A stretch of 59,730 nucleotides of DNA from a virus. The position numbers and the translations under genes were made by a program. Position 1 is the stretch's first letter. Each line of letters starts with the position of its first letter. The notes under the pieces are model-generated. The model did not search any database. It worked only from the letters and a program-made list of their open reading frames with translations, and had not been told where the DNA came from. Of the stretch, positions 1 to 59,730 are shown one piece after another. Location of the stretch: positions 1-59,730 of IMG/VR virus record IMGVR_UViG_3300024520_000076, one strand, 5' to 3'.

Positions 1-398
1 ATTCACTTGGGAACGTATTCTCCATTGAGCTCCCATCGGGGCGCTCACTTAATTACGGAAAAATAAAATCCGCTATCCAGTATGGTAGAAGAAACTACCT
101 AGCGTTAATTGCTAAAGGAATGAAAAAAGTCCCCGTAAAACTTTACGGAGGATTACTTACTGAGAATGCCTCACAAGCTTTGGCTAGAGATATCTTTGCC
201 GATATCTTAATAAGGTTGGAAGCAAAAGGACTCCAAACAATTTTCCATGTCCATGATGAAGTGGTCATAGAAACTTCTGCTAGTGAAGCAGATGATGTAC
301 TAGAAGCAGTAGCAGAAGAAATGAGGATACCACCTAAATGGATTCCTGATATCCCTCTTGATGCCGAAGGAAAAGTAGTAGATCGATACGAGAAATAA
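1..398 (+). CDS. DNA polymerase, family A, C-terminal part (cut by window edge)
   Basis: The frame is open from base 3 and stops at 398, so this is the 3' end of a gene that begins outside. It encodes the C-terminal palm of a phage family A polymerase: an ELPSGRSLNYG segment (bases 27-59), YGGLLTENASQALARD (about 156-203), and motif C, HVHDEV, at 246-263, whose Asp-Glu pair binds the catalytic metals. The N-terminal exonuclease half of what is probably the same gene lies at 59133-59730; the two ends join in phase, but palm motif A and finger motif B are in neither piece. The primase-helicase gene follows after 23 bases, so the two are probably co-transcribed. The family assignment is firm; that both pieces are one gene is an inference. 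Confidence 0.92.
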   Translation, partial: SLGNVFSIELPSGRSLNYGKIKSAIQYGRRNYLALIAKGMKKVPVKLYGGLLTENASQALARDIFADILIRLEAKGLQTIFHVHDEVVIETSASEADDVLEAVAEEMRIPPKWIPDIPLDAEGKVVDRYEK

Positions 399-421
399 CA
401 AAGAAAACAAAATAAAATAAT

Positions 422-2587
422 ATGAGATACAGATATCTAAAAAACCTATCAGAACATAACACATTCACATGTGACGACTTGAGTGCGCTTACACAGAAAA
501 TACCTGACCTCCCTAATAAGGATGCCAGAAGAGCGTGGAGTTCTAACCCGAGCACAGACCATGTATTCTATTCAATGAATGAAGGGCTCCTCCCATCAGT
601 TAGGTTAAGTGTTAACGGGGAAAATAAAGTATGTGCTGTGTGGGGGATAGTAGCAGAATACGATAAGTACGATGTTCCTTGGGCTATAATAGATGACCTC
701 ATTAAAACACAAAGTAGTATACTGCCAACATGGAGATCGAGAACGGGTTCAGGAGGACTTAGATTAGTATGGGAGTTTGAATCAAAGCTCCTTATGGATC
801 ACGGTATGTTTCGTGCGTTTATGAACGCCATGTCTAAACTACTGAAGTTGGAAAGACTATTCCAAGATTTTGATTCCAGCTCTTTAAAGTTTAGCCAATA
901 CTTCGAACTAGGTGTGGACTGGACAAAAGTAGGGGAGCCTATACCTAATGATACATTCAAAGGAGTGTTCCTCAAAGTAGCTATAGATAACCCCCCACAA
1001 GCGCAAGGGAACATATCGGTTCCTATTTCCATAGTGGCGGAAGAAGTCCATACAAACCCTAAATACAAGGGGAGATGGGGAGAGGATTTTAGCGTCGGTA
1101 CTAGAGGCCCGTTGTTTTGGCTTGATGATGGTATTGAAAGAGACGGTTGTCAGGTAGTTGAAGATGGCATGGTATGCTATAGCGATAGAGCTGGTAAGGG
1201 ATTCTTAACTTGGAAAGAGATCTTTGGTGCTAAGTTTGTTGAGGCGTATGAATCGAAAAAGCTATTGGCTTTAACTGACCAGTACTGGTTTAACGGAACT
1301 AAATACTACAAAGATATTAAAGGAATCCCGTCTCAAGTCCCAGAGAAGCAGGTTCTATTGGAACTTAAAAGAGCTGGGTTCTCTTATAGAGCCAGAAGAG
1401 GACAACCATTATCGGAAATGGAAGCCGCTATTCTGACTATACAAAATGAAAGTAGAATAGATGAGGTAGCTCCTGTAATATTCAGTAAGGATAAAGTAGT
1501 ACTTTGTAACTCACATAGGATACTAAATAGTGCCAACTTACACCCAGTAGAACCAGCCGTTGATGGAGATCCAAAGCTATGGCCCTTTATACATGAGTGG
1601 TTAAGTCAACTATTCAATACTGAGGAAGCATTAAACTATTTCTATTCTTGGATGCAACGCTTCTACATCGCTGTTTATAACAAAGAAGAGGCGCAAGGAC
1701 AGGCTCTATTGCTGGTTGGCCCCACTAACAAAGGTAAATCGCTACTCTCTAATAGAGTTATCGCGGCTTTGGTAGGCGGGTTCGCAGACGCATCGGAGTA
1801 CTTGTCAGGGCAAACGAACTTTAATAAGGACTTAGCCAGAGTTGCCGCGTGGGTTATTGATGATACTACTTCTGCGGCCTCATTCCAAGAGCAAAGAAAA
1901 GCAACAGAGCTTATTAAGAAAAGTGCTGCTAACCCAAGGATAGAATATCATGCAAAGTATGCAGATGCTGTGACACTACCGTGGACAGGGAGGGTTATAC
2001 TATCATTAAACATGGACCCAAATAGCTTGTCTGTTATCCCAACGCTAGACTCTAGTAATAGAGACAAGCTAATGGCCCTTAAAGTAGCTAAAAAAGCGAC
2101 TAGTGAATTCCCACCGAACATAGAAGTAGAGGCAACAATTAAGGAGGAGCTTCCACACCTCGCCAGATGGCTGATGGATATTTTCGTAATGCCGAAAGAA
2201 ATGAAGGGCCAAGCCAGATTTGGAGTTAAATCTTTCATCGACAAGGAAATAGAAGCCGCCGCATATGATAATTCAAGTAGAGCCCTTGTAGCGGAACTAG
2301 TAGAATTCTTTGTAACTAAAGCCAGAGAGTACGGGAAAGAAGGAAAATGGACGGGGACACTTACCACTTTCCTTGCGGAACTACACGACTACAACGGAGG
2401 ACGCGCTATAGGTTTATCAGGTAATACTGAGTTTATGCGAAGGAGTATGCAGATCATGGAGGAGTCTTCTAAAGCAAGTAAGAATGTTAGACCAGTATGG
2501 TCGAAATCTACGGGCGGAGGGAAGATCTTGTATATTGATTTAAACCCAAAATGGGATATAAGTAATGAAGCAGACGACAATGACTAG
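422..2587 (+). CDS. Primase-helicase: AEP-like primase plus SF3 helicase
   Basis: This 721-aa replication protein probably primes DNA synthesis and unwinds the fork for the adjacent polymerase. The C-terminal third is a superfamily 3 (D5-like) helicase: Walker A GPTNKGKSLL near residue 433, Walker B AAWVIDDT near 475, and motif C LSLNMDP near 528. The N-terminal half resembles an archaeo-eukaryotic-type primase (PrimPol): a strand ending in an acidic EYDKYD near residue 80 and a TWRSRTGSGGLRL segment near 105. I see no zinc finger. Phages often fuse these domains. The start follows an A-rich leader without Shine-Dalgarno, 23 bases after the polymerase stop. The helicase call is strong, the primase call moderate. 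Confidence 0.85.
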   Translation: MRYRYLKNLSEHNTFTCDDLSALTQKIPDLPNKDARRAWSSNPSTDHVFYSMNEGLLPSVRLSVNGENKVCAVWGIVAEYDKYDVPWAIIDDLIKTQSSILPTWRSRTGSGGLRLVWEFESKLLMDHGMFRAFMNAMSKLLKLERLFQDFDSSSLKFSQYFELGVDWTKVGEPIPNDTFKGVFLKVAIDNPPQAQGNISVPISIVAEEVHTNPKYKGRWGEDFSVGTRGPLFWLDDGIERDGCQVVEDGMVCYSDRAGKGFLTWKEIFGAKFVEAYESKKLLALTDQYWFNGTKYYKDIKGIPSQVPEKQVLLELKRAGFSYRARRGQPLSEMEAAILTIQNESRIDEVAPVIFSKDKVVLCNSHRILNSANLHPVEPAVDGDPKLWPFIHEWLSQLFNTEEALNYFYSWMQRFYIAVYNKEEAQGQALLLVGPTNKGKSLLSNRVIAALVGGFADASEYLSGQTNFNKDLARVAAWVIDDTTSAASFQEQRKATELIKKSAANPRIEYHAKYADAVTLPWTGRVILSLNMDPNSLSVIPTLDSSNRDKLMALKVAKKATSEFPPNIEVEATIKEELPHLARWLMDIFVMPKEMKGQARFGVKSFIDKEIEAAAYDNSSRALVAELVEFFVTKAREYGKEGKWTGTLTTFLAELHDYNGGRAIGLSGNTEFMRRSMQIMEESSKASKNVRPVWSKSTGGGKILYIDLNPKWDISNEADDND

Positions 2588-2846
2588 AGAAGAGATAGAT
2601 GAATTTTGTGATATAGCTTCACCTAACGATTCTATCATAGTCCCTGACGGTTTAGACGGGGCGTTTATAGGGATAGCGACGGAAGCAGAACCACCTCAAG
2701 CTGTGTACTCAATAGAGAGGTGCGTTCAAATCTTAGCTAAGGATATGAGTCGGGAGGAAGCAGAAGAATATTTCTGGTTTAACGTAGCGGGATCACAGGG
2801 GGAAGGATTCCCCCTGTACATCTCGACACCAGAAGAAATTTATTGA
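2580..2846 (+). CDS. Small conserved phage protein, paralogue of the gene at 54114
   Basis: An acidic 88-aa protein of unknown function. It has the layout of a small phage family: IIVPDGLDGAFIGIA, then PPQAVYS, then an amphipathic helix REEAEEYFWFNVAG, then a Gly-rich GEGFPL end. The same order of elements occurs at 54114-54368. I chose ATG 2580, which overlaps the primase-helicase stop by 8 bases; the paralogue overlaps its upstream gene by the same 8 bases. An in-frame ATG at 2565 is possible. It is the last gene of the + strand replication block and overlaps the convergent nuclease gene by 7 bases at its end. Confidence 0.75.
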   Translation: MTREEIDEFCDIASPNDSIIVPDGLDGAFIGIATEAEPPQAVYSIERCVQILAKDMSREEAEEYFWFNVAGSQGEGFPLYISTPEEIY

Positions 2847-3370
2847 TAATCAATAGGATTATTTAAATCTTCAATAGGTAGGTGGAAACCTGAGCTTTTA
2901 AATACGAAGCCGTCATCATCTGATTCTCCTCTTTGTTTGAACACTGACTTCTGCATGAACTTAGTGGAAGGCATCCAACCTAAAACCCAAACAAACATGA
3001 AGTCTTTCCTAACCCGAGTAAAAAAATAAACATCGTTGTCGGGCACAAATTCTCTTTTCCCATTTATAGAAGCTATATAGTTCTTCTTCGGGATAGACGC
3101 ACATGATTTGGACTTAACTTCTACCCGCCGTTTTTTATGTTCTATGTCGTGAGTGTAAACATTATCTCCTACGTACTTGCTCCTCTTGATGAATTTATGA
3201 ACAGCAATTTCTCCTAAACAACCAGCCATTCTCCCCATGCCTCTGGTAAATGAATTAGGTAGAACACCCATAGCACAAGACCGTTTATGAGCTACAACTA
3301 AATCGTCGCTTATAGGTTTGTAGACTGCGAAGTCATCCGTAAACGTGAACTTATTTTTTGGGTAAGCCAA
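2840..3370 (-). CDS. Putative PD-(D/E)xK nuclease
   Basis: A 176-aa protein with the layout of a small phage restriction-fold nuclease. An N-terminal helix GCLGEIAVHKFI supplies Glu54, an acidic Asp75 follows in YTHDIEH, and the E-x-K motif is in RRVEVKSKS (Glu84, Lys86). A basic, aromatic C-terminal half could contact DNA. The start appears to be TTG at 3370, three bases after the stop of the upstream gene. It is the last gene of the - strand lysis block and meets the replication block tail to tail. The fold is inferred from motif order; substrate and role are unknown. Confidence 0.6.
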   Translation of the reverse strand: MAYPKNKFTFTDDFAVYKPISDDLVVAHKRSCAMGVLPNSFTRGMGRMAGCLGEIAVHKFIKRSKYVGDNVYTHDIEHKKRRVEVKSKSCASIPKKNYIASINGKREFVPDNDVYFFTRVRKDFMFVWVLGWMPSTKFMQKSVFKQRGESDDDGFVFKSSGFHLPIEDLNNPIDYQ

Positions 3371-3372
3371 AC

Positions 3373-3681
3373 TTATATATCTTTAAATTTAATACGCTTC
3401 AAGAACTGAGCCCAAGCAGGAAAGAAGATTTCTTCCATGCAACGGACAACCGCTTCTTGCTCGTATGATTCAAGGAAACCAACACCACTTAGGAGTAGAC
3501 TAGCCTCCATCATCTCATGACGGACGGTAGCTAATAGCTCCCTGTCACGGATACCTGCATTAATTTGTATGGTTTTCTTATCGTGGAAATAAAGGCCATA
3601 GGGTGGGTCTTCCCCGCTCAACGGGACCACCTCAAGCTTTACTCTGTGCCCTGCAATGGAAACTGTCTTGGGGAGTTCCAC
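3373..3681 (-). CDS. Putative zincin-type metallopeptidase-like protein
   Basis: A 102-aa protein of a type often found in phage lysis or tail blocks. The central helix RHEMMEASLLL has the HE of a zincin (His55, Glu56 counting from the GTG at 3681), but the usual second His is Glu, giving HExxE. The downstream helix with ESYEQEAVVRCMEEIF could give a third ligand. I chose GTG 3681 because AGGTGG lies just upstream and this start avoids overlap with the endolysin; a TTG at 3699 is an alternative. It may be a peptidase or a degenerate relative. Confidence 0.5.
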   Translation of the reverse strand: MELPKTVSIAGHRVKLEVVPLSGEDPPYGLYFHDKKTIQINAGIRDRELLATVRHEMMEASLLLSGVGFLESYEQEAVVRCMEEIFFPAWAQFLKRIKFKDI

Positions 3682-3682
3682 T

Positions 3683-4237
3683 CTACCACCTTTCTGCAAG
3701 CTCTTTGTAAAGGGTTATCCCTCCTGCGATAGCATCAGCTACTCCCTCTTTATGCTTTAAGGCAAGCTCCCAGTCCTCTTCGTTGCTCCCGAAGAATGGT
3801 TCTGCAATACAGGCTGGCATACAAGTAGCTCTGAGGAACATAGCTCCTCTACTTCCCTTCTGTCGGGCTTTAATGCCCCTACTAGCTAATAAAGGAAAAG
3901 AATCTTCAAATGAGTCGCGTAAGGAACGGGCTAGTAACCTGCCTTTTTCTGAGGTATTCCAGTACAGCCACTCGTGTCCTGTGGCTTTAGGCGTGGCGGA
4001 ATTAAAGTGAAGCTCGACTGCTACATCTACGCGATCATCGTGGAGCTTCTTAGCTAACCAGCGCATAGCACTAACATACCCATTGCCTTGGTATGTAGAG
4101 TATACCTTATATGGCTGGCGGAGTTTATCCCCAATCATCTCAGCGAGTTCGGAATTATAATCCCACTCGCTGACTCCTGTTACAGAGGAGGCTCCTGAAT
4201 CATTTGGTCGGCTGTGACCTACGCAGAGTGCTATCAT
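3683..4237 (-). CDS. Endolysin: N-acetylmuramoyl-L-alanine amidase (Amidase_3)
   Basis: A 184-aa single-domain amidase that should cut the bond between N-acetylmuramic acid and L-alanine in peptidoglycan, releasing progeny phage. The Amidase_3 zinc ligands are all visible: His8 in CVGHS, Glu24 in VSEWDYN and His77 in VELHFNS. The catalytic Glu146 is in IAEPFFGSN. There is no signal peptide and no cell-wall binding domain, so it is expected to need a holin for export. It follows the holin and spanin-like genes in one - strand lysis cassette. Confidence 0.9.
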   Translation of the reverse strand: MIALCVGHSRPNDSGASSVTGVSEWDYNSELAEMIGDKLRQPYKVYSTYQGNGYVSAMRWLAKKLHDDRVDVAVELHFNSATPKATGHEWLYWNTSEKGRLLARSLRDSFEDSFPLLASRGIKARQKGSRGAMFLRATCMPACIAEPFFGSNEEDWELALKHKEGVADAIAGGITLYKELAERW

Positions 4238-4239
4238 TT

Positions 4240-4719
4240 TTAATGGTCTTCTAATAGAGGTGTTTTTTCTGACTTATACCTTTTAGTTTCGGGGTCTTGG
4301 TATATACGATACCCAGCATCAGCTTCTCCCTTCACCAGTTTATCCCACGTATCATGTTTCCTACCTTTAAGGAGAAGCCCTGTATTTGGATCTCTACTAG
4401 GCCAGTGTATTCCCCAATCTTGCTCATCCTCATGCCACTGCCAAGCCTGAAAAGCCCCTTTGTTTCTTTGCGGGGCTACTCCAGTTACATAGCGTTCCCC
4501 ATAACTAGGTATGGGTGGTTTAGGCATTGTTAAGGGGGAGGCGGCTATTAGCTTATCAGCCGTTTCATAGTCATACCCATCACCGTCTGGCTTAAATTTA
4601 GGATAACTCCCCCGCTCTATGCGACGAAGCCGTTGCTCCTCTCCTACATATTCGGGTCTTACGGCTCCTAAGATCCCGTCCTCAACTGAGCTTAAAAATG
4701 TATCTTTTTCGTCTGCCAC
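4240..4719 (-). CDS. Hypothetical protein in lysis cassette
   Basis: A 159-aa hydrophilic protein that I do not recognise. It starts with GTG at 4719, whose last base is shared with the TAG stop of the upstream lipoprotein, so translation is probably coupled. It has a Pro-rich MPKPPIPSYGERY segment in the middle and a Trp-rich WQWHEDEQDWGIHW stretch, then RDPNTGLLLKGRKHDTW. There is no signal peptide or membrane segment. Lying between the spanin-like pair and the endolysin, it could be a virion protein or a lysis accessory. Confidence 0.65.
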   Translation of the reverse strand: MADEKDTFLSSVEDGILGAVRPEYVGEEQRLRRIERGSYPKFKPDGDGYDYETADKLIAASPLTMPKPPIPSYGERYVTGVAPQRNKGAFQAWQWHEDEQDWGIHWPSRDPNTGLLLKGRKHDTWDKLVKGEADAGYRIYQDPETKRYKSEKTPLLEDH

Positions 4720-4964
4720 TATTTATTGTTGTTACCAATAATTATAGCACGTCTGTAAGAAAAATCACTGTGGAACTTCTGCCCACGCCCCATAAGATTG
4801 CCTTCTGTAAAGGGATAATCGTACCCTTTTATGAGGGTAATCGTGGGTGGGTCATATATGGCGCTTTCGTTCAAGGCCGAGTCGCCCACTAAGTCGTTCA
4901 AGGCGCAGCTTGGCAGCAGGGCTACCATCAGCAGCAAGCCTATCCATTTCATCTTCAAGGTCAT
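4719..4964 (-). CDS. Small lipoprotein, o-spanin candidate
   Basis: An 81-aa protein with a short charged N-terminus, a hydrophobic stretch WIGLLLMVALLPSC and a lipobox-like LPSC whose Cys would be lipidated. An AGGAG lies about 8 bases before the ATG at 4964, one of the few clear Shine-Dalgarno sites in the window. The gene starts inside the upstream 64-aa gene in another frame, overlapping by more than 100 bases, which is the classic Rz/Rz1 layout. The likely role is the outer-membrane half of a spanin, linking the two membranes during lysis. The lipoprotein signal is visible; the spanin role comes from context. Confidence 0.65.
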   Translation of the reverse strand: MTLKMKWIGLLLMVALLPSCALNDLVGDSALNESAIYDPPTITLIKGYDYPFTEGNLMGRGQKFHSDFSYRRAIIIGNNNK

Positions 4965-5046
4965 ATATGTATCTCCTTTGTTTAAGCTTCGTGTAGTTAA
5001 CGAAGGCTTCGAGGGATAATACTATTATCCTAAAGAAGTACCTCAC
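4852..5046 (-). CDS. Small membrane-anchored coiled-coil protein, i-spanin candidate
   Basis: A 64-aa protein with an N-terminal hydrophobic segment (YFFRIIVLSLEAF) followed by a charged helical part, IYDLEDEMDRLAADG and AKLRLERLSGRLG, likely to coil. It starts inside the stop of the upstream holin-like gene (ATGA overlap at 5043-5046) and contains the start of the lipoprotein gene in another frame. It is short for an inner-membrane spanin and the membrane segment is weak, so it could also be an unrelated small lysis-cassette protein. Confidence 0.6.
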   Translation of the reverse strand: MRYFFRIIVLSLEAFVNYTKLKQRRYIYDLEDEMDRLAADGSPAAKLRLERLSGRLGLERKRHI

Positions 5047-5207
5047 TTCTTCTTAGAGCGTACAGACCAGATGAGTCCAATAAGGGTAACTATGGCAGAT
5101 ATGCCTGTAGTAACTTCCTCGCCAGAGGCCAATCCGTTCTGAGTCATAAACCCACCACCGAAGGTGAGGAAGTGACGAACGATTCCTAAAATAGCTTGTT
5201 TGTTCAT
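5043..5207 (-). CDS. Holin-like protein, Pam3-gp28-like
   Basis: A 54-aa protein. It has an amphipathic start (MNKQAILGIVRHFLTFGGG), a GLASGEEVTTGISA hinge, one membrane helix (IVTLIGLIWSV) and a basic tail RSKKK. This pattern fits the very small Pam3-gp28-type putative holins. It overlaps both neighbours by four bases (ATGA at each end), so the cassette is translationally coupled. It would time lysis by permeabilising the inner membrane for the amidase at 3683-4237. Confidence 0.7.
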   Translation of the reverse strand: MNKQAILGIVRHFLTFGGGFMTQNGLASGEEVTTGISAIVTLIGLIWSVRSKKK

Positions 5208-5383
5208 TTCTTTTTATTCTTACGGGTTAAGTTCCAAAGAGTTATAATAGCTACGGTAATACCTAAAAGCCCTCCAAGCAACTGAATCACCCACTGAATA
5301 TACTCTTGGTACGGGGCGATAACAGCGATGAACGAGCCCGTCATTCCTGTGGCTCCTTTTACAATCAGTTCATTATTGCTCAT
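5204..5383 (-). CDS. Holin-like small membrane protein
   Basis: A 59-aa protein that starts at ATG 5383 (MSNNEL). A hydrophobic segment runs from about MTGSFIAVIAP through WVIQLLGGLLGITVAIITLW and ends in a strongly basic tail, LTRKNKKK. Size, membrane segment and charged tail fit a holin or antiholin. It is the first gene of the lysis cassette, and its stop overlaps the next start by four bases. A second holin-like gene follows at once, so one of the two may regulate the other. Confidence 0.65.
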   Translation of the reverse strand: MSNNELIVKGATGMTGSFIAVIAPYQEYIQWVIQLLGGLLGITVAIITLWNLTRKNKKK

Positions 5384-5434
5384 AAAGGAGCAATATAGCA
5401 CAGGTCCAGTATATGATCTACTCTGGATCAGCTA

Positions 5435-5896
5435 CTATAAAAATACCCTGTTGGGTGCGTTATCGGGTCGGGGGACAGGCACATCTTCCCAAGCCTCATC
5501 GTTAGTTGTGTCGGGGTCATCACCAAGGAACTGCCCATCCTCATCCCTGCGTCTTACACGCTCAGTCTGGTCTGATGCCCACTCTATAAAATCTTCTGCG
5601 GGTTCTGGATCCATGTCTCCTTTGACATCCCTGAAAAGAACCCAATGCTTACCATCTGATACAGTTATGGGGGACTGCCATTCCATTCCTGTCTCATCTA
5701 TAATTGTTTCAGTCTCACCTGTAGGCATGATGTGTTCCCCGATCACTGTGAATACGTGAGTGTCACTCTGGGTCATCGGGATGGTTACTTCGATCCCATT
5801 TCCATCATCTTGGGTCGTGGTGAATCCCATCTGCTCTGCAAATGTCAGGGCTTGCTCTTTTGTCTCAAACTTTAAAAGGTAATCAATCATTTCCAT
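5435..5896 (-). CDS. Hypothetical acidic protein downstream of tail fibre
   Basis: A 153-aa acidic protein of unknown function. The N-terminus (MIDYLLKFETKEQALTFAEQ) resembles that of the neighbouring gene at 5883, a strand followed by a helix with E-Q-A, so the two may be distant paralogues. It also contains GMEWQSPITVSDGKHWVLF and an acidic, disordered C-terminal third. Start 5896 or 5890 is possible; both overlap the upstream stop. Its position after the receptor-binding fibre suggests a virion or fibre-assembly role, which I cannot show. Confidence 0.6.
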   Translation of the reverse strand: MEMIDYLLKFETKEQALTFAEQMGFTTTQDDGNGIEVTIPMTQSDTHVFTVIGEHIMPTGETETIIDETGMEWQSPITVSDGKHWVLFRDVKGDMDPEPAEDFIEWASDQTERVRRRDEDGQFLGDDPDTTNDEAWEDVPVPRPDNAPNRVFL

Positions 5897-6224
5897 CAGG
5901 GTTTTCAGAGGTTGTTACCCAATCTTCGGGTAATGAATCAACCAACTCATCCTCGTCAGTTAAGAGGTTCTGGTCAGGGATAGTAATAGTTTCCTCTTCC
6001 GTCTCAGGATCTACAGAGATGTTCTTAGCAATCTCGATGTAGGCTCTTGGAACCACTACGGGTGCTTCAGGATCTTCAGGAGGTTCTTCAGTTGCCTCCT
6101 TGCTCCAACCCCACCAGTATCGGGAACCCTTGCCTGTCTTATGGTAGCTAAGTCCTTTAGCAATTCCTGCCTGTTCGCTGCGATCTTCTGCTTCCTGTTC
6201 TGTGTCGAATATTATATATGACAT
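5883..6224 (-). CDS. Hypothetical protein downstream of tail fibre
   Basis: A 113-aa protein with an N-terminal strand-helix (MSYIIFDTEQEAEDRSEQAG), then SYHKTGKGSRYWWGW and a long acidic, Pro-rich tail. The first 50 residues look like a small phage family found next to tail fibre genes, but I cannot name a function. It lies 11 bases after the fibre stop and overlaps the next gene. Confidence 0.6.
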   Translation of the reverse strand: MSYIIFDTEQEAEDRSEQAGIAKGLSYHKTGKGSRYWWGWSKEATEEPPEDPEAPVVVPRAYIEIAKNISVDPETEEETITIPDQNLLTDEDELVDSLPEDWVTTSENPDGND

Positions 6225-6235
6225 AAATTTTTTTT

Positions 6236-9200
6236 CTAATAAATTGAGTAGTATGAATTGATTGCGCTGTCTATTGCAGTCCTGTTAGAACTTTGGTCTG
6301 AGTCGTACCAGATCATCTCGCTCATCTTGCCTTCGTAGCTCCAAGGGATGTGTCCACCTACAACTGGCCCTTCCCCGTACCAACCAACTTCAATCGTTGA
6401 CCAATCCTCTGTATCTGCATCTTGGTGATGAACTAGTTTTCGTCCGTTAAGACCTGTATGAACTGCATCTCTTGTGATGTCATAACCGCCAACTAGTGTT
6501 CCGTTAGCATATAACCTTACAGGCTCTCCTCCATAATCGAGGTGAGCGTTAATATTGGAATCACCATCTTCGGTAATCCAACCATGTTTACCCCCATTAT
6601 TGTAGGCGGATGGATAGATGTATTGAGTGCTTGAAGTATCCGCAACAAACCAAGCATCGAGTCTAGCTGCATTTATTCCATTCATTTCAAGGTTGGAATA
6701 GCTAGGACTTGTTTGTGTAAATTCAAAAGCAGGTTTACCACCACTCGTAATTACGTCCCCACCAGAAACTAACTGGGGCTGGTATGACGCAGTATCTTGC
6801 GTTGCATGACAGTTATTGCCCGTTTGGTCGTAGAGAGTTGTGAGGTAGCCATCGGTTCCGTACTCTTTGATGGATACGTTGTCTATAGACCCTACAAAGC
6901 TATTACTTTTAACATAAAAATATCCATTGGGTGATGATGCTGATGGTACAGTAAAAGAATGTGTGCTAGTTCCTAATGCTAATCCTGATGTAATTGTTTG
7001 AAAACTACCATCATAAAATTGTAAATCAACAGTACCACTTGTTATGCTGATTACCTCAATATCAACTTTGTAAGTTTTACCAGCAGTAATACCAGCGTGT
7101 TGGTATACTCTACCAACTCCACTACCATCAGAATTTGCAGTACCGCCACTTATAGTCCAGTCTGCATTTTTAGTCCAAAGAGTGTCCGTATCAAACCCAC
7201 CATTACCCACAAAATTCACACCAAAGTGATTCAACATATTCTGCTCGATGGGGAAACGCTTGGGCGAGGAATCCATGTTCGGGAAGAATACCAACTCTGA
7301 TACTTTTCCTACGAGTACTAGTCCTTGCCAATTGCCACCTATAGATATCTCACCCCATGTTGCCGTTGTTGCGTTGTCAGTTGTAACCAAACTATGGCCT
7401 GTTGAATCCTCATACAGAGCATCTCTGCTAGTCCCACTTACAGCCGTTCCATTTACATAAATGTTAGGCGTTCCGTAAGATGCATGAATAGCTGGGTTGA
7501 CTGTATCACCATCCTCTACGTTATAAGCGGCACGAGAGCCTGTGGAATCAGACAAAAGTACATAATGATCGTCAGTGATGTCCGTCACAAAATATCCATC
7601 AAGTCGCTGTTGCCCCCCTAGAGATTTGTTATCCAAGTGATCCGATGCGTCAAAGTAAAGACTAGCCTTACCACCGCTATCAGTAACGAGTTCACTCCCC
7701 ATCACGATACGAGGCTGGTCTGCCGCAACGCTTTGCACAAAGTCTTCCCCACCATTCTGATCGTACCAGTTAACCACCATACAGTCAGCGGTTTTTGCCG
7801 TGCCTGATGTGGGTTCGTAATATAACTGTGAAAGGTCAGAAACAGCTTTTGAATTGAGTTGGCAACCCCAAACATACATACCCGAACTGCCTGACGCTGT
7901 GGATGTTTCAGTGCCATTGGCATCTGCGGTCTGAATATATAGATAGTCTCCTGCTCCAGTACCACTTGCGGTTATTGTGAAACTACACCGCCACCAGTTA
8001 TTCCCTGCCCATGATATCGAAGTTTGCGTTATGCCACCACCAGCTACAGAACTTACTACGCCATTTTCTAAATCAAACCAAGCTGAACTCCCGACATTAT
8101 TTAATAACCCTTGAAACTTCGCATGAGAATAACCATCTTTTTTAAGGTATGCCGAAAGTGTATATTCTTTTCCTGCCTCTAGAGTTGTGCCTAAATTCTT
8201 AACCAAACCTCGCCCTGACCCTGTCGATGCTGGGTAAACCAGATCGGCTGTTGCACTCACTCCGTCAGGAGCAAAGGTGACATCCGCTGTACGATATGCG
8301 CTCTGTAATCCCCAATAGTTTGTAATGTCTTCTGAGTGAGTTACAAGGTTCTCATTTCCAGCGAACCCACCAAGAGTAGTCGCAGTCGTGCTTGAATCAT
8401 CATCCGCAATCGCTGGAGTCTGGGAATAACTGGAAAGTTCTGGGTCGTATTCGAGGACTTCAATGTCCGAAAGTTTTAAAGTAGTTGCTCCGTTAGATTG
8501 GAAATATAAATCATCGGAATCTGCTACACCCTCAACTATATAAGTTCCATTTGCGCTTTTAAAATTACCAAGGAAGGGATGTCTAACTTTAACTCCTCCG
8601 CTTACATAATCGCTTATTGTAAAAGTAACTTTGTATTTTTTACCTAAAGTTAATCTGTTGCTTTGTTGAACGCCTTGAGTTGAATCTGTTGCGTAATTAG
8701 CAAAATTATTAGCTATAGAAACAAGGATGGCATTTGTACTCGCCCAATTACTATATCCATTAGAAAATGTACCATCTAATGTTACATCAGTTCCCGTAGA
8801 CTCATAGAGCGTATCCTCAACTTGCGCTCCGTAAACATAGACTCCTCCGACTAGTGTCCCGTTGTAAGCACCTGTTGCTCTCGCAGAAAATTGAATGTAG
8901 TTTCCTGTAGCGACCCTTACTGAGCATCTATACCAACCATTTCCCTCGTCAGAAACTTGAGGGTTTGATGCCCCCACTGTTTGTGCCACCGTCCCATCTG
9001 TCAGATCAAAAGTTGCGCTAAGAGCCGTAGGGTTACCCCCCGACAATGTTAAAAAGTCGGTGGTGTTCTTTTTTGCGTAGATCGAAATAGTAATGTTAGA
9101 AAGTGTTCCTCCCAAACTATCGTAAATCGCACTAGTGCCATTAATTTCCGAAGCATTCATTGCACCTGTAGGAGATACAGCCGCATTAGATGTCATGTGA

Positions 9201-12175
9201 GCGTGGGTGTCCCAATCAGTATGATTGAAATTATTAGAGTGAGCCAACAAATTCTGGGATGTGTTCGTGATCGGTGATAAAAGACTTATTTGATCGTTGT
9301 CATCAAAGCCAACCTCGACCTCCACGTTACTTTGATTCCTGCAACGCATTGCCTTTCCAGTGTAGCTCGAATTGATCTTACGGGTGCTGAAGCCTGTTGC
9401 AAGGGGGCTGACTTCTTTGATAGAGATGTTGTCTATCGACATTGTAGTACCACTACCTGCACTAATTCTTAGTGTTGTGTGATCATCGTTGTCCGTGTAG
9501 CTAAAGGTATTAGCTCCTAATGCGAGTTGAAACGAAACAGTGCTTCCGCTCCCTCTCGCTTCAATAAATGCTGACCCACCCGAAAGGGCAAGAACATCGC
9601 ACGTTATGTCATAAGTTTTACCATTTTGGAAAACAAACGCTTGATCCAAATTAGAAGAAGTTCCAGCAGCATGGGTAGCTATTCCATTTCCTGTAGTCCA
9701 ACCAGTACCCAGCGTCCAACCCCCTTCAACTACGGATACGTTGTCTACTACGCCCGTTGTGTCATTAGATGTAGCTGTAAAGATAAGACCAGTAGTAGTT
9801 GTGGCTGTAACTGTATGACTAAAAGTACCTGCCGAAGTTATGTAAGATCCTTCCACAACTCCTCCCAATGTACTCCTGATGCCTGATCCAGAAACAGAGT
9901 TGATCGTGTAGGTTACTGTGTACGTCTTCCCAACTTCGACAGTCATTCCAGTTGACGTTAACATTGTAGCTCCTGCCGTTGATGAATCAACAGAAGCGAC
10001 CCCACTCCCAATAGACCATCCAGATTGCTTAGTCCAATTGCTATCCGCATCGAATCCTCCATTAGTAACAAGCTCCGTAAAATCTCCACCAACTACCATC
10101 TCAACCGCATCGCATGAAACATCGAGGGGTAAGGTTGTTTGTTTGGAGGACGTATGGTAATCGCTTAAAGTTCCATCAGAAATTTCATTAGCTGTAAACG
10201 AACGCTCCGCAGAATCATAATCACGCCTCACGGTGCAGACGGGCGAGGCATCTCTACCCCCTCTCAAGGATCGAAGGCTGTGTGCGGCTTTGGCTCCCTT
10301 GTACTTGTCGAGAAGGAACGAGGAGTCTGTGAGTGATTGTAGCTTGGTGTTTGGTTGGCGTTTGTTGTAGTAGCGGAACCTTCTTATCCAACCCGTCCAA
10401 GGTGTTGATCCGTCCAGTGATCCTAAACGAATACGATCCGCATCTACAGGAAGATCCACGGATGTATCCGTTCTGATCGTATTCCCATCGAATGAATATG
10501 CAAAATCATCCTGCTTAATACCAAGTCCAGTTCTAAAAATTTCACCTCCACTTATAATATCACCAGAAGTTGAAGGTATATCCAAATCGCCTCCACTTAA
10601 ATCACTACTACTATATCCGTAAAAGAACTCATTCCCTGCGGAAGAGGTAAGTCGTATTGAGTTGCCAGTACTCCCATCATCCACTTGATACAAGCGATCC
10701 CAAGTACCTGACTTCCAGCCCTTTTGAACTTGGGCATCCATGACAATGGTTCCCTGAGACTGCTTATACCACCTACTGAAATTCGTGCCTGTTACAGAAA
10801 CAAGGTCGGCTGCTCTAGTGGCTGCTGCTCCGTATGTGGGGATTAAACTACTAGGAAAACTAGCAGCCTCTTCCTGTATTCCCCACAAACTAACATAAGC
10901 TGAAATATCTCCAGTGTAGTCGATATCGTCATCAGCGTCAGCAATTCCTATTCGTCCTGCTGCATATCCAGCAGTTGATCTATAGACCCAACAGCGATAC
11001 CAACCATTCCCTACGTCTTCCATTCCTGTTGCCCCAACACCATCCGTTGTGCCTACCTGTCCTGTTGCTAAATTAAAGAAGGCTTTTTCGGCTATTGCGC
11101 TTCCAGTCCAGATGTATGAATAAACCCAATCACGCAAGGCTCCCTTTTTAGCGTAGAATGACAAAGTGTTTGCGCTCGTTGACGCTGTATAATTAATTCG
11201 ATTGCCGTTAGGACTAGTGCCTTCATACAACCTATCCGCGTCCTTTAATCCTGAAGGTGAGACTGTTGCGTCAGCAACCCATGAAGAAGAATCTATGAGT
11301 GTATAGTTACCACTTAAATTAATTGCTTGTGTTTGTAAATTAACCCTCTGCTCCTCCACCAGAAGCCCCTTGCTGTTGCCGTCTTTGTCGTAGTCGAAGC
11401 GAGGTGCTTGGTAGGCTGATCCAGTAGTTATGTTGTATGTGGTTGGAGAATCATCCGTATTAATGGTTTTCTCTCCTTGCGCTCCGAAAATAAAAATACC
11501 ATCTGTTCCGTTCCCTGCATAAGCTCCATCTCTCGCTGCTGTACCACTATTCTGGAGTCCGATTCTGGGACAAGTTTCTCCAGATGCGGAAGTAGTGTCG
11601 GTCATTGAACATCTGTACCACCCATCAGTTCCAACGGCCTCGATCTTCGCTGTTGCTCCGCCCCCTGTCGCTGTAACTGCACCATTCGTTAGATCGAAGT
11701 TTGCGTGGTTGTCACCCCCTGCATAAGTAACATTTGTTAGAATCAACTGTAGAATATCTAATTCCGCTTTCTTAGCATACACGCTCCATGTGTAAATCGT
11801 CCCACTTCCACTTGTTGCAAAGCAGTCGAGCATGAGTTTAGAATTTGAGGCTGTGGATGCTTCAGCAAATTTGTAAGCTCCAGTGCCTCCAAATGGATCT
11901 ATTTCGCTACTAGCTGCTGCAGAAGCGTTATATTTAACCCAATCCGTATGGGCAAAATTTTCAGAGTAGGGAATTAAGTTATGAGGAGCATAAGCCACCA
12001 GCCCCGAACTGTTAGTCTGCGTGGCCCCTCCCGTTCCCGCCCCTCTGCTGAATTCTATATCTTGGTGAACATCCGCAATAGATGAACCCCCCGCCTTGAG
12101 AAATTTATAATCCCGTATAAGCGCATCAGTCCCCGCCTTGTTCGGAGACGTTAGAGAATGATTTACTCCTAACAT
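6236..12175 (-). CDS. Large tail fibre or receptor-binding protein
   Basis: A 1979-aa, Ser/Thr/Gly-rich protein of mostly beta character, by size and content the host-recognition fibre. Four copies of a carbohydrate-binding-module-like repeat start with variants of NLIPYSENF and end near a WYRCS motif (about residues 65-250, 280-450, 975-1140 and 1275-1440). Shorter NGGFDxDxxW modules lie near 707 and 1660. Lectin or arabinofuranosidase-type segments of the WYDQNGG/LYDQTGN kind lie near 1472 and 1782, and RRDYDSAERS near 650. The C-terminus (WSYEGKMSEMIWYD) also looks LamG-like. The start abuts the stop of the small gene upstream. The repeats suggest growth by module duplication. Confidence 0.8.
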   Translation of the reverse strand: MLGVNHSLTSPNKAGTDALIRDYKFLKAGGSSIADVHQDIEFSRGAGTGGATQTNSSGLVAYAPHNLIPYSENFAHTDWVKYNASAAASSEIDPFGGTGAYKFAEASTASNSKLMLDCFATSGSGTIYTWSVYAKKAELDILQLILTNVTYAGGDNHANFDLTNGAVTATGGGATAKIEAVGTDGWYRCSMTDTTSASGETCPRIGLQNSGTAARDGAYAGNGTDGIFIFGAQGEKTINTDDSPTTYNITTGSAYQAPRFDYDKDGNSKGLLVEEQRVNLQTQAINLSGNYTLIDSSSWVADATVSPSGLKDADRLYEGTSPNGNRINYTASTSANTLSFYAKKGALRDWVYSYIWTGSAIAEKAFFNLATGQVGTTDGVGATGMEDVGNGWYRCWVYRSTAGYAAGRIGIADADDDIDYTGDISAYVSLWGIQEEAASFPSSLIPTYGAAATRAADLVSVTGTNFSRWYKQSQGTIVMDAQVQKGWKSGTWDRLYQVDDGSTGNSIRLTSSAGNEFFYGYSSSDLSGGDLDIPSTSGDIISGGEIFRTGLGIKQDDFAYSFDGNTIRTDTSVDLPVDADRIRLGSLDGSTPWTGWIRRFRYYNKRQPNTKLQSLTDSSFLLDKYKGAKAAHSLRSLRGGRDASPVCTVRRDYDSAERSFTANEISDGTLSDYHTSSKQTTLPLDVSCDAVEMVVGGDFTELVTNGGFDADSNWTKQSGWSIGSGVASVDSSTAGATMLTSTGMTVEVGKTYTVTYTINSVSGSGIRSTLGGVVEGSYITSAGTFSHTVTATTTTGLIFTATSNDTTGVVDNVSVVEGGWTLGTGWTTGNGIATHAAGTSSNLDQAFVFQNGKTYDITCDVLALSGGSAFIEARGSGSTVSFQLALGANTFSYTDNDDHTTLRISAGSGTTMSIDNISIKEVSPLATGFSTRKINSSYTGKAMRCRNQSNVEVEVGFDDNDQISLLSPITNTSQNLLAHSNNFNHTDWDTHAHMTSNAAVSPTGAMNASEINGTSAIYDSLGGTLSNITISIYAKKNTTDFLTLSGGNPTALSATFDLTDGTVAQTVGASNPQVSDEGNGWYRCSVRVATGNYIQFSARATGAYNGTLVGGVYVYGAQVEDTLYESTGTDVTLDGTFSNGYSNWASTNAILVSIANNFANYATDSTQGVQQSNRLTLGKKYKVTFTISDYVSGGVKVRHPFLGNFKSANGTYIVEGVADSDDLYFQSNGATTLKLSDIEVLEYDPELSSYSQTPAIADDDSSTTATTLGGFAGNENLVTHSEDITNYWGLQSAYRTADVTFAPDGVSATADLVYPASTGSGRGLVKNLGTTLEAGKEYTLSAYLKKDGYSHAKFQGLLNNVGSSAWFDLENGVVSSVAGGGITQTSISWAGNNWWRCSFTITASGTGAGDYLYIQTADANGTETSTASGSSGMYVWGCQLNSKAVSDLSQLYYEPTSGTAKTADCMVVNWYDQNGGEDFVQSVAADQPRIVMGSELVTDSGGKASLYFDASDHLDNKSLGGQQRLDGYFVTDITDDHYVLLSDSTGSRAAYNVEDGDTVNPAIHASYGTPNIYVNGTAVSGTSRDALYEDSTGHSLVTTDNATTATWGEISIGGNWQGLVLVGKVSELVFFPNMDSSPKRFPIEQNMLNHFGVNFVGNGGFDTDTLWTKNADWTISGGTANSDGSGVGRVYQHAGITAGKTYKVDIEVISITSGTVDLQFYDGSFQTITSGLALGTSTHSFTVPSASSPNGYFYVKSNSFVGSIDNVSIKEYGTDGYLTTLYDQTGNNCHATQDTASYQPQLVSGGDVITSGGKPAFEFTQTSPSYSNLEMNGINAARLDAWFVADTSSTQYIYPSAYNNGGKHGWITEDGDSNINAHLDYGGEPVRLYANGTLVGGYDITRDAVHTGLNGRKLVHHQDADTEDWSTIEVGWYGEGPVVGGHIPWSYEGKMSEMIWYDSDQSSNRTAIDSAINSYYSIY

Positions 12176-12457
12176 TTATGCTGCGTGGTAGCAAAGAGCG
12201 GACCCACTAGTTAAAGTAACTTTAGAAAATTGACCGTAAATAGTAACCCCCGCAGGGAATACGTCAGAATCAAATAAGCCACCATTATCGGTAAGCTCAG
12301 GCCAGATAGTATCAGTTCCTTCAGCACTAAAGACGGTATCACTTATAAAAGTAATGGCGCATATATCTTTAGTTATAGTCAATTCACTCCCAGACCCAGA
12401 TAGGTAAGTAGCTCCCGCTTGCCCGAAGGATTGTTTATCAATATTGTTTGTTGCCAT
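12176..12457 (-). CDS. Small virion protein, possibly fibre-associated
   Basis: A 93-aa protein with FISDTVFSAEGTDTIW and a C-terminal FPAGVTIYGQFSKVTLTSG, a compact beta pattern seen in small phage structural proteins. Its stop directly abuts the fibre start. Probably a virion component linked to the fibre or tail tip; no enzyme motif. Confidence 0.6.
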   Translation of the reverse strand: MATNNIDKQSFGQAGATYLSGSGSELTITKDICAITFISDTVFSAEGTDTIWPELTDNGGLFDSDVFPAGVTIYGQFSKVTLTSGSALCYHAA

Positions 12458-12482
12458 GTTTATTTAGTTTATTGTTAAATTG

Positions 12483-13523
12483 TTAGTACATTCCTGACAT
12501 ACCCGCACCCACACCATCGGGAGCAATATGTAAAGTTGGTTTTGCAGCACCTCTGTATGAATCCATGTCTGCTTCTAAAAGTTCTTTGACCACACCCCAA
12601 TGGTACATGGCCCGTTGTGCGTCTGCGTTGTCTTCCGACAGCTTGCCCAATAAGGCATGTTTTAAAATTGAGTTAGATGGTATATACACTAAGTCAGAAG
12701 TGCTATCCACATCAACCCATCGTTTCTTTAAAAGCATATGGGCTGAAGAAGAAGAGTTAGTACCACCTATGCGGTATCTCCTGTATCTCGATACCCCGTT
12801 GTTTGTATTTATATCGGCTAAAATTAAATCTTTTGTGGAATCTGTGGCAGCATCTCCTCCTGCTGTCCCTTTATAAATAGCTTGTATCCGAACAGGGTGG
12901 TCTGCCGTCATATCTTTCCACCGCAGAGATAAAACTTTAGTTACATCATGGTGTGCTCCAGTAAAATCAGCGGCAAATACAATAGATGCCATACTAAGAG
13001 AAGCCTCTGTATATGAATCACTCTCTAAAACAGTTTCCCCTCCTGTCAAAGCCCCTGACCCAGTAGTAGCATCTGAATACCTGCGATAACGTGCAGTTAG
13101 TGTTCCAGCAGCAGGTCCAGCGGAATATGGAGCTTTTAAGGTATTAAAACGGATTGTATACTCACTAGAGGAATCAAGATCCCTGTAAGTAGGGGCGTAC
13201 CCATCATCAATGAAAGAGGATAAAATTGTAGTGTCTTGGGCATTAGTACCAAAAAGTTTGTAGTCATGCCATATAGAGCGTGTTGGAGTGGGGTTATTAT
13301 CAATAATAGCGGCTACTATCGAATCCGTATCCTGTGGTAAGGACACATAACCAGCAGAGGCATCCTGTGTATGCTCTACAAGCATCTCCCGCCAATACCC
13401 CATTTTGTATATACGGGGCATGACCTCGTTTAAGGCAGCTCTAAAGTCAGATTCCGTTGAATCAGAGGCATCTAGATACTGCCCATGAGTTGAGAATAAT
13501 TGGTTTGTAGTCTTGGCTGGCAC
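12483..13523 (-). CDS. Structural protein, tail-adaptor candidate
   Basis: A 346-aa protein starting with GTG 13523. The N-terminal helix region (FRAALNEVMPRIYKMGYWREM) followed by YVSLPQDTDSIVAA, and a C-terminal helix (AQRAMYHWGVVKELLEADM), recall the tail tubular or head-tail adaptor proteins of podoviruses, with a beta-rich middle. It sits between the putative tail proteins and the fibre. The call rests on layout and context, not on a diagnostic motif. Confidence 0.5.
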   Translation of the reverse strand: MPAKTTNQLFSTHGQYLDASDSTESDFRAALNEVMPRIYKMGYWREMLVEHTQDASAGYVSLPQDTDSIVAAIIDNNPTPTRSIWHDYKLFGTNAQDTTILSSFIDDGYAPTYRDLDSSSEYTIRFNTLKAPYSAGPAAGTLTARYRRYSDATTGSGALTGGETVLESDSYTEASLSMASIVFAADFTGAHHDVTKVLSLRWKDMTADHPVRIQAIYKGTAGGDAATDSTKDLILADINTNNGVSRYRRYRIGGTNSSSSAHMLLKKRWVDVDSTSDLVYIPSNSILKHALLGKLSEDNADAQRAMYHWGVVKELLEADMDSYRGAAKPTLHIAPDGVGAGMSGMY

Positions 13524-13574
13524 GGTCTGTAAATATAGATGGTTTTTAGCTTAATTCAACACCCTGAAATCAAG

Positions 13575-13835
13575 TTAATCGTCAGTGTAAAATACCACAG
13601 GGACCATGTAATCAGGGCGGTTTGTATTCACGAAATAGGACGATCTGTGCCTCCCTTCCAATAGTTCAGAAGAACGGCCTCTCGCTATGTAAACTTTAGC
13701 GGGATTATCTGCCTCCCATCCACAATCCAAGCTATCTCTGGTTTCCTTGGGTAAATAATCGATTTTAATCTCTTTCAAGGAGTGAAGAGAATTTAATACA
13801 CCAGCCGATAATATCCCAGTTCCCACTTGTCGCAT
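13575..13835 (-). CDS. Hypothetical protein in structural block
   Basis: An 86-aa protein I do not recognise, with an N-terminal helix (GTGILSAGVLNSLHSLKEI) and a beta-rich C-terminus. It abuts the upstream gene with no gap, so it is part of the same operon of virion genes. Confidence 0.6.
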   Translation of the reverse strand: MRQVGTGILSAGVLNSLHSLKEIKIDYLPKETRDSLDCGWEADNPAKVYIARGRSSELLEGRHRSSYFVNTNRPDYMVPVVFYTDD

Positions 13836-14999
13836 CTACACAGTAACGTCTAAACCGTCATTAGGGGCATTCAAGTCTGCCACATTAACATCCTCATCAA
13901 CCCCGTGGTCAGCGGGGTATGCCCTAGTTGGGTCAGACCCATTATCAATAGTATGGGAATTTAGGTTATATGTAGGACAATCAAAGCGCCACCACTCCAC
14001 CCTAGCAAAAGGTGTCGAAGTAGAATCATCTATGTAAATTGACCCCCAAGGGAATACACGCACTGTGTCTGTGTTCCTCCAATCATCATGGCGTACAGAA
14101 ATAGGCAGCGCTGCTGGGTCATCATCGTCAGCAGCTTTAACCACTAATATCTCAGGAGCTGTTGTTACATGGTAATTCCTTTCTGCTAGGGGGACATAAG
14201 CTGCGGGGTCAGTTATCCCTTGGCTCCCTGTCCCAAAGGGAGTGCCTTCGTTATGTTTAAGCTTTATATTTAAATTAATGTCGTGTGTATGTGTAGTAAT
14301 TGAATGGAGATGTGAACGGAAATCATTATCATCACCCCCTGAAACATCCCCCGTAGACCCAGTATTAACTGTCCCGTTAATACCATCAGTAATTAGTTGA
14401 TCGTTGCTATTGTCGGCCTTAACAGCTTGTAAAGGAGGGAATTCTACTTTAACTCCTGAAAAAGCACCACTCCCGTCTGCTCGTCTTGCTATTATATTAT
14501 CATCTGCGACACAAGTCACTTTAAGGTAAATAATGTTATACTCCCCCTCCGCTAAAAGCAGTCTGGGTTTTCTTTCAACATACCCCCCAAACTTATCCAC
14601 ATCATTTATAGCTTTAAGGGTCGAAGTATGATCAGTTATAGTAGGGCGAAAGGGCCACGCTTCATTCCAGTGATTATGCCAAATAGTTGCTTGAGTCCCT
14701 GTGGCTACAGGCAAAAACACAACACCTGAAGTTTCAAAATCAAAATACCACTGCCCATCTTCTGCATCTTGGAAGACGTTAGGCTGGAAGGGCATAATCG
14801 GAGCCGTAGCAGGCTCTTCAGGAATATTAGGTGACTCAGAAGAAGAAGAACCCCCATACTGGTTGTTTACTTGTGTGCCAACATGAGGAGGAAAACGAGG
14901 GTAGTCGAAATCTGGTAGCCCTTGGTCTGGAGTAGCGCCGAATGGCCCAGTACCTAAAAAAGATTTATCTGCGGGAGTATTATCATTTGGGTTAGCCAT
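13836..14999 (-). CDS. Putative virion protein
   Basis: A 387-aa acidic protein starting at ATG 14999 (MANPNDN); a longer frame to 15026 would overlap the neighbour. The first 80 residues are Pro/Gly/Ser-rich and probably disordered. The rest is beta-rich, with a His-rich segment (SHLHSITTHTHDIN) of the kind seen in trimeric tail-fibre or baseplate proteins. Context suggests a tail or tail-tip component. Confidence 0.6.
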   Translation of the reverse strand: MANPNDNTPADKSFLGTGPFGATPDQGLPDFDYPRFPPHVGTQVNNQYGGSSSSESPNIPEEPATAPIMPFQPNVFQDAEDGQWYFDFETSGVVFLPVATGTQATIWHNHWNEAWPFRPTITDHTSTLKAINDVDKFGGYVERKPRLLLAEGEYNIIYLKVTCVADDNIIARRADGSGAFSGVKVEFPPLQAVKADNSNDQLITDGINGTVNTGSTGDVSGGDDNDFRSHLHSITTHTHDINLNIKLKHNEGTPFGTGSQGITDPAAYVPLAERNYHVTTAPEILVVKAADDDDPAALPISVRHDDWRNTDTVRVFPWGSIYIDDSTSTPFARVEWWRFDCPTYNLNSHTIDNGSDPTRAYPADHGVDEDVNVADLNAPNDGLDVTV

Positions 15000-15003
15000 A
15001 ACT

Positions 15004-16515
15004 CTATGATGTATTAAAAGGAGCATGTGCTGTTAAGCGCTCCCTTAAATAGCCTCCCCTAAAAGGTTTTTGTGAATCTGAAATAACAATACCATCAGTA
15101 GGCCAGTCAGTATAATCCCCCGTAGACATGAAAATTCTTTGTGTCCCTGTGTATTCATATATAGGATGGTTAGTCCCCGAAGTAGCTGTGAAAAATACAT
15201 CTGGGTGTAACGTGGGCTTAATTTGAAGCTTTACAATGGGGGTCGTAAACTCGATGGGGCGGGGTAACATTGGCTTTAGTTTTTGTAAACTCGTAGCCGA
15301 AAAAGTGGTCGATGTAGGTTCAGTGAAAGCAGAATCTTTCCAATAAAGCTCAACAAGCATTTTAGTTGGCCCTCTATAGTCATCACGCTTAAACACAGGG
15401 TATACAACAGTGTCCGTTCCTTTGTTATTTTTTCTGGCCCAATGCTCGGCATCAACTGGACCTCCATTGTCAGTATCTAAAACTGCGGGCCATGAATAAT
15501 CTTGGGAGGTATAATAAAAATTAACACGGCCCTCAACTGAAGGATTATCCCCCGCCTCGCTATTATCCCGCTGCGTCTTAATGATTTCCCTCTCTGCAAC
15601 AGCGTACCAATTATTCGATAGCTGCCTCACTTCACGGAAGATGCCAAAGTACGAGTCAGCGGTAGTCGTCGAGCTCCCGTCAGTAGGGTATGCTTCTCTA
15701 AAAGTACCCCACATGTCACTTTGATCTTTTCCTTTCTTAGCTGCTACATCAACAGTCGGAGTTCCGCTAAGTGCCGCCATAACATCGGAATCAGCAGTTC
15801 CATCGGCATCGCTATCATTCTGATGAAAACGAACAGTTTTTTGTAAGGTTTCTCCCGTGTAGTACAAAGTCTCTTTAGAGCGTAGAGGAACGGAAAACTC
15901 AGGGTCTATGTCAATACTTCTAATAGGGACTTTCTTTACATATACACGTTGCTCAACAACGTACAAAGAATCTAAGGTAGTGTCCCCAGAGCGAACTTGT
16001 TTCTTTTCAAATAGTATATACCCCGTATCTGGGGTTGTTGAACTACCCAACCCACCACCAAAAGGATCGTGTATTGTTGAGGGCATAGTTGAATTTAAAA
16101 CAGGTAGATTTTCATCAAAAACATCAGTACCTCCTGTTTGAGAACCTCCTAAAGCCCCATCAGTACCTGAACCATATCGGGGCATAACATAAGTACGGAC
16201 TACGGAATCATAACGCATCGACCCAACACCAGCAGCTTGGAACTCCCAGTTGTACTTATCCTGCTCGGCTCTGTCCGTAACATAGTACCAATACTGAAGC
16301 TGCCCCTGTTTGTCATCGGCATTTTTAATATGCGCGAGTTTAAAATTAGGGAATTTATCTGTGTTAGGATGAGCAGTACCATACGCAGTGTTATCAGCAG
16401 CCCCCGCAGACCCGACATTCTTGCTAGCATCAACTACCTCAACTATAACTAAATCCGCAACCTTCGGGGTCGCAAATTCAATTACCCGCTGCCTTCTGTT
16501 TGATGATACAGGCAT
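15004..16515 (-). CDS. Putative virion protein
   Basis: A 503-aa beta-rich protein with no enzyme motif. It contains repeated strand-turn segments such as VVEQRVYVKKVPIRSIDID and KETLYYTGETLQKTVRF, and ends in RGGYLRERLTAHAP. It lies four bases upstream of the 387-aa putative tail protein in an unbroken structural operon, so a tail-tube, nozzle or connector role is reasonable but unproven. Confidence 0.6.
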   Translation of the reverse strand: MPVSSNRRQRVIEFATPKVADLVIVEVVDASKNVGSAGAADNTAYGTAHPNTDKFPNFKLAHIKNADDKQGQLQYWYYVTDRAEQDKYNWEFQAAGVGSMRYDSVVRTYVMPRYGSGTDGALGGSQTGGTDVFDENLPVLNSTMPSTIHDPFGGGLGSSTTPDTGYILFEKKQVRSGDTTLDSLYVVEQRVYVKKVPIRSIDIDPEFSVPLRSKETLYYTGETLQKTVRFHQNDSDADGTADSDVMAALSGTPTVDVAAKKGKDQSDMWGTFREAYPTDGSSTTTADSYFGIFREVRQLSNNWYAVAEREIIKTQRDNSEAGDNPSVEGRVNFYYTSQDYSWPAVLDTDNGGPVDAEHWARKNNKGTDTVVYPVFKRDDYRGPTKMLVELYWKDSAFTEPTSTTFSATSLQKLKPMLPRPIEFTTPIVKLQIKPTLHPDVFFTATSGTNHPIYEYTGTQRIFMSTGDYTDWPTDGIVISDSQKPFRGGYLRERLTAHAPFNTS

Positions 16516-16521
16516 TATGTA

Positions 16522-17064
16522 TTATGAAGAATTACCAAGGGCAACTACCTTAACTACATCACTTACAGTTGTGAAAGTGAAGTTCGTTGTTAAAGAAGTT
16601 GTGTTTGTTAACCTAGGTACTAATAAAGCAGAAGCTCCTGAGCTTCCTAGAATAATATCTCCTAAAGCATTAGTGTTACTTGCAATAGTTATTGTGCCTG
16701 TATTGGTTGAAGGTGCTTCATAATAAACAGCTACTATTTTAACAATCACAGGAACATCCGTCATCGAGGGGTCTTGTAACACCGAAGCCGTAGCTTTAGC
16801 TCCCCCGTATGCCTGACTGCAATTTAGATTCCCATCAGAATTGCTGGCAAATAAACAAGGCTTATTTGAAAACCCTGCCTCGTCATTTTTCCACTGGATA
16901 GTAACATTATTGTCTGTGTCAGTACACTTTATAGCTATGTCAAAACCAATGTCACACGCATCAGTTACCGTGTTCCTCCCCCCAATAGGTATACTTTTTA
17001 CAATACCCTGAGCTGTTAGGTCAGCAGATACTTGCTGGTTTATATTTACAGAAGTAAGAGCCAT
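16522..17064 (-). CDS. Putative virion protein, beta-rich
   Basis: A 180-aa Thr/Ser/Asn-rich protein predicted to be nearly all beta (SIPIGGRNTVTDACDIGFD; TGTITIASNTNALGDIILG). It could be a capsid decoration or tail protein, given its place between the coat protein and the tail genes. It has three Cys residues and no signal peptide. Confidence 0.55.
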   Translation of the reverse strand: MALTSVNINQQVSADLTAQGIVKSIPIGGRNTVTDACDIGFDIAIKCTDTDNNVTIQWKNDEAGFSNKPCLFASNSDGNLNCSQAYGGAKATASVLQDPSMTDVPVIVKIVAVYYEAPSTNTGTITIASNTNALGDIILGSSGASALLVPRLTNTTSLTTNFTFTTVSDVVKVVALGNSS

Positions 17065-17069
17065 AATAG

Positions 17070-17471
17070 TTAAGCTGTATTAGCAGCCTCCCTGAATATC
17101 ATAATAGCTGCTTCAGAAGGACTGATCTCACCAGCAGCAATCGCCGCAGCAAGCTCAGGCATCTCAGCCAATAACTCTTTTAAATCCTGAAACTGTTCCT
17201 GCGCCTGTTCCGATTCATCCATCTCCTCACCGTAAATCGACTCAAAAAGATCAACGATCATTTCATCGCTGGGCATCTGTACGTCTTCAGGCTGTTCTGG
17301 TTCTGGTTCCTGCACTGCCTCCTCCACAGAAAGGTCATCCCCTTCTTCTGGTAATACGCTGACAAGCTCATCGAGCATTGCGTCAGCACTTAGCTCCCCT
17401 TCGGCAGCCACTTCAGCCGCCGCTATCCCTTCGGGAGTATAATTAAATTTTTGTCCTGCTACTTCTGGCAT
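17070..17471 (-). CDS. Acidic hypothetical protein downstream of the coat protein
   Basis: A 133-aa strongly acidic, Glu/Pro-rich protein. It opens with MPEVAGQKFNYTPEGIAAAE, a start I associate with small phage virion-operon proteins, has a disordered acidic middle and ends in helices (QFQDLKELLAEMPELAAAI). Function unknown; it may be a chaperone or capsid accessory. Confidence 0.6.
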   Translation of the reverse strand: MPEVAGQKFNYTPEGIAAAEVAAEGELSADAMLDELVSVLPEEGDDLSVEEAVQEPEPEQPEDVQMPSDEMIVDLFESIYGEEMDESEQAQEQFQDLKELLAEMPELAAAIAAGEISPSEAAIMIFREAANTA

Positions 17472-17503
17472 AATAATTAATTGGTTATAAATAAATAACC
17501 CCG

Positions 17504-17533
17504 ATCCCCTGCTTTATCAAGAGGATCAGGGAT
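17504..17533 (-). terminator. Imperfect hairpin between small virion genes
   Basis: ATCCCCTG (17504-17511) can pair with CAGGGAT (17527-17533) with one unpaired base. On the - strand it is followed by a T-rich tail (TTATTTATTTATAA). It may attenuate transcription between the 57-aa gene and the next gene; weak on its own. Confidence 0.35.
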
Positions 17534-17557
17534 TATTGTGAATTGTGTTGGTGCTAA

Positions 17558-17731
17558 TTAATTATCACCAAGTTGTCCAGCATCAAGGGCATCAAGAGCA
17601 ACAATTAACTCAGCAATGGTAATAGACTTAGGTTTTTGTTCTGAGTCATCATAAATCTGAACAATATCAGAAAGTGTGACACTAGTCCCAGCCATCGTTT
17701 CAATTGTAGGCGCATCATCTAAAGTAGGCAT
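17558..17731 (-). CDS. 57-aa small protein downstream of the coat protein
   Basis: A short gene that is easy to miss: ATG 17731 to TAA 17558, beginning MPTLDDAPTIETM and ending LDALDAGQLGDN. It is acidic, with a beta-like middle (GTSVTLSDIVQIYDD) and a helix (ITIAELIVALDAL). It fills the gap between the coat protein terminator and the next virion gene. The codon pattern is clean with no in-frame stop, but function is unknown. Confidence 0.55.
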   Translation of the reverse strand: MPTLDDAPTIETMAGTSVTLSDIVQIYDDSEQKPKSITIAELIVALDALDAGQLGDN

Positions 17732-17765
17732 AATTTTTTTCTATTTAAATTAAAATTAAAGTTAT

Positions 17766-17793
17766 GCGGGGCTCCGTTTTACGGGAACCCCGC
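17766..17793 (-). terminator. Strong hairpin after the major capsid gene
   Basis: A GC-rich inverted repeat (GCGGGG at 17766-17771, CCCCGC at 17788-17793, further paired inside) lies 10 bases past the coat protein stop. Read as - strand RNA, the stem reaches about 10 pairs with one U-G wobble, so it fits the coat protein transcript. The following tail is T-rich but interrupted, so it may terminate partially or protect the 3' end. Confidence 0.6.
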
Positions 17794-17802
17794 CTTAGAT
17801 AA

Positions 17803-19182
17803 TTAAGCAGCAGGTGCGCTTGAATCCCTCTTAAAGAGGATAACAAACCCGAAGTCAGTCTTGATCGGCTTGGAAGCAGAAGAAAGAATTCCACGGAAGT
17901 ATCCAATAGTTCCATCTGGGTTATTCGTAGCATCTGGAATGTTGGTCCACTTGAAGTCACCCTTGTAGTTAACAGGGTCAAAGCTAATACCGCCACTTGC
18001 ACCACTAAGAGGTGAAGGGATAAGAGCTTCATAAACTTCTGGGTGGATTACATAAGCGGCCTCATATCCAGCAGTATCATAATCACCGTTCATGGAAACG
18101 ATCCCAGCAGCAACATTATATGGAGGTACTGCGGTAGGAATACCACTAGAGTCAATAGTGAAGCGAGGAGCCATATCATCAACCAAGTGGTAGAAACCAC
18201 GGAAGGACTTTTCAACTCCAAGAGGAGCGATCAAGTCACTGACAGCAGCATTGTTGTAACGAACGTCATCACGGAAACCTGCCTCAGTCTGAAGCTGGTA
18301 AGAAGCCTCAGAAGAAAGAACAATCCCGAAAATCGGACGGCCATTCTCACGACCATAAGCATTGTTTCCTCCTCCTTTACGTACAAGATTAAAATAAATC
18401 TTATCCAGTATTGCGTTGGAGACATTAGCCATGTTGGTAGCAACATTAGCAACTGTCGAAGACGAATTCTCGACGTTAGTTGTGTCATCTGTTGTAGATC
18501 CAACAATGTACATTCCCTCGAACGTATTATCTACAGTTGTGTTATCCGCATTTGTGCTATCAACAAGTGTCTTAATTGTAGAACCTGCTGTCTCGCAAAT
18601 AACAAGATTAGCGGCAAGTCTTTCAAATTCATCACGGTAACGTGTTTCCCAAGTATGCTTGGCTGATCTTGAAAGAAGATCAATTATAGACCTGAGCTGC
18701 TCTGATCTATGAGCAGCGAAACGTAAGTCCTCAAGGGAAACACGAGGCGACTCAATTGAGAGCTTCTTTAAAGAATACTGCTTCAACTGCCTACTTACAG
18801 AAGCGTAAGAGGTGTGGTTAATAGGAGTATTCTCCTGATTCATTGCATAATCAACAAGGTCTTCCTGACCTTGCCTTTTGGATGTACCAAAAGTGGTTGT
18901 CCCACGATCATCCAGCGCAATAGATTTCCAACTAGCTGCGTCAATTAATGCAGCTCCATCCGCAGCCTTAGTGGGAAGTGCTCTGTCGTAAATCAACGTA
19001 GTGAGATTATATCCCATCTGATCAGGAAAAGTTGTTTTCTTTACCAGATCAATCCACGGTGACGTGTGTAATAAGTTTTTATGAATATCAGAACCAATTC
19101 GGTTAGCTTCTTCGGCAAGAACCGTGTTTAAAGCGTTTGCTGAACTGGGACTGAAGGAATTTGCGATTGCTCCATCGGCCAT
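17803..19182 (-). CDS. Major capsid protein (likely)
   Basis: A 459-aa protein, the best coat-protein candidate by size, composition and position: scaffold-like gene upstream, hairpin terminator directly downstream. The N-terminal arm (MADGAIANSFSPSSANAL) is followed by a mixed alpha-beta body with TWETRYRDEFERLAANLVI and a late GIVSMNGDYDTAGYEAAYVIHP segment, typical of HK97-fold coat proteins of podo- and siphoviruses. No enzyme motif. The start has an A-rich leader (AAATAAATAAAATG) and no Shine-Dalgarno. Confidence 0.75.
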   Translation of the reverse strand: MADGAIANSFSPSSANALNTVLAEEANRIGSDIHKNLLHTSPWIDLVKKTTFPDQMGYNLTTLIYDRALPTKAADGAALIDAASWKSIALDDRGTTTFGTSKRQGQEDLVDYAMNQENTPINHTSYASVSRQLKQYSLKKLSIESPRVSLEDLRFAAHRSEQLRSIIDLLSRSAKHTWETRYRDEFERLAANLVICETAGSTIKTLVDSTNADNTTVDNTFEGMYIVGSTTDDTTNVENSSSTVANVATNMANVSNAILDKIYFNLVRKGGGNNAYGRENGRPIFGIVLSSEASYQLQTEAGFRDDVRYNNAAVSDLIAPLGVEKSFRGFYHLVDDMAPRFTIDSSGIPTAVPPYNVAAGIVSMNGDYDTAGYEAAYVIHPEVYEALIPSPLSGASGGISFDPVNYKGDFKWTNIPDATNNPDGTIGYFRGILSSASKPIKTDFGFVILFKRDSSAPAA

Positions 19183-19442
19183 TTTATTTATTTTCTATTT
19201 GTTTGTTAATTAAGTACAGACCGCTCCCCTTTATGGGCGTAAAGCGGCCTAGTTATAAAATAAGTCTGCGAGTCCTGCGAATTAGAACTAGTTTATGGCG
19301 AGAGCAGCCAAAGCAGGAATCAAGGTAAATGGAACACAGCCCATTGTTTAGGATTTACTAGAACTATTTAGGGCTAGAGCAACCACGCAATCCTATAACG
19401 TCTGAAATATAATACTAATAATTTAGATATGCAACAGGGTAT
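19183..19442 (-). promoter_or_regulatory. 260-base gap upstream of the capsid gene
   Basis: No gene is visible here. The gap separates the capsid gene from the small basic protein upstream and is the longest break in the structural block, so a promoter for strong coat protein expression could lie in it. A short imperfect repeat near 19220-19250 (CCGCTCCCC ... GGGCG ... AGCGGCC) could form a small hairpin. I see no convincing -35/-10 pair. Confidence 0.3.
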
Positions 19443-19748
19443 TTAGCGAGATGGTTTAAACCCCGCTCGCACCATAGCGGCCCTTTTTGCGCCCGCATCT
19501 TGCCCTTTAAACCCATCGTACTTAGATTGCTCTTTCTTGCGCTTATCCTCTTTTTTGAGCTGATACGTTTTTTCCTCTCTCTTGGTTGGGGATGCATCAA
19601 GAGCATAATTCCGATTATCCTCTATCATCTCCCTAGCAACCTGAGACGTACCAACAGAAACTTTATCATCGGGAGCTGTACGGCGGGCTTTGCGCCTTTT
19701 TACTTGTGAGCTTGCTTTGCGTAGCGCTTGTTGCTTTGGACTAGGCAT
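19443..19748 (-). CDS. Small highly basic protein
   Basis: A 101-aa protein very rich in Lys and Arg (VKRRKARR, KKEDKRKKEQSKYDGFKG), predicted helical or disordered. Such proteins in capsid operons can be internal DNA-binding or scaffold-like proteins. No recognisable domain. Confidence 0.55.
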   Translation of the reverse strand: MPSPKQQALRKASSQVKRRKARRTAPDDKVSVGTSQVAREMIEDNRNYALDASPTKREEKTYQLKKEDKRKKEQSKYDGFKGQDAGAKRAAMVRAGFKPSR

Positions 19749-19753
19749 ATCTA

Positions 19754-19945
19754 TTAAGGAGTCTCAGTTATATCTAAACCAATACAGAACTTAGGTGGGA
19801 GTGGTGTAGCCTGAATGTCTAAACTGACACTCGCAGAAGGGTTAGTGAATGGTATAGGAAGGCTGGCTCCTGTGTTAAGCGACTCACAGGAAACCCCACA
19901 AGCTAAAATTGATACGGCTCCAAGTATAATAAAGAATTTCTTCAT
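19754..19945 (-). CDS. Small lipoprotein
   Basis: A 63-aa protein from ATG 19945: a basic start (MKKFF), a hydrophobic core (IILGAVSILAC) and lipobox-like LAC or VSC sites, then a Pro-rich stretch (LPIPFTNP, TPLPPKF). It would be a lipoprotein at the cell envelope. It lies among other envelope-type small genes inside the structural block, so superinfection exclusion or a second o-spanin are possible roles. A longer frame to 20131 exists but lacks a sensible N-terminus. Confidence 0.55.
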   Translation of the reverse strand: MKKFFIILGAVSILACGVSCESLNTGASLPIPFTNPSASVSLDIQATPLPPKFCIGLDITETP

Positions 19946-19979
19946 AAAGGAAATAAACACCACTTGTAAGTAATTGCAA

Positions 19980-20336
19980 CTAAACACCCCACAGCACACG
20001 AATTCGTACCATCTCGGACTTAAACCAAGCATAAACCTGTCCTGCCGCGTCACGGTAGGATAAATTAAGCGAAACGCGCTGATTAAAACTTGTGCCTTGT
20101 AATGGTTGGAAAGGGCGAAACCAGTCAGCATTTGGATCTCCTTCTTGTTTTACCTCAAGAATATACCAGATAGGTCGATCCCACGTAGAGTCAGATAAGA
20201 AACTGACCTCGATCACGCCCATCGCGGGGAAATGAGCAATACTTAGTTCGGGTACTGGTGGCGTTGTGCCCCAGTGACCATCTGATTTTAGTGTTACAGG
20301 GGTTAAACACAGTATGGCTATTATTAGCCTTAACAC
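19980..20336 (-). CDS. Putative exported protein
   Basis: A 118-aa protein starting with GTG 20336. The N-terminus (LRLIIAILCLTPVTL) looks like a signal peptide, and the rest is beta-rich and aromatic (WYILEVKQEG, WFKSEMVRIRVLWGV). Together with the adjacent lipoprotein and membrane protein it forms an envelope-directed trio between the scaffold-like and capsid genes. Confidence 0.5.
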   Translation of the reverse strand: MLRLIIAILCLTPVTLKSDGHWGTTPPVPELSIAHFPAMGVIEVSFLSDSTWDRPIWYILEVKQEGDPNADWFRPFQPLQGTSFNQRVSLNLSYRDAAGQVYAWFKSEMVRIRVLWGV

Positions 20337-20337
20337 T

Positions 20338-20631
20338 TTAATCTCCCTTGCTGTGTCCGTTATAAAGTTTGGAGAGAACCTTAGCCATGTCGTTCTCCAA
20401 CATCCCGATTTTTAAGTTCTGTTTTACGTCATCGGGTAAAGAGCCGCTACCCCACTTGCCGGCGGGCCAATCACGGACAAAAACTGTGTGCTTCTCCACA
20501 TCCTTCGCCATCATCTGGATCTGGAAATTGTTGTGTTGTACATCTGACTGTAATTTGCTTGCCCACCATACAATACCACCCGCTTGTATTACTAAGCCTA
20601 CACCAATAGATATGAGGAACTTAGAGTCCAT
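20338..20631 (-). CDS. Small membrane protein
   Basis: A 97-aa protein with one N-terminal membrane helix (FLISIGVGLVIQAGGIVWWA) and a charged periplasmic or cytoplasmic part (MMAKDVEKHTVFVRDW) with a helical C-terminus. It resembles small holin-like or Rz-like phage membrane proteins. It sits one base from the scaffold-like gene and one base from the exported protein, so it is co-translated. A role in lysis or envelope exclusion is possible. Confidence 0.5.
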   Translation of the reverse strand: MDSKFLISIGVGLVIQAGGIVWWASKLQSDVQHNNFQIQMMAKDVEKHTVFVRDWPAGKWGSGSLPDDVKQNLKIGMLENDMAKVLSKLYNGHSKGD

Positions 20632-20632
20632 G

Positions 20633-21853
20633 CTAACCTCCTAAAGCAGCACTGATGGCCTCCTCAAAAGATAAATCCCCCGAAACAGTACTAGCAGAAT
20701 CAGAGGCGGGAGCCCCCGCCATAGTAGGCTCGGCTCCTTCGTACTCAGATAACTTAGACATAAGTACATCAGCTTCAGCGCGGGAAGACAAATACTCTCG
20801 GACAAGAGTAGGTAATAACTGAGCAGCTACAGAATTATAAGCAAAATCAACAGGGTGTACTGCCGAAGGATCTAGATCAGCCGCCTTTTCCTGTACCGAT
20901 GACATATCCAAACCCTCAACACCAGCTAAGAAAGGAAGCTTCTCCCCTACACGTTTAACTACATTACGAGTTATACTCTGACGTAACTCTGCCCTTTCAG
21001 CTAATTCAACTTGCTGCTTCTGCTCCTCCATATAATGAGCCTCTTTTAATGCAGCGTCAGCATTTTCATACAGGTTATTCCTACGCTCCATGATAGGATT
21101 TATATCTTCTATAATACGGTAAATAGAAGACTTGTCTCTGTCAGTAGCATCAGGGAGCAACTCCGCTAAAGCAGCATCCTGCCCTTCTGTGTCATCCAGC
21201 GCAATAGCATCTACCAAAGAATCATACTTAACATCGTACTTTTCAGCTATAACAGATGCCTTGTCCATTAAACGAGATAGCGGGTCCGATACCGCTTCTC
21301 TATACTGAGCCGTGTTCTCAAGATCATTAAACGATTTCTGTACTTCATACTCAGACAACTGATTCTTTAACGCATCAACATCGCGGCTCTCCGCAATAGC
21401 ACTAAGCTCCCCCATCTTAGACTCTTGCTCCCTAACAGTTTGCCTGAGAGTATCAAGTTCTGACTTATTGTCTTTTATCTCATCCTTTAGTTTCTTAAAC
21501 CTACTCGCCGCTTTAGGTGTCCAATCATCCCCAATGTCCTCAGATAAATCTTCTATGGGCTCCCCAACATTTAATTTTTCTTTTTCCTCCGTAGCCTCTT
21601 CCGTCTTCGCTTCAGTAGCCTCTTCCGTAGCCTCTTCCGTCTTCGCTTCAGTAGACTCTTCCGTCTTCGCTTCAGCGGGTTCCTCTACATGCACACCATC
21701 GAGAGGAGACTCAGTAATATTACTGAGTGCTTGGTCTAACGCATCAATAAAACTATCTTGCGATGTCTCTTGTGGTAATTCACTTACTGGGTCAGTTGCT
21801 TCCGCTTCAGCAGCGGGTGCTTCTAATGTTGCGGTGTCTGTATGTGCGTCCAT
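20633..21853 (-). CDS. Scaffolding-type protein
   Basis: A 406-aa acidic, helical protein. The N-terminal quarter is low-complexity with repeated EATEAKTEE units, the middle has a long coiled coil (KDNKSELDTLRQTVREQESKM), and the C-terminus is Gly/Ala/Ser-rich. Between portal and coat protein this is the layout of phage scaffolding proteins, which organise coat subunits and are absent from the finished head. The start overlaps the upstream small gene by 31 bases. The repeat has an imperfect DNA-level tandem near 21597-21672. Confidence 0.7.
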   Translation of the reverse strand: MDAHTDTATLEAPAAEAEATDPVSELPQETSQDSFIDALDQALSNITESPLDGVHVEEPAEAKTEESTEAKTEEATEEATEAKTEEATEEKEKLNVGEPIEDLSEDIGDDWTPKAASRFKKLKDEIKDNKSELDTLRQTVREQESKMGELSAIAESRDVDALKNQLSEYEVQKSFNDLENTAQYREAVSDPLSRLMDKASVIAEKYDVKYDSLVDAIALDDTEGQDAALAELLPDATDRDKSSIYRIIEDINPIMERRNNLYENADAALKEAHYMEEQKQQVELAERAELRQSITRNVVKRVGEKLPFLAGVEGLDMSSVQEKAADLDPSAVHPVDFAYNSVAAQLLPTLVREYLSSRAEADVLMSKLSEYEGAEPTMAGAPASDSASTVSGDLSFEEAISAALGG

Positions 21854-22128
21854 TCTTCAGGTGTTACGGTTGGTTTGTTCCCTTGTGTTTTTGTTAGTTT
21901 ATGTAAATCACTGAAAGCATCACGATATCCAGCGTACCATGCATGACGGTGGCTGTTAGTTCCTGCATCTCCCGCGATGTCTCCGTAGGAGGGTCCAGCG
22001 GTGTCTTTAAGGATCGCAACCGCCGTCTGGAAAGCCTCAGAACCCAAGACAGTTCGCAGTTCCTCAATTTTTTTGACATCTTTAAACCACCTATCTATCG
22101 GAATAGGTAAAACAACATTTTTTGGCAT
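21823..22128 (-). CDS. Small conserved virion-operon protein
   Basis: A 101-aa protein between portal and scaffold-like genes. It has a central SYGDIAGDAG segment and HRHAWYAGYRDAFSDLHKL, a pattern I associate with small proteins next to podovirus portals. No known function; possibly a head assembly accessory. Confidence 0.6.
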   Translation of the reverse strand: MPKNVVLPIPIDRWFKDVKKIEELRTVLGSEAFQTAVAILKDTAGPSYGDIAGDAGTNSHRHAWYAGYRDAFSDLHKLTKTQGNKPTVTPEEWTHIQTPQH

Positions 22129-22134
22129 TCTTTA

Positions 22135-24369
22135 TTATAATTCTTGGATCTCCATTGCGGTCTTTGCATCCCGTAACGATTGCTCCTGCTCAAACTTGGC
22201 TTGTTTGATTTGCATGTCAAGCTCAGCTTTTTGTTGTGCTATCTGCATTTTCATCTGGTGCTCCTGCATTTTAGCTTCCGCAGCAGGGTCAGGCCCTTCT
22301 TCAGTAGCCATATCTCCTTCAGCCGCACCCGCCTCCGTAGATTCACGCTGTAGTTTTTGAATATGCTTAGATGTGTTATTTATCATCTCTTCCGCATACT
22401 GTAACGCCTGTTTAGCTTGCCCGACTAACCCTTCCTGTAAAGGATCTCCCACAAGCTGCTCAGTAGTTGCCGCAATATGCTCATAAAATGCCTGTAGCGC
22501 AGGTAAAACAGCCGTAGGATCTGCTTGCCCAGCATCTAGCTGCTCAATAAGACCCATCAAGGCAGGAATGTGCTCCGCAAGATGCACTGCATGTAGCTCA
22601 GTCGTGACTACAGGAACTGGATTGCCCGCAGATAATTGTTGGTTTTCTAAGAACGCTATCTTTCCGTCTATCGTTGGCCTCGCTCCCTCGGCCACAGGGG
22701 CATACCTGTCAGCTAAATCATGACCCACACGAGTGGAAACTATGTCACGGGTAAGGTTCTTGCGCCCTACATCATCAAATGATCCCGCTATGCCTTGTAG
22801 CTCCCGTAACGCAACCAACCTGTTAGCATAAGATCCATTTCCAATAGACCTAACCGCTTTAGTCCTAGCTGTATCAAGACTCTTGATAAATGATTCCTGT
22901 ACCCCGCGCTCTGCACAACGACTATAAAATTCTTTCAACTCAGGATTGCCCTTCTTGCCCGACACAATCCTTCGGACTATTTCTTTAAGAAGCCTACCCC
23001 ATGATACATAGAACAGGTTTAAGGATGCACCAGATAAGCGGGTGCTAACATCTATGTCAGCTACCACCTGCATCTGATTCCTGTAAGGTGAACTCTGTTG
23101 AGGCCCGTATGTACTAACAGTATCAGTATTCTGAGCTAACTGGTTTGTAATATCCTCAAGAGCAGGTTGTACCCCAGTGCTCAAGTTAGGTGCAGCTTTT
23201 GTAATGATATTTACGTTGGGGGATAGGACAGCGTATGCTCCATAATAAGTGAACCCTAATTCATCTAGCGCCCTCTGGTTCTCTGGCTGAATCATAACCG
23301 CTGATCCTAACATCGCACCATCAATCATCTGGCAACGTAATCGGTTGCTCGTCTGAACGTGGTTAAAGATGCGATGCCCCAACCCGCGTATCGAATGGTA
23401 TGTGCCATTTGAACCCACACCATATGCGAACATCACGTACGCATGTTCTGGTTTTTCGTAACGGGAAATTTTTTCGTATAAGAATTTTTTAGGTTCCATC
23501 TCAGCGGAGATGTAATGAGATATACTTCCATCCAATTCCCTAACCCAAAAATGTAACACGGATATTGTAGGATTTTGATGCCCTCCATATATATCGTTGT
23601 TCTTCATCTCGGCTTGTAATGACTCCCAATCAGAATAATTATTTTTGGAGCTGCTCCTACCATCAGTAGTTACATTTTTAAGTAGCACTCTTTTTACCTC
23701 GTCCACATTCCATCCAACCTTTGCTGCCGCTTCAGGATTTTTGATAAAATTAAATAGCTCGTGCATGTGGTACTGCCTCCTACCAACAGCTACATCAATA
23801 GCCGCCTCAGAAGCAGGAGTCTGCCTCGGAATTAAAATATCAGCAAAACTCCCTACCCGAAATTTCCAGTCGTCTGGTGTATCAAAGTAGGTGATCCCTG
23901 TACCATGTTTTATGAACGTCGTACAAAGGCGCAAGTAGTGGGAATGGAATTCAGGCCAACTGCGTAGTAAATGAGTTATCTCTTCAGATACAATATCTTC
24001 CTGCTGGGTGATCTCACTGGGCTCTCCCTCCGTGCCCTTTACCTCCACTAGCTTTTCTAGTGAAGAGTAAAGGTCTACGTAGGCGGATAGCGAAATATCC
24101 AATAGCCGTTGAGCTTCACCAAAATTCAAATTAGTTTTAAGTCCCTGCCCACTTACGTTAAGCTGTGCTTGGTTGTATGGACTCGCCCCATCAAACATCG
24201 CATCCACCCTAGCTCGATTCACGGACGACTGCTCATCAGCTTTGCGAAGAGCTTGAAATAGACTCAGGGCGCTCTTTACATCTTTAATACGGCTTTTTAA
24301 AGGCTTACCTTTTTCGTCAAAAGTAGATAGTCCATCGAGTTCGTTCAGGGCATATGGGTCATGAGACAT
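22135..24369 (-). CDS. Portal protein (head-tail connector)
   Basis: A 744-aa protein, the expected size for a podovirus portal, which forms the ring through which DNA enters and leaves the head. The N-terminal third has the helical wing typical of portals (RLLDISLSAYVDLYSSLEKL), then a FRVGSFADILIPRQTP stem region. A GPQQSSPYRNQMQVVADID segment and a YRIVSGKKG-like helix lie further on. The last 80 residues are a Gln/Lys/Glu-rich coiled coil (MKMQIAQQKAELDMQIK). Position before scaffold and coat genes supports the call. Confidence 0.8.
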   Translation of the reverse strand: MSHDPYALNELDGLSTFDEKGKPLKSRIKDVKSALSLFQALRKADEQSSVNRARVDAMFDGASPYNQAQLNVSGQGLKTNLNFGEAQRLLDISLSAYVDLYSSLEKLVEVKGTEGEPSEITQQEDIVSEEITHLLRSWPEFHSHYLRLCTTFIKHGTGITYFDTPDDWKFRVGSFADILIPRQTPASEAAIDVAVGRRQYHMHELFNFIKNPEAAAKVGWNVDEVKRVLLKNVTTDGRSSSKNNYSDWESLQAEMKNNDIYGGHQNPTISVLHFWVRELDGSISHYISAEMEPKKFLYEKISRYEKPEHAYVMFAYGVGSNGTYHSIRGLGHRIFNHVQTSNRLRCQMIDGAMLGSAVMIQPENQRALDELGFTYYGAYAVLSPNVNIITKAAPNLSTGVQPALEDITNQLAQNTDTVSTYGPQQSSPYRNQMQVVADIDVSTRLSGASLNLFYVSWGRLLKEIVRRIVSGKKGNPELKEFYSRCAERGVQESFIKSLDTARTKAVRSIGNGSYANRLVALRELQGIAGSFDDVGRKNLTRDIVSTRVGHDLADRYAPVAEGARPTIDGKIAFLENQQLSAGNPVPVVTTELHAVHLAEHIPALMGLIEQLDAGQADPTAVLPALQAFYEHIAATTEQLVGDPLQEGLVGQAKQALQYAEEMINNTSKHIQKLQRESTEAGAAEGDMATEEGPDPAAEAKMQEHQMKMQIAQQKAELDMQIKQAKFEQEQSLRDAKTAMEIQEL

Positions 24370-24392
24370 TAATATATAAATTTAAGTCTTTT

Positions 24393-24908
24393 TCACTCAT
24401 CATCAAGAGGGAATGTCTTAGTACTGCCCCAAGCGGAATGAACCACTTTTTCAACCTGAACATTGCGCCTCGTGCCTTCGTAGTCGTATAACAAAACGTA
24501 AGGCTTTTTATTAGATTTGGATACGGACTCTTTAAGCAAATACCGTTTTCCCGCGTATTGTCCTCGGCGGGGAGGGTCCATGCAATAGATTGCCCCGTGC
24601 TGGGCCACAGCATAGCGAGGAAAGTCAGGGACGGTGATAGCCTTCAAGTGTACCTCGATATCCTCCCTAGTGAGCTCTGGGGGCTTTCTTTTGAAAATGG
24701 CTTCGGCTAATCGTTTGGTATCGACAATAACTTGGTTATTATAATTATTATATATTACAGAGTACCACCGACCACTCTTGAGCTGGGAAGAGACACGCTT
24801 GCCCTTCCTATATATAAATCCGTTAGTGTCTATTTCATACTTACTGAATTGCGGGATGGGGCGGCGCTCATTTGTTTCGAGGAGGGTGTGCATATCGGAG
24901 GTTAGCAT
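24393..24908 (-). CDS. NUMOD4-type DNA-binding protein, HNH lacking
   Basis: A 171-aa protein with two repeats of the type found in homing-endonuclease-associated modules: FSKYEIDTNGFIYRKGKRV with a later GRWYSVIYNNY, and FPRYAVAQHGAIYC with a later KPYVLLYDYEG ending in VHSAW. No HNH catalytic core is visible, so it may be a DNA-binding remnant or a domesticated regulator. ATG 24908 is chosen; TTG 24926 is also in frame. It is the first gene before the portal. Confidence 0.55.
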   Translation of the reverse strand: MLTSDMHTLLETNERRPIPQFSKYEIDTNGFIYRKGKRVSSQLKSGRWYSVIYNNYNNQVIVDTKRLAEAIFKRKPPELTREDIEVHLKAITVPDFPRYAVAQHGAIYCMDPPRRGQYAGKRYLLKESVSKSNKKPYVLLYDYEGTRRNVQVEKVVHSAWGSTKTFPLDDE

Positions 24909-24953
24909 AGAAAAGAATTGATTCAAATTAAATACATAAAGTTTTTATATATA

Positions 24954-24995
24954 CTCAATACAGTTTATAACCTTTACATTATAAATTGTATTGAG
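24954..24995. promoter_or_regulatory. 16-bp inverted repeat upstream of the structural operon
   Basis: CTCAATACAGTTTATA (24954-24969) is nearly the exact complement of TATAAATTGTATTGAG (24980-24995), with a G-T pair at one position and a 10-base loop. It lies in the AT-rich gap between the genes at 24908 and 25143. The symmetry could be an operator for a dimeric regulator or a stable hairpin. The G-U pair would form only in + strand RNA. Confidence 0.5.
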
Positions 24996-25142
24996 GTCTT
25001 AAAGAAAGTTTTCAATTTGTGTTTACACGTAAAACAGCTTGTTTTTATAATTACCATAAAAATGTATATACAATGGCATTACGCTCATTTTAATCTTGTT
25101 CAATTCTTTGTTAGCGCTCATTCCTGATTCTTGCGCTCTAAA

Positions 25143-25385
25143 TTATGAGCGGTTAGTCGTAAGCCCTTTTCGAGCCCTCCTCTTTGCCATAATACGCTCC
25201 TTATTTTTGGTGTAGTACTCTTCATTATAACTCCGCTGCTCTTTCGTCCACTTGGGGTTCTCAGCCCTCTTCCGATCCCTCATAGCTGCTATGCGGTCTT
25301 TATTCTTTTCGTAGTACTTACGCTGGTATTCGAGGCGTTTCTTCTTGTTATTCCTATAATATTCTTGCTTCTTTTCATCAGGCAT
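25143..25385 (-). CDS. Small basic protein with endonuclease VII-like N-terminal repeats
   Basis: An 80-aa Lys/Arg/Tyr-rich protein starting at ATG 25385. It consists of repeated YYxxNKxRI units (EYYRNNKKKRLEYQRKYYEKN; EEYYTKNKERIMAKRRARK). Such units precede the HNH domain in recombination endonuclease VII-like proteins, but no HNH follows here. It may bind DNA or be a truncated relative. Confidence 0.55.
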   Translation of the reverse strand: MPDEKKQEYYRNNKKKRLEYQRKYYEKNKDRIAAMRDRKRAENPKWTKEQRSYNEEYYTKNKERIMAKRRARKGLTTNRS

Positions 25386-25606
25386 ACTGAATCTTATAAG
25401 CGGGCCAAAAGAAGTCAAATTTTTTCTTATAACCCCCTATATATACAGATCAACACGCACAAAAACTCGTACACACAGGGGTGGCGTACCCCACAGAAGA
25501 ACCAAATCCACACGACTCATGGCTCATTGTACCCTGCACCGTTTACACGCCTATGGAATCCTGATTCATGCTTCTTGCTTCACGTTACCAGCTCCCACAA
25601 AAAAGT

Positions 25607-25655
25607 CAGGCTTCGCATTGTTTTTCGAGCGCAAGCGGTTAATAAGTTTAATGTT
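25607..25655. repeat. Direct repeat, copy 1
   Basis: CAGGCTTCGCATTGTTTTTC is followed by a GCGCAAGCG core and an AT-rich tail ending near AATGT. The first 22 bases are identical in the copy at 25752-25800; the rest is similar with scattered changes. Spacing is 145 bases. Confidence 0.65.
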
Positions 25656-25751
25656 TTATCATGCGGCGCTTCGCCTCGCTTTTTGCAAAAGCATCAGCGC
25701 ATCACCTTAGTTTACGTTTAAAGTGTAACCAATGTTAAATCAAAAGACAGA

Positions 25752-25800
25752 CAGGCTTCGCATTGTTTTTCGAACGCAAGCGAGTATTAAGCTCAATGTG
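25752..25800. repeat. Direct repeat, copy 2
   Basis: Second copy of the repeat at 25607-25655, here with CGAACGCAAGCG and a divergent tail ending in CAATGTG. The pair could be recombination scars or part of the structured locus. Confidence 0.65.
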
Positions 25801-25854
25801 TTGCGAAAGCGATTACGTTTAATGAGCACTTATATCGCCCACGCTTTCGTCCAC

Positions 25855-25924
25855 TTAAAGAGCACTAGCTTGGATCAGCCCCATCTCTTTCCGTGCTCTT
25901 TAAATTAAAAGGATGGGGCTGATC
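25855..25924 (+). ncRNA. Interleaved perfect stems, predicted H-type pseudoknot
   Basis: Arm A TTAAAGAGCAC (25855-25865) pairs perfectly with GTGCTCTTTAA (25893-25903, 11 bp). Arm B GATCAGCCCCATC (25873-25885) pairs perfectly with GATGGGGCTGATC (25912-25924, 13 bp). The order A-B-A'-B' cannot form two simple nested hairpins; both can form together only as a pseudoknot, or as two exclusive hairpins. Coordinates and complementarity were checked base by base. Function is unknown. Confidence 0.6.
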
Positions 25925-25981
25925 ATTGATCCCTGAATCTTGAATCCTGACTCATAGTCTAATAAGTATTCATGCAGGTCA

Positions 25982-26061
25982 TTTGTCTTTTCATCATGCT
26001 CCCCAAGCATGAGGAAAAGCCAAATAGGGGTTATCATTTTTCAAGTCAGTGAAAAGACAAA
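25982..26061 (+). promoter_or_regulatory. Hairpin with nested stem, overlaps the next terminator stem
   Basis: TTTGTCTTTTCA (25982-25993) pairs with TGAAAAGACAAA (26050-26061). Inside, TCATGCT (25994-26000) pairs with AGCATGA (26006-26012), and its CCCC loop could pair with GGGG at 26027-26030. The outer right arm shares bases 26058-26061 with the left arm of the hairpin at 26058-26157, so the two cannot both form fully. Confidence 0.5.
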
Positions 26062-26163
26062 GCGGGCTCTTAATCTCTTGAGGAGGGCATATATCCCGAT
26101 AGTTTTATTCTAGTGCCACGTCTAATAGATTATATATCCTCCTCAAGACCCGCTTTGTTTTTT
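26058..26163 (+). terminator. Long composite hairpin followed by a T-run
   Basis: CAAAGCGGG (26058-26066) pairs with CCCGCTTTG (26149-26157). CTTGAGGAGG (26077-26086) pairs with CCTCCTCAAG (26138-26147), and ATATAT (26089-26094) with ATATAT (26132-26137). T6 follows at 26158-26163. This has the form of an intrinsic terminator on the + strand with an unusually long, stepped stem. Confidence 0.6.
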
Positions 26164-26220
26164 CTAATTATAAGTTCATGTAGCTACGTCTTGGCTAAAG
26201 CCCCCCTGCTTCGCCGTTGT

Positions 26221-26297
26221 AAAAACAGGACAAGAATCACTATTCCACTCCCCCCTAATCAGGGGAAGTAAAACAGCTCCCTGTGTCCAGTTTTTTT
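26221..26297 (+). terminator. Second hairpin with T-run
   Basis: AAAAACAGGACA (26221-26232) pairs with TGTCCAGTTTTT (26284-26295) with one mismatch. An inner CCCCT/AGGGG hairpin lies at 26252-26265. The right arm runs into T7 (26291-26297). It looks like another + strand terminator, which suggests that the locus holds more than one transcript. Confidence 0.5.
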
Positions 26298-26323
26298 AAA
26301 CAGCATACACCGTTCATTCGCAC

Positions 26324-26957
26324 GAAGATTTTGTGCTCTAATCGACCTGCAAATTGTCGATAAGAGCAAAATCTTCAGCACTCAATCCCCGAAAATCACG
26401 TGTTTTTTATGTGTCGTGGAGACACAAAAAACATGTGCCCAAGCCCTTCGGGCCGAATTCCCTCTTCTCCTAGTCATCATAGATGACGAAGATTTTATGA
26501 CTGGTTCCAAAACCAAACGAGTTTGGTTTTGCTGAATTCACAAAATTTCATGGCTCCTCTCGAGCCGAAATTTTATGTTCTTTCAGATCAAAATCTTCCG
26601 TCGGGCGAGAAAATCCCTTGGTTTTTGGGGCTGTTGTCTATTCCTTTAAACGCTAGGGTAGTTCGTTACAACAAGGCAGGAATAGCCATTAGCAGCACTA
26701 AGGCTCCGCCCTTAGCACTGGAACTGAACGCCCCTTAACAAATTTTCTCTCACTCAACCATTTTTACAAGGGCTAACCGCCCCAGTAAAAATACGGCCTC
26801 GTTTCTTCGGGATTAATGAACTCGCTAAAGGGGGAGATTCCCCCGACTGCGGCGTGTCCTCCGTCGTTCTTGCGTTTGTTCCTGAGCCCCTTCTTTTCCA
26901 TTTTTCTGTCCTCCACGGAGTTATGGACAAAAAAAGTGAAAAAGAAGACAAACGCAA
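26324..26957 (+). ncRNA. Candidate structured noncoding RNA or long 5' leader
   Basis: Successive stems fill this stretch: 26324-26346 with 26356-26376 (20 bp, one 2-base bulge, one mismatch); 26397-26415 with 26421-26437; 26443-26446 with 26450-26453; 26485-26496 with 26590-26602, enclosing perfect stems 26508-26518/26521-26531 and bulged 26542-26556/26562-26574; 26638-26645 with 26678-26685; 26698-26703 with 26710-26715; 26760-26767 with 26785-26792; 26830-26835 with 26839-26844; and 26870-26879 with 26948-26957. The pattern of bulges, nested branches and one G-U pair points to RNA structure. I do not recognise a known RNA family. Confidence 0.5.
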
Positions 26958-27096
26958 TCGCTCCCTCGGCCAGTCCTCATCGGCTAAATCTCAGCAGGAT
27001 TCTCGCTTGAAAGAAAATTTAAATACTTTAGTTGAAGCAAGTTTAGATTCAACTTCTACAAATAATAACAACAATACTAAACATAAAATAAAATAT

Positions 27097-27567
27097 ATGG
27101 CTACACAAAATAGCAACAACCTATCTGGTAAGAACTTCAAAACTGAACTAGATCTTACCTTATTAACCGCAATAGCACACACTATTGTTAACCACGAAAC
27201 AGCCTGTCTTGAAAATATGGTAAGAATATCTAAAGGACACATATGGCTAACTGTTTTTAACTTCTTCAAAAGAGATAAAAGCGGAGTCGCAACTGTTGAT
27301 GAATATGAGAACACTCATTCAACTAGTTTCAATACAACCCAAGAACAAAGAGAAAACTTTGGTGACATCGTTATCAAAGACAAAAAAGGCAACCCTATGT
27401 GCAACAACAAAGGTGAACCTTGGACTATTGCCTCTGTATTCTGTGGTAATACTCAGGAACTTGGACTCGTAAGAACAGCAGAAGAAGACGTACCTGACTC
27501 TGATGATCTTATTAACAAACTCGAAGCCATAGCTAAAGCTAAAGAAGAACTTGCTTCAAAAGCATAA
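27097..27567 (+). CDS. Unknown early protein
   Basis: A 156-aa protein, first gene of the + strand early block. ATG 27097 (MATQNSNN) follows an AT-rich leader; the frame is open further upstream to 26854, but that part runs through hairpins and has no protein-like character. It contains a helical segment (LTLLTAIAHTIVNHETACLENM), GHIWLTVFNFFKRD, and an acidic helical C-terminus ending KAKEELASKA. I recognise no domain. Confidence 0.65.
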   Translation: MATQNSNNLSGKNFKTELDLTLLTAIAHTIVNHETACLENMVRISKGHIWLTVFNFFKRDKSGVATVDEYENTHSTSFNTTQEQRENFGDIVIKDKKGNPMCNNKGEPWTIASVFCGNTQELGLVRTAEEDVPDSDDLINKLEAIAKAKEELASKA

Positions 27568-27579
27568 ACTAACACCAAC

Positions 27580-27613
27580 AAGGGGCTCACTGTTTAATTG
27601 CAGTGAGTCCCTT
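27580..27613 (+). terminator. Intergenic hairpin of the CTCACTG family, copy 1
   Basis: AAGGGGCTCACTG (27580-27592) pairs with CAGTGAGTCCCTT (27601-27613): 13 bp with one G-U pair, loop TTTAATTG. The same core recurs at 28877-28906. No T-run follows, so an RNA-processing, stability or protein-binding site is as likely as a terminator. Confidence 0.55.
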
Positions 27614-27640
27614 AACTTAAACATTCAAAATATAACTACC

Positions 27641-27982
27641 ATGTACATTGACCAAACATCCAGCCTACTCATCGCACTTATCATAACAATAGGTGCTTCA
27701 CTATTAATAATAGAGCTCTTATGCGCAAAGAAAGCGCTAGCTCGTAGAGAAAAGGATTACAGTTCACTTCGAAAAGTCCACGAAAGGAATGATAAAACAA
27801 TCAGAAATCAAAGGAAAAAAGCACTAAGAAAATGGATTACTGAAGTAGAATTCATAGCTCCCACAAATAAATACATTCAATTTCTTGAATCAGGATCAAA
27901 AAATTCCTTAACCAAATGGCAAAAAGATGTATTCACAGAAGCACTCAACGAGGTTGAACAATGGGGTCATGATTGCAATTAA
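27641..27982 (+). CDS. Small membrane protein with charged cytoplasmic tail
   Basis: A 113-aa protein starting at ATG 27641. An N-terminal membrane helix (LLIALIITIGASLLIIELL) is followed by a long basic helix (KALARREKDYSSLRKVHERN). The rest is Lys- and Trp-rich. Probably anchored in the inner membrane with a cytoplasmic helical domain; function unknown. Confidence 0.6.
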   Translation: MYIDQTSSLLIALIITIGASLLIIELLCAKKALARREKDYSSLRKVHERNDKTIRNQRKKALRKWITEVEFIAPTNKYIQFLESGSKNSLTKWQKDVFTEALNEVEQWGHDCN

Positions 27983-28068
27983 CGAAAAATAATATGAGCC
28001 ATATTATTAAACCACTACTAACTGAATCATCTTGGCATAAAGCAACCATCAAATCAAAAAACAAAACT

Positions 28069-28494
28069 ATGAAAAAAGAACTACCGCACTTCGAATTCAG
28101 ACACGAACAATACGGTCATGTTAACACGCCATTTACAATCTGGGCTGACCCCCACAATTTCATTGGCGCAACATGGGCAACCATAAAAGATACTGAGAAA
28201 CAAATCGCTTACAATGTACAGGAAGAAAGCTTTGTATATAATATAGCAGATCTCTACTTATCTTTACGCAGTATTACAAGATCAATACTACTTAAATATA
28301 AAGCACAAGGAGGAGCCCCATCACTACGATTAAGTACTAGTCACCTACTCAGAAAGCTACTAGCAAAACCAATCAAAGAAAGAATGGGCGATATATCAAG
28401 AGACATATATACACTCCGTAAATTCCACCATGTATATGAAGTACTTCAAATCTTAACAGAAGACGAACCTATTAAAGTTTCAACAAAGAAATAA
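28069..28494 (+). CDS. Unknown early protein with WxxPxNxxGxxW motif
   Basis: A 141-aa protein. I chose ATG 28069 because it has the ACTATG context shared by other early genes; ATG 27994 is in frame and would add 25 residues. Near residue 24 it has IWADPHNFIGATW, matching LWTHPQNYMGTTW in the protein at 30123. The rest is helical and basic (LLRKLLAKPIKERMGDISRD). The motif suggests a small paralogous family; function unknown. Confidence 0.6.
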   Translation: MKKELPHFEFRHEQYGHVNTPFTIWADPHNFIGATWATIKDTEKQIAYNVQEESFVYNIADLYLSLRSITRSILLKYKAQGGAPSLRLSTSHLLRKLLAKPIKERMGDISRDIYTLRKFHHVYEVLQILTEDEPIKVSTKK

Positions 28495-28499
28495 AAACT

Positions 28500-28844
28500 A
28501 TGACAAATCCAACTATTAAAAGACACTGGACTACAGAGCACTACCCAAACGCAGTACCCATTGATCTATGGGAACTGATACGGGCATTAACATATCAGAT
28601 GAATCTTATGAATGGAGTGCCGCCTGAAAAAAGGCTCACTCCAGAATCATTCCAAGAAAAAGTAGCTTACTACACACAAGCTGGAACTAAGCTGGATGCT
28701 TATCGATCATACTCAGATAAACAAGGCAGATATTGCATGACAGTAGGCATCCGTTGCAGCAATGAAGACTCTGACTACTACAGTCCCCATCTCACATCGG
28801 AAGTCGCATCAAAATTTGACCTCGATCCACTCAACAAAGACTAA
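28500..28844 (+). CDS. Unknown early protein
   Basis: A 114-aa protein starting at ATG 28500 in the AAAAACTATG context. It has IDLWELIRALTYQMNLMNG (helix) and YCMTVGIRCSNEDSDYY (strand). No domain recognised. It lies five bases after the previous stop. Confidence 0.6.
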   Translation: MTNPTIKRHWTTEHYPNAVPIDLWELIRALTYQMNLMNGVPPEKRLTPESFQEKVAYYTQAGTKLDAYRSYSDKQGRYCMTVGIRCSNEDSDYYSPHLTSEVASKFDLDPLNKD

Positions 28845-29098
28845 GAATGGAACATTCAAATAAACCCTTAACTGGAGGGACTCACTGTAATAACACAGTG
28901 AGTTCCTCACATTCTCACTTAACCACGCCAAGAAAAAGAAATAGTGTATTTTCCTATCAGAAAATACAATTACAAATAAAAAACATAGAAGAATCAACAC
29001 CTCATTTGTATATGAATACTACATATGAGACTTTCCAAAACAAAACAAACAAAAAAAACAACCCCCCATACCAAAACTAAATAAAAACTAAAAAAACT
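28845..29098 (+). other. Gap in early block with hairpin 28877-28906
   Basis: About 250 bases with no convincing gene; a 77-aa frame crosses it but has low-complexity content. GGGACTCACTGT (28877-28888) pairs with ACAGTGAGTTCC (28895-28906), 12 bp including one G-U pair, sharing its core with the hairpin at 27580. The rest is A-rich and may hold a promoter for the 300-aa gene downstream. Confidence 0.55.
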
Positions 29099-30001
29099 AT
29101 GAAAAAAATAATACATATACTATTCGCTCCATTCAGAGCAATCAAAAACAGACTCCTTGGTTCAATCATCAAGCGAGCAAACATCACAAATAAAACTATA
29201 AGTAACACATTAGTAAATGATCTACCTAATTTTCAATACGACCTAGTACAAGAGGTAGCAGAGAAAATAGATATGGATGATATTATAGGTGGCCTTGATT
29301 ACTCAGCACTTGGCTATGAAGTAGACGAATGTGAACTAGCATCACACCTACACACCAGTGACATCGCCTATGAAATAACTAATAACCATCTATCAACATC
29401 AGAAGTTGCAGATGAAATAGATCTAGATCGACTTGCCTCTATTGTTAAAAAAGAAGTAGGAACAGATCTCGAAGCACTCGATTCAAGACTTGATGAAATA
29501 GATGCTAAGCAAGTTGATGACTCAAAATACAATGACCTTGTTAAAACAATCAAAAACCTCGAAGCATTCACACTTGCCATGCAAGACGAACATAAAGAAA
29601 ATTATGTCCGTCATACTAATAGATTCCATCATCAAGACGACGATCTAAATAGAATTGAAACGGAAATGGAAGAGAATCTTATCCGCTTAAACAAAGACAT
29701 GCATCAAGCACACCTTGAGCGCGGCAAACTGTATGAGAAAACAAATAAGTTTGTAAGCCGTCAATGGGTACTGGATGCCATTGAAGCAAGAGCAATCGAA
29801 ACAGATGAACGGATAGATACAACAATAGCTAACACAGATGCACTATATCAACCAGAGCTAAAAGGATACAGAGTTACATTCATGGATGACTTCGAAGCCA
29901 TCAATGAAGAAGAAGCATATGAAAAACTAATTCATTATTGTGAAGAGGTATGTAGGAACCAAGACGTAACAGCATTTAACTTCGAAGAAATAAATGAGTA
30001 A
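29099..30001 (+). CDS. Coiled-coil early protein
   Basis: A 300-aa acidic protein with a basic N-terminus (FAPFRAIKNRLLGSIIKR) that may be membrane-associated. A repeated helical pattern follows (HTSDIAYEITNNHLSTSEVA DEIDLDRLAS, written with a break), then a long coiled coil (about residues 140-230). The C-terminus has FMDDFEAINEEEAYEKL. Looks like an oligomeric scaffold; function unknown. Confidence 0.55.
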   Translation: MKKIIHILFAPFRAIKNRLLGSIIKRANITNKTISNTLVNDLPNFQYDLVQEVAEKIDMDDIIGGLDYSALGYEVDECELASHLHTSDIAYEITNNHLSTSEVADEIDLDRLASIVKKEVGTDLEALDSRLDEIDAKQVDDSKYNDLVKTIKNLEAFTLAMQDEHKENYVRHTNRFHHQDDDLNRIETEMEENLIRLNKDMHQAHLERGKLYEKTNKFVSRQWVLDAIEARAIETDERIDTTIANTDALYQPELKGYRVTFMDDFEAINEEEAYEKLIHYCEEVCRNQDVTAFNFEEINE

Positions 30002-30019
30002 TCAAACAAACAAAATTAA

Positions 30020-30094
30020 ATGGAAAGTAAAGAACAACAGGAAAGAACAAGAGCAAGATTAGCCCGTAGAGGAATAATCTACTACACTAATTAA
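30020..30094 (+). CDS. Possible 24-aa basic micropeptide
   Basis: ATG 30020 to TAA 30094 gives MESKEQQERTRARLARRG plus IIYYTN. It is an Arg-rich helix in a gap of 121 bases between two real genes. The frame is short, so chance is possible; the composition resembles known tiny phage proteins. Confidence 0.3.
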   Translation: MESKEQQERTRARLARRGIIYYTN

Positions 30095-30122
30095 CATATA
30101 AACCAAACAAGAAAGAAACCAA

Positions 30123-30608
30123 ATGAGTAAACTAAAACATCTAAACCTATGGACACATCCTCAGAATTATATGGGGACAACATGGGAAGACTACTATGTA
30201 TTCCTATCACAGACTAGAGACAGTGACGCACTGGAACGATCCAACTTTATCAAAGGATTGGAAGCAATAGGAGGTGAAGACCCTGAAATGGTAGTCACAG
30301 CAGGAGCAAACCATTGGGCTTATGGATGGTTGGATACTATCTACATCCATAAAGATGCCCATGCTACCCTACAAAAAGCAGATGAAATAATGGAGGAATT
30401 AAATAACTATCCTGTAGTAGACGAAGAACATTACTGCGAACTGGAGCACGAAGAAGCAACAGGAGTATGGAAAGACTGCTATGATCCGAAAGAAAGGATA
30501 GAGTTCTACCGAAAGCACGAGCCTCAGTGGTATTCATATAAAGATCTACTCCAAAGTGTGCGAATAGGTGACACATTCTGGGGTTGTGCAAGTGACCTAC
30601 TCACCTAA
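30123..30608 (+). CDS. Unknown early protein with LWTHPQNYMGTTW motif
   Basis: A 161-aa acidic protein. LWTHPQNYMGTTWEDYYVF lies at its N-terminus and NHWAYGWLDTIYIHKDA in the middle. The first motif matches the protein at 28069. His-, Asp- and Trp-rich conserved-looking segments suggest a folded domain; no known family name comes to mind. Confidence 0.6.
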   Translation: MSKLKHLNLWTHPQNYMGTTWEDYYVFLSQTRDSDALERSNFIKGLEAIGGEDPEMVVTAGANHWAYGWLDTIYIHKDAHATLQKADEIMEELNNYPVVDEEHYCELEHEEATGVWKDCYDPKERIEFYRKHEPQWYSYKDLLQSVRIGDTFWGCASDLLT

Positions 30609-30629
30609 TAAACTAAACAAATAAAAACT

Positions 30630-30893
30630 ATGATAGATATCAATACATTATTCCAAGAGTTATCACCAGAACAAGAGCAATCATTCCGCAAATGGGCACG
30701 AGAAAACTACAAAGCTCTCGAACACATTAAAGATATATGGCATCCATCAGTACGTGATGAATGTAATAAGATAAACAATGAGTTACTAGCTAACTACGAA
30801 CAGAGACTTGCTGACAGTGGAGATGATCTAACTGAACCAACACGCCAGCAACTAGAGGATAAAATAGAATATATAAAAGACCAATTAGTATAA
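30630..30893 (+). CDS. Unknown small early protein
   Basis: An 87-aa acidic, helical protein (FQELSPEQEQSFRKWARENY; LEDKIEYIKDQL). It starts in the AAATAAAAACTATG context, 22 bases after the previous gene. Function unknown. Confidence 0.55.
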   Translation: MIDINTLFQELSPEQEQSFRKWARENYKALEHIKDIWHPSVRDECNKINNELLANYEQRLADSGDDLTEPTRQQLEDKIEYIKDQLV

Positions 30894-30911
30894 TCCAAAC
30901 AAATAAAGACT

Positions 30912-31193
30912 ATGATAACAGAACTAAATAAATATAAAACAAGCGTTGCTATACAGATGAGCCCTAAAGATGATCAAAATAACAGATCATGGATGGCATC
31001 AGCATACGATAATAAATACAGCCACATGGGAGACGTAGCTACTATCTCATTAAGTACAATCCCAGAGCATCCATCGCCAAGGGAACGAGAAGAGATATTC
31101 AACTACCTATATGAATCCTGTTGTGAAGAGCATCCAACAGCAGACCATATAATCATTGAACAAGTACAGGAAACACAAGAGAAAGGAGAATAA
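30912..31193 (+). CDS. Unknown small early protein
   Basis: A 93-aa acidic protein with ATISLSTIPEHPSPREREEI and a C-terminal helix rich in Glu. It starts at ATG 30912 in an ACTATG context. Stop and next start are separated by one base plus a Shine-Dalgarno-like GGAGAA overlapping the stop. Function unknown. Confidence 0.55.
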   Translation: MITELNKYKTSVAIQMSPKDDQNNRSWMASAYDNKYSHMGDVATISLSTIPEHPSPREREEIFNYLYESCCEEHPTADHIIIEQVQETQEKGE

Positions 31194-31194
31194 A

Positions 31195-31566
31195 ATGGGA
31201 CTCGACCAATACGCATACAAAGTAAAACGTGAATACAACAGGCATTCGAAAACTGAAACAATAACCAAAGTAGAAATTGCATACTGGAGAAAACACAATG
31301 CACTCGAAGGATACATGTGTGATCTCTTCCATAGCAAAGGAGGAGACGGAGAGTTTAATTGTAGAACACTACCATTAAACAACGACGACCTCGAAAATCT
31401 AGATAAAGCAATAAACAATAAAGGGCTACCAGAAACAGATGGATGCTTCTTCGGAGAAGACACAAGTAAAGATGAAGAATGTAAAGCACTGGATAAGTTA
31501 TTCATCGACGATGCAAAGAAAGCATTAGGAGATGGATGGGAAATTGAATACACCTCATGGTGGTAA
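31195..31566 (+). CDS. Conserved phage protein, MGLDQYA family
   Basis: A 123-aa protein of a recognisable phage family of unknown function: it starts MGLDQYAYKV, then has YWRKHNALEGYM, FNCRTLPLNNDDLENL, a GCFFGED segment and an EYTSWW C-terminus. ATG 31195 is supported by AAAGGAGAA about 6 bases upstream, one of the rare clear Shine-Dalgarno sites here. Members of this family are widespread in tailed phages, usually as orphans. Confidence 0.75.
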   Translation: MGLDQYAYKVKREYNRHSKTETITKVEIAYWRKHNALEGYMCDLFHSKGGDGEFNCRTLPLNNDDLENLDKAINNKGLPETDGCFFGEDTSKDEECKALDKLFIDDAKKALGDGWEIEYTSWW

Positions 31567-31570
31567 CATA

Positions 31571-31798
31571 ATGAAAATAAAACAAAGACAAAACAAATTA
31601 AAAGACTTCTACCGAGATGCAATCCTAAATGAAAGTAACAAAAAAGAACGGATAATAGCACTCGACTTCCTCATTAATGACTACATTGAAAGCAACCTAG
31701 CGTTAGAAGAATTCGGAGGAGATGATGACTCAGCATTAGAAGAACTAGAAATCCTAGCTGAAGATTTTCTAGGATACAAAAGAAATAAATCAGAATGA
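31571..31798 (+). CDS. Unknown small acidic protein
   Basis: A 75-aa helical protein starting at ATG 31571 (MKIKQRQNKL), with ERIIALDFLINDYIESN and an acidic LEELEILAEDFLG. It lies four bases after the previous gene. A longer upstream frame would run through that gene. Function unknown. Confidence 0.55.
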   Translation: MKIKQRQNKLKDFYRDAILNESNKKERIIALDFLINDYIESNLALEEFGGDDDSALEELEILAEDFLGYKRNKSE

Positions 31799-31815
31799 AA
31801 ACAGAACAACAAACT

Positions 31816-32229
31816 ATGACCGACCCAAAAATGATAAGCCTCTATTCAAATAAAGTATTATTAAGTAGACTTAAACTAGAAATAAAAGGTATGACTCCAT
31901 CAGGAACAACAGCCTACGCTAGAATTAAAAAACAATTCGGGCTCAAAGGAAACAAAGAAAAAGTACATCAAAAATTAAAAGAGATACTTGATCAAACAGA
32001 AGATGACCTACTGAATAAAAAAGAAGTACTAGCAAGAGATCTCAAAGTAGGAGATCTAGCTATCTTCAACGGCATCATACCAGAAAAAATATTAGAGATA
32101 CATCCTTACGGAACATCCTTCCACTCACTAATATTCGTAACAGACCAAACAGATTCTCGTAACGGCCAACCTTGGCAAGCAGTCAAGCTGGATAAAATAA
32201 CAACCATTACGAAAAACCAAACTAAATAA
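31816..32229 (+). CDS. Unknown early protein
   Basis: A 137-aa protein starting at ATG 31816 in the ACTATG context; ATG 31795, overlapping the previous stop, is an alternative. The N-terminal half has SGTTAYARIKKQFGLKG, a helix-turn pattern seen in small phage proteins. The C-terminal half has KVGDLAIFNGIIPEKILEI, which looks like a small beta domain. Function unknown. Confidence 0.6.
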   Translation: MTDPKMISLYSNKVLLSRLKLEIKGMTPSGTTAYARIKKQFGLKGNKEKVHQKLKEILDQTEDDLLNKKEVLARDLKVGDLAIFNGIIPEKILEIHPYGTSFHSLIFVTDQTDSRNGQPWQAVKLDKITTITKNQTK

Positions 32230-32250
32230 ACTAAACTAAAAATAAATACT

Positions 32251-33402
32251 ATGTCACACGAAATTGAACACACAGATACAGTCATCTCGACTAAGAAAGA
32301 ATGGCACGGACTAGAAATAATCAAAGAGGAACTCCATCCTACGATTGTAGATAGTGACCACCGCAATGTATACTTTGATATACATGAAGGCACTGCGTAT
32401 GCAGATGTTGATACAGATAAACGACAAGAGCTAGTTGATCTATCATCTACACAAGATGGTCTATCACACAGCGGAGTCATGGAACTACTAGGCACATGGT
32501 CTGAATGTCCTCATAATAAAATACTCACAAGAGAGTATGAGGGATTCAGATATGGCTTAGGTATTCCAACATCTAAATACAAATCCATTGAGAACATGAA
32601 GCTTGTCCAAGCAGTATGTAACTCACTGGATGATGAAGGTATCAAGTACACAATACAAACATTGGGTACACTGAAACAAGGTAAACTATTCTTCGCATCA
32701 ATAGAAATAGCTGATGATGCAGAGAGAGTTATCAATGGAGATAACTTCCAGTTCTATCTTAACCTACTACAATCACATGATGGTTCATATGCAATGACCA
32801 TGTTTGATTCAAACATGAGAGTCGTATGCTCCAACACATTCAAAGCATCATTAAATCAACAAGGTGATCTAGCTATCAAGATAAAGAAAACATCTAATGC
32901 AGAACTTCGATTAGAAGAAGCAGGTAGGACAGTTGCTAATATCTATAAAGGTAGAGATCAATTTGTATATATGATGAAACGCTTCGCTGAAGTTGCATGT
33001 GATACAAAGAAAGCAGAACAACTTATCTCTGCATACAAAGGTATTGATATGGATACTAATACTATATTATCAACAAGGGCATTCAACCAAGTTGTAGATA
33101 TATCACACCTCCACGAAAATGGTATAGGTAACAAAGGAGAAACATTATATGATCTCTTCAATGCAGTTACTGAGTACTACACCAGTGGAAATGGAACAGG
33201 CCATGACAATGGCACAGCCGACCGATCATGGAAGAAATACACATCAAGTGAATTCGGTGGAGGCGCAGATGCCAAAGCAGGATTCGCTACATGGTTAGTT
33301 AAAGTAATAGACGACACCTCACTCCATGCAGAAGCAGAGAAAGGTAGACAACTACTCGAAACTAAAAAAGTAACTACACTAAATAAGCTTATTAAAGCCT
33401 AA
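32251..33402 (+). CDS. DUF932-family protein
   Basis: A 383-aa protein that fits the DUF932 (phage/plasmid-like, TIGR03299-type) family: WHGLE near the N-terminus, a long alpha-beta core with LKQGKLFFASIEIADD, and DGSYAMTMFDSNMRVVCSNT, the V-C-x-N-T pattern typical of this family. The end has a Gly-rich GNGTGHDNG segment. These proteins are common in phages and plasmids and act on DNA or host metabolism in ways not established. The start is in the ACTATG context. Confidence 0.75.
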   Translation: MSHEIEHTDTVISTKKEWHGLEIIKEELHPTIVDSDHRNVYFDIHEGTAYADVDTDKRQELVDLSSTQDGLSHSGVMELLGTWSECPHNKILTREYEGFRYGLGIPTSKYKSIENMKLVQAVCNSLDDEGIKYTIQTLGTLKQGKLFFASIEIADDAERVINGDNFQFYLNLLQSHDGSYAMTMFDSNMRVVCSNTFKASLNQQGDLAIKIKKTSNAELRLEEAGRTVANIYKGRDQFVYMMKRFAEVACDTKKAEQLISAYKGIDMDTNTILSTRAFNQVVDISHLHENGIGNKGETLYDLFNAVTEYYTSGNGTGHDNGTADRSWKKYTSSEFGGGADAKAGFATWLVKVIDDTSLHAEAEKGRQLLETKKVTTLNKLIKA

Positions 33403-33482
33403 TGATAGCAGTTATAACATGGGCAATAGTATGGATACTCATAGCCTTAGTAGTATATATTATAACTGAAGAAACAAAATAA
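33402..33482 (+). CDS. 26-aa membrane micropeptide
   Basis: ATG 33402 overlaps the DUF932 stop (TAATG), and the frame ends with TAA at 33482. It encodes one membrane helix (IAVITWAIVWILIALVVYII) and a short acidic tail. The overlap suggests translational coupling. A similar micropeptide lies at 36574. Confidence 0.45.
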   Translation: MIAVITWAIVWILIALVVYIITEETK

Positions 33483-33488
33483 AAACAA

Positions 33489-33505
33489 GGGGGTGAAAGT
33501 CCCCC
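33489..33505 (+). promoter_or_regulatory. Small GC hairpin
   Basis: GGGGG (33489-33493), loop TGAAAGT, CCCCC (33501-33505). It lies between the micropeptide and the next gene and is preceded by ACAAG, like the hairpin at 27580. It may stabilise RNA or block upstream translation. Confidence 0.45.
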
Positions 33506-33521
33506 ACATCTTAAATATAAC

Positions 33522-33836
33522 ATGTTAGTAGATATATCAGCAAATGAAGGGTACAAACTCATCAAAGATTGTGACGTAGCAAAAGGGTGGAAACAATACG
33601 CTATTGAATTCCTTTTCAATCATCTATACGACCAAACATCAAATGATTGTATAGATTTAATAGGAGCATTAGTTACTTGGAGTCACTACACATCAACAAT
33701 GGAAATCATGCAGAACTATAAAAAATGGGAAGATGTAATAGATAGATCTGTATCATTTAAAACATGGGCTGATCATGATGATCCAGAAATTGATAAAGAC
33801 GGATACAAAATAGAATACCTTGTACCAGATTATTAA
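33522..33836 (+). CDS. Unknown early protein, last gene of the first block
   Basis: A 104-aa protein (MLVDISANEGYKLIKD; VTWSHYTSTMEIMQNYKKW), Trp- and Tyr-rich, with an acidic C-terminus. A strong terminator follows 19 bases downstream. Function unknown. Confidence 0.55.
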   Translation: MLVDISANEGYKLIKDCDVAKGWKQYAIEFLFNHLYDQTSNDCIDLIGALVTWSHYTSTMEIMQNYKKWEDVIDRSVSFKTWADHDDPEIDKDGYKIEYLVPDY

Positions 33837-33855
33837 AACTAAAGCGTACAAAAGG

Positions 33856-33890
33856 ATACCTACTAGAATAAAAACTAGTAGGTATTTTTA
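33856..33890 (+). terminator. Rho-independent terminator ending the early block
   Basis: ATACCTACTAG (33856-33866) pairs perfectly with CTAGTAGGTAT (33875-33885), 11 bp, loop AATAAAAA, and is followed by TTTTA. It ends the + strand block that begins at 27097. Confidence 0.8.
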
Positions 33891-33952
33891 TGCTAACCTA
33901 AAGAGAAGTCAGGCTCGCAAGCTCGCTTTGGTTTTGGAGGGCGGGCAACAGC

Positions 33953-34048
33953 CATCTGAGATTTAAATCCAAGCATCTGTCTAATTTTTGGACCCCCCGC
34001 CTTTCAGGCATCTGAGATTTGGGCGGCGCTTTCAGGCATCTGAGACTT
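33953..34048. repeat. Three CATCTGAGA copies, REP-like
   Basis: CATCTGAGATTT at 33953 and 34009, and CATCTGAGACTT at 34037. The last two lie in a 28-base unit that begins CGCYTTTCAGG and contains the symmetric TCAGGCATCTGA. This resembles short palindromic intergenic repeats. Confidence 0.5.
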
Positions 34049-34193
34049 GCGCCCTGATCCCTGACTCCTGACTCCTCTCCCATAGGAGTTGCCGAAGTGC
34101 GCCTAAAAAAACACACTCTATAAAAATAGGGTTTTGGTACTCTAACGAGGCATGAATCGCGAAAAAACTTGCATTCCTGAACCATAGCACATG

Positions 34194-34272
34194 TCTTGTG
34201 AATAGGGGGTGCACTGGATTACAAACTATCTGAGTTTTAGTATGCACACTTCTTGTGAATAGGGGGTGCACT
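34194..34272. repeat. Two 22-bp direct repeats, 57-base period
   Basis: TCTTGTGAATAGGGGGTGCA followed by CT occurs at 34194-34215 and 34251-34272 without mismatch. Each is preceded by GCACA three to eight bases upstream and ends in palindromic GTGCAC. They lie about 40-120 bases before a likely promoter, so they could be regulator binding sites or iterons. Confidence 0.6.
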
Positions 34273-34312
34273 AAAACACTCCTAATTAATTCAAAAGAAT
34301 TAAAGAAAAGTC

Positions 34313-34341
34313 TTGACCATTAATCGTGCATGATGTACCCT
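34313..34341 (+). promoter_or_regulatory. Possible promoter for the second early block
   Basis: TTGACC (34313-34318), 17-base spacer, TACCCT (34336-34341). The -35 is good and the -10 keeps only TAnnnT. A start near 34348 would give a leader of about 90 bases holding the 34374-34413 hairpin. Confidence 0.4.
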
Positions 34342-34373
34342 TGATTGTTGTTATACGGCAACACAATGAAGCG

Positions 34374-34413
34374 CCCCTCTCAGAAGGCTTTGTGTATGTC
34401 CTTCTGGGAGGGG
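34374..34413 (+). promoter_or_regulatory. Leader hairpin upstream of the gene at 34441
   Basis: CCCCTCTCAGAAGG (34374-34387) pairs with CCTTCTGGGAGGGG (34400-34413): 14 bp with one U-G pair that fits + strand RNA. No T-run follows and the start codon is 28 bases away. An RNA stability or attenuation element is likely. Confidence 0.55.
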
Positions 34414-34440
34414 TAATTTAAAACTAAACAAAAACAAACT

Positions 34441-34623
34441 ATGAAAACAGAATACGCGCCAGATATAAAACAAGCTGTCAAAGATGCCAGCCTTAATGTT
34501 GCCTGTCTGCTGGATCAGAACTATGACAGCCCAGATGAATTAGAAAGTGAATTGTACAGGCTACAGGAATACATAACTCTTTTAGAGAATCACATATTAA
34601 ACAAAGACGAACCAGTAATATAA
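34441..34623 (+). CDS. Unknown small acidic protein
   Basis: A 60-aa protein (MKTEYAPDIKQAVKDASLNV; a C-terminal helix YRLQEYITLLENHIL). It starts in the ACAAACTATGAAAAC context, identical around the start to the gene at 34632. First gene of the second early block. Confidence 0.5.
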   Translation: MKTEYAPDIKQAVKDASLNVACLLDQNYDSPDELESELYRLQEYITLLENHILNKDEPVI

Positions 34624-34631
34624 AACAAACT

Positions 34632-34841
34632 ATGAAAACAGAACCCACAGTATATAAGTTTACTTTCTACGGATGTGCCCACCCTTGGGTAGCTACAGAG
34701 AGTCTCCCTGAACAAGTAGACGAGGCGCTTTGTTACATCGATGGCCTCCAGCAAATGACCAAGCTGGAAGTTACAGAACTCTCCCTTAAAGAGAAGCCAA
34801 AGCCAAGACGCAAGGCGGTAAAGAAAGGGGAAACAAAATGA
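34632..34841 (+). CDS. Unknown small protein
   Basis: A 69-aa protein with YKFTFYGCAHPWVATESLP and a basic tail (KPKPRRKAVKKGE). It shares the MKTE start with the previous gene and the ACAAACTATG context. Its end overlaps the next start by four bases (ATGA). Function unknown. Confidence 0.5.
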   Translation: MKTEPTVYKFTFYGCAHPWVATESLPEQVDEALCYIDGLQQMTKLEVTELSLKEKPKPRRKAVKKGETK

Positions 34842-35044
34842 CATCACAAGACCTACTAGATTTGTACGACATCAAAAGGTTTCTTCAAATGAGGAAACTT
34901 CTTGATGAGCCAAAAGACAATGAAGGCACTGAGGAGACTATAGGTTTCCTGATCAGTGCCTTCATTGATCGGGCAGAGGAGGAGACTCAAGGTTTCATAA
35001 TCACTTCCTTAATTGATCAAACAACGAAGGAAACACAAACATAA
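34838..35044 (+). CDS. Small protein with internal tandem repeat
   Basis: A 68-aa acidic protein. The second half is an imperfect 16-residue tandem: EETIGFLISAFIDRA then EETQGFIITSLIDQT, encoded by a 48-base tandem starting at 34931 and 34979. This looks like a recent local duplication. Confidence 0.5.
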   Translation: MTSQDLLDLYDIKRFLQMRKLLDEPKDNEGTEETIGFLISAFIDRAEEETQGFIITSLIDQTTKETQT

Positions 35045-35064
35045 ACCAACAAAGAAAAAACAAA

Positions 35065-35406
35065 ATGAAAATAAAAGAAGTAATTCAATTTTTTAACGAG
35101 ACTGTAAATTTCCCTAGTCGCCGTGGGGATGCTGATGATTATATTATCTGGGAGCATTGGGCTATAGAGGATTTGTTTTCCGAAGATGAGCGCAAACAAA
35201 TAACAGACAAGGAATGGGAATATGCGTGTGGTTATAGTATGACAGAGTTTGATTGGGAACAAACAAAGGATGCTATAGCGTCTCTTATACGCCGTGATCT
35301 AGTCGACTTCAGAAAATTTAACGGGGAACAGGAAGAAGATCTGGGTGATACTTGGATTAAGATTGAGAAGGACAAATCTATTCATGGAAGAAAACACCCA
35401 AGATAA
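35065..35406 (+). CDS. Unknown protein
   Basis: A 113-aa acidic protein with FFNETVNFPSRRGDADDYI, a helical middle (WEHWAIEDLFSEDERKQI) and WEQTKDAIASLIRRDLV. Its stop overlaps the next start (TAATG). No domain recognised. Confidence 0.5.
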   Translation: MKIKEVIQFFNETVNFPSRRGDADDYIIWEHWAIEDLFSEDERKQITDKEWEYACGYSMTEFDWEQTKDAIASLIRRDLVDFRKFNGEQEEDLGDTWIKIEKDKSIHGRKHPR

Positions 35407-35819
35407 TGGCTACAGAATTAAACAAAGCAATCCACCGCGCTGTCGAGATAGATGGCGCAGACTATATTGTTTCGCTCCAGCCTGACCCGCCACGGGTCAC
35501 GCTGAGAAAGAAACGGCATAAGAATACAGCAAGTGAAATCACCCTTGCAGAATTACTGGAACCAGACACCATAGTAGCAGACACACGAGAGGAGGAAGTA
35601 GCGCTTATGTCTGATAAAGATTGGGAATCATTAGGTAATTACAAACCATCTGACGCAGACTACATACATCCAAGTGACTTAAAGCTATGGGCAAAGTACA
35701 GCTACCCTAAGTTTAAGGTAGCATGGGAGCAGTACAAGTCAGCTACTAGAGGGAACAAACAAGCCGATATAATCTGGAACACAGACGGCTCAATAGAAAT
35801 CGCTAACCACCCAGAGTAA
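35406..35819 (+). CDS. Unknown protein
   Basis: A 137-aa protein with a basic N-terminal half (RVTLRKKRHKNTASE) and an acidic C-terminal half, including SDADYIHPSDLKLWAKYSYP. Coupled to the previous gene by a TAATG overlap. Function unknown. Confidence 0.5.
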   Translation: MATELNKAIHRAVEIDGADYIVSLQPDPPRVTLRKKRHKNTASEITLAELLEPDTIVADTREEEVALMSDKDWESLGNYKPSDADYIHPSDLKLWAKYSYPKFKVAWEQYKSATRGNKQADIIWNTDGSIEIANHPE

Positions 35820-35820
35820 T

Positions 35821-35952
35821 ATGAATAAGTCACAATGGAAAAAGAAAGCAAGAGGGAAAGTAATCCGTAAAAATAAACATAAAAAGAAACTGGATAAGCT
35901 AAAGTTTAAAAAAAGAATAGCGAAAGGAAATGACTACCCCGAAACAAAATAG
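35821..35952 (+). CDS. 43-aa very basic protein
   Basis: ATG 35821 to TAG 35952, almost half Lys and Arg (MNKSQWKKKARGKVIRKNKH). It starts one base after the previous stop and overlaps the next gene by 23 bases. It could bind nucleic acid. The frame is short but tightly packed between coupled genes. Confidence 0.45.
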   Translation: MNKSQWKKKARGKVIRKNKHKKKLDKLKFKKRIAKGNDYPETK

Positions 35953-36157
35953 GCGAGCAAGAAAGAAAGGGCTTAAAAAAGCGAGCCGTAAAAAGCGGAG
36001 AGTTAGTATTAAGAATTCGAGTACTGAGGATCTCACGCGCAACAAAGCAGGGAATAAATATATATTCGATGGGAAGCAAAAGTTTATGCGCGGGGTAATG
36101 GCTTCCTCGGATGGAAGTAACCAAAGAGCAAAAAATAAAAAACAATGCAACAGATGA
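35930..36157 (+). CDS. Small basic protein
   Basis: A 75-aa Lys/Arg/Ser-rich protein (MTTPKQNRRARKKGLKKASR; KYIFDGKQKFMRGVMASSDG). It overlaps both neighbours. The C-terminal part, with hydrophobic and aromatic residues, is more fold-like than the start. Function unknown. Confidence 0.45.
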   Translation: MTTPKQNRRARKKGLKKASRKKRRVSIKNSSTEDLTRNKAGNKYIFDGKQKFMRGVMASSDGSNQRAKNKKQCNR

Positions 36158-36351
36158 TATACGCAATATTAATAATAGGAGTCTACCTAAGTATAGTTTA
36201 CTTTTGTTTCTATCTTCTACGGAAGCTGAAGGAACAGGCAGAGTATATACAAAGGCATAACGAACGAACCCTCACATACAAACGGAGGATACAAGCAATG
36301 ACAGAAACATTAGAAAGGGAGCGAGATGCCCAGCAATCACATATCAAATAA
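36145..36351 (+). CDS. Membrane-anchored coiled-coil protein
   Basis: A 68-aa protein: an N-terminal membrane helix (IYAILIIGVYLSIVYFCFYL) and a basic or polar coiled coil (LKEQAEYIQRHNERTLTYKR). It resembles an i-spanin in form but lies in the early region, far from the lysis genes, so another membrane role is more likely. Confidence 0.5.
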   Translation: MQQMIYAILIIGVYLSIVYFCFYLLRKLKEQAEYIQRHNERTLTYKRRIQAMTETLERERDAQQSHIK

Positions 36352-36577
36352 GCCATACCATGATTGGTTAAGGGAGCAAGGCAAGAAGCCGAAGGTCTTA
36401 TTCACCCATGACTTCAACATACCATTCAGCGTGGACTCATTCGAGAGTGACCCTTGGGAGGTGGACGCTGAGACAGTGGCGTTGACTTTACTTAAACGGG
36501 TACAGAACTGTAGGGATTCTGACACTATCATGGATGCCATTGAGCACACCCAAACTATATCGGAGCAAATTAAATGA
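36326..36577 (+). CDS. Unknown protein
   Basis: An 83-aa protein with YHDWLREQGKKPKVLFTHDF and an acidic helical C-terminus (AETVALTLLKRVQNC). A GGGAG lies close upstream of the start. It overlaps the previous gene, and its stop overlaps the next start by four bases. Confidence 0.45.
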   Translation: MPSNHISNKPYHDWLREQGKKPKVLFTHDFNIPFSVDSFESDPWEVDAETVALTLLKRVQNCRDSDTIMDAIEHTQTISEQIK

Positions 36578-36687
36578 TAATAACAATAGGATTAATTGTA
36601 TGGCTACTAGCTATCGTATGTGTTTTGCGGTTCTTTACTGTATCCGCTAACAATCAACATAGGAAAAGAGGAGGAAAGAAACCGTGA
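36574..36687 (+). CDS. 37-aa membrane micropeptide
   Basis: ATG 36574 (ATGA overlap with the previous gene) to TGA 36687 (GTGA overlap with the next). One membrane helix (IITIGLIVWLLAIVCVL) and a basic tail (NQHRKRGGKKP). Coupling at both ends supports a real gene. Compare the micropeptide at 33402. Confidence 0.45.
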   Translation: MIITIGLIVWLLAIVCVLRFFTVSANNQHRKRGGKKP

Positions 36688-36983
36688 TACGTTATCGTTC
36701 AGCGGATTGGTACTCTTGTGACCCAGCGCCTCTTGATCCTAGGGTGCGCCCTCATGAAATGGTCGAGCGCATAACGACCAAGGAAACGCCAAGCAAATTA
36801 ATTATGATAGACGAAGAAACCGATGAGGAATTTCTTTCTCGGTTTGGGTTAGGGTGCGGCGACCTGCCCTCAGATTATCCCGAACGAATAAAGCGAGCTA
36901 CCCACCACCCACGTACAATGAGTATTGTAATGGACAGGCAGTATGTTGCTTGCCATTCAGATGCCATCCACCCTGCATCCTGA
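36684..36983 (+). CDS. Unknown protein, last gene of the second block
   Basis: A 99-aa protein starting with GTG 36684 after a GAGGAGG Shine-Dalgarno. It has IRYRSADWYSCDPAPLDPRV, four Cys and several His residues, so metal binding is possible but no clear zinc finger spacing is seen. Its last residues run into a CCTGA-rich stretch. Confidence 0.45.
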   Translation: MIRYRSADWYSCDPAPLDPRVRPHEMVERITTKETPSKLIMIDEETDEEFLSRFGLGCGDLPSDYPERIKRATHHPRTMSIVMDRQYVACHSDAIHPAS

Positions 36984-37140
36984 ACCCTGACCCCTTGATT
37001 CTGAGCTAGGAATAAAGCTAGAGGAGAACTCTGGATGAGGCGTTTTTCATAGTAACGTCTTTGATGAACACCTAGTTTAGAATCAAGGGGTTAGGGAATC
37101 CCCTATTGTTTATTACTTATTTGATGTTATTTTAATAAGT
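36984..37140 (+). promoter_or_regulatory. Structured leader of the third early block
   Basis: CCCCTTGATTCT (36991-37002) pairs perfectly with AGAATCAAGGGG (37079-37090), and inside it CTAGG (37006-37010) with CCTAG (37071-37075). The same GGGG can instead pair with CCCCT at 37101-37105, giving two exclusive folds. The start of the next gene is 36 bases further. It looks like a regulatory leader. Confidence 0.55.
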
Positions 37141-37341
37141 ATGAACATCTTGCGCATCTATTATGAACAGTATGAACTACTGTTAAACATGCAGATTGTG
37201 GATGGTCATATACTGCCAGAGACATTCAAAGTTTTCCCTGTATTTAGGGACGTTGATGGTAGCAATCCTAAACTGGGGGAGGCAATAGTCCTCTCATTAA
37301 CTGAAGCAAAAATAATCTTACCTATTAAATACCTAACATGA
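37141..37341 (+). CDS. Unknown small protein
   Basis: A 66-aa protein (MNILRIYYEQYELLLNMQIV; LGEAIVLSLTEAKIILPIKY), mostly beta and hydrophobic. The stop overlaps the next start by four bases (ATGA), so it is coupled to the DnaA-like gene. Function unknown. Confidence 0.5.
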   Translation: MNILRIYYEQYELLLNMQIVDGHILPETFKVFPVFRDVDGSNPKLGEAIVLSLTEAKIILPIKYLT

Positions 37342-37628
37342 ATCTATCTACCAAATGCCATCCCGAATCTGTTTTGAAAGCTGTCTCCGAAATCTCTGGT
37401 TATAGTCCAGATGAGATAGTTAGTAGTAAACGTGGCAACTCCATCACAGCTTGGAGGCACATAGGAATGTTTGTTGCGAGACAACGTGGGATGACATTGG
37501 ATCAAGTAGGAAAACTATTTGGTAAGCACTATACATCTGTGAGTTTTGCAGAGCGTAAGGTGGAGAAGAAGATGAATGACACAGTTCGTAGGGCTATAGA
37601 TGCTGTAAACAATATAGTAGATAAATGA
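37338..37628 (+). CDS. DnaA domain IV-like DNA-binding protein
   Basis: A 96-aa protein that looks like DnaA domain IV alone: a first helix (ESVLKAVSEISGY), DEIVSSKRGNSITAWRHI, MFVARQRGMTLDQVGKLFGK, and HYTSVSFAERKVE, where DnaA has the DHTTV-type signature that contacts DnaA boxes. It lacks the AAA+ and oligomer domains, so it cannot melt an origin itself. It may bind DnaA-box-like sites on the phage or host and interfere with or redirect host initiation. Coupled to neighbours by overlaps. Confidence 0.7.
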   Translation: MNLSTKCHPESVLKAVSEISGYSPDEIVSSKRGNSITAWRHIGMFVARQRGMTLDQVGKLFGKHYTSVSFAERKVEKKMNDTVRRAIDAVNNIVDK

Positions 37629-37629
37629 T

Positions 37630-37860
37630 ATGAGTCTTAAACGATATCTTAAAATTGATGGCGGGGGTGACTACTCATGGCTTGCTCTTAAATCTATCTA
37701 CGGGAGATATGAAATAACAGGGGATCGTAAAGGATCTCGTGTCCTTCTATTCCGTGGACTGAGCGAAGACAATGCCATAGCGCACTTTAAGAACTTGGCA
37801 AACAAGCACGGGGCTTATTCGTTAAGCCGCCCTCTTACAAACTATCTGGTACGTACTTAG
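37630..37860 (+). CDS. Unknown small protein
   Basis: A 76-aa protein (LKIDGGGDYSWLALKSIYGR; EDNAIAHFKNLANKHGAY) with an alpha-beta pattern. It ends tail to tail with the giant gene, overlapping by four bases. Confidence 0.5.
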   Translation: MSLKRYLKIDGGGDYSWLALKSIYGRYEITGDRKGSRVLLFRGLSEDNAIAHFKNLANKHGAYSLSRPLTNYLVRT

Positions 37861-40800
37861 TTCTCGTCGTGCCTGTAGAAGCGTGGGATGTTCTTGAAGT
37901 AAGCGTCTAGTAGGCGCTCTCTTCGAAGGAAAAGGGCGATCCCTGTGCTCTCGTATTTATCCCGCAGTTTCTTTTTCAACCCCTTGTGTGTTTCCCTTGG
38001 GGTTTCAGTTAAACCATTAAGCATAAATTTGTACCTACGTTTTCCGAACTGCGCTCCATGAACTATGTTCCGCACTTCTTCCTCAGTCATGCCCGCCAAT
38101 GAGCCTAGGTGTTTTAGCGTATGTGCCACCTCTTTATCCAAACGAACTCTGTGGTCTATTTCATCTAGCACTAAACCCTTTATATCGTTATCAGAAAGAG
38201 GGGATTCACTAAGAACTTTATTCTTTCTAAGGGATATACTTTGTGTTTCTCTTCTTACGTCAAATAGGTATCTCCTCATGTTTTTTTGGATGTCTACTTT
38301 GTAGGGCTTTACAGGTAGGAATTCCTTTCCTATTCGTTTCATTACATCTTCTACAGGGTTAGTCCCCATCATCGTTATTGCTTCTCTACCCGCTTTCATA
38401 GTCCTTGGCTGGAATGCTTCTTCGAATAAATATTTTGCCCCCTTTAAAAATGCATCTTCAGCAGTATCTCTTTCTTCCCATATCTTTTTGTTTGTTTGCG
38501 GATCTCTATTAGCTTTTAAATTTAAGGCTGCTCCTGCAAATATCTGATCATCTAGGTACTCATCGACGATCATAGATTTAACAAAAGCAATCCCCATTTC
38601 TGCGGCGCTCCCTCCTGTAGCTCCTATTTCAAAACTACGTAAGAACGGGTCTACTATTAAAGAGAACGGATTCAGGTATGTTAAGTCTGTTGTCCATAGG
38701 TTCCCTTCATCATCTTTGGTTATATAGAAGGTATGGTTTTTGAGGTACTCTACTAAAGTCCTTCTTAATGCCGCATCTTCCTCATCGTCAACTCCTTCTC
38801 CTAACCTCATCAGTAGTGGAGCAACTGCGGATAATCCTACAGTTACAGAAGTCAATCCAAATAACCGCCTCAAACCTCTCCTTTTAATGACAGGGTTTTT
38901 ATCTTTTATTTCACTGAAGCTCCGCCGTAAAGTATTAATTGGTATTCTAATTAATTCGGTTTTGAATCGTATAAAAGGAGCGAACATCACACCAGCAGTA
39001 GATTTAGTCCATCCCTGTACAAATGGGGAAGACCTACTGTATGACTGGGCGGTATCTAAAACTATATCTGCCGCCGCTCTCTCAAGTTGGTTCTCTGTCA
39101 TATGGAAATACTTATCATCTCTGCCTTTTGCTACCGAATTTGCTTTAGCTTTCTTTAAAACACCAAGCTCATGTTCAAAATAGTATATCTTATAGAAGGT
39201 ATCCATCGTCGCTGACATCTCTTTGAGATTAGTGTACGCCTTGTGTAATGCGGTTCCTACTTTCTTTAAGTCTTCTGGCGTTGTACTCTCATCGGACAGT
39301 TCGTTGATGTCCTTCGTTGTCTCATATATGCGTTTCATCAAATCATTTGGGTCTGTATCCCCAGCGAATAATTCTTCCAACATCTTAGGACGGATCTCGT
39401 CGCCAATAATATCTAAAGCATCCAGCTTAGAATAGTAGGCATTAAGTTTTTCTGGCCCTAGTACGCCTTTAAAAAAGAATCCTTTTTTGCGTCCAATCTC
39501 TTTAATCATACTCCCTGTCAACGCCACAGGAGCTAGTATTCCTTGGGCGGGGCCGAAGAACAGTACGTTACTTAATGAGTTCCTTAAATAGAATCCTATG
39601 GAGCCTAATGTTTTAGCTGCCATTGATGACCCCGTTAACACCTGAGCTGCTTTTGTAATGCCTCTAGCTACTTGTTGCCCCTCATTCATTGAAAGAATAA
39701 CGCTGTCCCTTATTTCTTTCAAAGATTCCACCATTTCTGTGGGGGCAAAATATGATTCGTTCTTCCCTATGATTACGAAAGGATCATAGCGGGCATCCCC
39801 ATCTGCCATAAGAGTCCCCCATTTTTTTTGTTCTTCTAGCTCAAGACCCTCATGCTCGGCTCCAGTAATAATCCATCTGTTCTTTGCTTGTACCCCAAAA
39901 TCCAAAAGGTTTTTGAGGAACGCCTGATGAGATGCCATTATACCTACATGCATATAGGTACGCATAATCGCATCATATCCAGTAGAGTCTCCTTCTTCTC
40001 CCATTAGTTGCCTTAACGCATCTGGGATATTTTTCCTCCCCTTTAATTTTTCTTTTAATATAGCGGAAAACCCTATCCTGTTGTTTTTATCCTTTACCAT
40101 TTTGTTGGGGTCGATAAGTAATGCGTCTCCTGTACTATATGAGTTGAGAAACTCAATCATCATATTGTGTATCTTAGGGGGCATCTCAGTAGATGTTTTT
40201 CCTTGCCCTTCTGATAGCTCTGCCCTTGCTATAACTTCTGCGTCCCCCAAGCGGGTTACTACTTCGCCCGCTTTAACGTCGTCTGTAACATCAAGATCTG
40301 CGCTCTCCTCGGTAAACTTCTCGCTATTCCTGAGAATTTGAGCCGACCTTGCATTTATATATTCCTGCGTAAAAAACTTAGCTGCTTCTTCTCTTGCTGT
40401 TGCATACTTCTTCTCATGTAAAACTTTTCCAGCAAAGAACGGGTCTGAAAACAATTTGTATGATCTTGTTAAGTATATTTCCAAGTTACCGTCTATGGTC
40501 CCCTTCAAGGACTTCTGCATGTCCTCATCATTAGGGAACAGGACGGCTATCTTTTTAGAAAAAGCATCTGTCTTTTTCCTTAGCTCTAATAAGTGTAGCG
40601 CTATAGCTCCTTTGGGGGTTCCATCTTCTTCGTACCCTCCTAGTCGCATGATAGCATTATGTCTTCTATGAGCGATTAATGCTTTTTTATTTTGGTACGC
40701 CCTTTTGTAAGCCAGCTCTTTGTTATTCTCTAATTGTTTTATTTCTTCCAGTACTTCTTCCAACTCCCCGTTCCTTTTCTCACTCTCCTTCTCCTCTATG

Positions 40801-43800
40801 AGAGCTAATCGTTTATTATTTAAGACTACCTTTCTTTCCCTATACTTCTGCTCTATAAAATCATGTATCTCTGGTTCCAGTTTCAATGTCTCCCCGTCAC
40901 CTGTAATATCTTTAAACAATCCAACAGGGGCATCTCCATCTGGGTACTCTTTAGCAACCAAATAATCCAACCTACCTTTATACTTTTGTATCTCATTAAA
41001 GACTGCATTACGTAATGCCGTAGCTTGTTGATTTAATCTTTGAAGTCTTGGGTCAGCGCCTCCGACCAACCACTTCATAATTCCTTTAGGCTGTCCTTTA
41101 TACTTCCCTGTCTTGAACATAGGAAGGGTCAGCATAGCGGTTAAGTCTCCGTGTTTAAATATAGTGGGAGTCTCCCCATCTCCAGCAATTTGTGACTCTG
41201 TTATTTCTACCTCTTGGGTAGTAGTCGTGTCTGGCCCTGCTTCCAAGATGCTCGGGTCAAAAACAACAACTTCTCTTACATTCTTATCTGTGCCTTGCAT
41301 GTACTCAACAACACCTTTAATGTCCACAGAGGATAAAAGTAACCGTGTGACATTCCTTATTTGGTTGGGTGTCCAGTGAGATGTGGGCTCTTGTGGGTTG
41401 ATCCCTGCGTCCTCTACGATCTCGTAAGGGACTACTGTCCTTTCTTGCATCACCTTACCGCCCTCTATGTCGGCTGTGCCCATCCTTCTATTAAGAGCCC
41501 CTATAAAATCGTTCCCTGCTCCTTCTCTATGCGGCCAATAAACCTTACCTTTTTCAGTAAACTCACTCCAATCTTTATATGGAACTTCTTCCCTCACAAC
41601 ACCGCTACTGTCTGCCTCGGGGTGTCCCTCGCCTACGTATTTTTCTACTACGTAGCTTAACTTTTGTGCGAGCTTATCTAGTTTACCTTGCAGCTCTGAG
41701 GACCATTTCGATCCTATTCTATAGATATCCCCCTCGTGCCTTTTTTTAACTCTGAGTCTAAAAAGGTTTCCTCTGGCTTCGTAGGTACTGAGGCGGCTTC
41801 TTGCGTTATCAGTTGCCCCTTCATTAGAAGCTAAGAAATAAATACCAGCACCATTGATAGCGGCTGTTCCCTTAAAGTCTGATTCGGACCACCCAATACG
41901 AGCCCAGTCGAATCTTTTAATGTCGTCTACCTTTTGATATGTGAAGAGATCCTTATTTGTAAAGCTCTCGGGTATTTTGGATGATTCTACAATACCTATA
42001 CCTACTGCTGGTGTAGGTATTGTAGCCGTGAACAGTTTTTGTATTTCCTCTTTCCCTCTAGCCGTGATATCTCTTGAGCCTATTCCAGCAAATTTATCTG
42101 ACAAAGTAGGGGGTCTGCTTGTTACCCAGCTACCTTCTCTGTCCAAGTGGGGAGCCCACTTGTGCCACTGATTGGACACCATGTCGAAGACATGAACTTC
42201 TTTCCCCTGATCTATCCCCATTTGGGTGGCCCACGCAGTACCACCTTTCACTTGACCCCCCACAAAGCGGCTTACAGCTATTACTTGGTCAGAGTCCCTG
42301 ACCTGAAACCAATTTCTTCTGAGGAGGTTGTTCACAAACTTCCCCTTGGTAGGCCATGCTCTATCAAGAGTTTCATTGGCCTTAGCTAGATGTTCGTTAG
42401 CTTCCTTTAGTTCCTCTGCGGTATGTGGGGTGCGGTGCTTATTGCCCTTAGCATGTCCTTCAAATGAGTGAGCCTCTACCTTGAACCCTGCTTCCAGAGC
42501 TGCGAACTCGAACGCTGTATCTGCTCCAGACGCTCCTCCAGAATGGAGAACCCTCTCTACTGCTGGAGTCCCCCCGTCCCCCAAATAGTTTAAAGTCATA
42601 GGGTCACGCAACCCGAGATCAACGAGAATCTCATGTATAGCTCTGGCTTGTGTATTTACATTATCTCCATCCCCTCCAAATTTATCTGTTAATACTTTAC
42701 CTGAACTAGCCCTTCCTATTTCAGCTAACGCTTTTGGGTTAGCAATAAAATATTCTGCCCACAACCCCTTATAAGTTGCCCAGTACCAGCTATCTTCTCT
42801 GTCCAAGTGGGGAGCCGCTGGTAACCCCTTTCCTGATTGTTTAGCCTCTTTTTGCCACACATATTCTATTGTTTTTCCAGAAGGGAGCTTTGCTTTCTTA
42901 GCGGAGAACTTTACTCCTATTCCTTCTTCATCCTTCCCTGCTGTTGACACCTCAAACCCTTCAAATCCTTTACGAGCAACTTTACCAAATCCTCTCGGTG
43001 AGGCTGTATCTACTGGTGGTGCTGTATCTCTGAGTAGCTTATGGAACCCTTCTTCAAACACAATATTGGAGGGTATCTCCCCTGCGTCTAAATACATTTT
43101 AGCCATCTGCGCCCCTGTCCAGCCACTCAATCCCCCTTTCGTTTTCTGAGCTACTAAGAATTCTTTATCTGGCTTAGAACGAGCTGTATCATATAGCTTA
43201 CGAATATTTTTAGTTATCTCTTCTGGTGATAATGATTTTTTATCTGTTGCTGTTTTCTTAGTAGGGAGCGCATAGGAAGTTCCATCCTTTCCATCCTGAA
43301 GTCCTTCAGCTTGCCCTTTTACATTCCACTTACCTTCTTCCCCTTTCTCCTGCTTATTATAATTACTGTCTGCTCTAAGTTTCTTAAACTCATCTACACT
43401 TTTCCCCTCACCAAAAGTTGCGTACCCTGCTGCCCCTGCTCCGTGGAAACCCTGTAGGTTGGACCCGAACACAAATACTTGGTTTTTGTCTAGGGAGGTT
43501 ACTTCTCCTTTGTATGTTTTCGAAGGAACAACCTTTGATGCTGCTCTTCTTTTAATAACAAACGTCTTTAAAGCTTCAGCGTGATTAGGCTTGATATTTT
43601 CATCATAATATAAAAGACTTTTTCCATCTAAAGCACCACTATCAATCTGTCCCAGAATCCATTCCCTACGGTTCTGATATTTATCTTTATGCTCAAAGTC
43701 TTCATCACCTTCCAACCATTTACGATAATATTCTACAGTCTGATCTAGGTTTTTAGTTGGTATAGTATTTTTGAAACCTCGATGACTAAATGGATTACCA

Positions 43801-46800
43801 AAATGTTTTTCCCCAACATCCCATTTTCTAAGTACGTTTATACCATCTCCAGCATCTTCTGCATCTTGAACTAATTCAGTAACCTTTCTCCCTTTTTTTC
43901 GTTTAACATAAACAACATTTGGTTCGGCTACAGGCGCTGGTGGTCCTTTCTCAATTCGATCTACGACGGAAGAAAAGTTTGCTATTTTAGCCTCGTCAGT
44001 AGCGTCTACATCCAAAGGCACTATCCCTAAATTCTTTTCGATAGCCTCGCTGAGTTTATCTAGTCCTTGTACACTAGAGTTCTGTATAATGGGGGGTATT
44101 TCTATTTCTGTATTAGGTATAAATTCAGGAAGAACTTGGGGGCCGCTCCCATCTGAATTAAGTGGTTCTCTAATGTCTCCGAACTCTTCATCAAGGCTTT
44201 CGGCTACTCTCTTTAAAGTAGGGCTTCCATAGAAATCATCTACGTCTTTCTGTGTTGGTCCTTTATTGAACCAACCTTTTTTCTTACTTAACCCGAAAAT
44301 AGGATACCATTTCCCCGCATTCGGCTTTCCTCCTAAGCCTGTTGAAAGATAGAAAGGAACAACCACACCATTTACATTCCTAAAAACAATAGCCCTCTTA
44401 GCAAAATTAACCATAGGTGCTGAGTTTGTCTCATCATAAGGAACATCTACTGCGGTAACTTGTGGCTCTCCAACATAAACATCAACGGGGTCCATACCCC
44501 TATCCGCTTCTGATACCTTTGTCTGCCCTTCGAAAGTATGTATGACTTGTAATGGATTATCAGGGTCAAATGCTGGGACATGCTCTGTTGCATACCCCGA
44601 TTTCATATCATTATACGCGGCGACGACTCGATATGCCATCTTCCGAAGTACAGGATTATCTCCAGATTTACTATTTAGGATTTCCAGAAGTTTCCCACTT
44701 AGTTTTTTCAAGTGGCGTACGAATATCTTCAGTAAACTAGGGTTCCCTTTAAAGAAATCTGCATCCTGCTCTGTGGTGGTTCCACTTAATATACGCTGGG
44801 CGTGCATACGTAAAATTTCTTTTGCTAGGGTTCGTTGCTCCGCTTGCCATCCAAACCCCTCCTGCACTTCAACATCAGTTTGTTGCAGCCTTGCCCGCGC
44901 TGCTTCCCTGTCCTCCTCCTTCGTGTAATAAGCTTCTATAACAAAATCAATATCTTCTTGTGACAAAGATTGATATACTTCAGTGAGTTCCTCAGTTGTC
45001 AGGTCTGCTAAAGTAGCATGATGTATTACTTCCTCTATAAGACCAGCCCCTGCTAAGTTCCGAGCGTTAAAATTTGATAAATTTTTAAGTGCATCTCCTA
45101 ACGCTCTAGGCTCTATGCGTATGTAAGCCTCTGTTTCAGTTACTACATGGGAGAAAGCTTTGATGGGCTTCCCACTATCATCCGCATACTTCCTCTGTTC
45201 ATCTGACACAAACTTCACATCGACTCCAAAAGCACGGCCTAATAAAACCAATTCATTTAGAGTGCCCTGAAGGTTAGCAAGTGCGTCCTGTTCTTGTGGT
45301 GTATGGTCTTCATTTATAGTTGTAAATATCTCTATTTGTTTTGCGTGTTTAGGATCAACAGGGGCTTCTGCCTCTGCTGCGTCTTCATCCTTTGTCTCCT
45401 CCTTTGTCTCCTCCTTTGTCTCCTCCTTTGTCTCCTCCTTTGTCTCCTCCACAATAACTTCAGCCTCTGTATTTTCTATTACTGCTTTATCCCCATTCGC
45501 TATGGTGTTTATCAGGTCTTCTTTTTCTTTTGCTTGTTGCTCTGGAGTCTTCTCTGTAGCTAGTTCACCTTCAACTTTTTGTACGTCTTTCCATTTTATA
45601 CCAACAGCTTCGGCTGCTTTTTCGTTGGCTTCCATCTCCATAGCAATGGCAGCAGGGTCCATTAAGTCATCAGGATAACTTTCTTGGTGTCGTAACTGGG
45701 CGTGTGCCCTCTCATGTTCCTCAATAAATTTAATGTACCCGTTAACTCCACCCTCACTCCCCCTTAGTTTCTTTTTTAACTTTGCTAAGTCTACATCTTT
45801 GAAAACTTCTTTCTTCTGTTGTGAAGTCTTGCTGTCCACATCACCTGCCAAATAAGGGAGAGGCTCATCGGCATTAAAATCTTCTGCTATGTCCTGAGTA
45901 TATAAAGTTATCTCCCCCGTTTCTCTATTCAGCCCAGCTAACTGACCTGCTTTTTTAGATGAATCTTTTACTATCGATATCCCTAATTCCTCATCTGAAA
46001 CTTTCTGGCTAGCGTCTGCGAGCTTCTGGGATTGCTCAATGGCAGTCCCTATCATAGTACTATAATCCTTTGGCATCTCCCGCATTTCTGTCGCACGTAG
46101 CTGTTGCCTCGTGATTCCTTCCATTACAACATTAGCAGTCAGTGGAGAGTTGGTTTCTTTTAGGTGTGCTATTAATTTAGTTTCTTCGCTCTGCCTCAAC
46201 ATCTCCACCTCTCCTCGGGCAAAAGCCCCTTTCTTTTCCGCTATCGCCCTGACTCCAGCAGCCCCCTGACCAATTACACCCCCTATTGCTCCTGCGTATA
46301 GCGCAGCAGATACCCTTTCAATCATAGGGGTATTCTCATTTAGCGCCGCATCTACAATAAACGAATTAATAAACTCATCTATACCCTCCTCAAAAAATTC
46401 TTCAGTTCCACTTTTCAGATACCTTCTGTATATATCAGGGAATACTTTAGGTACAACTTCTTTAATCCTTCCCGATAACCATGTACGCATCGCCTCGCCG
46501 TGTTCGGACTTAGTTATCTTAGACCTACGCATTCTTTCCAAAACAGATCTGTGTTGCTTGTAAGTGATCCCCCTAAGAAATGCATCTTCAAAACCACCCG
46601 CACCAACACTACTGAACCCTGCTGTTATAATACCTGTTGCCATACCTGCCGTTAGCGCAGCGCCTAAAGCGGCATCATGTTTCTCTTCATGCGTACCTTC
46701 CATGTTACCATAGACCGTGGCATAAGTAGCCCCTGATGATCTATTAGCAGCGGTCAGGAATAAGGCAGAAGTCTGTACCCCCGTTACTAAGTTGCTCCTT

Positions 46801-48551
46801 ACTTCTTTTTCTACTTGTTTTCCTACTCCCTTTTTGGTTACTGTTTTGGTTACCGTTTTAGTAAGTAGTCCATTATAGGCATTAATAGCCCCTATAACAT
46901 CCGACCTCTTGGCTGACTTCGTTATATATCCCTTTACCCTAAGTCTAGCTGCTGTCCTTCCCGCATCTTCACCAAACTTTTTAGCAAATACACTGCCCGT
47001 TAAACTTTTTGTAAGTCCTTTAGCGGTAACTCTGGTTCCTTGTTTTAGTCCTACGTAAGCAGCCCCGCCTATACCAAATGTACCTGAACTCAACAGGACT
47101 GTAGCACTAATATCAACCACCATTGGTGCTATTGCAGTAGCAACATCAGTAGCGAACCCAAATTTATCCCCAAATATTTTAGCTACTTCTCTTCTGTTCT
47201 GCCTATCTTCTTCTTGCTCTACCAAGAAATCAATCGCCCCTTTATTTTCCATTAAGGCAGGTACTATAAAAAGCAGCCCCGTAAAAGAATCTGCGATAGA
47301 GGCCCCTAATGCGCCTACTCTGTTTTTTACCCCACTATAATTCTTAGGGTTTATAAGGAACTCCTCCAATACCTCCCCGTTAGAATCGCCATCTTGTTTT
47401 CCTTTTATTTTAGCAGCCGCCCATTTGTTTTCTACCGTGGAGTCTTTGAATAGCTCATCATACCTAGGGAATTGACGAGTAAAGAAATCTTTCCTGAAAT
47501 TAATAAGTGAGCTTCTTTGTCCTTTTGTTAGGTCTGAACGTATTTCCAGAGCAGAATCAAACTTCCCTCTGTCTAACAATAACTCAATATGAGGTATGAC
47601 AGCGCCATTCTTAGTTACTTTTATATTGTCCCCAATTTTATCTATATTAGATTCATACTTAGCTTCTCCTGTTTGGTACGCTTCAAAGATAGCCACCTGT
47701 TCCAGAGCGTCCATGATATCTGAATCCTGAAACCTGTTCCGTGAAACATTTTCCTTGATGTCTTTACCACGAGAGTACTGGTTAGCAAGAAGGGTTCGTG
47801 CTTTAGTGATCAGGGCAGAGGGGTCACCTTCTTCTTTATTATCTATAAAATAATTTTTAGATTCTTTTAATATCTCCCTATAGAGATCTTTATCTTCTTC
47901 GGATTGTGAGGCAGAAGAAAACTCAGTCCTGACTTGGTTATCACGGATAGCTTTAAAGGCGTTAACTCCTTTATATACATCGTTCATTCCCGTGGCTACT
48001 TGCCACATATCTCTGTGGCGAATAGCTCCCCTCCGTATAGAATCAGCTATGGCTTTTTTACTATCTAATATATTAGACCCCCCAATCAATTCATAACTGA
48101 TAGCGCCATCAGCTCCTTGTCTTCTAAGGGAGGCGAGGCTTAATCTGTCATGCTCAACTAAATGCTGTTTAGCTTCATTGACTTCATCCACAAAGTCTTC
48201 TCTAGCTCCTCCATTATTAATAGAGTCGTAGTAATTATCCCGTGCTTGTTGTCCGAAAGCGTCATAGATGAGAGCGGCATCTGTCTCTGTAGTGCCAGCG
48301 TCAAGTTGTTGTGTGTGCTCAGGATCTATTTGAGTGACTCTGGGGAGTATATTATTTCTTATGGCTTCTTCTGCATCCCGATCTAGCGTCCCTCTTTCAA
48401 ATTCGAATTCCCGTAGATAATTACCGTACCCAATCAGCTTGTCCTTTTCGTCGGTTACACCAGTTCCCGCAGAACCTGTCCATTGGTTAAAATTTAAGGG
48501 GTTAGTATATGCGTCATTACCTGACGAATCAGTTATAAGTTCTCCTGTCAC
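37857..48551 (-). CDS. Giant polyvalent-type virion protein, 3564 aa
   Basis: A GTG-started protein likely packed in the head and ejected with DNA, beside two other internal-type proteins. Regions in order: hydrophobic, membrane-prone segments (about 410-500, 640-790); a zincin-like domain with HERAHAQLRH near 946 and a later EANEKAAE; an EETK tandem near 1040; an EEVIHHA segment near 1172; a FYLSTGLGGK module near 1400; a DUF4326-like domain (about 1545-1665, KHFGNPFSHRGF); a VFVFGSN domain of the A1S_2505 type near 1690; a SLOG-like domain (HSGGASGADTAFE near 2005, FAGIGSR near 2156); an ART-like GAGIYFLAS near 2235; then about 1100 residues of helices resembling large-polyvalent-protein C-termini. 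Domain names rest on motifs only. Confidence 0.75.
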   Translation of the reverse strand: MTGELITDSSGNDAYTNPLNFNQWTGSAGTGVTDEKDKLIGYGNYLREFEFERGTLDRDAEEAIRNNILPRVTQIDPEHTQQLDAGTTETDAALIYDAFGQQARDNYYDSINNGGAREDFVDEVNEAKQHLVEHDRLSLASLRRQGADGAISYELIGGSNILDSKKAIADSIRRGAIRHRDMWQVATGMNDVYKGVNAFKAIRDNQVRTEFSSASQSEEDKDLYREILKESKNYFIDNKEEGDPSALITKARTLLANQYSRGKDIKENVSRNRFQDSDIMDALEQVAIFEAYQTGEAKYESNIDKIGDNIKVTKNGAVIPHIELLLDRGKFDSALEIRSDLTKGQRSSLINFRKDFFTRQFPRYDELFKDSTVENKWAAAKIKGKQDGDSNGEVLEEFLINPKNYSGVKNRVGALGASIADSFTGLLFIVPALMENKGAIDFLVEQEEDRQNRREVAKIFGDKFGFATDVATAIAPMVVDISATVLLSSGTFGIGGAAYVGLKQGTRVTAKGLTKSLTGSVFAKKFGEDAGRTAARLRVKGYITKSAKRSDVIGAINAYNGLLTKTVTKTVTKKGVGKQVEKEVRSNLVTGVQTSALFLTAANRSSGATYATVYGNMEGTHEEKHDAALGAALTAGMATGIITAGFSSVGAGGFEDAFLRGITYKQHRSVLERMRRSKITKSEHGEAMRTWLSGRIKEVVPKVFPDIYRRYLKSGTEEFFEEGIDEFINSFIVDAALNENTPMIERVSAALYAGAIGGVIGQGAAGVRAIAEKKGAFARGEVEMLRQSEETKLIAHLKETNSPLTANVVMEGITRQQLRATEMREMPKDYSTMIGTAIEQSQKLADASQKVSDEELGISIVKDSSKKAGQLAGLNRETGEITLYTQDIAEDFNADEPLPYLAGDVDSKTSQQKKEVFKDVDLAKLKKKLRGSEGGVNGYIKFIEEHERAHAQLRHQESYPDDLMDPAAIAMEMEANEKAAEAVGIKWKDVQKVEGELATEKTPEQQAKEKEDLINTIANGDKAVIENTEAEVIVEETKEETKEETKEETKEETKDEDAAEAEAPVDPKHAKQIEIFTTINEDHTPQEQDALANLQGTLNELVLLGRAFGVDVKFVSDEQRKYADDSGKPIKAFSHVVTETEAYIRIEPRALGDALKNLSNFNARNLAGAGLIEEVIHHATLADLTTEELTEVYQSLSQEDIDFVIEAYYTKEEDREAARARLQQTDVEVQEGFGWQAEQRTLAKEILRMHAQRILSGTTTEQDADFFKGNPSLLKIFVRHLKKLSGKLLEILNSKSGDNPVLRKMAYRVVAAYNDMKSGYATEHVPAFDPDNPLQVIHTFEGQTKVSEADRGMDPVDVYVGEPQVTAVDVPYDETNSAPMVNFAKRAIVFRNVNGVVVPFYLSTGLGGKPNAGKWYPIFGLSKKKGWFNKGPTQKDVDDFYGSPTLKRVAESLDEEFGDIREPLNSDGSGPQVLPEFIPNTEIEIPPIIQNSSVQGLDKLSEAIEKNLGIVPLDVDATDEAKIANFSSVVDRIEKGPPAPVAEPNVVYVKRKKGRKVTELVQDAEDAGDGINVLRKWDVGEKHFGNPFSHRGFKNTIPTKNLDQTVEYYRKWLEGDEDFEHKDKYQNRREWILGQIDSGALDGKSLLYYDENIKPNHAEALKTFVIKRRAASKVVPSKTYKGEVTSLDKNQVFVFGSNLQGFHGAGAAGYATFGEGKSVDEFKKLRADSNYNKQEKGEEGKWNVKGQAEGLQDGKDGTSYALPTKKTATDKKSLSPEEITKNIRKLYDTARSKPDKEFLVAQKTKGGLSGWTGAQMAKMYLDAGEIPSNIVFEEGFHKLLRDTAPPVDTASPRGFGKVARKGFEGFEVSTAGKDEEGIGVKFSAKKAKLPSGKTIEYVWQKEAKQSGKGLPAAPHLDREDSWYWATYKGLWAEYFIANPKALAEIGRASSGKVLTDKFGGDGDNVNTQARAIHEILVDLGLRDPMTLNYLGDGGTPAVERVLHSGGASGADTAFEFAALEAGFKVEAHSFEGHAKGNKHRTPHTAEELKEANEHLAKANETLDRAWPTKGKFVNNLLRRNWFQVRDSDQVIAVSRFVGGQVKGGTAWATQMGIDQGKEVHVFDMVSNQWHKWAPHLDREGSWVTSRPPTLSDKFAGIGSRDITARGKEEIQKLFTATIPTPAVGIGIVESSKIPESFTNKDLFTYQKVDDIKRFDWARIGWSESDFKGTAAINGAGIYFLASNEGATDNARSRLSTYEARGNLFRLRVKKRHEGDIYRIGSKWSSELQGKLDKLAQKLSYVVEKYVGEGHPEADSSGVVREEVPYKDWSEFTEKGKVYWPHREGAGNDFIGALNRRMGTADIEGGKVMQERTVVPYEIVEDAGINPQEPTSHWTPNQIRNVTRLLLSSVDIKGVVEYMQGTDKNVREVVVFDPSILEAGPDTTTTQEVEITESQIAGDGETPTIFKHGDLTAMLTLPMFKTGKYKGQPKGIMKWLVGGADPRLQRLNQQATALRNAVFNEIQKYKGRLDYLVAKEYPDGDAPVGLFKDITGDGETLKLEPEIHDFIEQKYRERKVVLNNKRLALIEEKESEKRNGELEEVLEEIKQLENNKELAYKRAYQNKKALIAHRRHNAIMRLGGYEEDGTPKGAIALHLLELRKKTDAFSKKIAVLFPNDEDMQKSLKGTIDGNLEIYLTRSYKLFSDPFFAGKVLHEKKYATAREEAAKFFTQEYINARSAQILRNSEKFTEESADLDVTDDVKAGEVVTRLGDAEVIARAELSEGQGKTSTEMPPKIHNMMIEFLNSYSTGDALLIDPNKMVKDKNNRIGFSAILKEKLKGRKNIPDALRQLMGEEGDSTGYDAIMRTYMHVGIMASHQAFLKNLLDFGVQAKNRWIITGAEHEGLELEEQKKWGTLMADGDARYDPFVIIGKNESYFAPTEMVESLKEIRDSVILSMNEGQQVARGITKAAQVLTGSSMAAKTLGSIGFYLRNSLSNVLFFGPAQGILAPVALTGSMIKEIGRKKGFFFKGVLGPEKLNAYYSKLDALDIIGDEIRPKMLEELFAGDTDPNDLMKRIYETTKDINELSDESTTPEDLKKVGTALHKAYTNLKEMSATMDTFYKIYYFEHELGVLKKAKANSVAKGRDDKYFHMTENQLERAAADIVLDTAQSYSRSSPFVQGWTKSTAGVMFAPFIRFKTELIRIPINTLRRSFSEIKDKNPVIKRRGLRRLFGLTSVTVGLSAVAPLLMRLGEGVDDEEDAALRRTLVEYLKNHTFYITKDDEGNLWTTDLTYLNPFSLIVDPFLRSFEIGATGGSAAEMGIAFVKSMIVDEYLDDQIFAGAALNLKANRDPQTNKKIWEERDTAEDAFLKGAKYLFEEAFQPRTMKAGREAITMMGTNPVEDVMKRIGKEFLPVKPYKVDIQKNMRRYLFDVRRETQSISLRKNKVLSESPLSDNDIKGLVLDEIDHRVRLDKEVAHTLKHLGSLAGMTEEEVRNIVHGAQFGKRRYKFMLNGLTETPRETHKGLKKKLRDKYESTGIALFLRRERLLDAYFKNIPRFYRHDEN
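42127..42156. repeat. 30-bp direct repeat inside the giant gene, copy 1
   Basis: Encodes the second APHLDREGSW segment of the giant protein. 29 of 30 bases match 42787-42816, 660 bases away. The pair flanks the SLOG-like coding part. Confidence 0.75.
42787..42816. repeat. 30-bp direct repeat inside the giant gene, copy 2
   Basis: Encodes the APHLDREDSW segment that precedes the SLOG-like region. The pair suggests a past duplication or insertion. Confidence 0.75.
45391..45450. repeat. Five 12-bp tandem units encoding EETK
   Basis: TTTGTCTCCTCC repeats five times from 45391, giving an acidic-basic Glu-Glu-Thr-Lys linker in the giant protein. Such tandems slip easily and vary in copy number. 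Confidence 0.75.
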
Positions 48552-48569
48552 AGCAGTTCGGGTTATGTA

Positions 48570-49853
48570 TTATGTGGCGTTTAATAAACTATTTATCTCG
48601 GCTGTTTTTTCAGCCGCCATATCTGGTCGGTTTCCTTGTAAATCTGTTTGTGCGGCAGCGGCCTGTAGAATGGTAAGCAACTCACCCAAAGAAGATATGT
48701 CATCTAGTTTAGTAATGTCCTTCCCTAAGAGTTTTTCGAGGTCTTCATCTTTAAGGACAACTGTCTTTAACAACTGAACTATAGCTTCTATCTTATCAGT
48801 TTCTTCATCGTCATTTGTAGAATACTCATCTAAAGATGACTGAGCTCCTTTAGCCATTATTATAAACCTATCCAAAGCAGCTACTGTTTTAGAAACTTCC
48901 TCCCCTGCTTGTTTACTAGCATGTACGCTTGTTAATACATCTAACTCTAATTGTTGTAATGTAGTTCTCGGCCTCAGGCGTGGAGCTAATGCATTAAAGG
49001 TATCTCGATCTGCTCCTTTCAGTGTGGATATCTCATCTTCCCATCGTTTATTACTCTTGATAGTTTCTTTCGCTTGGGCAGTTACCCCTGCCAATTTAGC
49101 CGCATTTTCAAGTACACCTTTGCCTCTCTTACCCTTCATTAAAGACGTAATGACAGCGGGGTTCCCTGAGGCTACTGCTTGTGAAATCAGATTAGCTCTC
49201 ATGGCAGCATCCCTCCCCTTTTTCTTTTCCTTCTTATCTAACTTTGCGCCTACATTATTAAACGCTGTCTCGTATAAAGAGGCGGTTATGGGGTTCCCTA
49301 ACGCTTGTGGGTTTGCGAAAAGTGATTTCTGTATCTCAGAAAACTGTGTCTTGGCATTAGCTCCTGACCCCATTATTTCCTCCAGCCTCTGTGATACAGG
49401 AGCTTGAAGAGCGTCACCAGCTTGTGCGAACCTTGCTTTACGCTGTGCTTCTTTTAATTGCAGATAACTCTTTTGTTCCTGTTGATATAATAAGTTCTGC
49501 TTCCTCATCTCTGGGGCATACCGATTATATAAAGCCGTTTGTTGATGTAAAGGAAGGGAGGAAGTGGCCCCAAAAAAGTCCTGCCTCATGGGGGATACCA
49601 CATTGTCGGGATTGAAATCCCCTTGTAGTGCCGTTTGTTGCGCAGCTATAATAGCACTTTTCGCTGACTCCTCGGCCCCTTTCGTTAGTTGGTTACGAGT
49701 TCCAGTACCAGCTTCATACATAGCGGCGGTGGCGGCAGCTCCTTGTATTTTAGCTTTAGCTGCCCCAGTAAATCTTTCTGACTCCCTGAGTAACCTACTG
49801 GACTCAGGGGTAACCTGCTTTACCCCCTGAAGGGATCGTGTATTATAGGCCAT
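48570..49853 (-). CDS. Internal virion protein candidate
   Basis: A 427-aa Ala/Gln/Lys-rich, mostly helical protein (GAAKAKIQGAAATAAMYEAG; KQNLLYQQEQKSYLQLKEAQ) with later helical repeats. It has the character of the T7-type internal core proteins that leave the head with DNA. It lies between the giant protein and the annexin-like protein, with 18-base gaps. No enzyme motif is seen. Confidence 0.6.
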   Translation of the reverse strand: MAYNTRSLQGVKQVTPESSRLLRESERFTGAAKAKIQGAAATAAMYEAGTGTRNQLTKGAEESAKSAIIAAQQTALQGDFNPDNVVSPMRQDFFGATSSLPLHQQTALYNRYAPEMRKQNLLYQQEQKSYLQLKEAQRKARFAQAGDALQAPVSQRLEEIMGSGANAKTQFSEIQKSLFANPQALGNPITASLYETAFNNVGAKLDKKEKKKGRDAAMRANLISQAVASGNPAVITSLMKGKRGKGVLENAAKLAGVTAQAKETIKSNKRWEDEISTLKGADRDTFNALAPRLRPRTTLQQLELDVLTSVHASKQAGEEVSKTVAALDRFIIMAKGAQSSLDEYSTNDDEETDKIEAIVQLLKTVVLKDEDLEKLLGKDITKLDDISSLGELLTILQAAAAQTDLQGNRPDMAAEKTAEINSLLNAT

Positions 49854-49871
49854 ATATTTAAATTTTTGGCA

Positions 49872-51632
49872 TTAAGAGCGACGGCTTCTCCCTGAGCGAG
49901 CCCAGTCTATTACTTTTTTTGTAGCTTTTGTTCGCTTATCCCGTTCTTTATCATACGCCAAGCCAAGGTCGGGAAGCTTTAATTGTTTATTCCTGAAGTC
50001 CTTTTCTTTCCTCTCTCCCTCTTCTCGTTGTAGCCTACTACCAACACTTTCTACCTCACGTGGCTTGGCTTGGGGTATCATTGGATCTTCCCTACCTATG
50101 TTCGGCATATTTTGTGGCTTCGGGGAAAGCTCCATCTTGGGAGCCTTAGCGACTTCGTCCGATGTGTGGAATCCCTCGTTTACTGTGGCATCTATATCTA
50201 ACTTAGTTTTTCCTGCTCCCTCAAAAGGCTGAATCTTATCTGGGTCTACACCTAACCCCTCTCTAAGCGGAGCTATTTGTTTCCGTTGTTCAGAGCTGGC
50301 TCCTTTAGACCAAAGATCCATTACTTGTTGCTGCTTAGAACCCATCCTTTGCTTTGCAGCATCCCGCATATCAAGTTCGGCATAAGATTCTGCGGGCTTA
50401 TCAAAGTCCATAGCTCCTCCTTTTACGCCCTTATAGGGGTCGCCTAAAGCTCTTCTACCTGCGGAGGTAGTAGAATGACCGATGACCTTACCACTTTTAT
50501 CTCGGATAACTCTCCCTAAAAGTTCTTCTTTCCCCCCTGCCCCCTCAATGGCAATCTTATTTGCGTCGCTCTTTTCTTTTGTGATCCTATCTCTTTCCGC
50601 TTGTTGCGCTAAGATCTCGCGCTTCATCCCGCTAAATCTTCCTTCTGCTCTTGCTCTACCTGCTATTTGCTCTTCTGCTATATCAGCCTTCCCTGCTTTA
50701 TCTCTTTGTTTCCTTTCCTCTCTTGAGCGCAGATAATCTAAACCAGTCCCCGAACCCGATGAACCTCCCGTAGCTGCTGGTGTTGCTGGTGCTGCTGCTT
50801 TAAGTGTTTTAGCTAACTCTCTTGTAGGTCCAAGCTGTTTCCCCGTTGTTTCCTTTGTTTCTGTTGTGGGGGCAAAAGGGTCTGTTGCGTCTTTTTGGTA
50901 TGGTGCTTTTCCTCCATGTATAATATTTAAAACACTTTGTGGTAGTCCTCCTCTTGGGGGAGTTGCGGTGGGAGCAAAACCACCGCCCCCTCCCATTGCC
51001 TCTCCTAACATGGTGCTGGAAGAAGCATCTATTGGGGCAGGGAGTTTAGATACGGGTTGATTTTTGGTTGGTTGAGCTTTGGCTGGGGTTGGTGTGCTTT
51101 CTGGTGCTGGTGTGCTTTCTGTAGCTTTAGGGGTTTTCCCCGCACCCTTTATATATTTCTGTACTCCTGAACCTAGTTTAACTTTCCGCTTAGAGAGGGC
51201 TACTTTCTTACCATCCTCTTCAAGATCAGGTATGGTAACACGATCTTTGTCGATTAGTTCAAAACTAGATTCTTCTGGATCTTTATCGGCTAATATTAGC
51301 CTATCCTTGTCTAAATTTTCCAACTGAAGCATTGAGTCTCCTGCTCTATCAATAGCGAACCCCAGAGAGTTAAGCATTCGATCCTCTTTTTTAAATGAGT
51401 AGTCTCCTATAATAGCTTCACGTAAAGTTTTTCCGTGTTGCTCGTCATACTCACGATTAATATCGTTGACTAAATCAGAAGAGCCTACCTCTCTTAGTTG
51501 TTTAACCAAACGAGCAGCTAGTTCTTCATTCGTACCCCAACCTTTAAACGCTGATCTAAACTGTTTAACGTATTTGTTTCTAAGATTCTTTTTTTCTGTG
51601 TCAGAAAGATTAGTGTAGTCTGCGTTAGCCAT
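49872..51632 (-). CDS. Internal virion protein candidate with annexin-like repeat
   Basis: A 586-aa protein. Residues about 24-80 match an annexin repeat: AFKGWGTNEELAARLV holds the Ca-site GxGT (Gly31-Thr34). A helix, EYDEQHGKTLREAIIG, follows, and Asp77 aligns with the acidic residue that caps the calcium site in annexins when counted from the conserved Gly. The middle is Pro/Ala/Thr-rich and disordered (about 155-310), and the C-terminus is basic and helical. Lipid binding by annexins suggests contact with the host membrane during ejection. The motif is seen; the function is inferred. Confidence 0.6.
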   Translation of the reverse strand: MANADYTNLSDTEKKNLRNKYVKQFRSAFKGWGTNEELAARLVKQLREVGSSDLVNDINREYDEQHGKTLREAIIGDYSFKKEDRMLNSLGFAIDRAGDSMLQLENLDKDRLILADKDPEESSFELIDKDRVTIPDLEEDGKKVALSKRKVKLGSGVQKYIKGAGKTPKATESTPAPESTPTPAKAQPTKNQPVSKLPAPIDASSSTMLGEAMGGGGGFAPTATPPRGGLPQSVLNIIHGGKAPYQKDATDPFAPTTETKETTGKQLGPTRELAKTLKAAAPATPAATGGSSGSGTGLDYLRSREERKQRDKAGKADIAEEQIAGRARAEGRFSGMKREILAQQAERDRITKEKSDANKIAIEGAGGKEELLGRVIRDKSGKVIGHSTTSAGRRALGDPYKGVKGGAMDFDKPAESYAELDMRDAAKQRMGSKQQQVMDLWSKGASSEQRKQIAPLREGLGVDPDKIQPFEGAGKTKLDIDATVNEGFHTSDEVAKAPKMELSPKPQNMPNIGREDPMIPQAKPREVESVGSRLQREEGERKEKDFRNKQLKLPDLGLAYDKERDKRTKATKKVIDWARSGRSRRS

Positions 51633-51678
51633 ATACTACAAATTTACTACTATTTCAGGTAAAGGCAACCGCTCAAAT

Positions 51679-53448
51679 CTAAGAGAGCGGCTGATTGCCT
51701 AACACATTTGATAGCTGTTTGATAGACCTCCTGCGCCTTGATCCCTGTACCTTGCCTCCTGTATCAAGAGGGGCTACAGCTACCAGTCCGTGACGTTGTC
51801 TTGCGACATCCAAACAGATGAAGGCAGCATCAGCTAAGTCAGGTGATTTTCCTAGTCTAGCTTTATAATCTGGCTTAGCTTCCAGCTTCATCCTAAGAGT
51901 AGATCCCTTAACCATATCATACTGACGGCCTACAACTTCCTGCGCTAACTCATTATCAATACCATATAGCTGTTTTGTCCTACAGAGTTCCTTGCCCACG
52001 AACCAGAGTTCAGTGACCCTGTTGACGTAGAGTTCATGTCCGACAAGTTTACTATTAGAGCTAACTCTTTTATCAGAAGCCTTACCACCAAATGAAACAC
52101 GAAGTATCTCATCCCCAAACTCAGCCGCAAGTATATCAGCCAAAGGGCTACCAGCGCCTGTTGAGTCTATTCCTAAATCTACGGGCTCTATTTTCCTTTT
52201 CTCGCACTCCTCCTTTATCTGCCGAACAATCTGGTACGAGCGGGGGATCGCTTTGTTGGTGGCATCGTCAGTGAGGGATATGGCTTCATCCAGTTGGCAA
52301 ACAAACTGACCAGAAGTATCATAACCAACAAAGCCAGTATAAAGAATAGTTCTATCTCCTCCGTTGGTAAAGGCGGGGTCACAACCAGCGATGGCTTTAG
52401 GCGTTCCCTGCCACTCAATCTTGCCCATAGCTCCTGACTTAACCAGTTCTGCGTCTGTATAAACACCGTCAGCCTCATCCGCATCAAAGAATACGGCGCG
52501 TACCATTCGGTAATAACCACGGCTTTCCTGCCCTAAAAGGGCTTTATCCTCATCAAGCTTCTCCTGTGTTGGTAACCAAGGGTATATAGTCCTCCCTGCT
52601 AAGATATTAGGTGAGTACTCACCATCATATTTTTTATAAAGACCACCCCACTTCGTCTTCCAGCTATCTTCTGTGTTAGGATCGATGGAGTCCCATCCTT
52701 GGGCGGGTTCGCTCCATTCACCAAACGCATCCCATCTGGAAGCTGGATTAGATAACCCGACTAGACTGAAGGAAGGGTTCTTAGATAGGTTGGAAAGACC
52801 CGCCTGTAAGATAGCGGTAGACAATTCAGATAGCTCGTCTGCAATTAAGATGACGTTCTTCTGTTTGATACCTATAAACTTTCCTATAGCTTCTCTTGTC
52901 TTGCTGCGCTCTGCTGCAATCAAACTAAGGCCAGCTTTTTCTATGAGTGTTCCGTTCTCATTTATATAAGCGACATTACCAATTGAATCCCGAATCTTGA
53001 ACGGCGCTCCATCCAAGACAGTAAGCAAACTGATCACTGAACCCCATATTCTTTTTCGTGCTTCGCGTAACGTGGTTGATGTAAGCAGAACTAAAGTGTC
53101 TTTCGGAGCAGCCAACCAATTCAGGATTCCCCATGCGGCCATCGTATGTGATTTACCTGATGAGGCAGCTCCTCCTATGGAAACATATTTGTTTTTTATT
53201 ACTGCCTGAATCATACTCTCTGCCCAAGGATGTTTTACCATTAAGGGTTCAGGGAGGTCAGCGTTATTCCAAAGCTCGTCGCACAACCTCCAGAAATAAT
53301 ATTCTCTGGCTTGGTCGCTTTCATGGTTAGATAAACCGTATAGCAACCCCGTTATAGTGTTAGTTGCCTTTATTGTTTGTCCTCCTACGTCCATCTTAGA
53401 TGTGTTAGCATCTATTCGTGGTTCATAAATACGTAATGTTTGAGTCAT
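51679..53448 (-). CDS. terL: Terminase large subunit
   Basis: A 589-aa packaging motor. Walker A GGAASSGKSHT at 92-102, Walker B VILIADE at 199-205, and coupling motif VGLSNP at about 230. The C-terminal RNase H-like nuclease has Asp357 in AGCDPAF, Asp428 in LGIDSTG and a late Asp in SPDLADAAF. It powers DNA translocation into the prohead and cuts concatemers. The small subunit is encoded divergently 31 bases upstream, which is unusual. Confidence 0.92.
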   Translation of the reverse strand: MTQTLRIYEPRIDANTSKMDVGGQTIKATNTITGLLYGLSNHESDQAREYYFWRLCDELWNNADLPEPLMVKHPWAESMIQAVIKNKYVSIGGAASSGKSHTMAAWGILNWLAAPKDTLVLLTSTTLREARKRIWGSVISLLTVLDGAPFKIRDSIGNVAYINENGTLIEKAGLSLIAAERSKTREAIGKFIGIKQKNVILIADELSELSTAILQAGLSNLSKNPSFSLVGLSNPASRWDAFGEWSEPAQGWDSIDPNTEDSWKTKWGGLYKKYDGEYSPNILAGRTIYPWLPTQEKLDEDKALLGQESRGYYRMVRAVFFDADEADGVYTDAELVKSGAMGKIEWQGTPKAIAGCDPAFTNGGDRTILYTGFVGYDTSGQFVCQLDEAISLTDDATNKAIPRSYQIVRQIKEECEKRKIEPVDLGIDSTGAGSPLADILAAEFGDEILRVSFGGKASDKRVSSNSKLVGHELYVNRVTELWFVGKELCRTKQLYGIDNELAQEVVGRQYDMVKGSTLRMKLEAKPDYKARLGKSPDLADAAFICLDVARQRHGLVAVAPLDTGGKVQGSRRRRSIKQLSNVLGNQPLS

Positions 53449-53469
53449 TTTATTTGAAATCTATATAAT
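53440..53469 (+). promoter_or_regulatory. Possible promoter in the 31-base divergent gap
   Basis: TTGAGT (53440-53445), 18-base spacer, TATAAT (53464-53469) on the + strand. The -35 is inside the large terminase gene. The predicted start lies only a few bases before ATG 53480, so the mRNA would have almost no leader. Confidence 0.4.
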
Positions 53470-53479
53470 ATTATAGTAT

Positions 53480-54121
53480 ATGTTAGTTGCTTTGGCACAA
53501 AAATCTAAAAAATCTAAGTTGCTTAAACATGCACTTGAAATGTATGAGCAGCAATACAAGCTTGTTACTATAGCTAAGGAGCTTGGGATTAATACATCTA
53601 CACTTCGTAGATGGTTAAGGGATGCAGGGGCTCAACCTAAGATAGACCCGCACGGAAGTAATCCTTCTTTGGACGACGACGAACCTGAAGAAGAGGAGTC
53701 CAAAGACCCGTTACAAAAAACTCTGGATGATAACCTTGAGGGTAAAACCGACGAAGCTATTAGGGTTGCTAGGATGGAAGCAAGAGTAGAAGAGGATAAA
53801 AACCTGATGGACGTGGCTCAATCACAATCGACCCCGTCAGATAAGTACCAGTCTTACATGGCTGCTTCTGCTATAAAAATACTACGGGACAGTATAAAGA
53901 ATTTACGTGGGCCGCGTACGGTGAGAGAACTTTCTGAGCTAGACCAGTTAATAAGGAGGAATTTAGGTTTAAATGCTAAGACAGCAGGGGGCTCAGGGAA
54001 ACTACAGATTGATATAAGTATCTTAAACAACGCAAAGGCAGACCGTGGTAATGGGGCGGTTAAAATTGAAAAAGTAGATGAGGATAAAATAATCGATGTT
54101 GACCCAACCGAAGATGCCTGA
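53480..54121 (+). CDS. terS: Terminase small subunit candidate
   Basis: A 213-aa protein with an N-terminal helix-turn-helix (LVTIAKELGINTSTLRRWLRD), a long acidic linker, then helices including RTVRELSELDQLIRRNLGL and a beta-like tail. The order of DNA-binding domain, helical oligomer domain and tail is typical of small terminases, and it is adjacent to the large subunit though divergent. A transcriptional regulator is the alternative. Confidence 0.6.
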   Translation: MLVALAQKSKKSKLLKHALEMYEQQYKLVTIAKELGINTSTLRRWLRDAGAQPKIDPHGSNPSLDDDEPEEEESKDPLQKTLDDNLEGKTDEAIRVARMEARVEEDKNLMDVAQSQSTPSDKYQSYMAASAIKILRDSIKNLRGPRTVRELSELDQLIRRNLGLNAKTAGGSGKLQIDISILNNAKADRGNGAVKIEKVDEDKIIDVDPTEDA

Positions 54122-54368
54122 GACTAAAGAAGACCCCGAACACCCAATCCTCCTATTCAATGGATTGGAAGATGCCTACATAGGCACAGCGGAACAATAT
54201 GGCAGACCCCCTGTCGCTTGCTACTCTAAACGGATGACGGTAGACATCCTACAAAAGAATTACGACCTAACAAAACAACAAGCTTTCGAGAGATATGAAT
54301 ATGAATACCTACAAACTACTTTTGGGGAAGGGACACCATGTTTCTTAGACGATCTCTTCCAAGAGTGA
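54114..54368 (+). CDS. Small conserved phage protein, paralogue of the gene at 2580
   Basis: An 84-aa acidic protein: ILLFNGLEDAYIGTA, then RPPVACYS, then TKQQAFERYEYEYLQ and GEGTPCFLDD, in the same order as the 88-aa protein at 2580. ATG 54114 overlaps the previous stop by 8 bases. Function unknown. Confidence 0.75.
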   Translation: MPETKEDPEHPILLFNGLEDAYIGTAEQYGRPPVACYSKRMTVDILQKNYDLTKQQAFERYEYEYLQTTFGEGTPCFLDDLFQE

Positions 54369-54613
54369 TGTTCGAAGACAGGGAGGAGATTAATAATCCT
54401 ACTGTTATGATTCGAAAAGAGCTAGACGTGAAGGAGTTTATTTATATCTCCGAAAAACGTGTTGGGAAATTCTATCGAGTAGTCCCCAACTCAGCTAGAG
54501 AAGTTTTCTACATACAAATGTTACTTAAAAATGTGGATATGTTAGTTCCTCAAGAGGGGGACGGAATGTTAATATCAGCAAGGGCAGTCGAGAGTTGTGA
54601 TTATAGGAGTTGA
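54368..54613 (+). CDS. Unknown small protein
   Basis: An 81-aa protein starting at ATG 54368, coupled by a TGATG overlap. It has EFIYISEKRVGKFYRVVPNS and a helical FYIQMLLKNVDM. The end overlaps the next gene by 17 bases. Function unknown. Confidence 0.55.
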   Translation: MFEDREEINNPTVMIRKELDVKEFIYISEKRVGKFYRVVPNSAREVFYIQMLLKNVDMLVPQEGDGMLISARAVESCDYRS

Positions 54614-55103
54614 TAACGGACTTAACGGAGGGTTGGTCGCCATCTCAAAAGAGACGGGAGCAGTTATTGAAAAGACTGTGATGCCCACACTGCATCGATG
54701 TAAGAAGAACGAAGTGGACACTAGGGCGGTATACGAATGGGTTACGTCTTTAGAATCTGAGTTTATCTTTGCCGTCGAAGAACCCTTGCGCCATGCGAAG
54801 TCTTCCCAAGCTGTGCGTTCAATGGGGATATCATTTGGTAAACTGTTAGGGTTGGCTGAAAGTAGGCAATGGGAGTCCCGTTGTGTTCAAGTCAGGAACT
54901 GGCAACGCTCGATGTTAGGAAGCCTACTGCAATCTCACGACACAAAAAAAGCGGCGTTGATCAAAGCTACCGTACTTGTTCCAGAAGAATGCTGGCAAAA
55001 GAGCAAAAGAGCATCTAAACCCCATGACGGGATGATTGACGCTTTCCTAATAGCCCGCTATATACGCAGGGAATTTACCTTCGTAAAGGGTTTTTCAGAG
55101 TAA
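54597..55103 (+). CDS. RuvC-like Holliday junction resolvase
   Basis: A 168-aa protein starting with GTG 54597. RNase H-fold active-site residues are visible: Asp6 in MIIGVDNG, Glu61/62 in FAVEEP, Asp144 and Asp148 in KPHDGMIDAFLIARY. It probably cuts four-way DNA branches formed in replication so that genomes can be packaged. It lies in the replication block. Confidence 0.8.
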   Translation: MIIGVDNGLNGGLVAISKETGAVIEKTVMPTLHRCKKNEVDTRAVYEWVTSLESEFIFAVEEPLRHAKSSQAVRSMGISFGKLLGLAESRQWESRCVQVRNWQRSMLGSLLQSHDTKKAALIKATVLVPEECWQKSKRASKPHDGMIDAFLIARYIRREFTFVKGFSE

Positions 55104-55116
55104 GTTAAAATTTTTA

Positions 55117-55131
55117 TTGACCTTTGGTCAA
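55117..55131. promoter_or_regulatory. Perfect 6-6 palindrome upstream of the helicase
   Basis: TTGACC TTT GGTCAA, symmetric. Its left half is also a consensus-like -35. It sits 20 bases before ATG 55151. It may be an operator. Confidence 0.45.
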
Positions 55132-55150
55132 GGTCTTTTACTTTGGAGGA

Positions 55151-56446
55151 ATGAAAGAATTATTCCCCGCACAAGCTGATGTGTGTGACTTTTTTGAAGC
55201 GAAGCTAAAGAACAATATATGTACACTGGACTCTAGCTCTGTTGGTACAGGTAAAACTGTAGTCGCCTCCCACCTAGCACTACGTCTTAAAAGACCTGTT
55301 GCCGTCCTTTGCCCCAAATCCGTTATCCCTGCATGGGAACGTGAGCTGGAAGAGGTCGGGATAACTCCTGTGTTTGTCCTCAACTACGAGAAGATAAGAA
55401 CAGGTAACACTCCACACATGACTAAAAGGGGAAAGAAAATTATGAATTGGCATGTGCCAAAGAATACCCTTTTCTTTATTGACGAGATCCATAAATGCAA
55501 AGGGCCGTACACGCAGAATGCACAGCTTATAATAAGCTTAATTAAACAGAAATTTTGCATACATGGCATGTCGGCAACAGCTTCGGAAGACCCTACAGAG
55601 ATGAGGGCGCTTGGGTATATGCTAAATCTACACAGCCTAGCAAAATCCGAAGGTGAATTACATAACTGGTTCCGTTGGATGAAGGCTCACGGTTGCTATC
55701 AGGACGAATGGAATGGTTGGCATTTACGGAAGAAGAATAAACTAGAAAAGATCAAAGAAAGAATCTACGGAGTGGTGGGGGCGAAGCTAACTGTAACTGA
55801 CTTTCCAGAATCTTTTAGGAACAATAGAGTGTTCACCGAACCAATGCAGTTTGGTGACTCCGCAAAGATCATAGCTATTTATAAAAAGTTAGGGCTTACT
55901 CCACAGATTATAAAAGACTTAATAGAAAATGGGACTGTCGATGGGAGTGACCATGTGATTGTTAACATTCTAAGGGCGCGGCAACTAACGGAAGCCTTGA
56001 AAGTTCCTGACTTAGTCACGTATGCGCAAGACCTAGAAGAACAGGGTAACTCTGTAGTGCTGTTCGTTAACTTCAGGGATACAGTTGACGCTCTATGTAA
56101 GCAGTTGGAGTGCCAACCCATTGAAGGGGGGCAGACGATTGAGGAAAGGCAGAAGGTGGTCGATGACTTCCAGAGTGACAAGACACACATAGTCGTTGCC
56201 AACATTGCGGCGGGTGGCACTGGGCTCTCATTACATGATTGTAATGGAGACAGGCCAAGAGTTAGTTTGATATGCCCTTCGTTCAATGCTAAAGACTACC
56301 TCCAAACTTTAGGGCGCATCCACAGAAACGGAGCTAAGTCCGATGCGCTTCAAAAAGTTTTGGTCACATCAGGGTCTATCGAAGAGAACGTCATAGACTC
56401 AATTGAAAGGAAAGTTAACAACATGATAGAATTACATGGAGCGTGA
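55151..56446 (+). CDS. SNF2-type superfamily 2 helicase
   Basis: A 431-aa ATPase. Motif I GTGKT near residue 32-36, motif II DEIH near 110, motif III SAT after it, and the C-terminal GRIHRNGAKS (motif VI) with NIAAGGTGLSLH before it. It resembles compact phage SNF2/DEAD-type DNA translocases and may unwind or remodel branched DNA. ATG 55151 sits right behind GGAGG; a TTG at 55124 would add nine residues. The stop overlaps the next gene by 11 bases. Confidence 0.85.
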   Translation: MKELFPAQADVCDFFEAKLKNNICTLDSSSVGTGKTVVASHLALRLKRPVAVLCPKSVIPAWERELEEVGITPVFVLNYEKIRTGNTPHMTKRGKKIMNWHVPKNTLFFIDEIHKCKGPYTQNAQLIISLIKQKFCIHGMSATASEDPTEMRALGYMLNLHSLAKSEGELHNWFRWMKAHGCYQDEWNGWHLRKKNKLEKIKERIYGVVGAKLTVTDFPESFRNNRVFTEPMQFGDSAKIIAIYKKLGLTPQIIKDLIENGTVDGSDHVIVNILRARQLTEALKVPDLVTYAQDLEEQGNSVVLFVNFRDTVDALCKQLECQPIEGGQTIEERQKVVDDFQSDKTHIVVANIAAGGTGLSLHDCNGDRPRVSLICPSFNAKDYLQTLGRIHRNGAKSDALQKVLVTSGSIEENVIDSIERKVNNMIELHGA

Positions 56447-57002
56447 AAATAAAATAATTGCAAAGCATATCCCCCAAGATCTTTTAGCTATTGTTAGATA
56501 TGAAAATGGTGTCTTGTTTTACACCGTGAATAGAGGCCCGAAGAAAGCAGGAGACGTTGCGGGTGGTCTATATAGCCCCTCAAAAGGTAGTACTAAAAGG
56601 GGAAGGAGAACAAGATGGAGATTAAAATTTAAAGGTAAGGAGTACTATAGAGCAAGAGTTGTGTGGTCTTTATTCAACGGAGACGCAGAAAAAATGCTCG
56701 ATCATATAAATAATAATACTTTAGATGATAGAATAGAAAATTTAAGGGAGTGTACCAACGGCCAAAACCAAGCAAATCGTAAGGAGACAAAAAGCAAAAC
56801 AGGAGTAAAAGGACTACGGCGGCAAAAGTTTAAAAGGAGGGACGGCTCCTACCATGTAGTATATGTTGGAGTAGTGGACCATAACGGTAGACGACACTGT
56901 ACGCCTAGATCTCCTGATACAGAAGAAGGAAAAGCAAAAGCTGTGGCCGCACTCAGAATGTTAAGGGCCTCATTGCACAAAGAATTTACACATCATGGAT
57001 AA
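56436..57002 (+). CDS. HNH homing endonuclease with AP2-like C-terminus
   Basis: A 188-aa protein. Residues 68-105 carry the HNH core (YYRARVVWSLFNG then LDHINNNTLDDRIENLRE, His90 and the Asn of ENLR). Residues about 125-180 resemble an AP2 DNA-binding domain (TGVKGLRRQKFKRRDGSYHV). This is the usual homing endonuclease layout, and such genes are often mobile. It overlaps both neighbours slightly, so it appears settled in the operon. Confidence 0.8.
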   Translation: MERENKIIAKHIPQDLLAIVRYENGVLFYTVNRGPKKAGDVAGGLYSPSKGSTKRGRRTRWRLKFKGKEYYRARVVWSLFNGDAEKMLDHINNNTLDDRIENLRECTNGQNQANRKETKSKTGVKGLRRQKFKRRDGSYHVVYVGVVDHNGRRHCTPRSPDTEEGKAKAVAALRMLRASLHKEFTHHG

Positions 57003-58113
57003 TCAACCCGATCACGGAAGTAGAGGACACGCAGACTTTAGTCCATCAAGTCTTAAATATGTAGCTGGCTGTTCTGGCTACGAAGGTAGGTCAGGCACAA
57101 ACGCCGCCGCTGAGAAAGGAACACGGATACACGAAGCCCTAGAGGTACGTGACCCCTCTGCCCTGCACGATGAAGACGAAGTACTGATTTATGAAGCAAT
57201 AGTCGAGCAGGAGGAAAAATACATAAAGGACTTTGCCAAAGGAGAATCCTACGTAGAGGAGAATGAGATCCTTTTGGATGTAGACTTAGACAATACAGCT
57301 ACGTGGGGAACTTGTGACAGGCTTATAACTTTTGGTAATAGAGCCATACTAGCTGATTATAAAACAGGGGTCAGTGTAATTGACGAACCAAAAAAGAATT
57401 GGCAAGCTAAAGCCTACACAGTAGGGGCGTTCCAGAGATATCCTGAACTAGAGGAGATTACATTTGTGTTTTATATCCCTGTGAGGAAAGAAGTGTTGGA
57501 AGGAACTTTCTCAAGGGATGAGCTACCTATCTTAATTAAACAACTTGCTGACGTTATCCGTAACGGAGAGAAGATCCGACCGCAGTGGGATGGAGGTTCC
57601 CCCGAGCCAGAGAGCCTTTCTCCTACAGTTAACTGTAGGTTCTGCAAGCACGAAGGATACTGCCCATCATTGGGAGGACTAGCCGAAGAGATTGTTCAAA
57701 GGATATCAGGGGACTCACTACCTAAAGAAGACTTAAACGACCCACAAGACCCTAAAACTGTAGAGCATCTATATGTGGTAGCGAAGGTAATGGAGAACTG
57801 GGCGAAGAGGATAAAGGAGAAGGCGGTAACGATGGCTAAAGAAGGGGTCGAATTCGATACACTGAAGCTGAAGTCTATGGGAGCTACCCGTAAGTGCACG
57901 GATAATTTGAAACTCGTGGAAATAGCTAAAGAGCATGACCTCAGTGAAGAGGACTTAATTAATTTGATTACTATACCCCTGAAGAAAGTAGCTAATGCTG
58001 TGGGGGATATGGCTCCTAAAGGAGAAAAAGGAGAAAGATCAAGATCTTTTCTTGACGCTGTTGAAATCAATGGCATCATAGAAACGTCAGAAGAGAGGTT
58101 TACCCTTTCTTAA
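56995..58113 (+). CDS. Cas4/RecB-like PD-(D/E)xK nuclease, DUF2800-like
   Basis: A 372-aa protein with the RecB/Cas4 nuclease core: His46 in KGTRIHE, Asp108 in WGTCDRLI, Asp121 and Lys123 in LADYKTG. Four Cys residues (26, 214, 217, 223) are placed as in the iron-sulphur cluster of Cas4 and AddB-type nucleases. Probably a DNA exonuclease for recombination or end processing. It overlaps the HNH gene. Confidence 0.8.
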   Translation: MDNQPDHGSRGHADFSPSSLKYVAGCSGYEGRSGTNAAAEKGTRIHEALEVRDPSALHDEDEVLIYEAIVEQEEKYIKDFAKGESYVEENEILLDVDLDNTATWGTCDRLITFGNRAILADYKTGVSVIDEPKKNWQAKAYTVGAFQRYPELEEITFVFYIPVRKEVLEGTFSRDELPILIKQLADVIRNGEKIRPQWDGGSPEPESLSPTVNCRFCKHEGYCPSLGGLAEEIVQRISGDSLPKEDLNDPQDPKTVEHLYVVAKVMENWAKRIKEKAVTMAKEGVEFDTLKLKSMGATRKCTDNLKLVEIAKEHDLSEEDLINLITIPLKKVANAVGDMAPKGEKGERSRSFLDAVEINGIIETSEERFTLS

Positions 58114-58149
58114 ACTAAAATAATAAAAATAAAAATAAAAATAAGACTA

Positions 58150-58806
58150 ATGCCAAAGACAAAAATAGTAGAAGTAAATAAAGAAGAACTAGCGGCCCCA
58201 AGTGCGCCGCCAAGACTAGCGATATCCGCAGAGGACATCGAAATTCCAAGACTCAATGTAATTCAAGGGTCATCGGAAATTGAAGGAGATGAGGGAGCCC
58301 TTGTCATTAATAGAACACACACCATTATGCCGACAGGAGGGTCACTAGTTGTTATCCCCATAACGGCACAAAAAGGATGGGCTGAAAATGTCCCGTTTGG
58401 TTCTAACGATATAGCTAGAATAGCTAATACACCCGAAGAGAAGTTATCAATCGAAGAGGATTCCCAATATGGGACAATCGAGTTTGCTGATATCACGGTG
58501 CTGATTCCCGAACCAGAAGGTGTCGGAGAAGATGTAGCGGATGCATTCCCATTTCCTATTGGGGAGACTACTTATGCGATGGGCAAACTGCACGTAAGGA
58601 AAGCCGCTTACAGGAATACATTCAAAAGACTTGGACTCTTCCAAGCTATGAATCCTGACTCTCCTTTGTGTAAGAACCACTGGAAGTTCCAAGCTGACCA
58701 AGTGACAGCTAATAGGAATAGCTGGTACATCCCACAGATAACTCCAACAAAAGCGGAGACTGATCAGGATGTTATCGACTTCGTATCAAGAATCTTACCT
58801 TCATAA
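58150..58806 (+). CDS. Putative ssDNA-binding-type replication protein
   Basis: A 218-aa acidic protein that starts with a Pro-rich tail, then IPRLNVIQGSSEIEGDEGAL, SLVVIPITAQKGWAENV and an alpha-beta core, ending DVIDFVSRILPS. The pattern and position between the nuclease and polymerase fit a phage single-strand DNA-binding or recombination accessory family. No decisive motif. Confidence 0.5.
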   Translation: MPKTKIVEVNKEELAAPSAPPRLAISAEDIEIPRLNVIQGSSEIEGDEGALVINRTHTIMPTGGSLVVIPITAQKGWAENVPFGSNDIARIANTPEEKLSIEEDSQYGTIEFADITVLIPEPEGVGEDVADAFPFPIGETTYAMGKLHVRKAAYRNTFKRLGLFQAMNPDSPLCKNHWKFQADQVTANRNSWYIPQITPTKAETDQDVIDFVSRILPS

Positions 58807-58808
58807 TT

Positions 58809-59012
58809 ATGAGCGAAGAAATAAGCATAGAAGATAAGATAGCGATTCTCCAAAAAGAATTGCTAGAAGTAGACAAAATCAGAGATGAAATTGGAACTAA
58901 GATAGAAGAACTCCAAGGAGCTGACGCTAAAATGGGAACACTAACTGAGGCGTTCATAACGCATATACATGCACTGGAAAAACATCAGGAAGCCCAACCT
59001 GAACTTATATAA
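58809..59012 (+). CDS. Small coiled-coil protein
   Basis: A 67-aa acidic helical protein (IAILQKELLEVDKIRDEIGT; LQGADAKMGTLTEAFITHI). It lies two bases after the previous stop and may be an accessory of the replication proteins. Function unknown. Confidence 0.55.
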   Translation: MSEEISIEDKIAILQKELLEVDKIRDEIGTKIEELQGADAKMGTLTEAFITHIHALEKHQEAQPELI

Positions 59013-59132
59013 AAATTGTAGGTTGTGCTTCGTTTCACAGCCTACCTGATCCCGTGGGGGGATCAGAGAGGGAATGGCCCGTCTATGTGTTCTATCTTTC
59101 TACACGTAGGCGGGCCGACTCACGATTAAATT
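59013..59132 (+). promoter_or_regulatory. Three-hairpin leader ahead of DNA polymerase
   Basis: Hairpin 1: TAGGTTGTG (59019-59027) with CACAGCCTA (59036-59044), one U-G pair. Hairpin 2: CTGATCCC (59046-59053) with GGGATCAG (59059-59066), 8 bp. Hairpin 3: GGCCCGTCTATGTGT (59076-59090) with ACACGTAGGCGGGCC (59102-59116), 15 bp with two U-G pairs. The start codon follows 16 bases later. The U-G pairs fit + strand RNA, so this is likely an RNA-level control element. Confidence 0.6.
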
Positions 59133-59730
59133 ATGGATACAATTGCAATAGACTTTGAAAGTTACTACGACAGAGAATGCTCAATAAAAGTATTAGGGCT
59201 CCTTGGTTATTTTTCTCATCACGCCTTTGATGCTTATAGAGTAAGTGCCGTAGGTGACGAAGGGACTAACTTTGTAGGTTGTCCTAAGACTGAGTTCGAC
59301 TGGTCAACCATAGAAGGTAAACTGGTAGTAGCTCATAACGCACAATTTGATGAGACGCTTTACCTGTATGGCGTAGATAAAAAGTGGTGGCCTTATTATA
59401 AGTACGACCAATGGATGTGTACAGCGGATCTAGCCGCTTTTTGTGGGCTACCTAGGTCACTAAAAGGGGCTACAACCACTTTGTACGACTTAGAAGTGGA
59501 TAAATCCACACGGGATAATATGTCGGGTAAGCGCTGGGAGGATATGTCCAAAGAGTTTCAAAAAGAAGTAGACGAGTACGCGCTGAAAGATTCCGAATTA
59601 TGTTTAAAGCTGTGGCAGGATCTAGAAGGAGACTGGCCCGAGCATGAAAGGCAGATCAGTTTAACAAACAGAAGGTGTGTCCAACGTGGAATCCCCATAG
59701 ATACGAAACTCCTCCTCGAACAACAGAAAG
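59133..59730 (+). CDS. DNA polymerase, family A, N-terminal exonuclease part (cut by window edge)
   Basis: ATG 59133 begins a family A polymerase with a 3'-5' proofreading exonuclease. Exo I is AIDFESYY (Asp7, Glu9), Exo II VVAHNAQFDE (Asn69, Asp73), Exo III EYALKDSE (Tyr149, Asp153). After the exonuclease it enters RRCVQRGIPIDTKLLLEQQK, the usual linker to the polymerase domain, and the window ends. The frame continues in phase into base 1. It is the last + strand gene of the replication block at this end. Confidence 0.9.
   Translation, partial: MDTIAIDFESYYDRECSIKVLGLLGYFSHHAFDAYRVSAVGDEGTNFVGCPKTEFDWSTIEGKLVVAHNAQFDETLYLYGVDKKWWPYYKYDQWMCTADLAAFCGLPRSLKGATTTLYDLEVDKSTRDNMSGKRWEDMSKEFQKEVDEYALKDSELCLKLWQDLEGDWPEHERQISLTNRRCVQRGIPIDTKLLLEQQK

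Follow-up and report, generated by a model that had tools for sequence, protein, structure and literature searches.

A structured noncoding region at the early/late control point of an essentially uncultured virus clade may encode a large, fast-evolving RNA

Genomic setting of the locus

What is encoded by the ~1.4 kb of non-protein DNA that separates the early and late genes of a virus is the question raised by this locus. The DNA analysed, referred to here as the window, is a whole virus record of 59,730 bases. As described in the initial annotation, the locus lies between the two main transcription directions, flanked by a leftward late operon on one side and a rightward cluster of small early genes on the other, 'early' and 'late' being labels that we infer from gene content and direction. 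Two open reading frames form its borders:

25143..25385, minus strand: small basic protein, opening the leftward late (portal) operon; left border
27097..27567, plus strand: divergent gene 1, the first early gene, with a gene-typical codon-usage score; right border

The small basic protein carries YYxxNKxxRLxYQ repeats and had no match in a Pfam search; its homologs adjoin the same promoter in most loci. The leftward operon also contains a conserved portal-sized protein (22135-24369), which none of the family libraries names and which we read as the portal from its size and place. Used as a query, this protein recovered 59 loci in IMG/VR, and its alignment recovered at least 190 related loci. 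As a search of 50,697 phage records gave 0 matches to it and database phages reach at most about 25-34% identity to the terminase, the clade is, judging from these searches, essentially uncultured. Two genome-collection matches sit in metagenome bins labelled Opitutae and Acidimicrobiaceae. Gene 1, which starts at 27097 or possibly at 26923, recovered no relatives as a query; by eye, it has an FCGN..EL motif in common with the gene in the same place in the relative L002.

Elsewhere in the window, positions 37857-48551 encode one 3564-aa protein that combines DprA-like with several unknown phage domains. An N4-like affiliation, with the hairpins of the locus as virion-RNA-polymerase promoters, was considered and dropped, because no PDB match was obtained for this protein and N4 promoter hairpins are far smaller than those at this locus. 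A cos/packaging site was likewise rejected, the terminase genes being located at 51-54 kb. The contig ends (59133-59730 and 1-398) appear by eye to split one DNA-polymerase-like gene, and the record is therefore probably circular, or incomplete at these ends.

Putative late promoter element and 7-bp repeats

Two features occupy the left part of the locus:

25391..25487, minus strand: conserved late-promoter element with an invariant core in 34 aligned loci and near-fixed box spacing; boxes ACGCCAC (25481-25487), T-tract (25461-25465), TATATATA (25438-25445), GAAAAAATTTGAC (25414-25426; -35) and TAAGAT (25391-25396; -10)
25490..25600, also 25927-25955, no strand assigned: degenerate 7-bp repeat zone (TGAATCC TGATTCA ...), detected by lag self-identity

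The GAAAAAATTTGAC box is identical in 34/34 aligned loci, lies ~30 nt upstream of the small basic protein and is followed by a -10-like box; TATATAT, the T-tract and ACGCCAC precede it, separated by about two helical turns with little variation in spacing. The same control point, comprising the promoter, the upstream boxes and degenerate 7-bp repeats, was found in about 44 relatives (e.g. L002, L008 and L053), in many of which a structured noncoding gap precedes the divergent early genes. A reading of the boxes as the terminator of a leftward RNA was rejected: the hairpin before the T-tract is not universal, and the conserved boxes are therefore best read as a putative late promoter with upstream protein sites. 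The GAAAAAATTTGAC promoter and its boxes mark the late operon in much of the clade and may be usable as a DNA signature for these viruses.

Across 49 loci (-300..-66), the self-identity excess of the repeat zone is 0.087, 0.067 and 0.053 at lags 7, 14 and 21 (SE about 0.004), and this 7-bp periodicity is almost gone 300-900 nt further from the promoter. The zone at 25490..25600 has a 57-85-nt match to L002. Heptads (TGAATCA TGATTCC TGAACCA ...) run into the promoter, with further copies, seen by eye, at 34055-34080 and 36975-37000.

The degenerate repeats lie beside TATATATA and A/T tracts at near-fixed spacing, an arrangement that would suit a DNA-level element, namely an origin of replication or a region of single-strand initiation where the hairpins, AT-rich boxes and iteron-like 7-bp repeats act as DNA. 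The many perfect palindromes would also suit such an element; L009, for example, has 0 wobbles in 166 arm bases. However, 25-27 kb shows no change of GC skew, the boxes at fixed spacing lead into a typical sigma-70 promoter located ~30 nt ahead of a start codon, and the covariation found in one group of relatives (see below) favours one strand and extends across a multibranch fold. We consider a DNA-level element improbable.

Structure and coding content of the window

Inverted repeats were counted at >=8 net pairs and a span <=130 nt, with 60 dinucleotide shuffles as control. Positions 25855-26957, for which a cluster of strong inverted repeats had been claimed, contain 16 of them (422 bases covered) compared to 3.0±1.35 in the shuffles (maximum 7). 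This is the densest stretch of the record, which has on average 2.6 inverted repeats per 1.1 kb; the two 1.1-kb segments spanning the region rank first and second. Folding of both strands, proposed as a check in the initial annotation, yielded MFE z-scores of -10.6 (minus strand) and -9.3 (plus strand) for the whole gap (1615 nt) relative to dinucleotide shuffles. The bulges, nested branches and G-U pairing reported earlier were also recovered, the former for example at 26051-26164 and 26484-26602, the latter as wobble positions on both strands (6 vs 5, a strand-neutral count). The structured stretch begins further left than proposed, at about 25600, with the 62-nt repeats and the hairpin at 25798-25855. 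Its elements are:

25596-25657 and 25741-25802, plus strand: two 62-nt direct repeats, 82% identical
25798..25855, plus strand: hairpin H1, stem 25804-25811/25842-25849 (CGAAAGCG/CGCTTTCG), with a counterpart in L122
25855..25924, plus strand: two overlapping stems, S1 and S2, with an analogue in L002
25855-25865/25893-25903, plus strand: S1, 11 bp with a 27-nt loop
25873-25885/25912-25924, plus strand: S2, 13 bp
25981..26025, plus strand: bulged hairpin
26051-26066/26149-26164 and 26076-26093/26131-26148, plus strand: nested helices
26239..26277, plus strand: hairpin around CCCCTGATTAGGGG
26324..26376, plus strand: long hairpin with base stem GAAGATTTTG/CAAAATCTTC
26397..26437, plus strand: hairpin with arms CACGTGTTTTTTATGT and ACACAAAAAACATGTG
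26484..26602, plus strand: branched hairpin with inner hairpins 26508-26531 and 26539-26577
26697-26714 and 26760-26793, plus strand: two hairpins
26870-26879/26948-26957, plus strand: long hairpin enclosing 26890-26905/26932-26947

The overlap of S1 and S2 may correspond to an H-type pseudoknot or a switch. The branched hairpin at 26484..26602 has the same base-stem sequence (GAAGATTTT.../...AAAATCTTC) as the hairpin at 26324..26376, and the loop of the last hairpin contains the possible alternative start codon of gene 1 (26923).

In agreement with the earlier finding of no credible gene, codon-usage scoring of the core frames identified none as convincingly coding, with the exception of 26923-27096, which has gene-like codon usage, is in frame with gene 1 and may represent its N-terminal extension. 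This segment would fit an untranslated or degenerate coding region, either a lost gene or a long N-terminal extension of gene 1. The other core frames are short with low or inconsistent scores and hairpins are much denser than in coding DNA, making such an origin of the region very improbable.

The initial annotation had also considered several RNAs, each with its own terminator. Terminator-like sites are about as frequent as expected (5 vs 2.8±2.2) and 0 of them have a strong U-run at a structural boundary, and this arrangement is not supported; no strong early-strand sigma-70 promoter or terminator delimiting an RNA was found in the window. A second noncoding island in the early region (33837-34440) contains a terminator hairpin with a U-run (33860-33895), along with a CATCTGAGA-type repeat that occurs three times and CTTGTGAATAGGGGGTGCACT, which occurs twice.

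Structured gaps and covariation in relatives

The window shares a noncoding gap of 0.8-1.6 kb (MFE z -3 to -19) with L122, L002/L003, the L053 group, L043 and others, while the gap is just 150-300 nt in many other relatives. The lowest values were obtained for L122 (-19.5/-15.6), and most other structured gaps range from -3 to -12. The gap sequence is mostly not alignable across lineages, and structure was therefore tested within lineages. L002 and L003 alone were set aside as a covariation test, being too similar.

Four relatives alignable over the gap (L053, L054, L015 and L063) formed the covariation set. Near the divergent gene they contain a 280-nt domain in which a helix encloses three hairpins and further hairpins flank it. 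On the early-gene strand this domain has 92 pairs, with 98.9% of cells paired, and 21/92 pairs are changed on both sides compared to 7.9±2.0 in shuffles (0/500). These four sequences also served to derive the structure, a circumstance in its favour that the shuffle and slide controls offset only partly; when partners were moved by 1-3 columns, <=2 covarying pairs remained and the signal was lost. The covariation spans 9/13 helices, including one with arms about 115 nt apart that encloses branches, and covarying pairs pass through G-U intermediates. Relative to column-shuffled alignments, the early strand has an alifold covariation z of 8.3 and the opposite strand one of 5.6; the 73 pairs predicted on both strands include five wobble cells, of which 5/5 read as G-U on the early strand and 0/5 on the opposite one. 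The early strand also fits better in L006/L008 (z -18 vs -12.8) and in L029/L051 (z -7.8 vs -5.9), and their covariation was reached in 0/40 shuffles.

Conserved, covarying stems, whose absence from homologous regions the initial annotation had named as refuting, hence exist in relatives, mostly in sequences different from those of the window. The notion of a structured noncoding locus is borne out in that the structure is non-random and a strongly covarying domain is homologously placed in relatives; its division into several separately terminated RNAs is not.

Hairpins with compensatory changes can arise and persist through template switching (PMC8794818), and the palindromes could accordingly be a mutational by-product, made and perfected in neutral spacer and without function. 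Stem sequences and loops turn over fast across lineages, the loops of L002 and L003 have been replaced wholesale, and weak inverted repeats pooled over pairwise comparisons show no excess of compensatory change, which is limited to helices supported by RNAalifold. Template switching is hard to reconcile, however, with covariation in 9 of the 13 helices, including the widely spaced arms and the G-U intermediates, and a neutral kilobase is unlikely to survive in so many compact phage genomes. We therefore regard a by-product without function as quite improbable.

A covariance model of the L053-group RNA (R1) was run on about 80 loci and the window. R1 matches only the L053 group (including its contigs L107 and L182) and L041 with its duplicate L134. 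The diverged L041 copy (73.8 bits, E 1e-19) has a different gene order, with the gene-1 homolog on the other side of the R1 copy. As the RNA thus lies beyond the gene-1 homolog, it is not the leader of one particular gene. No R1 match was obtained in the window at E up to 5, or in L122, L002 or L043, and wider pattern scans for the 113-nt core common to L041 and L053, and for H1, identified no further recognisable members.

Several repeats accompany these structures. In L008 and L006, about 900 nt of structured sequence (-610..-1510 and -605..-1430 from the -35 box, respectively) is located after the first gene and contains four or five hairpins with a common loop core, AAUGAUCYGUCAGG, on stems of differing sequence. 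L041 contains the palindrome TTAACAAGCTCTTGTTAA about eight times in intergenic DNA (e.g. 5796-5814, 5514-5532 and 5030-5054), and in the L053 group TTAACAACTNAGTTGTTAA flanks the RNA on both sides. These are possible operator sites, perhaps for the gene-1 protein.

Direct links between the window and relatives

The window is tied to its relatives by single elements and by position; whole folds do not match. Its gap is too diverged for a covariation test of the whole region, and covariation in the window comes from one hairpin, H1. The L122 counterpart of H1 is 58 nt long, with 11-nt ends identical at the same spacing, and its stem (CGAAATTG/CAATTTCG) differs from that of the window by two compensatory pairs. 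L002 encodes an 11-bp stem with a 27-nt loop that also pairs downstream, a topological analogue of S1/S2. Furthermore, two elements occur in the same order in both L122 and L002, a long enclosing stem and a hairpin close to the gene, with one compensatory pair each; one pair change between L122 and L002 fits the opposite strand. Single-sequence folds of L122 and L002 resemble the R1 layout, with a multibranch domain and hairpins before the divergent first gene, the window less so.

Proposed function and its alternatives

Taken together, we slightly favour an interpretation of the region as the source of a large structured noncoding RNA that evolves fast and is read in the early direction (plus strand). 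Such an RNA would be read rightward from the divergent early/late control region, would fold into successive hairpins with one or more multibranch domains, and would work as a folded molecule rather than as a message. The element in the window would be made as RNA and expressed early. It would act largely in trans, most likely serving as a platform or decoy that binds host or phage factors, because its place relative to gene 1 varies and its sequence turns over; the L041 copy beyond the gene-1 homolog likewise implies that the RNA is not tied to one downstream gene. Against this reading, the opposite strand folds slightly better relative to its shuffles in the window and in L122/L002, R1 has no match in the window, and several relatives have a short gap only. 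Membership of the window element in the R1 family is hypothetical, as is one giant RNA across the region, the covarying part in relatives being 280 nt.

The main rival is a cis-acting leader of the early transcript, whose hairpins would serve as attenuator or antitermination elements on the nascent mRNA, like HK022 put RNA, and set how far RNA polymerase proceeds into the early operon. Known put elements are short, and >1 kb of hairpins far exceeds what such a leader would need; moreover, the structured stretch comes after the first gene in L006/L008 and L041, and no conserved RNA-polymerase-binding motif was found. Conversely, it lies 5' of most early genes in the window, L122, L002, the L053 group and L041, the U-tailed terminator hairpin downstream (33860-33895) means that readthrough would need help, the mutually exclusive stems at 25855-25924 look switch-like, and HK022 put provides a precedent for cis-acting RNA in an early phage transcript (PMC9378689). 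A cis leader is conceivable but unlikely; an origin-type DNA element and template-switch palindromes are less likely still, though conceivable for the window itself, where one hairpin carries the covariation.

A broader and more tentative possibility is that the structured RNA is clade-wide, an early RNA whose position and folded character are kept while its sequence is almost wholly replaced across lineages, and which would represent a new class of large phage RNA. What selection keeps would then be the hairpin array or fold itself and not a fixed sequence, serving for instance as a scaffold or decoy in an arms race. Few large structured phage RNAs are known and their functions are open, and here a large uncultured clade has structured noncoding stretches absent from Rfam at one conserved control point, with strong covariation behind the structure in one lineage. 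With position fixed and sequence variable, the clade offers many natural variants with which to ask if the fold itself is selected.

Comparison with known phage RNAs and repeats

The earlier statement that the locus cannot be matched to GOLLD or ROOL agrees with our searches. At the gathering threshold, Rfam yielded 0 matches in the whole record and no ROOL match in the relatives L041, L053, L015, L122, L002, L043, L009 and L008; at E up to 10, positions 25400-27150 returned only chance-level miRNA-type hairpins, GOLLD being absent, and ARAGORN identified no tRNA in the record. A location near tRNA islands is typical of GOLLD but not obligatory; an ordered 14-mer nanocage would be a further mark of GOLLD, and high transcript abundance one of ROOL. 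The resemblance of the locus to both is limited to scale and ornateness. Both are large phage RNAs of unknown function, often located near tRNA islands, and ROOL is a several-hundred-nt RNA with pseudoknots (PMC12286853). In contrast to GOLLD, the locus sits at the early/late divergent control region in a record without tRNA genes, and in contrast to ROOL, it is not near tRNAs and its sequence turns over across lineages.

HK022 put is made up of structured RNA elements that belong to an early phage transcript (PMC9378689), as is predicted for the locus. The put elements are small and lambdoid, whereas the locus comprises >1 kb with many hairpins at a variable position relative to the first early gene. 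The 7-bp repeats find a parallel in marine Beggiatoaceae genomes, which likewise contain intergenic 7-nt direct repeats, in this case of the heptamer TAACTGA (PMC4679880); in contrast to these, the phage heptads are degenerate and anchored beside one conserved promoter element.
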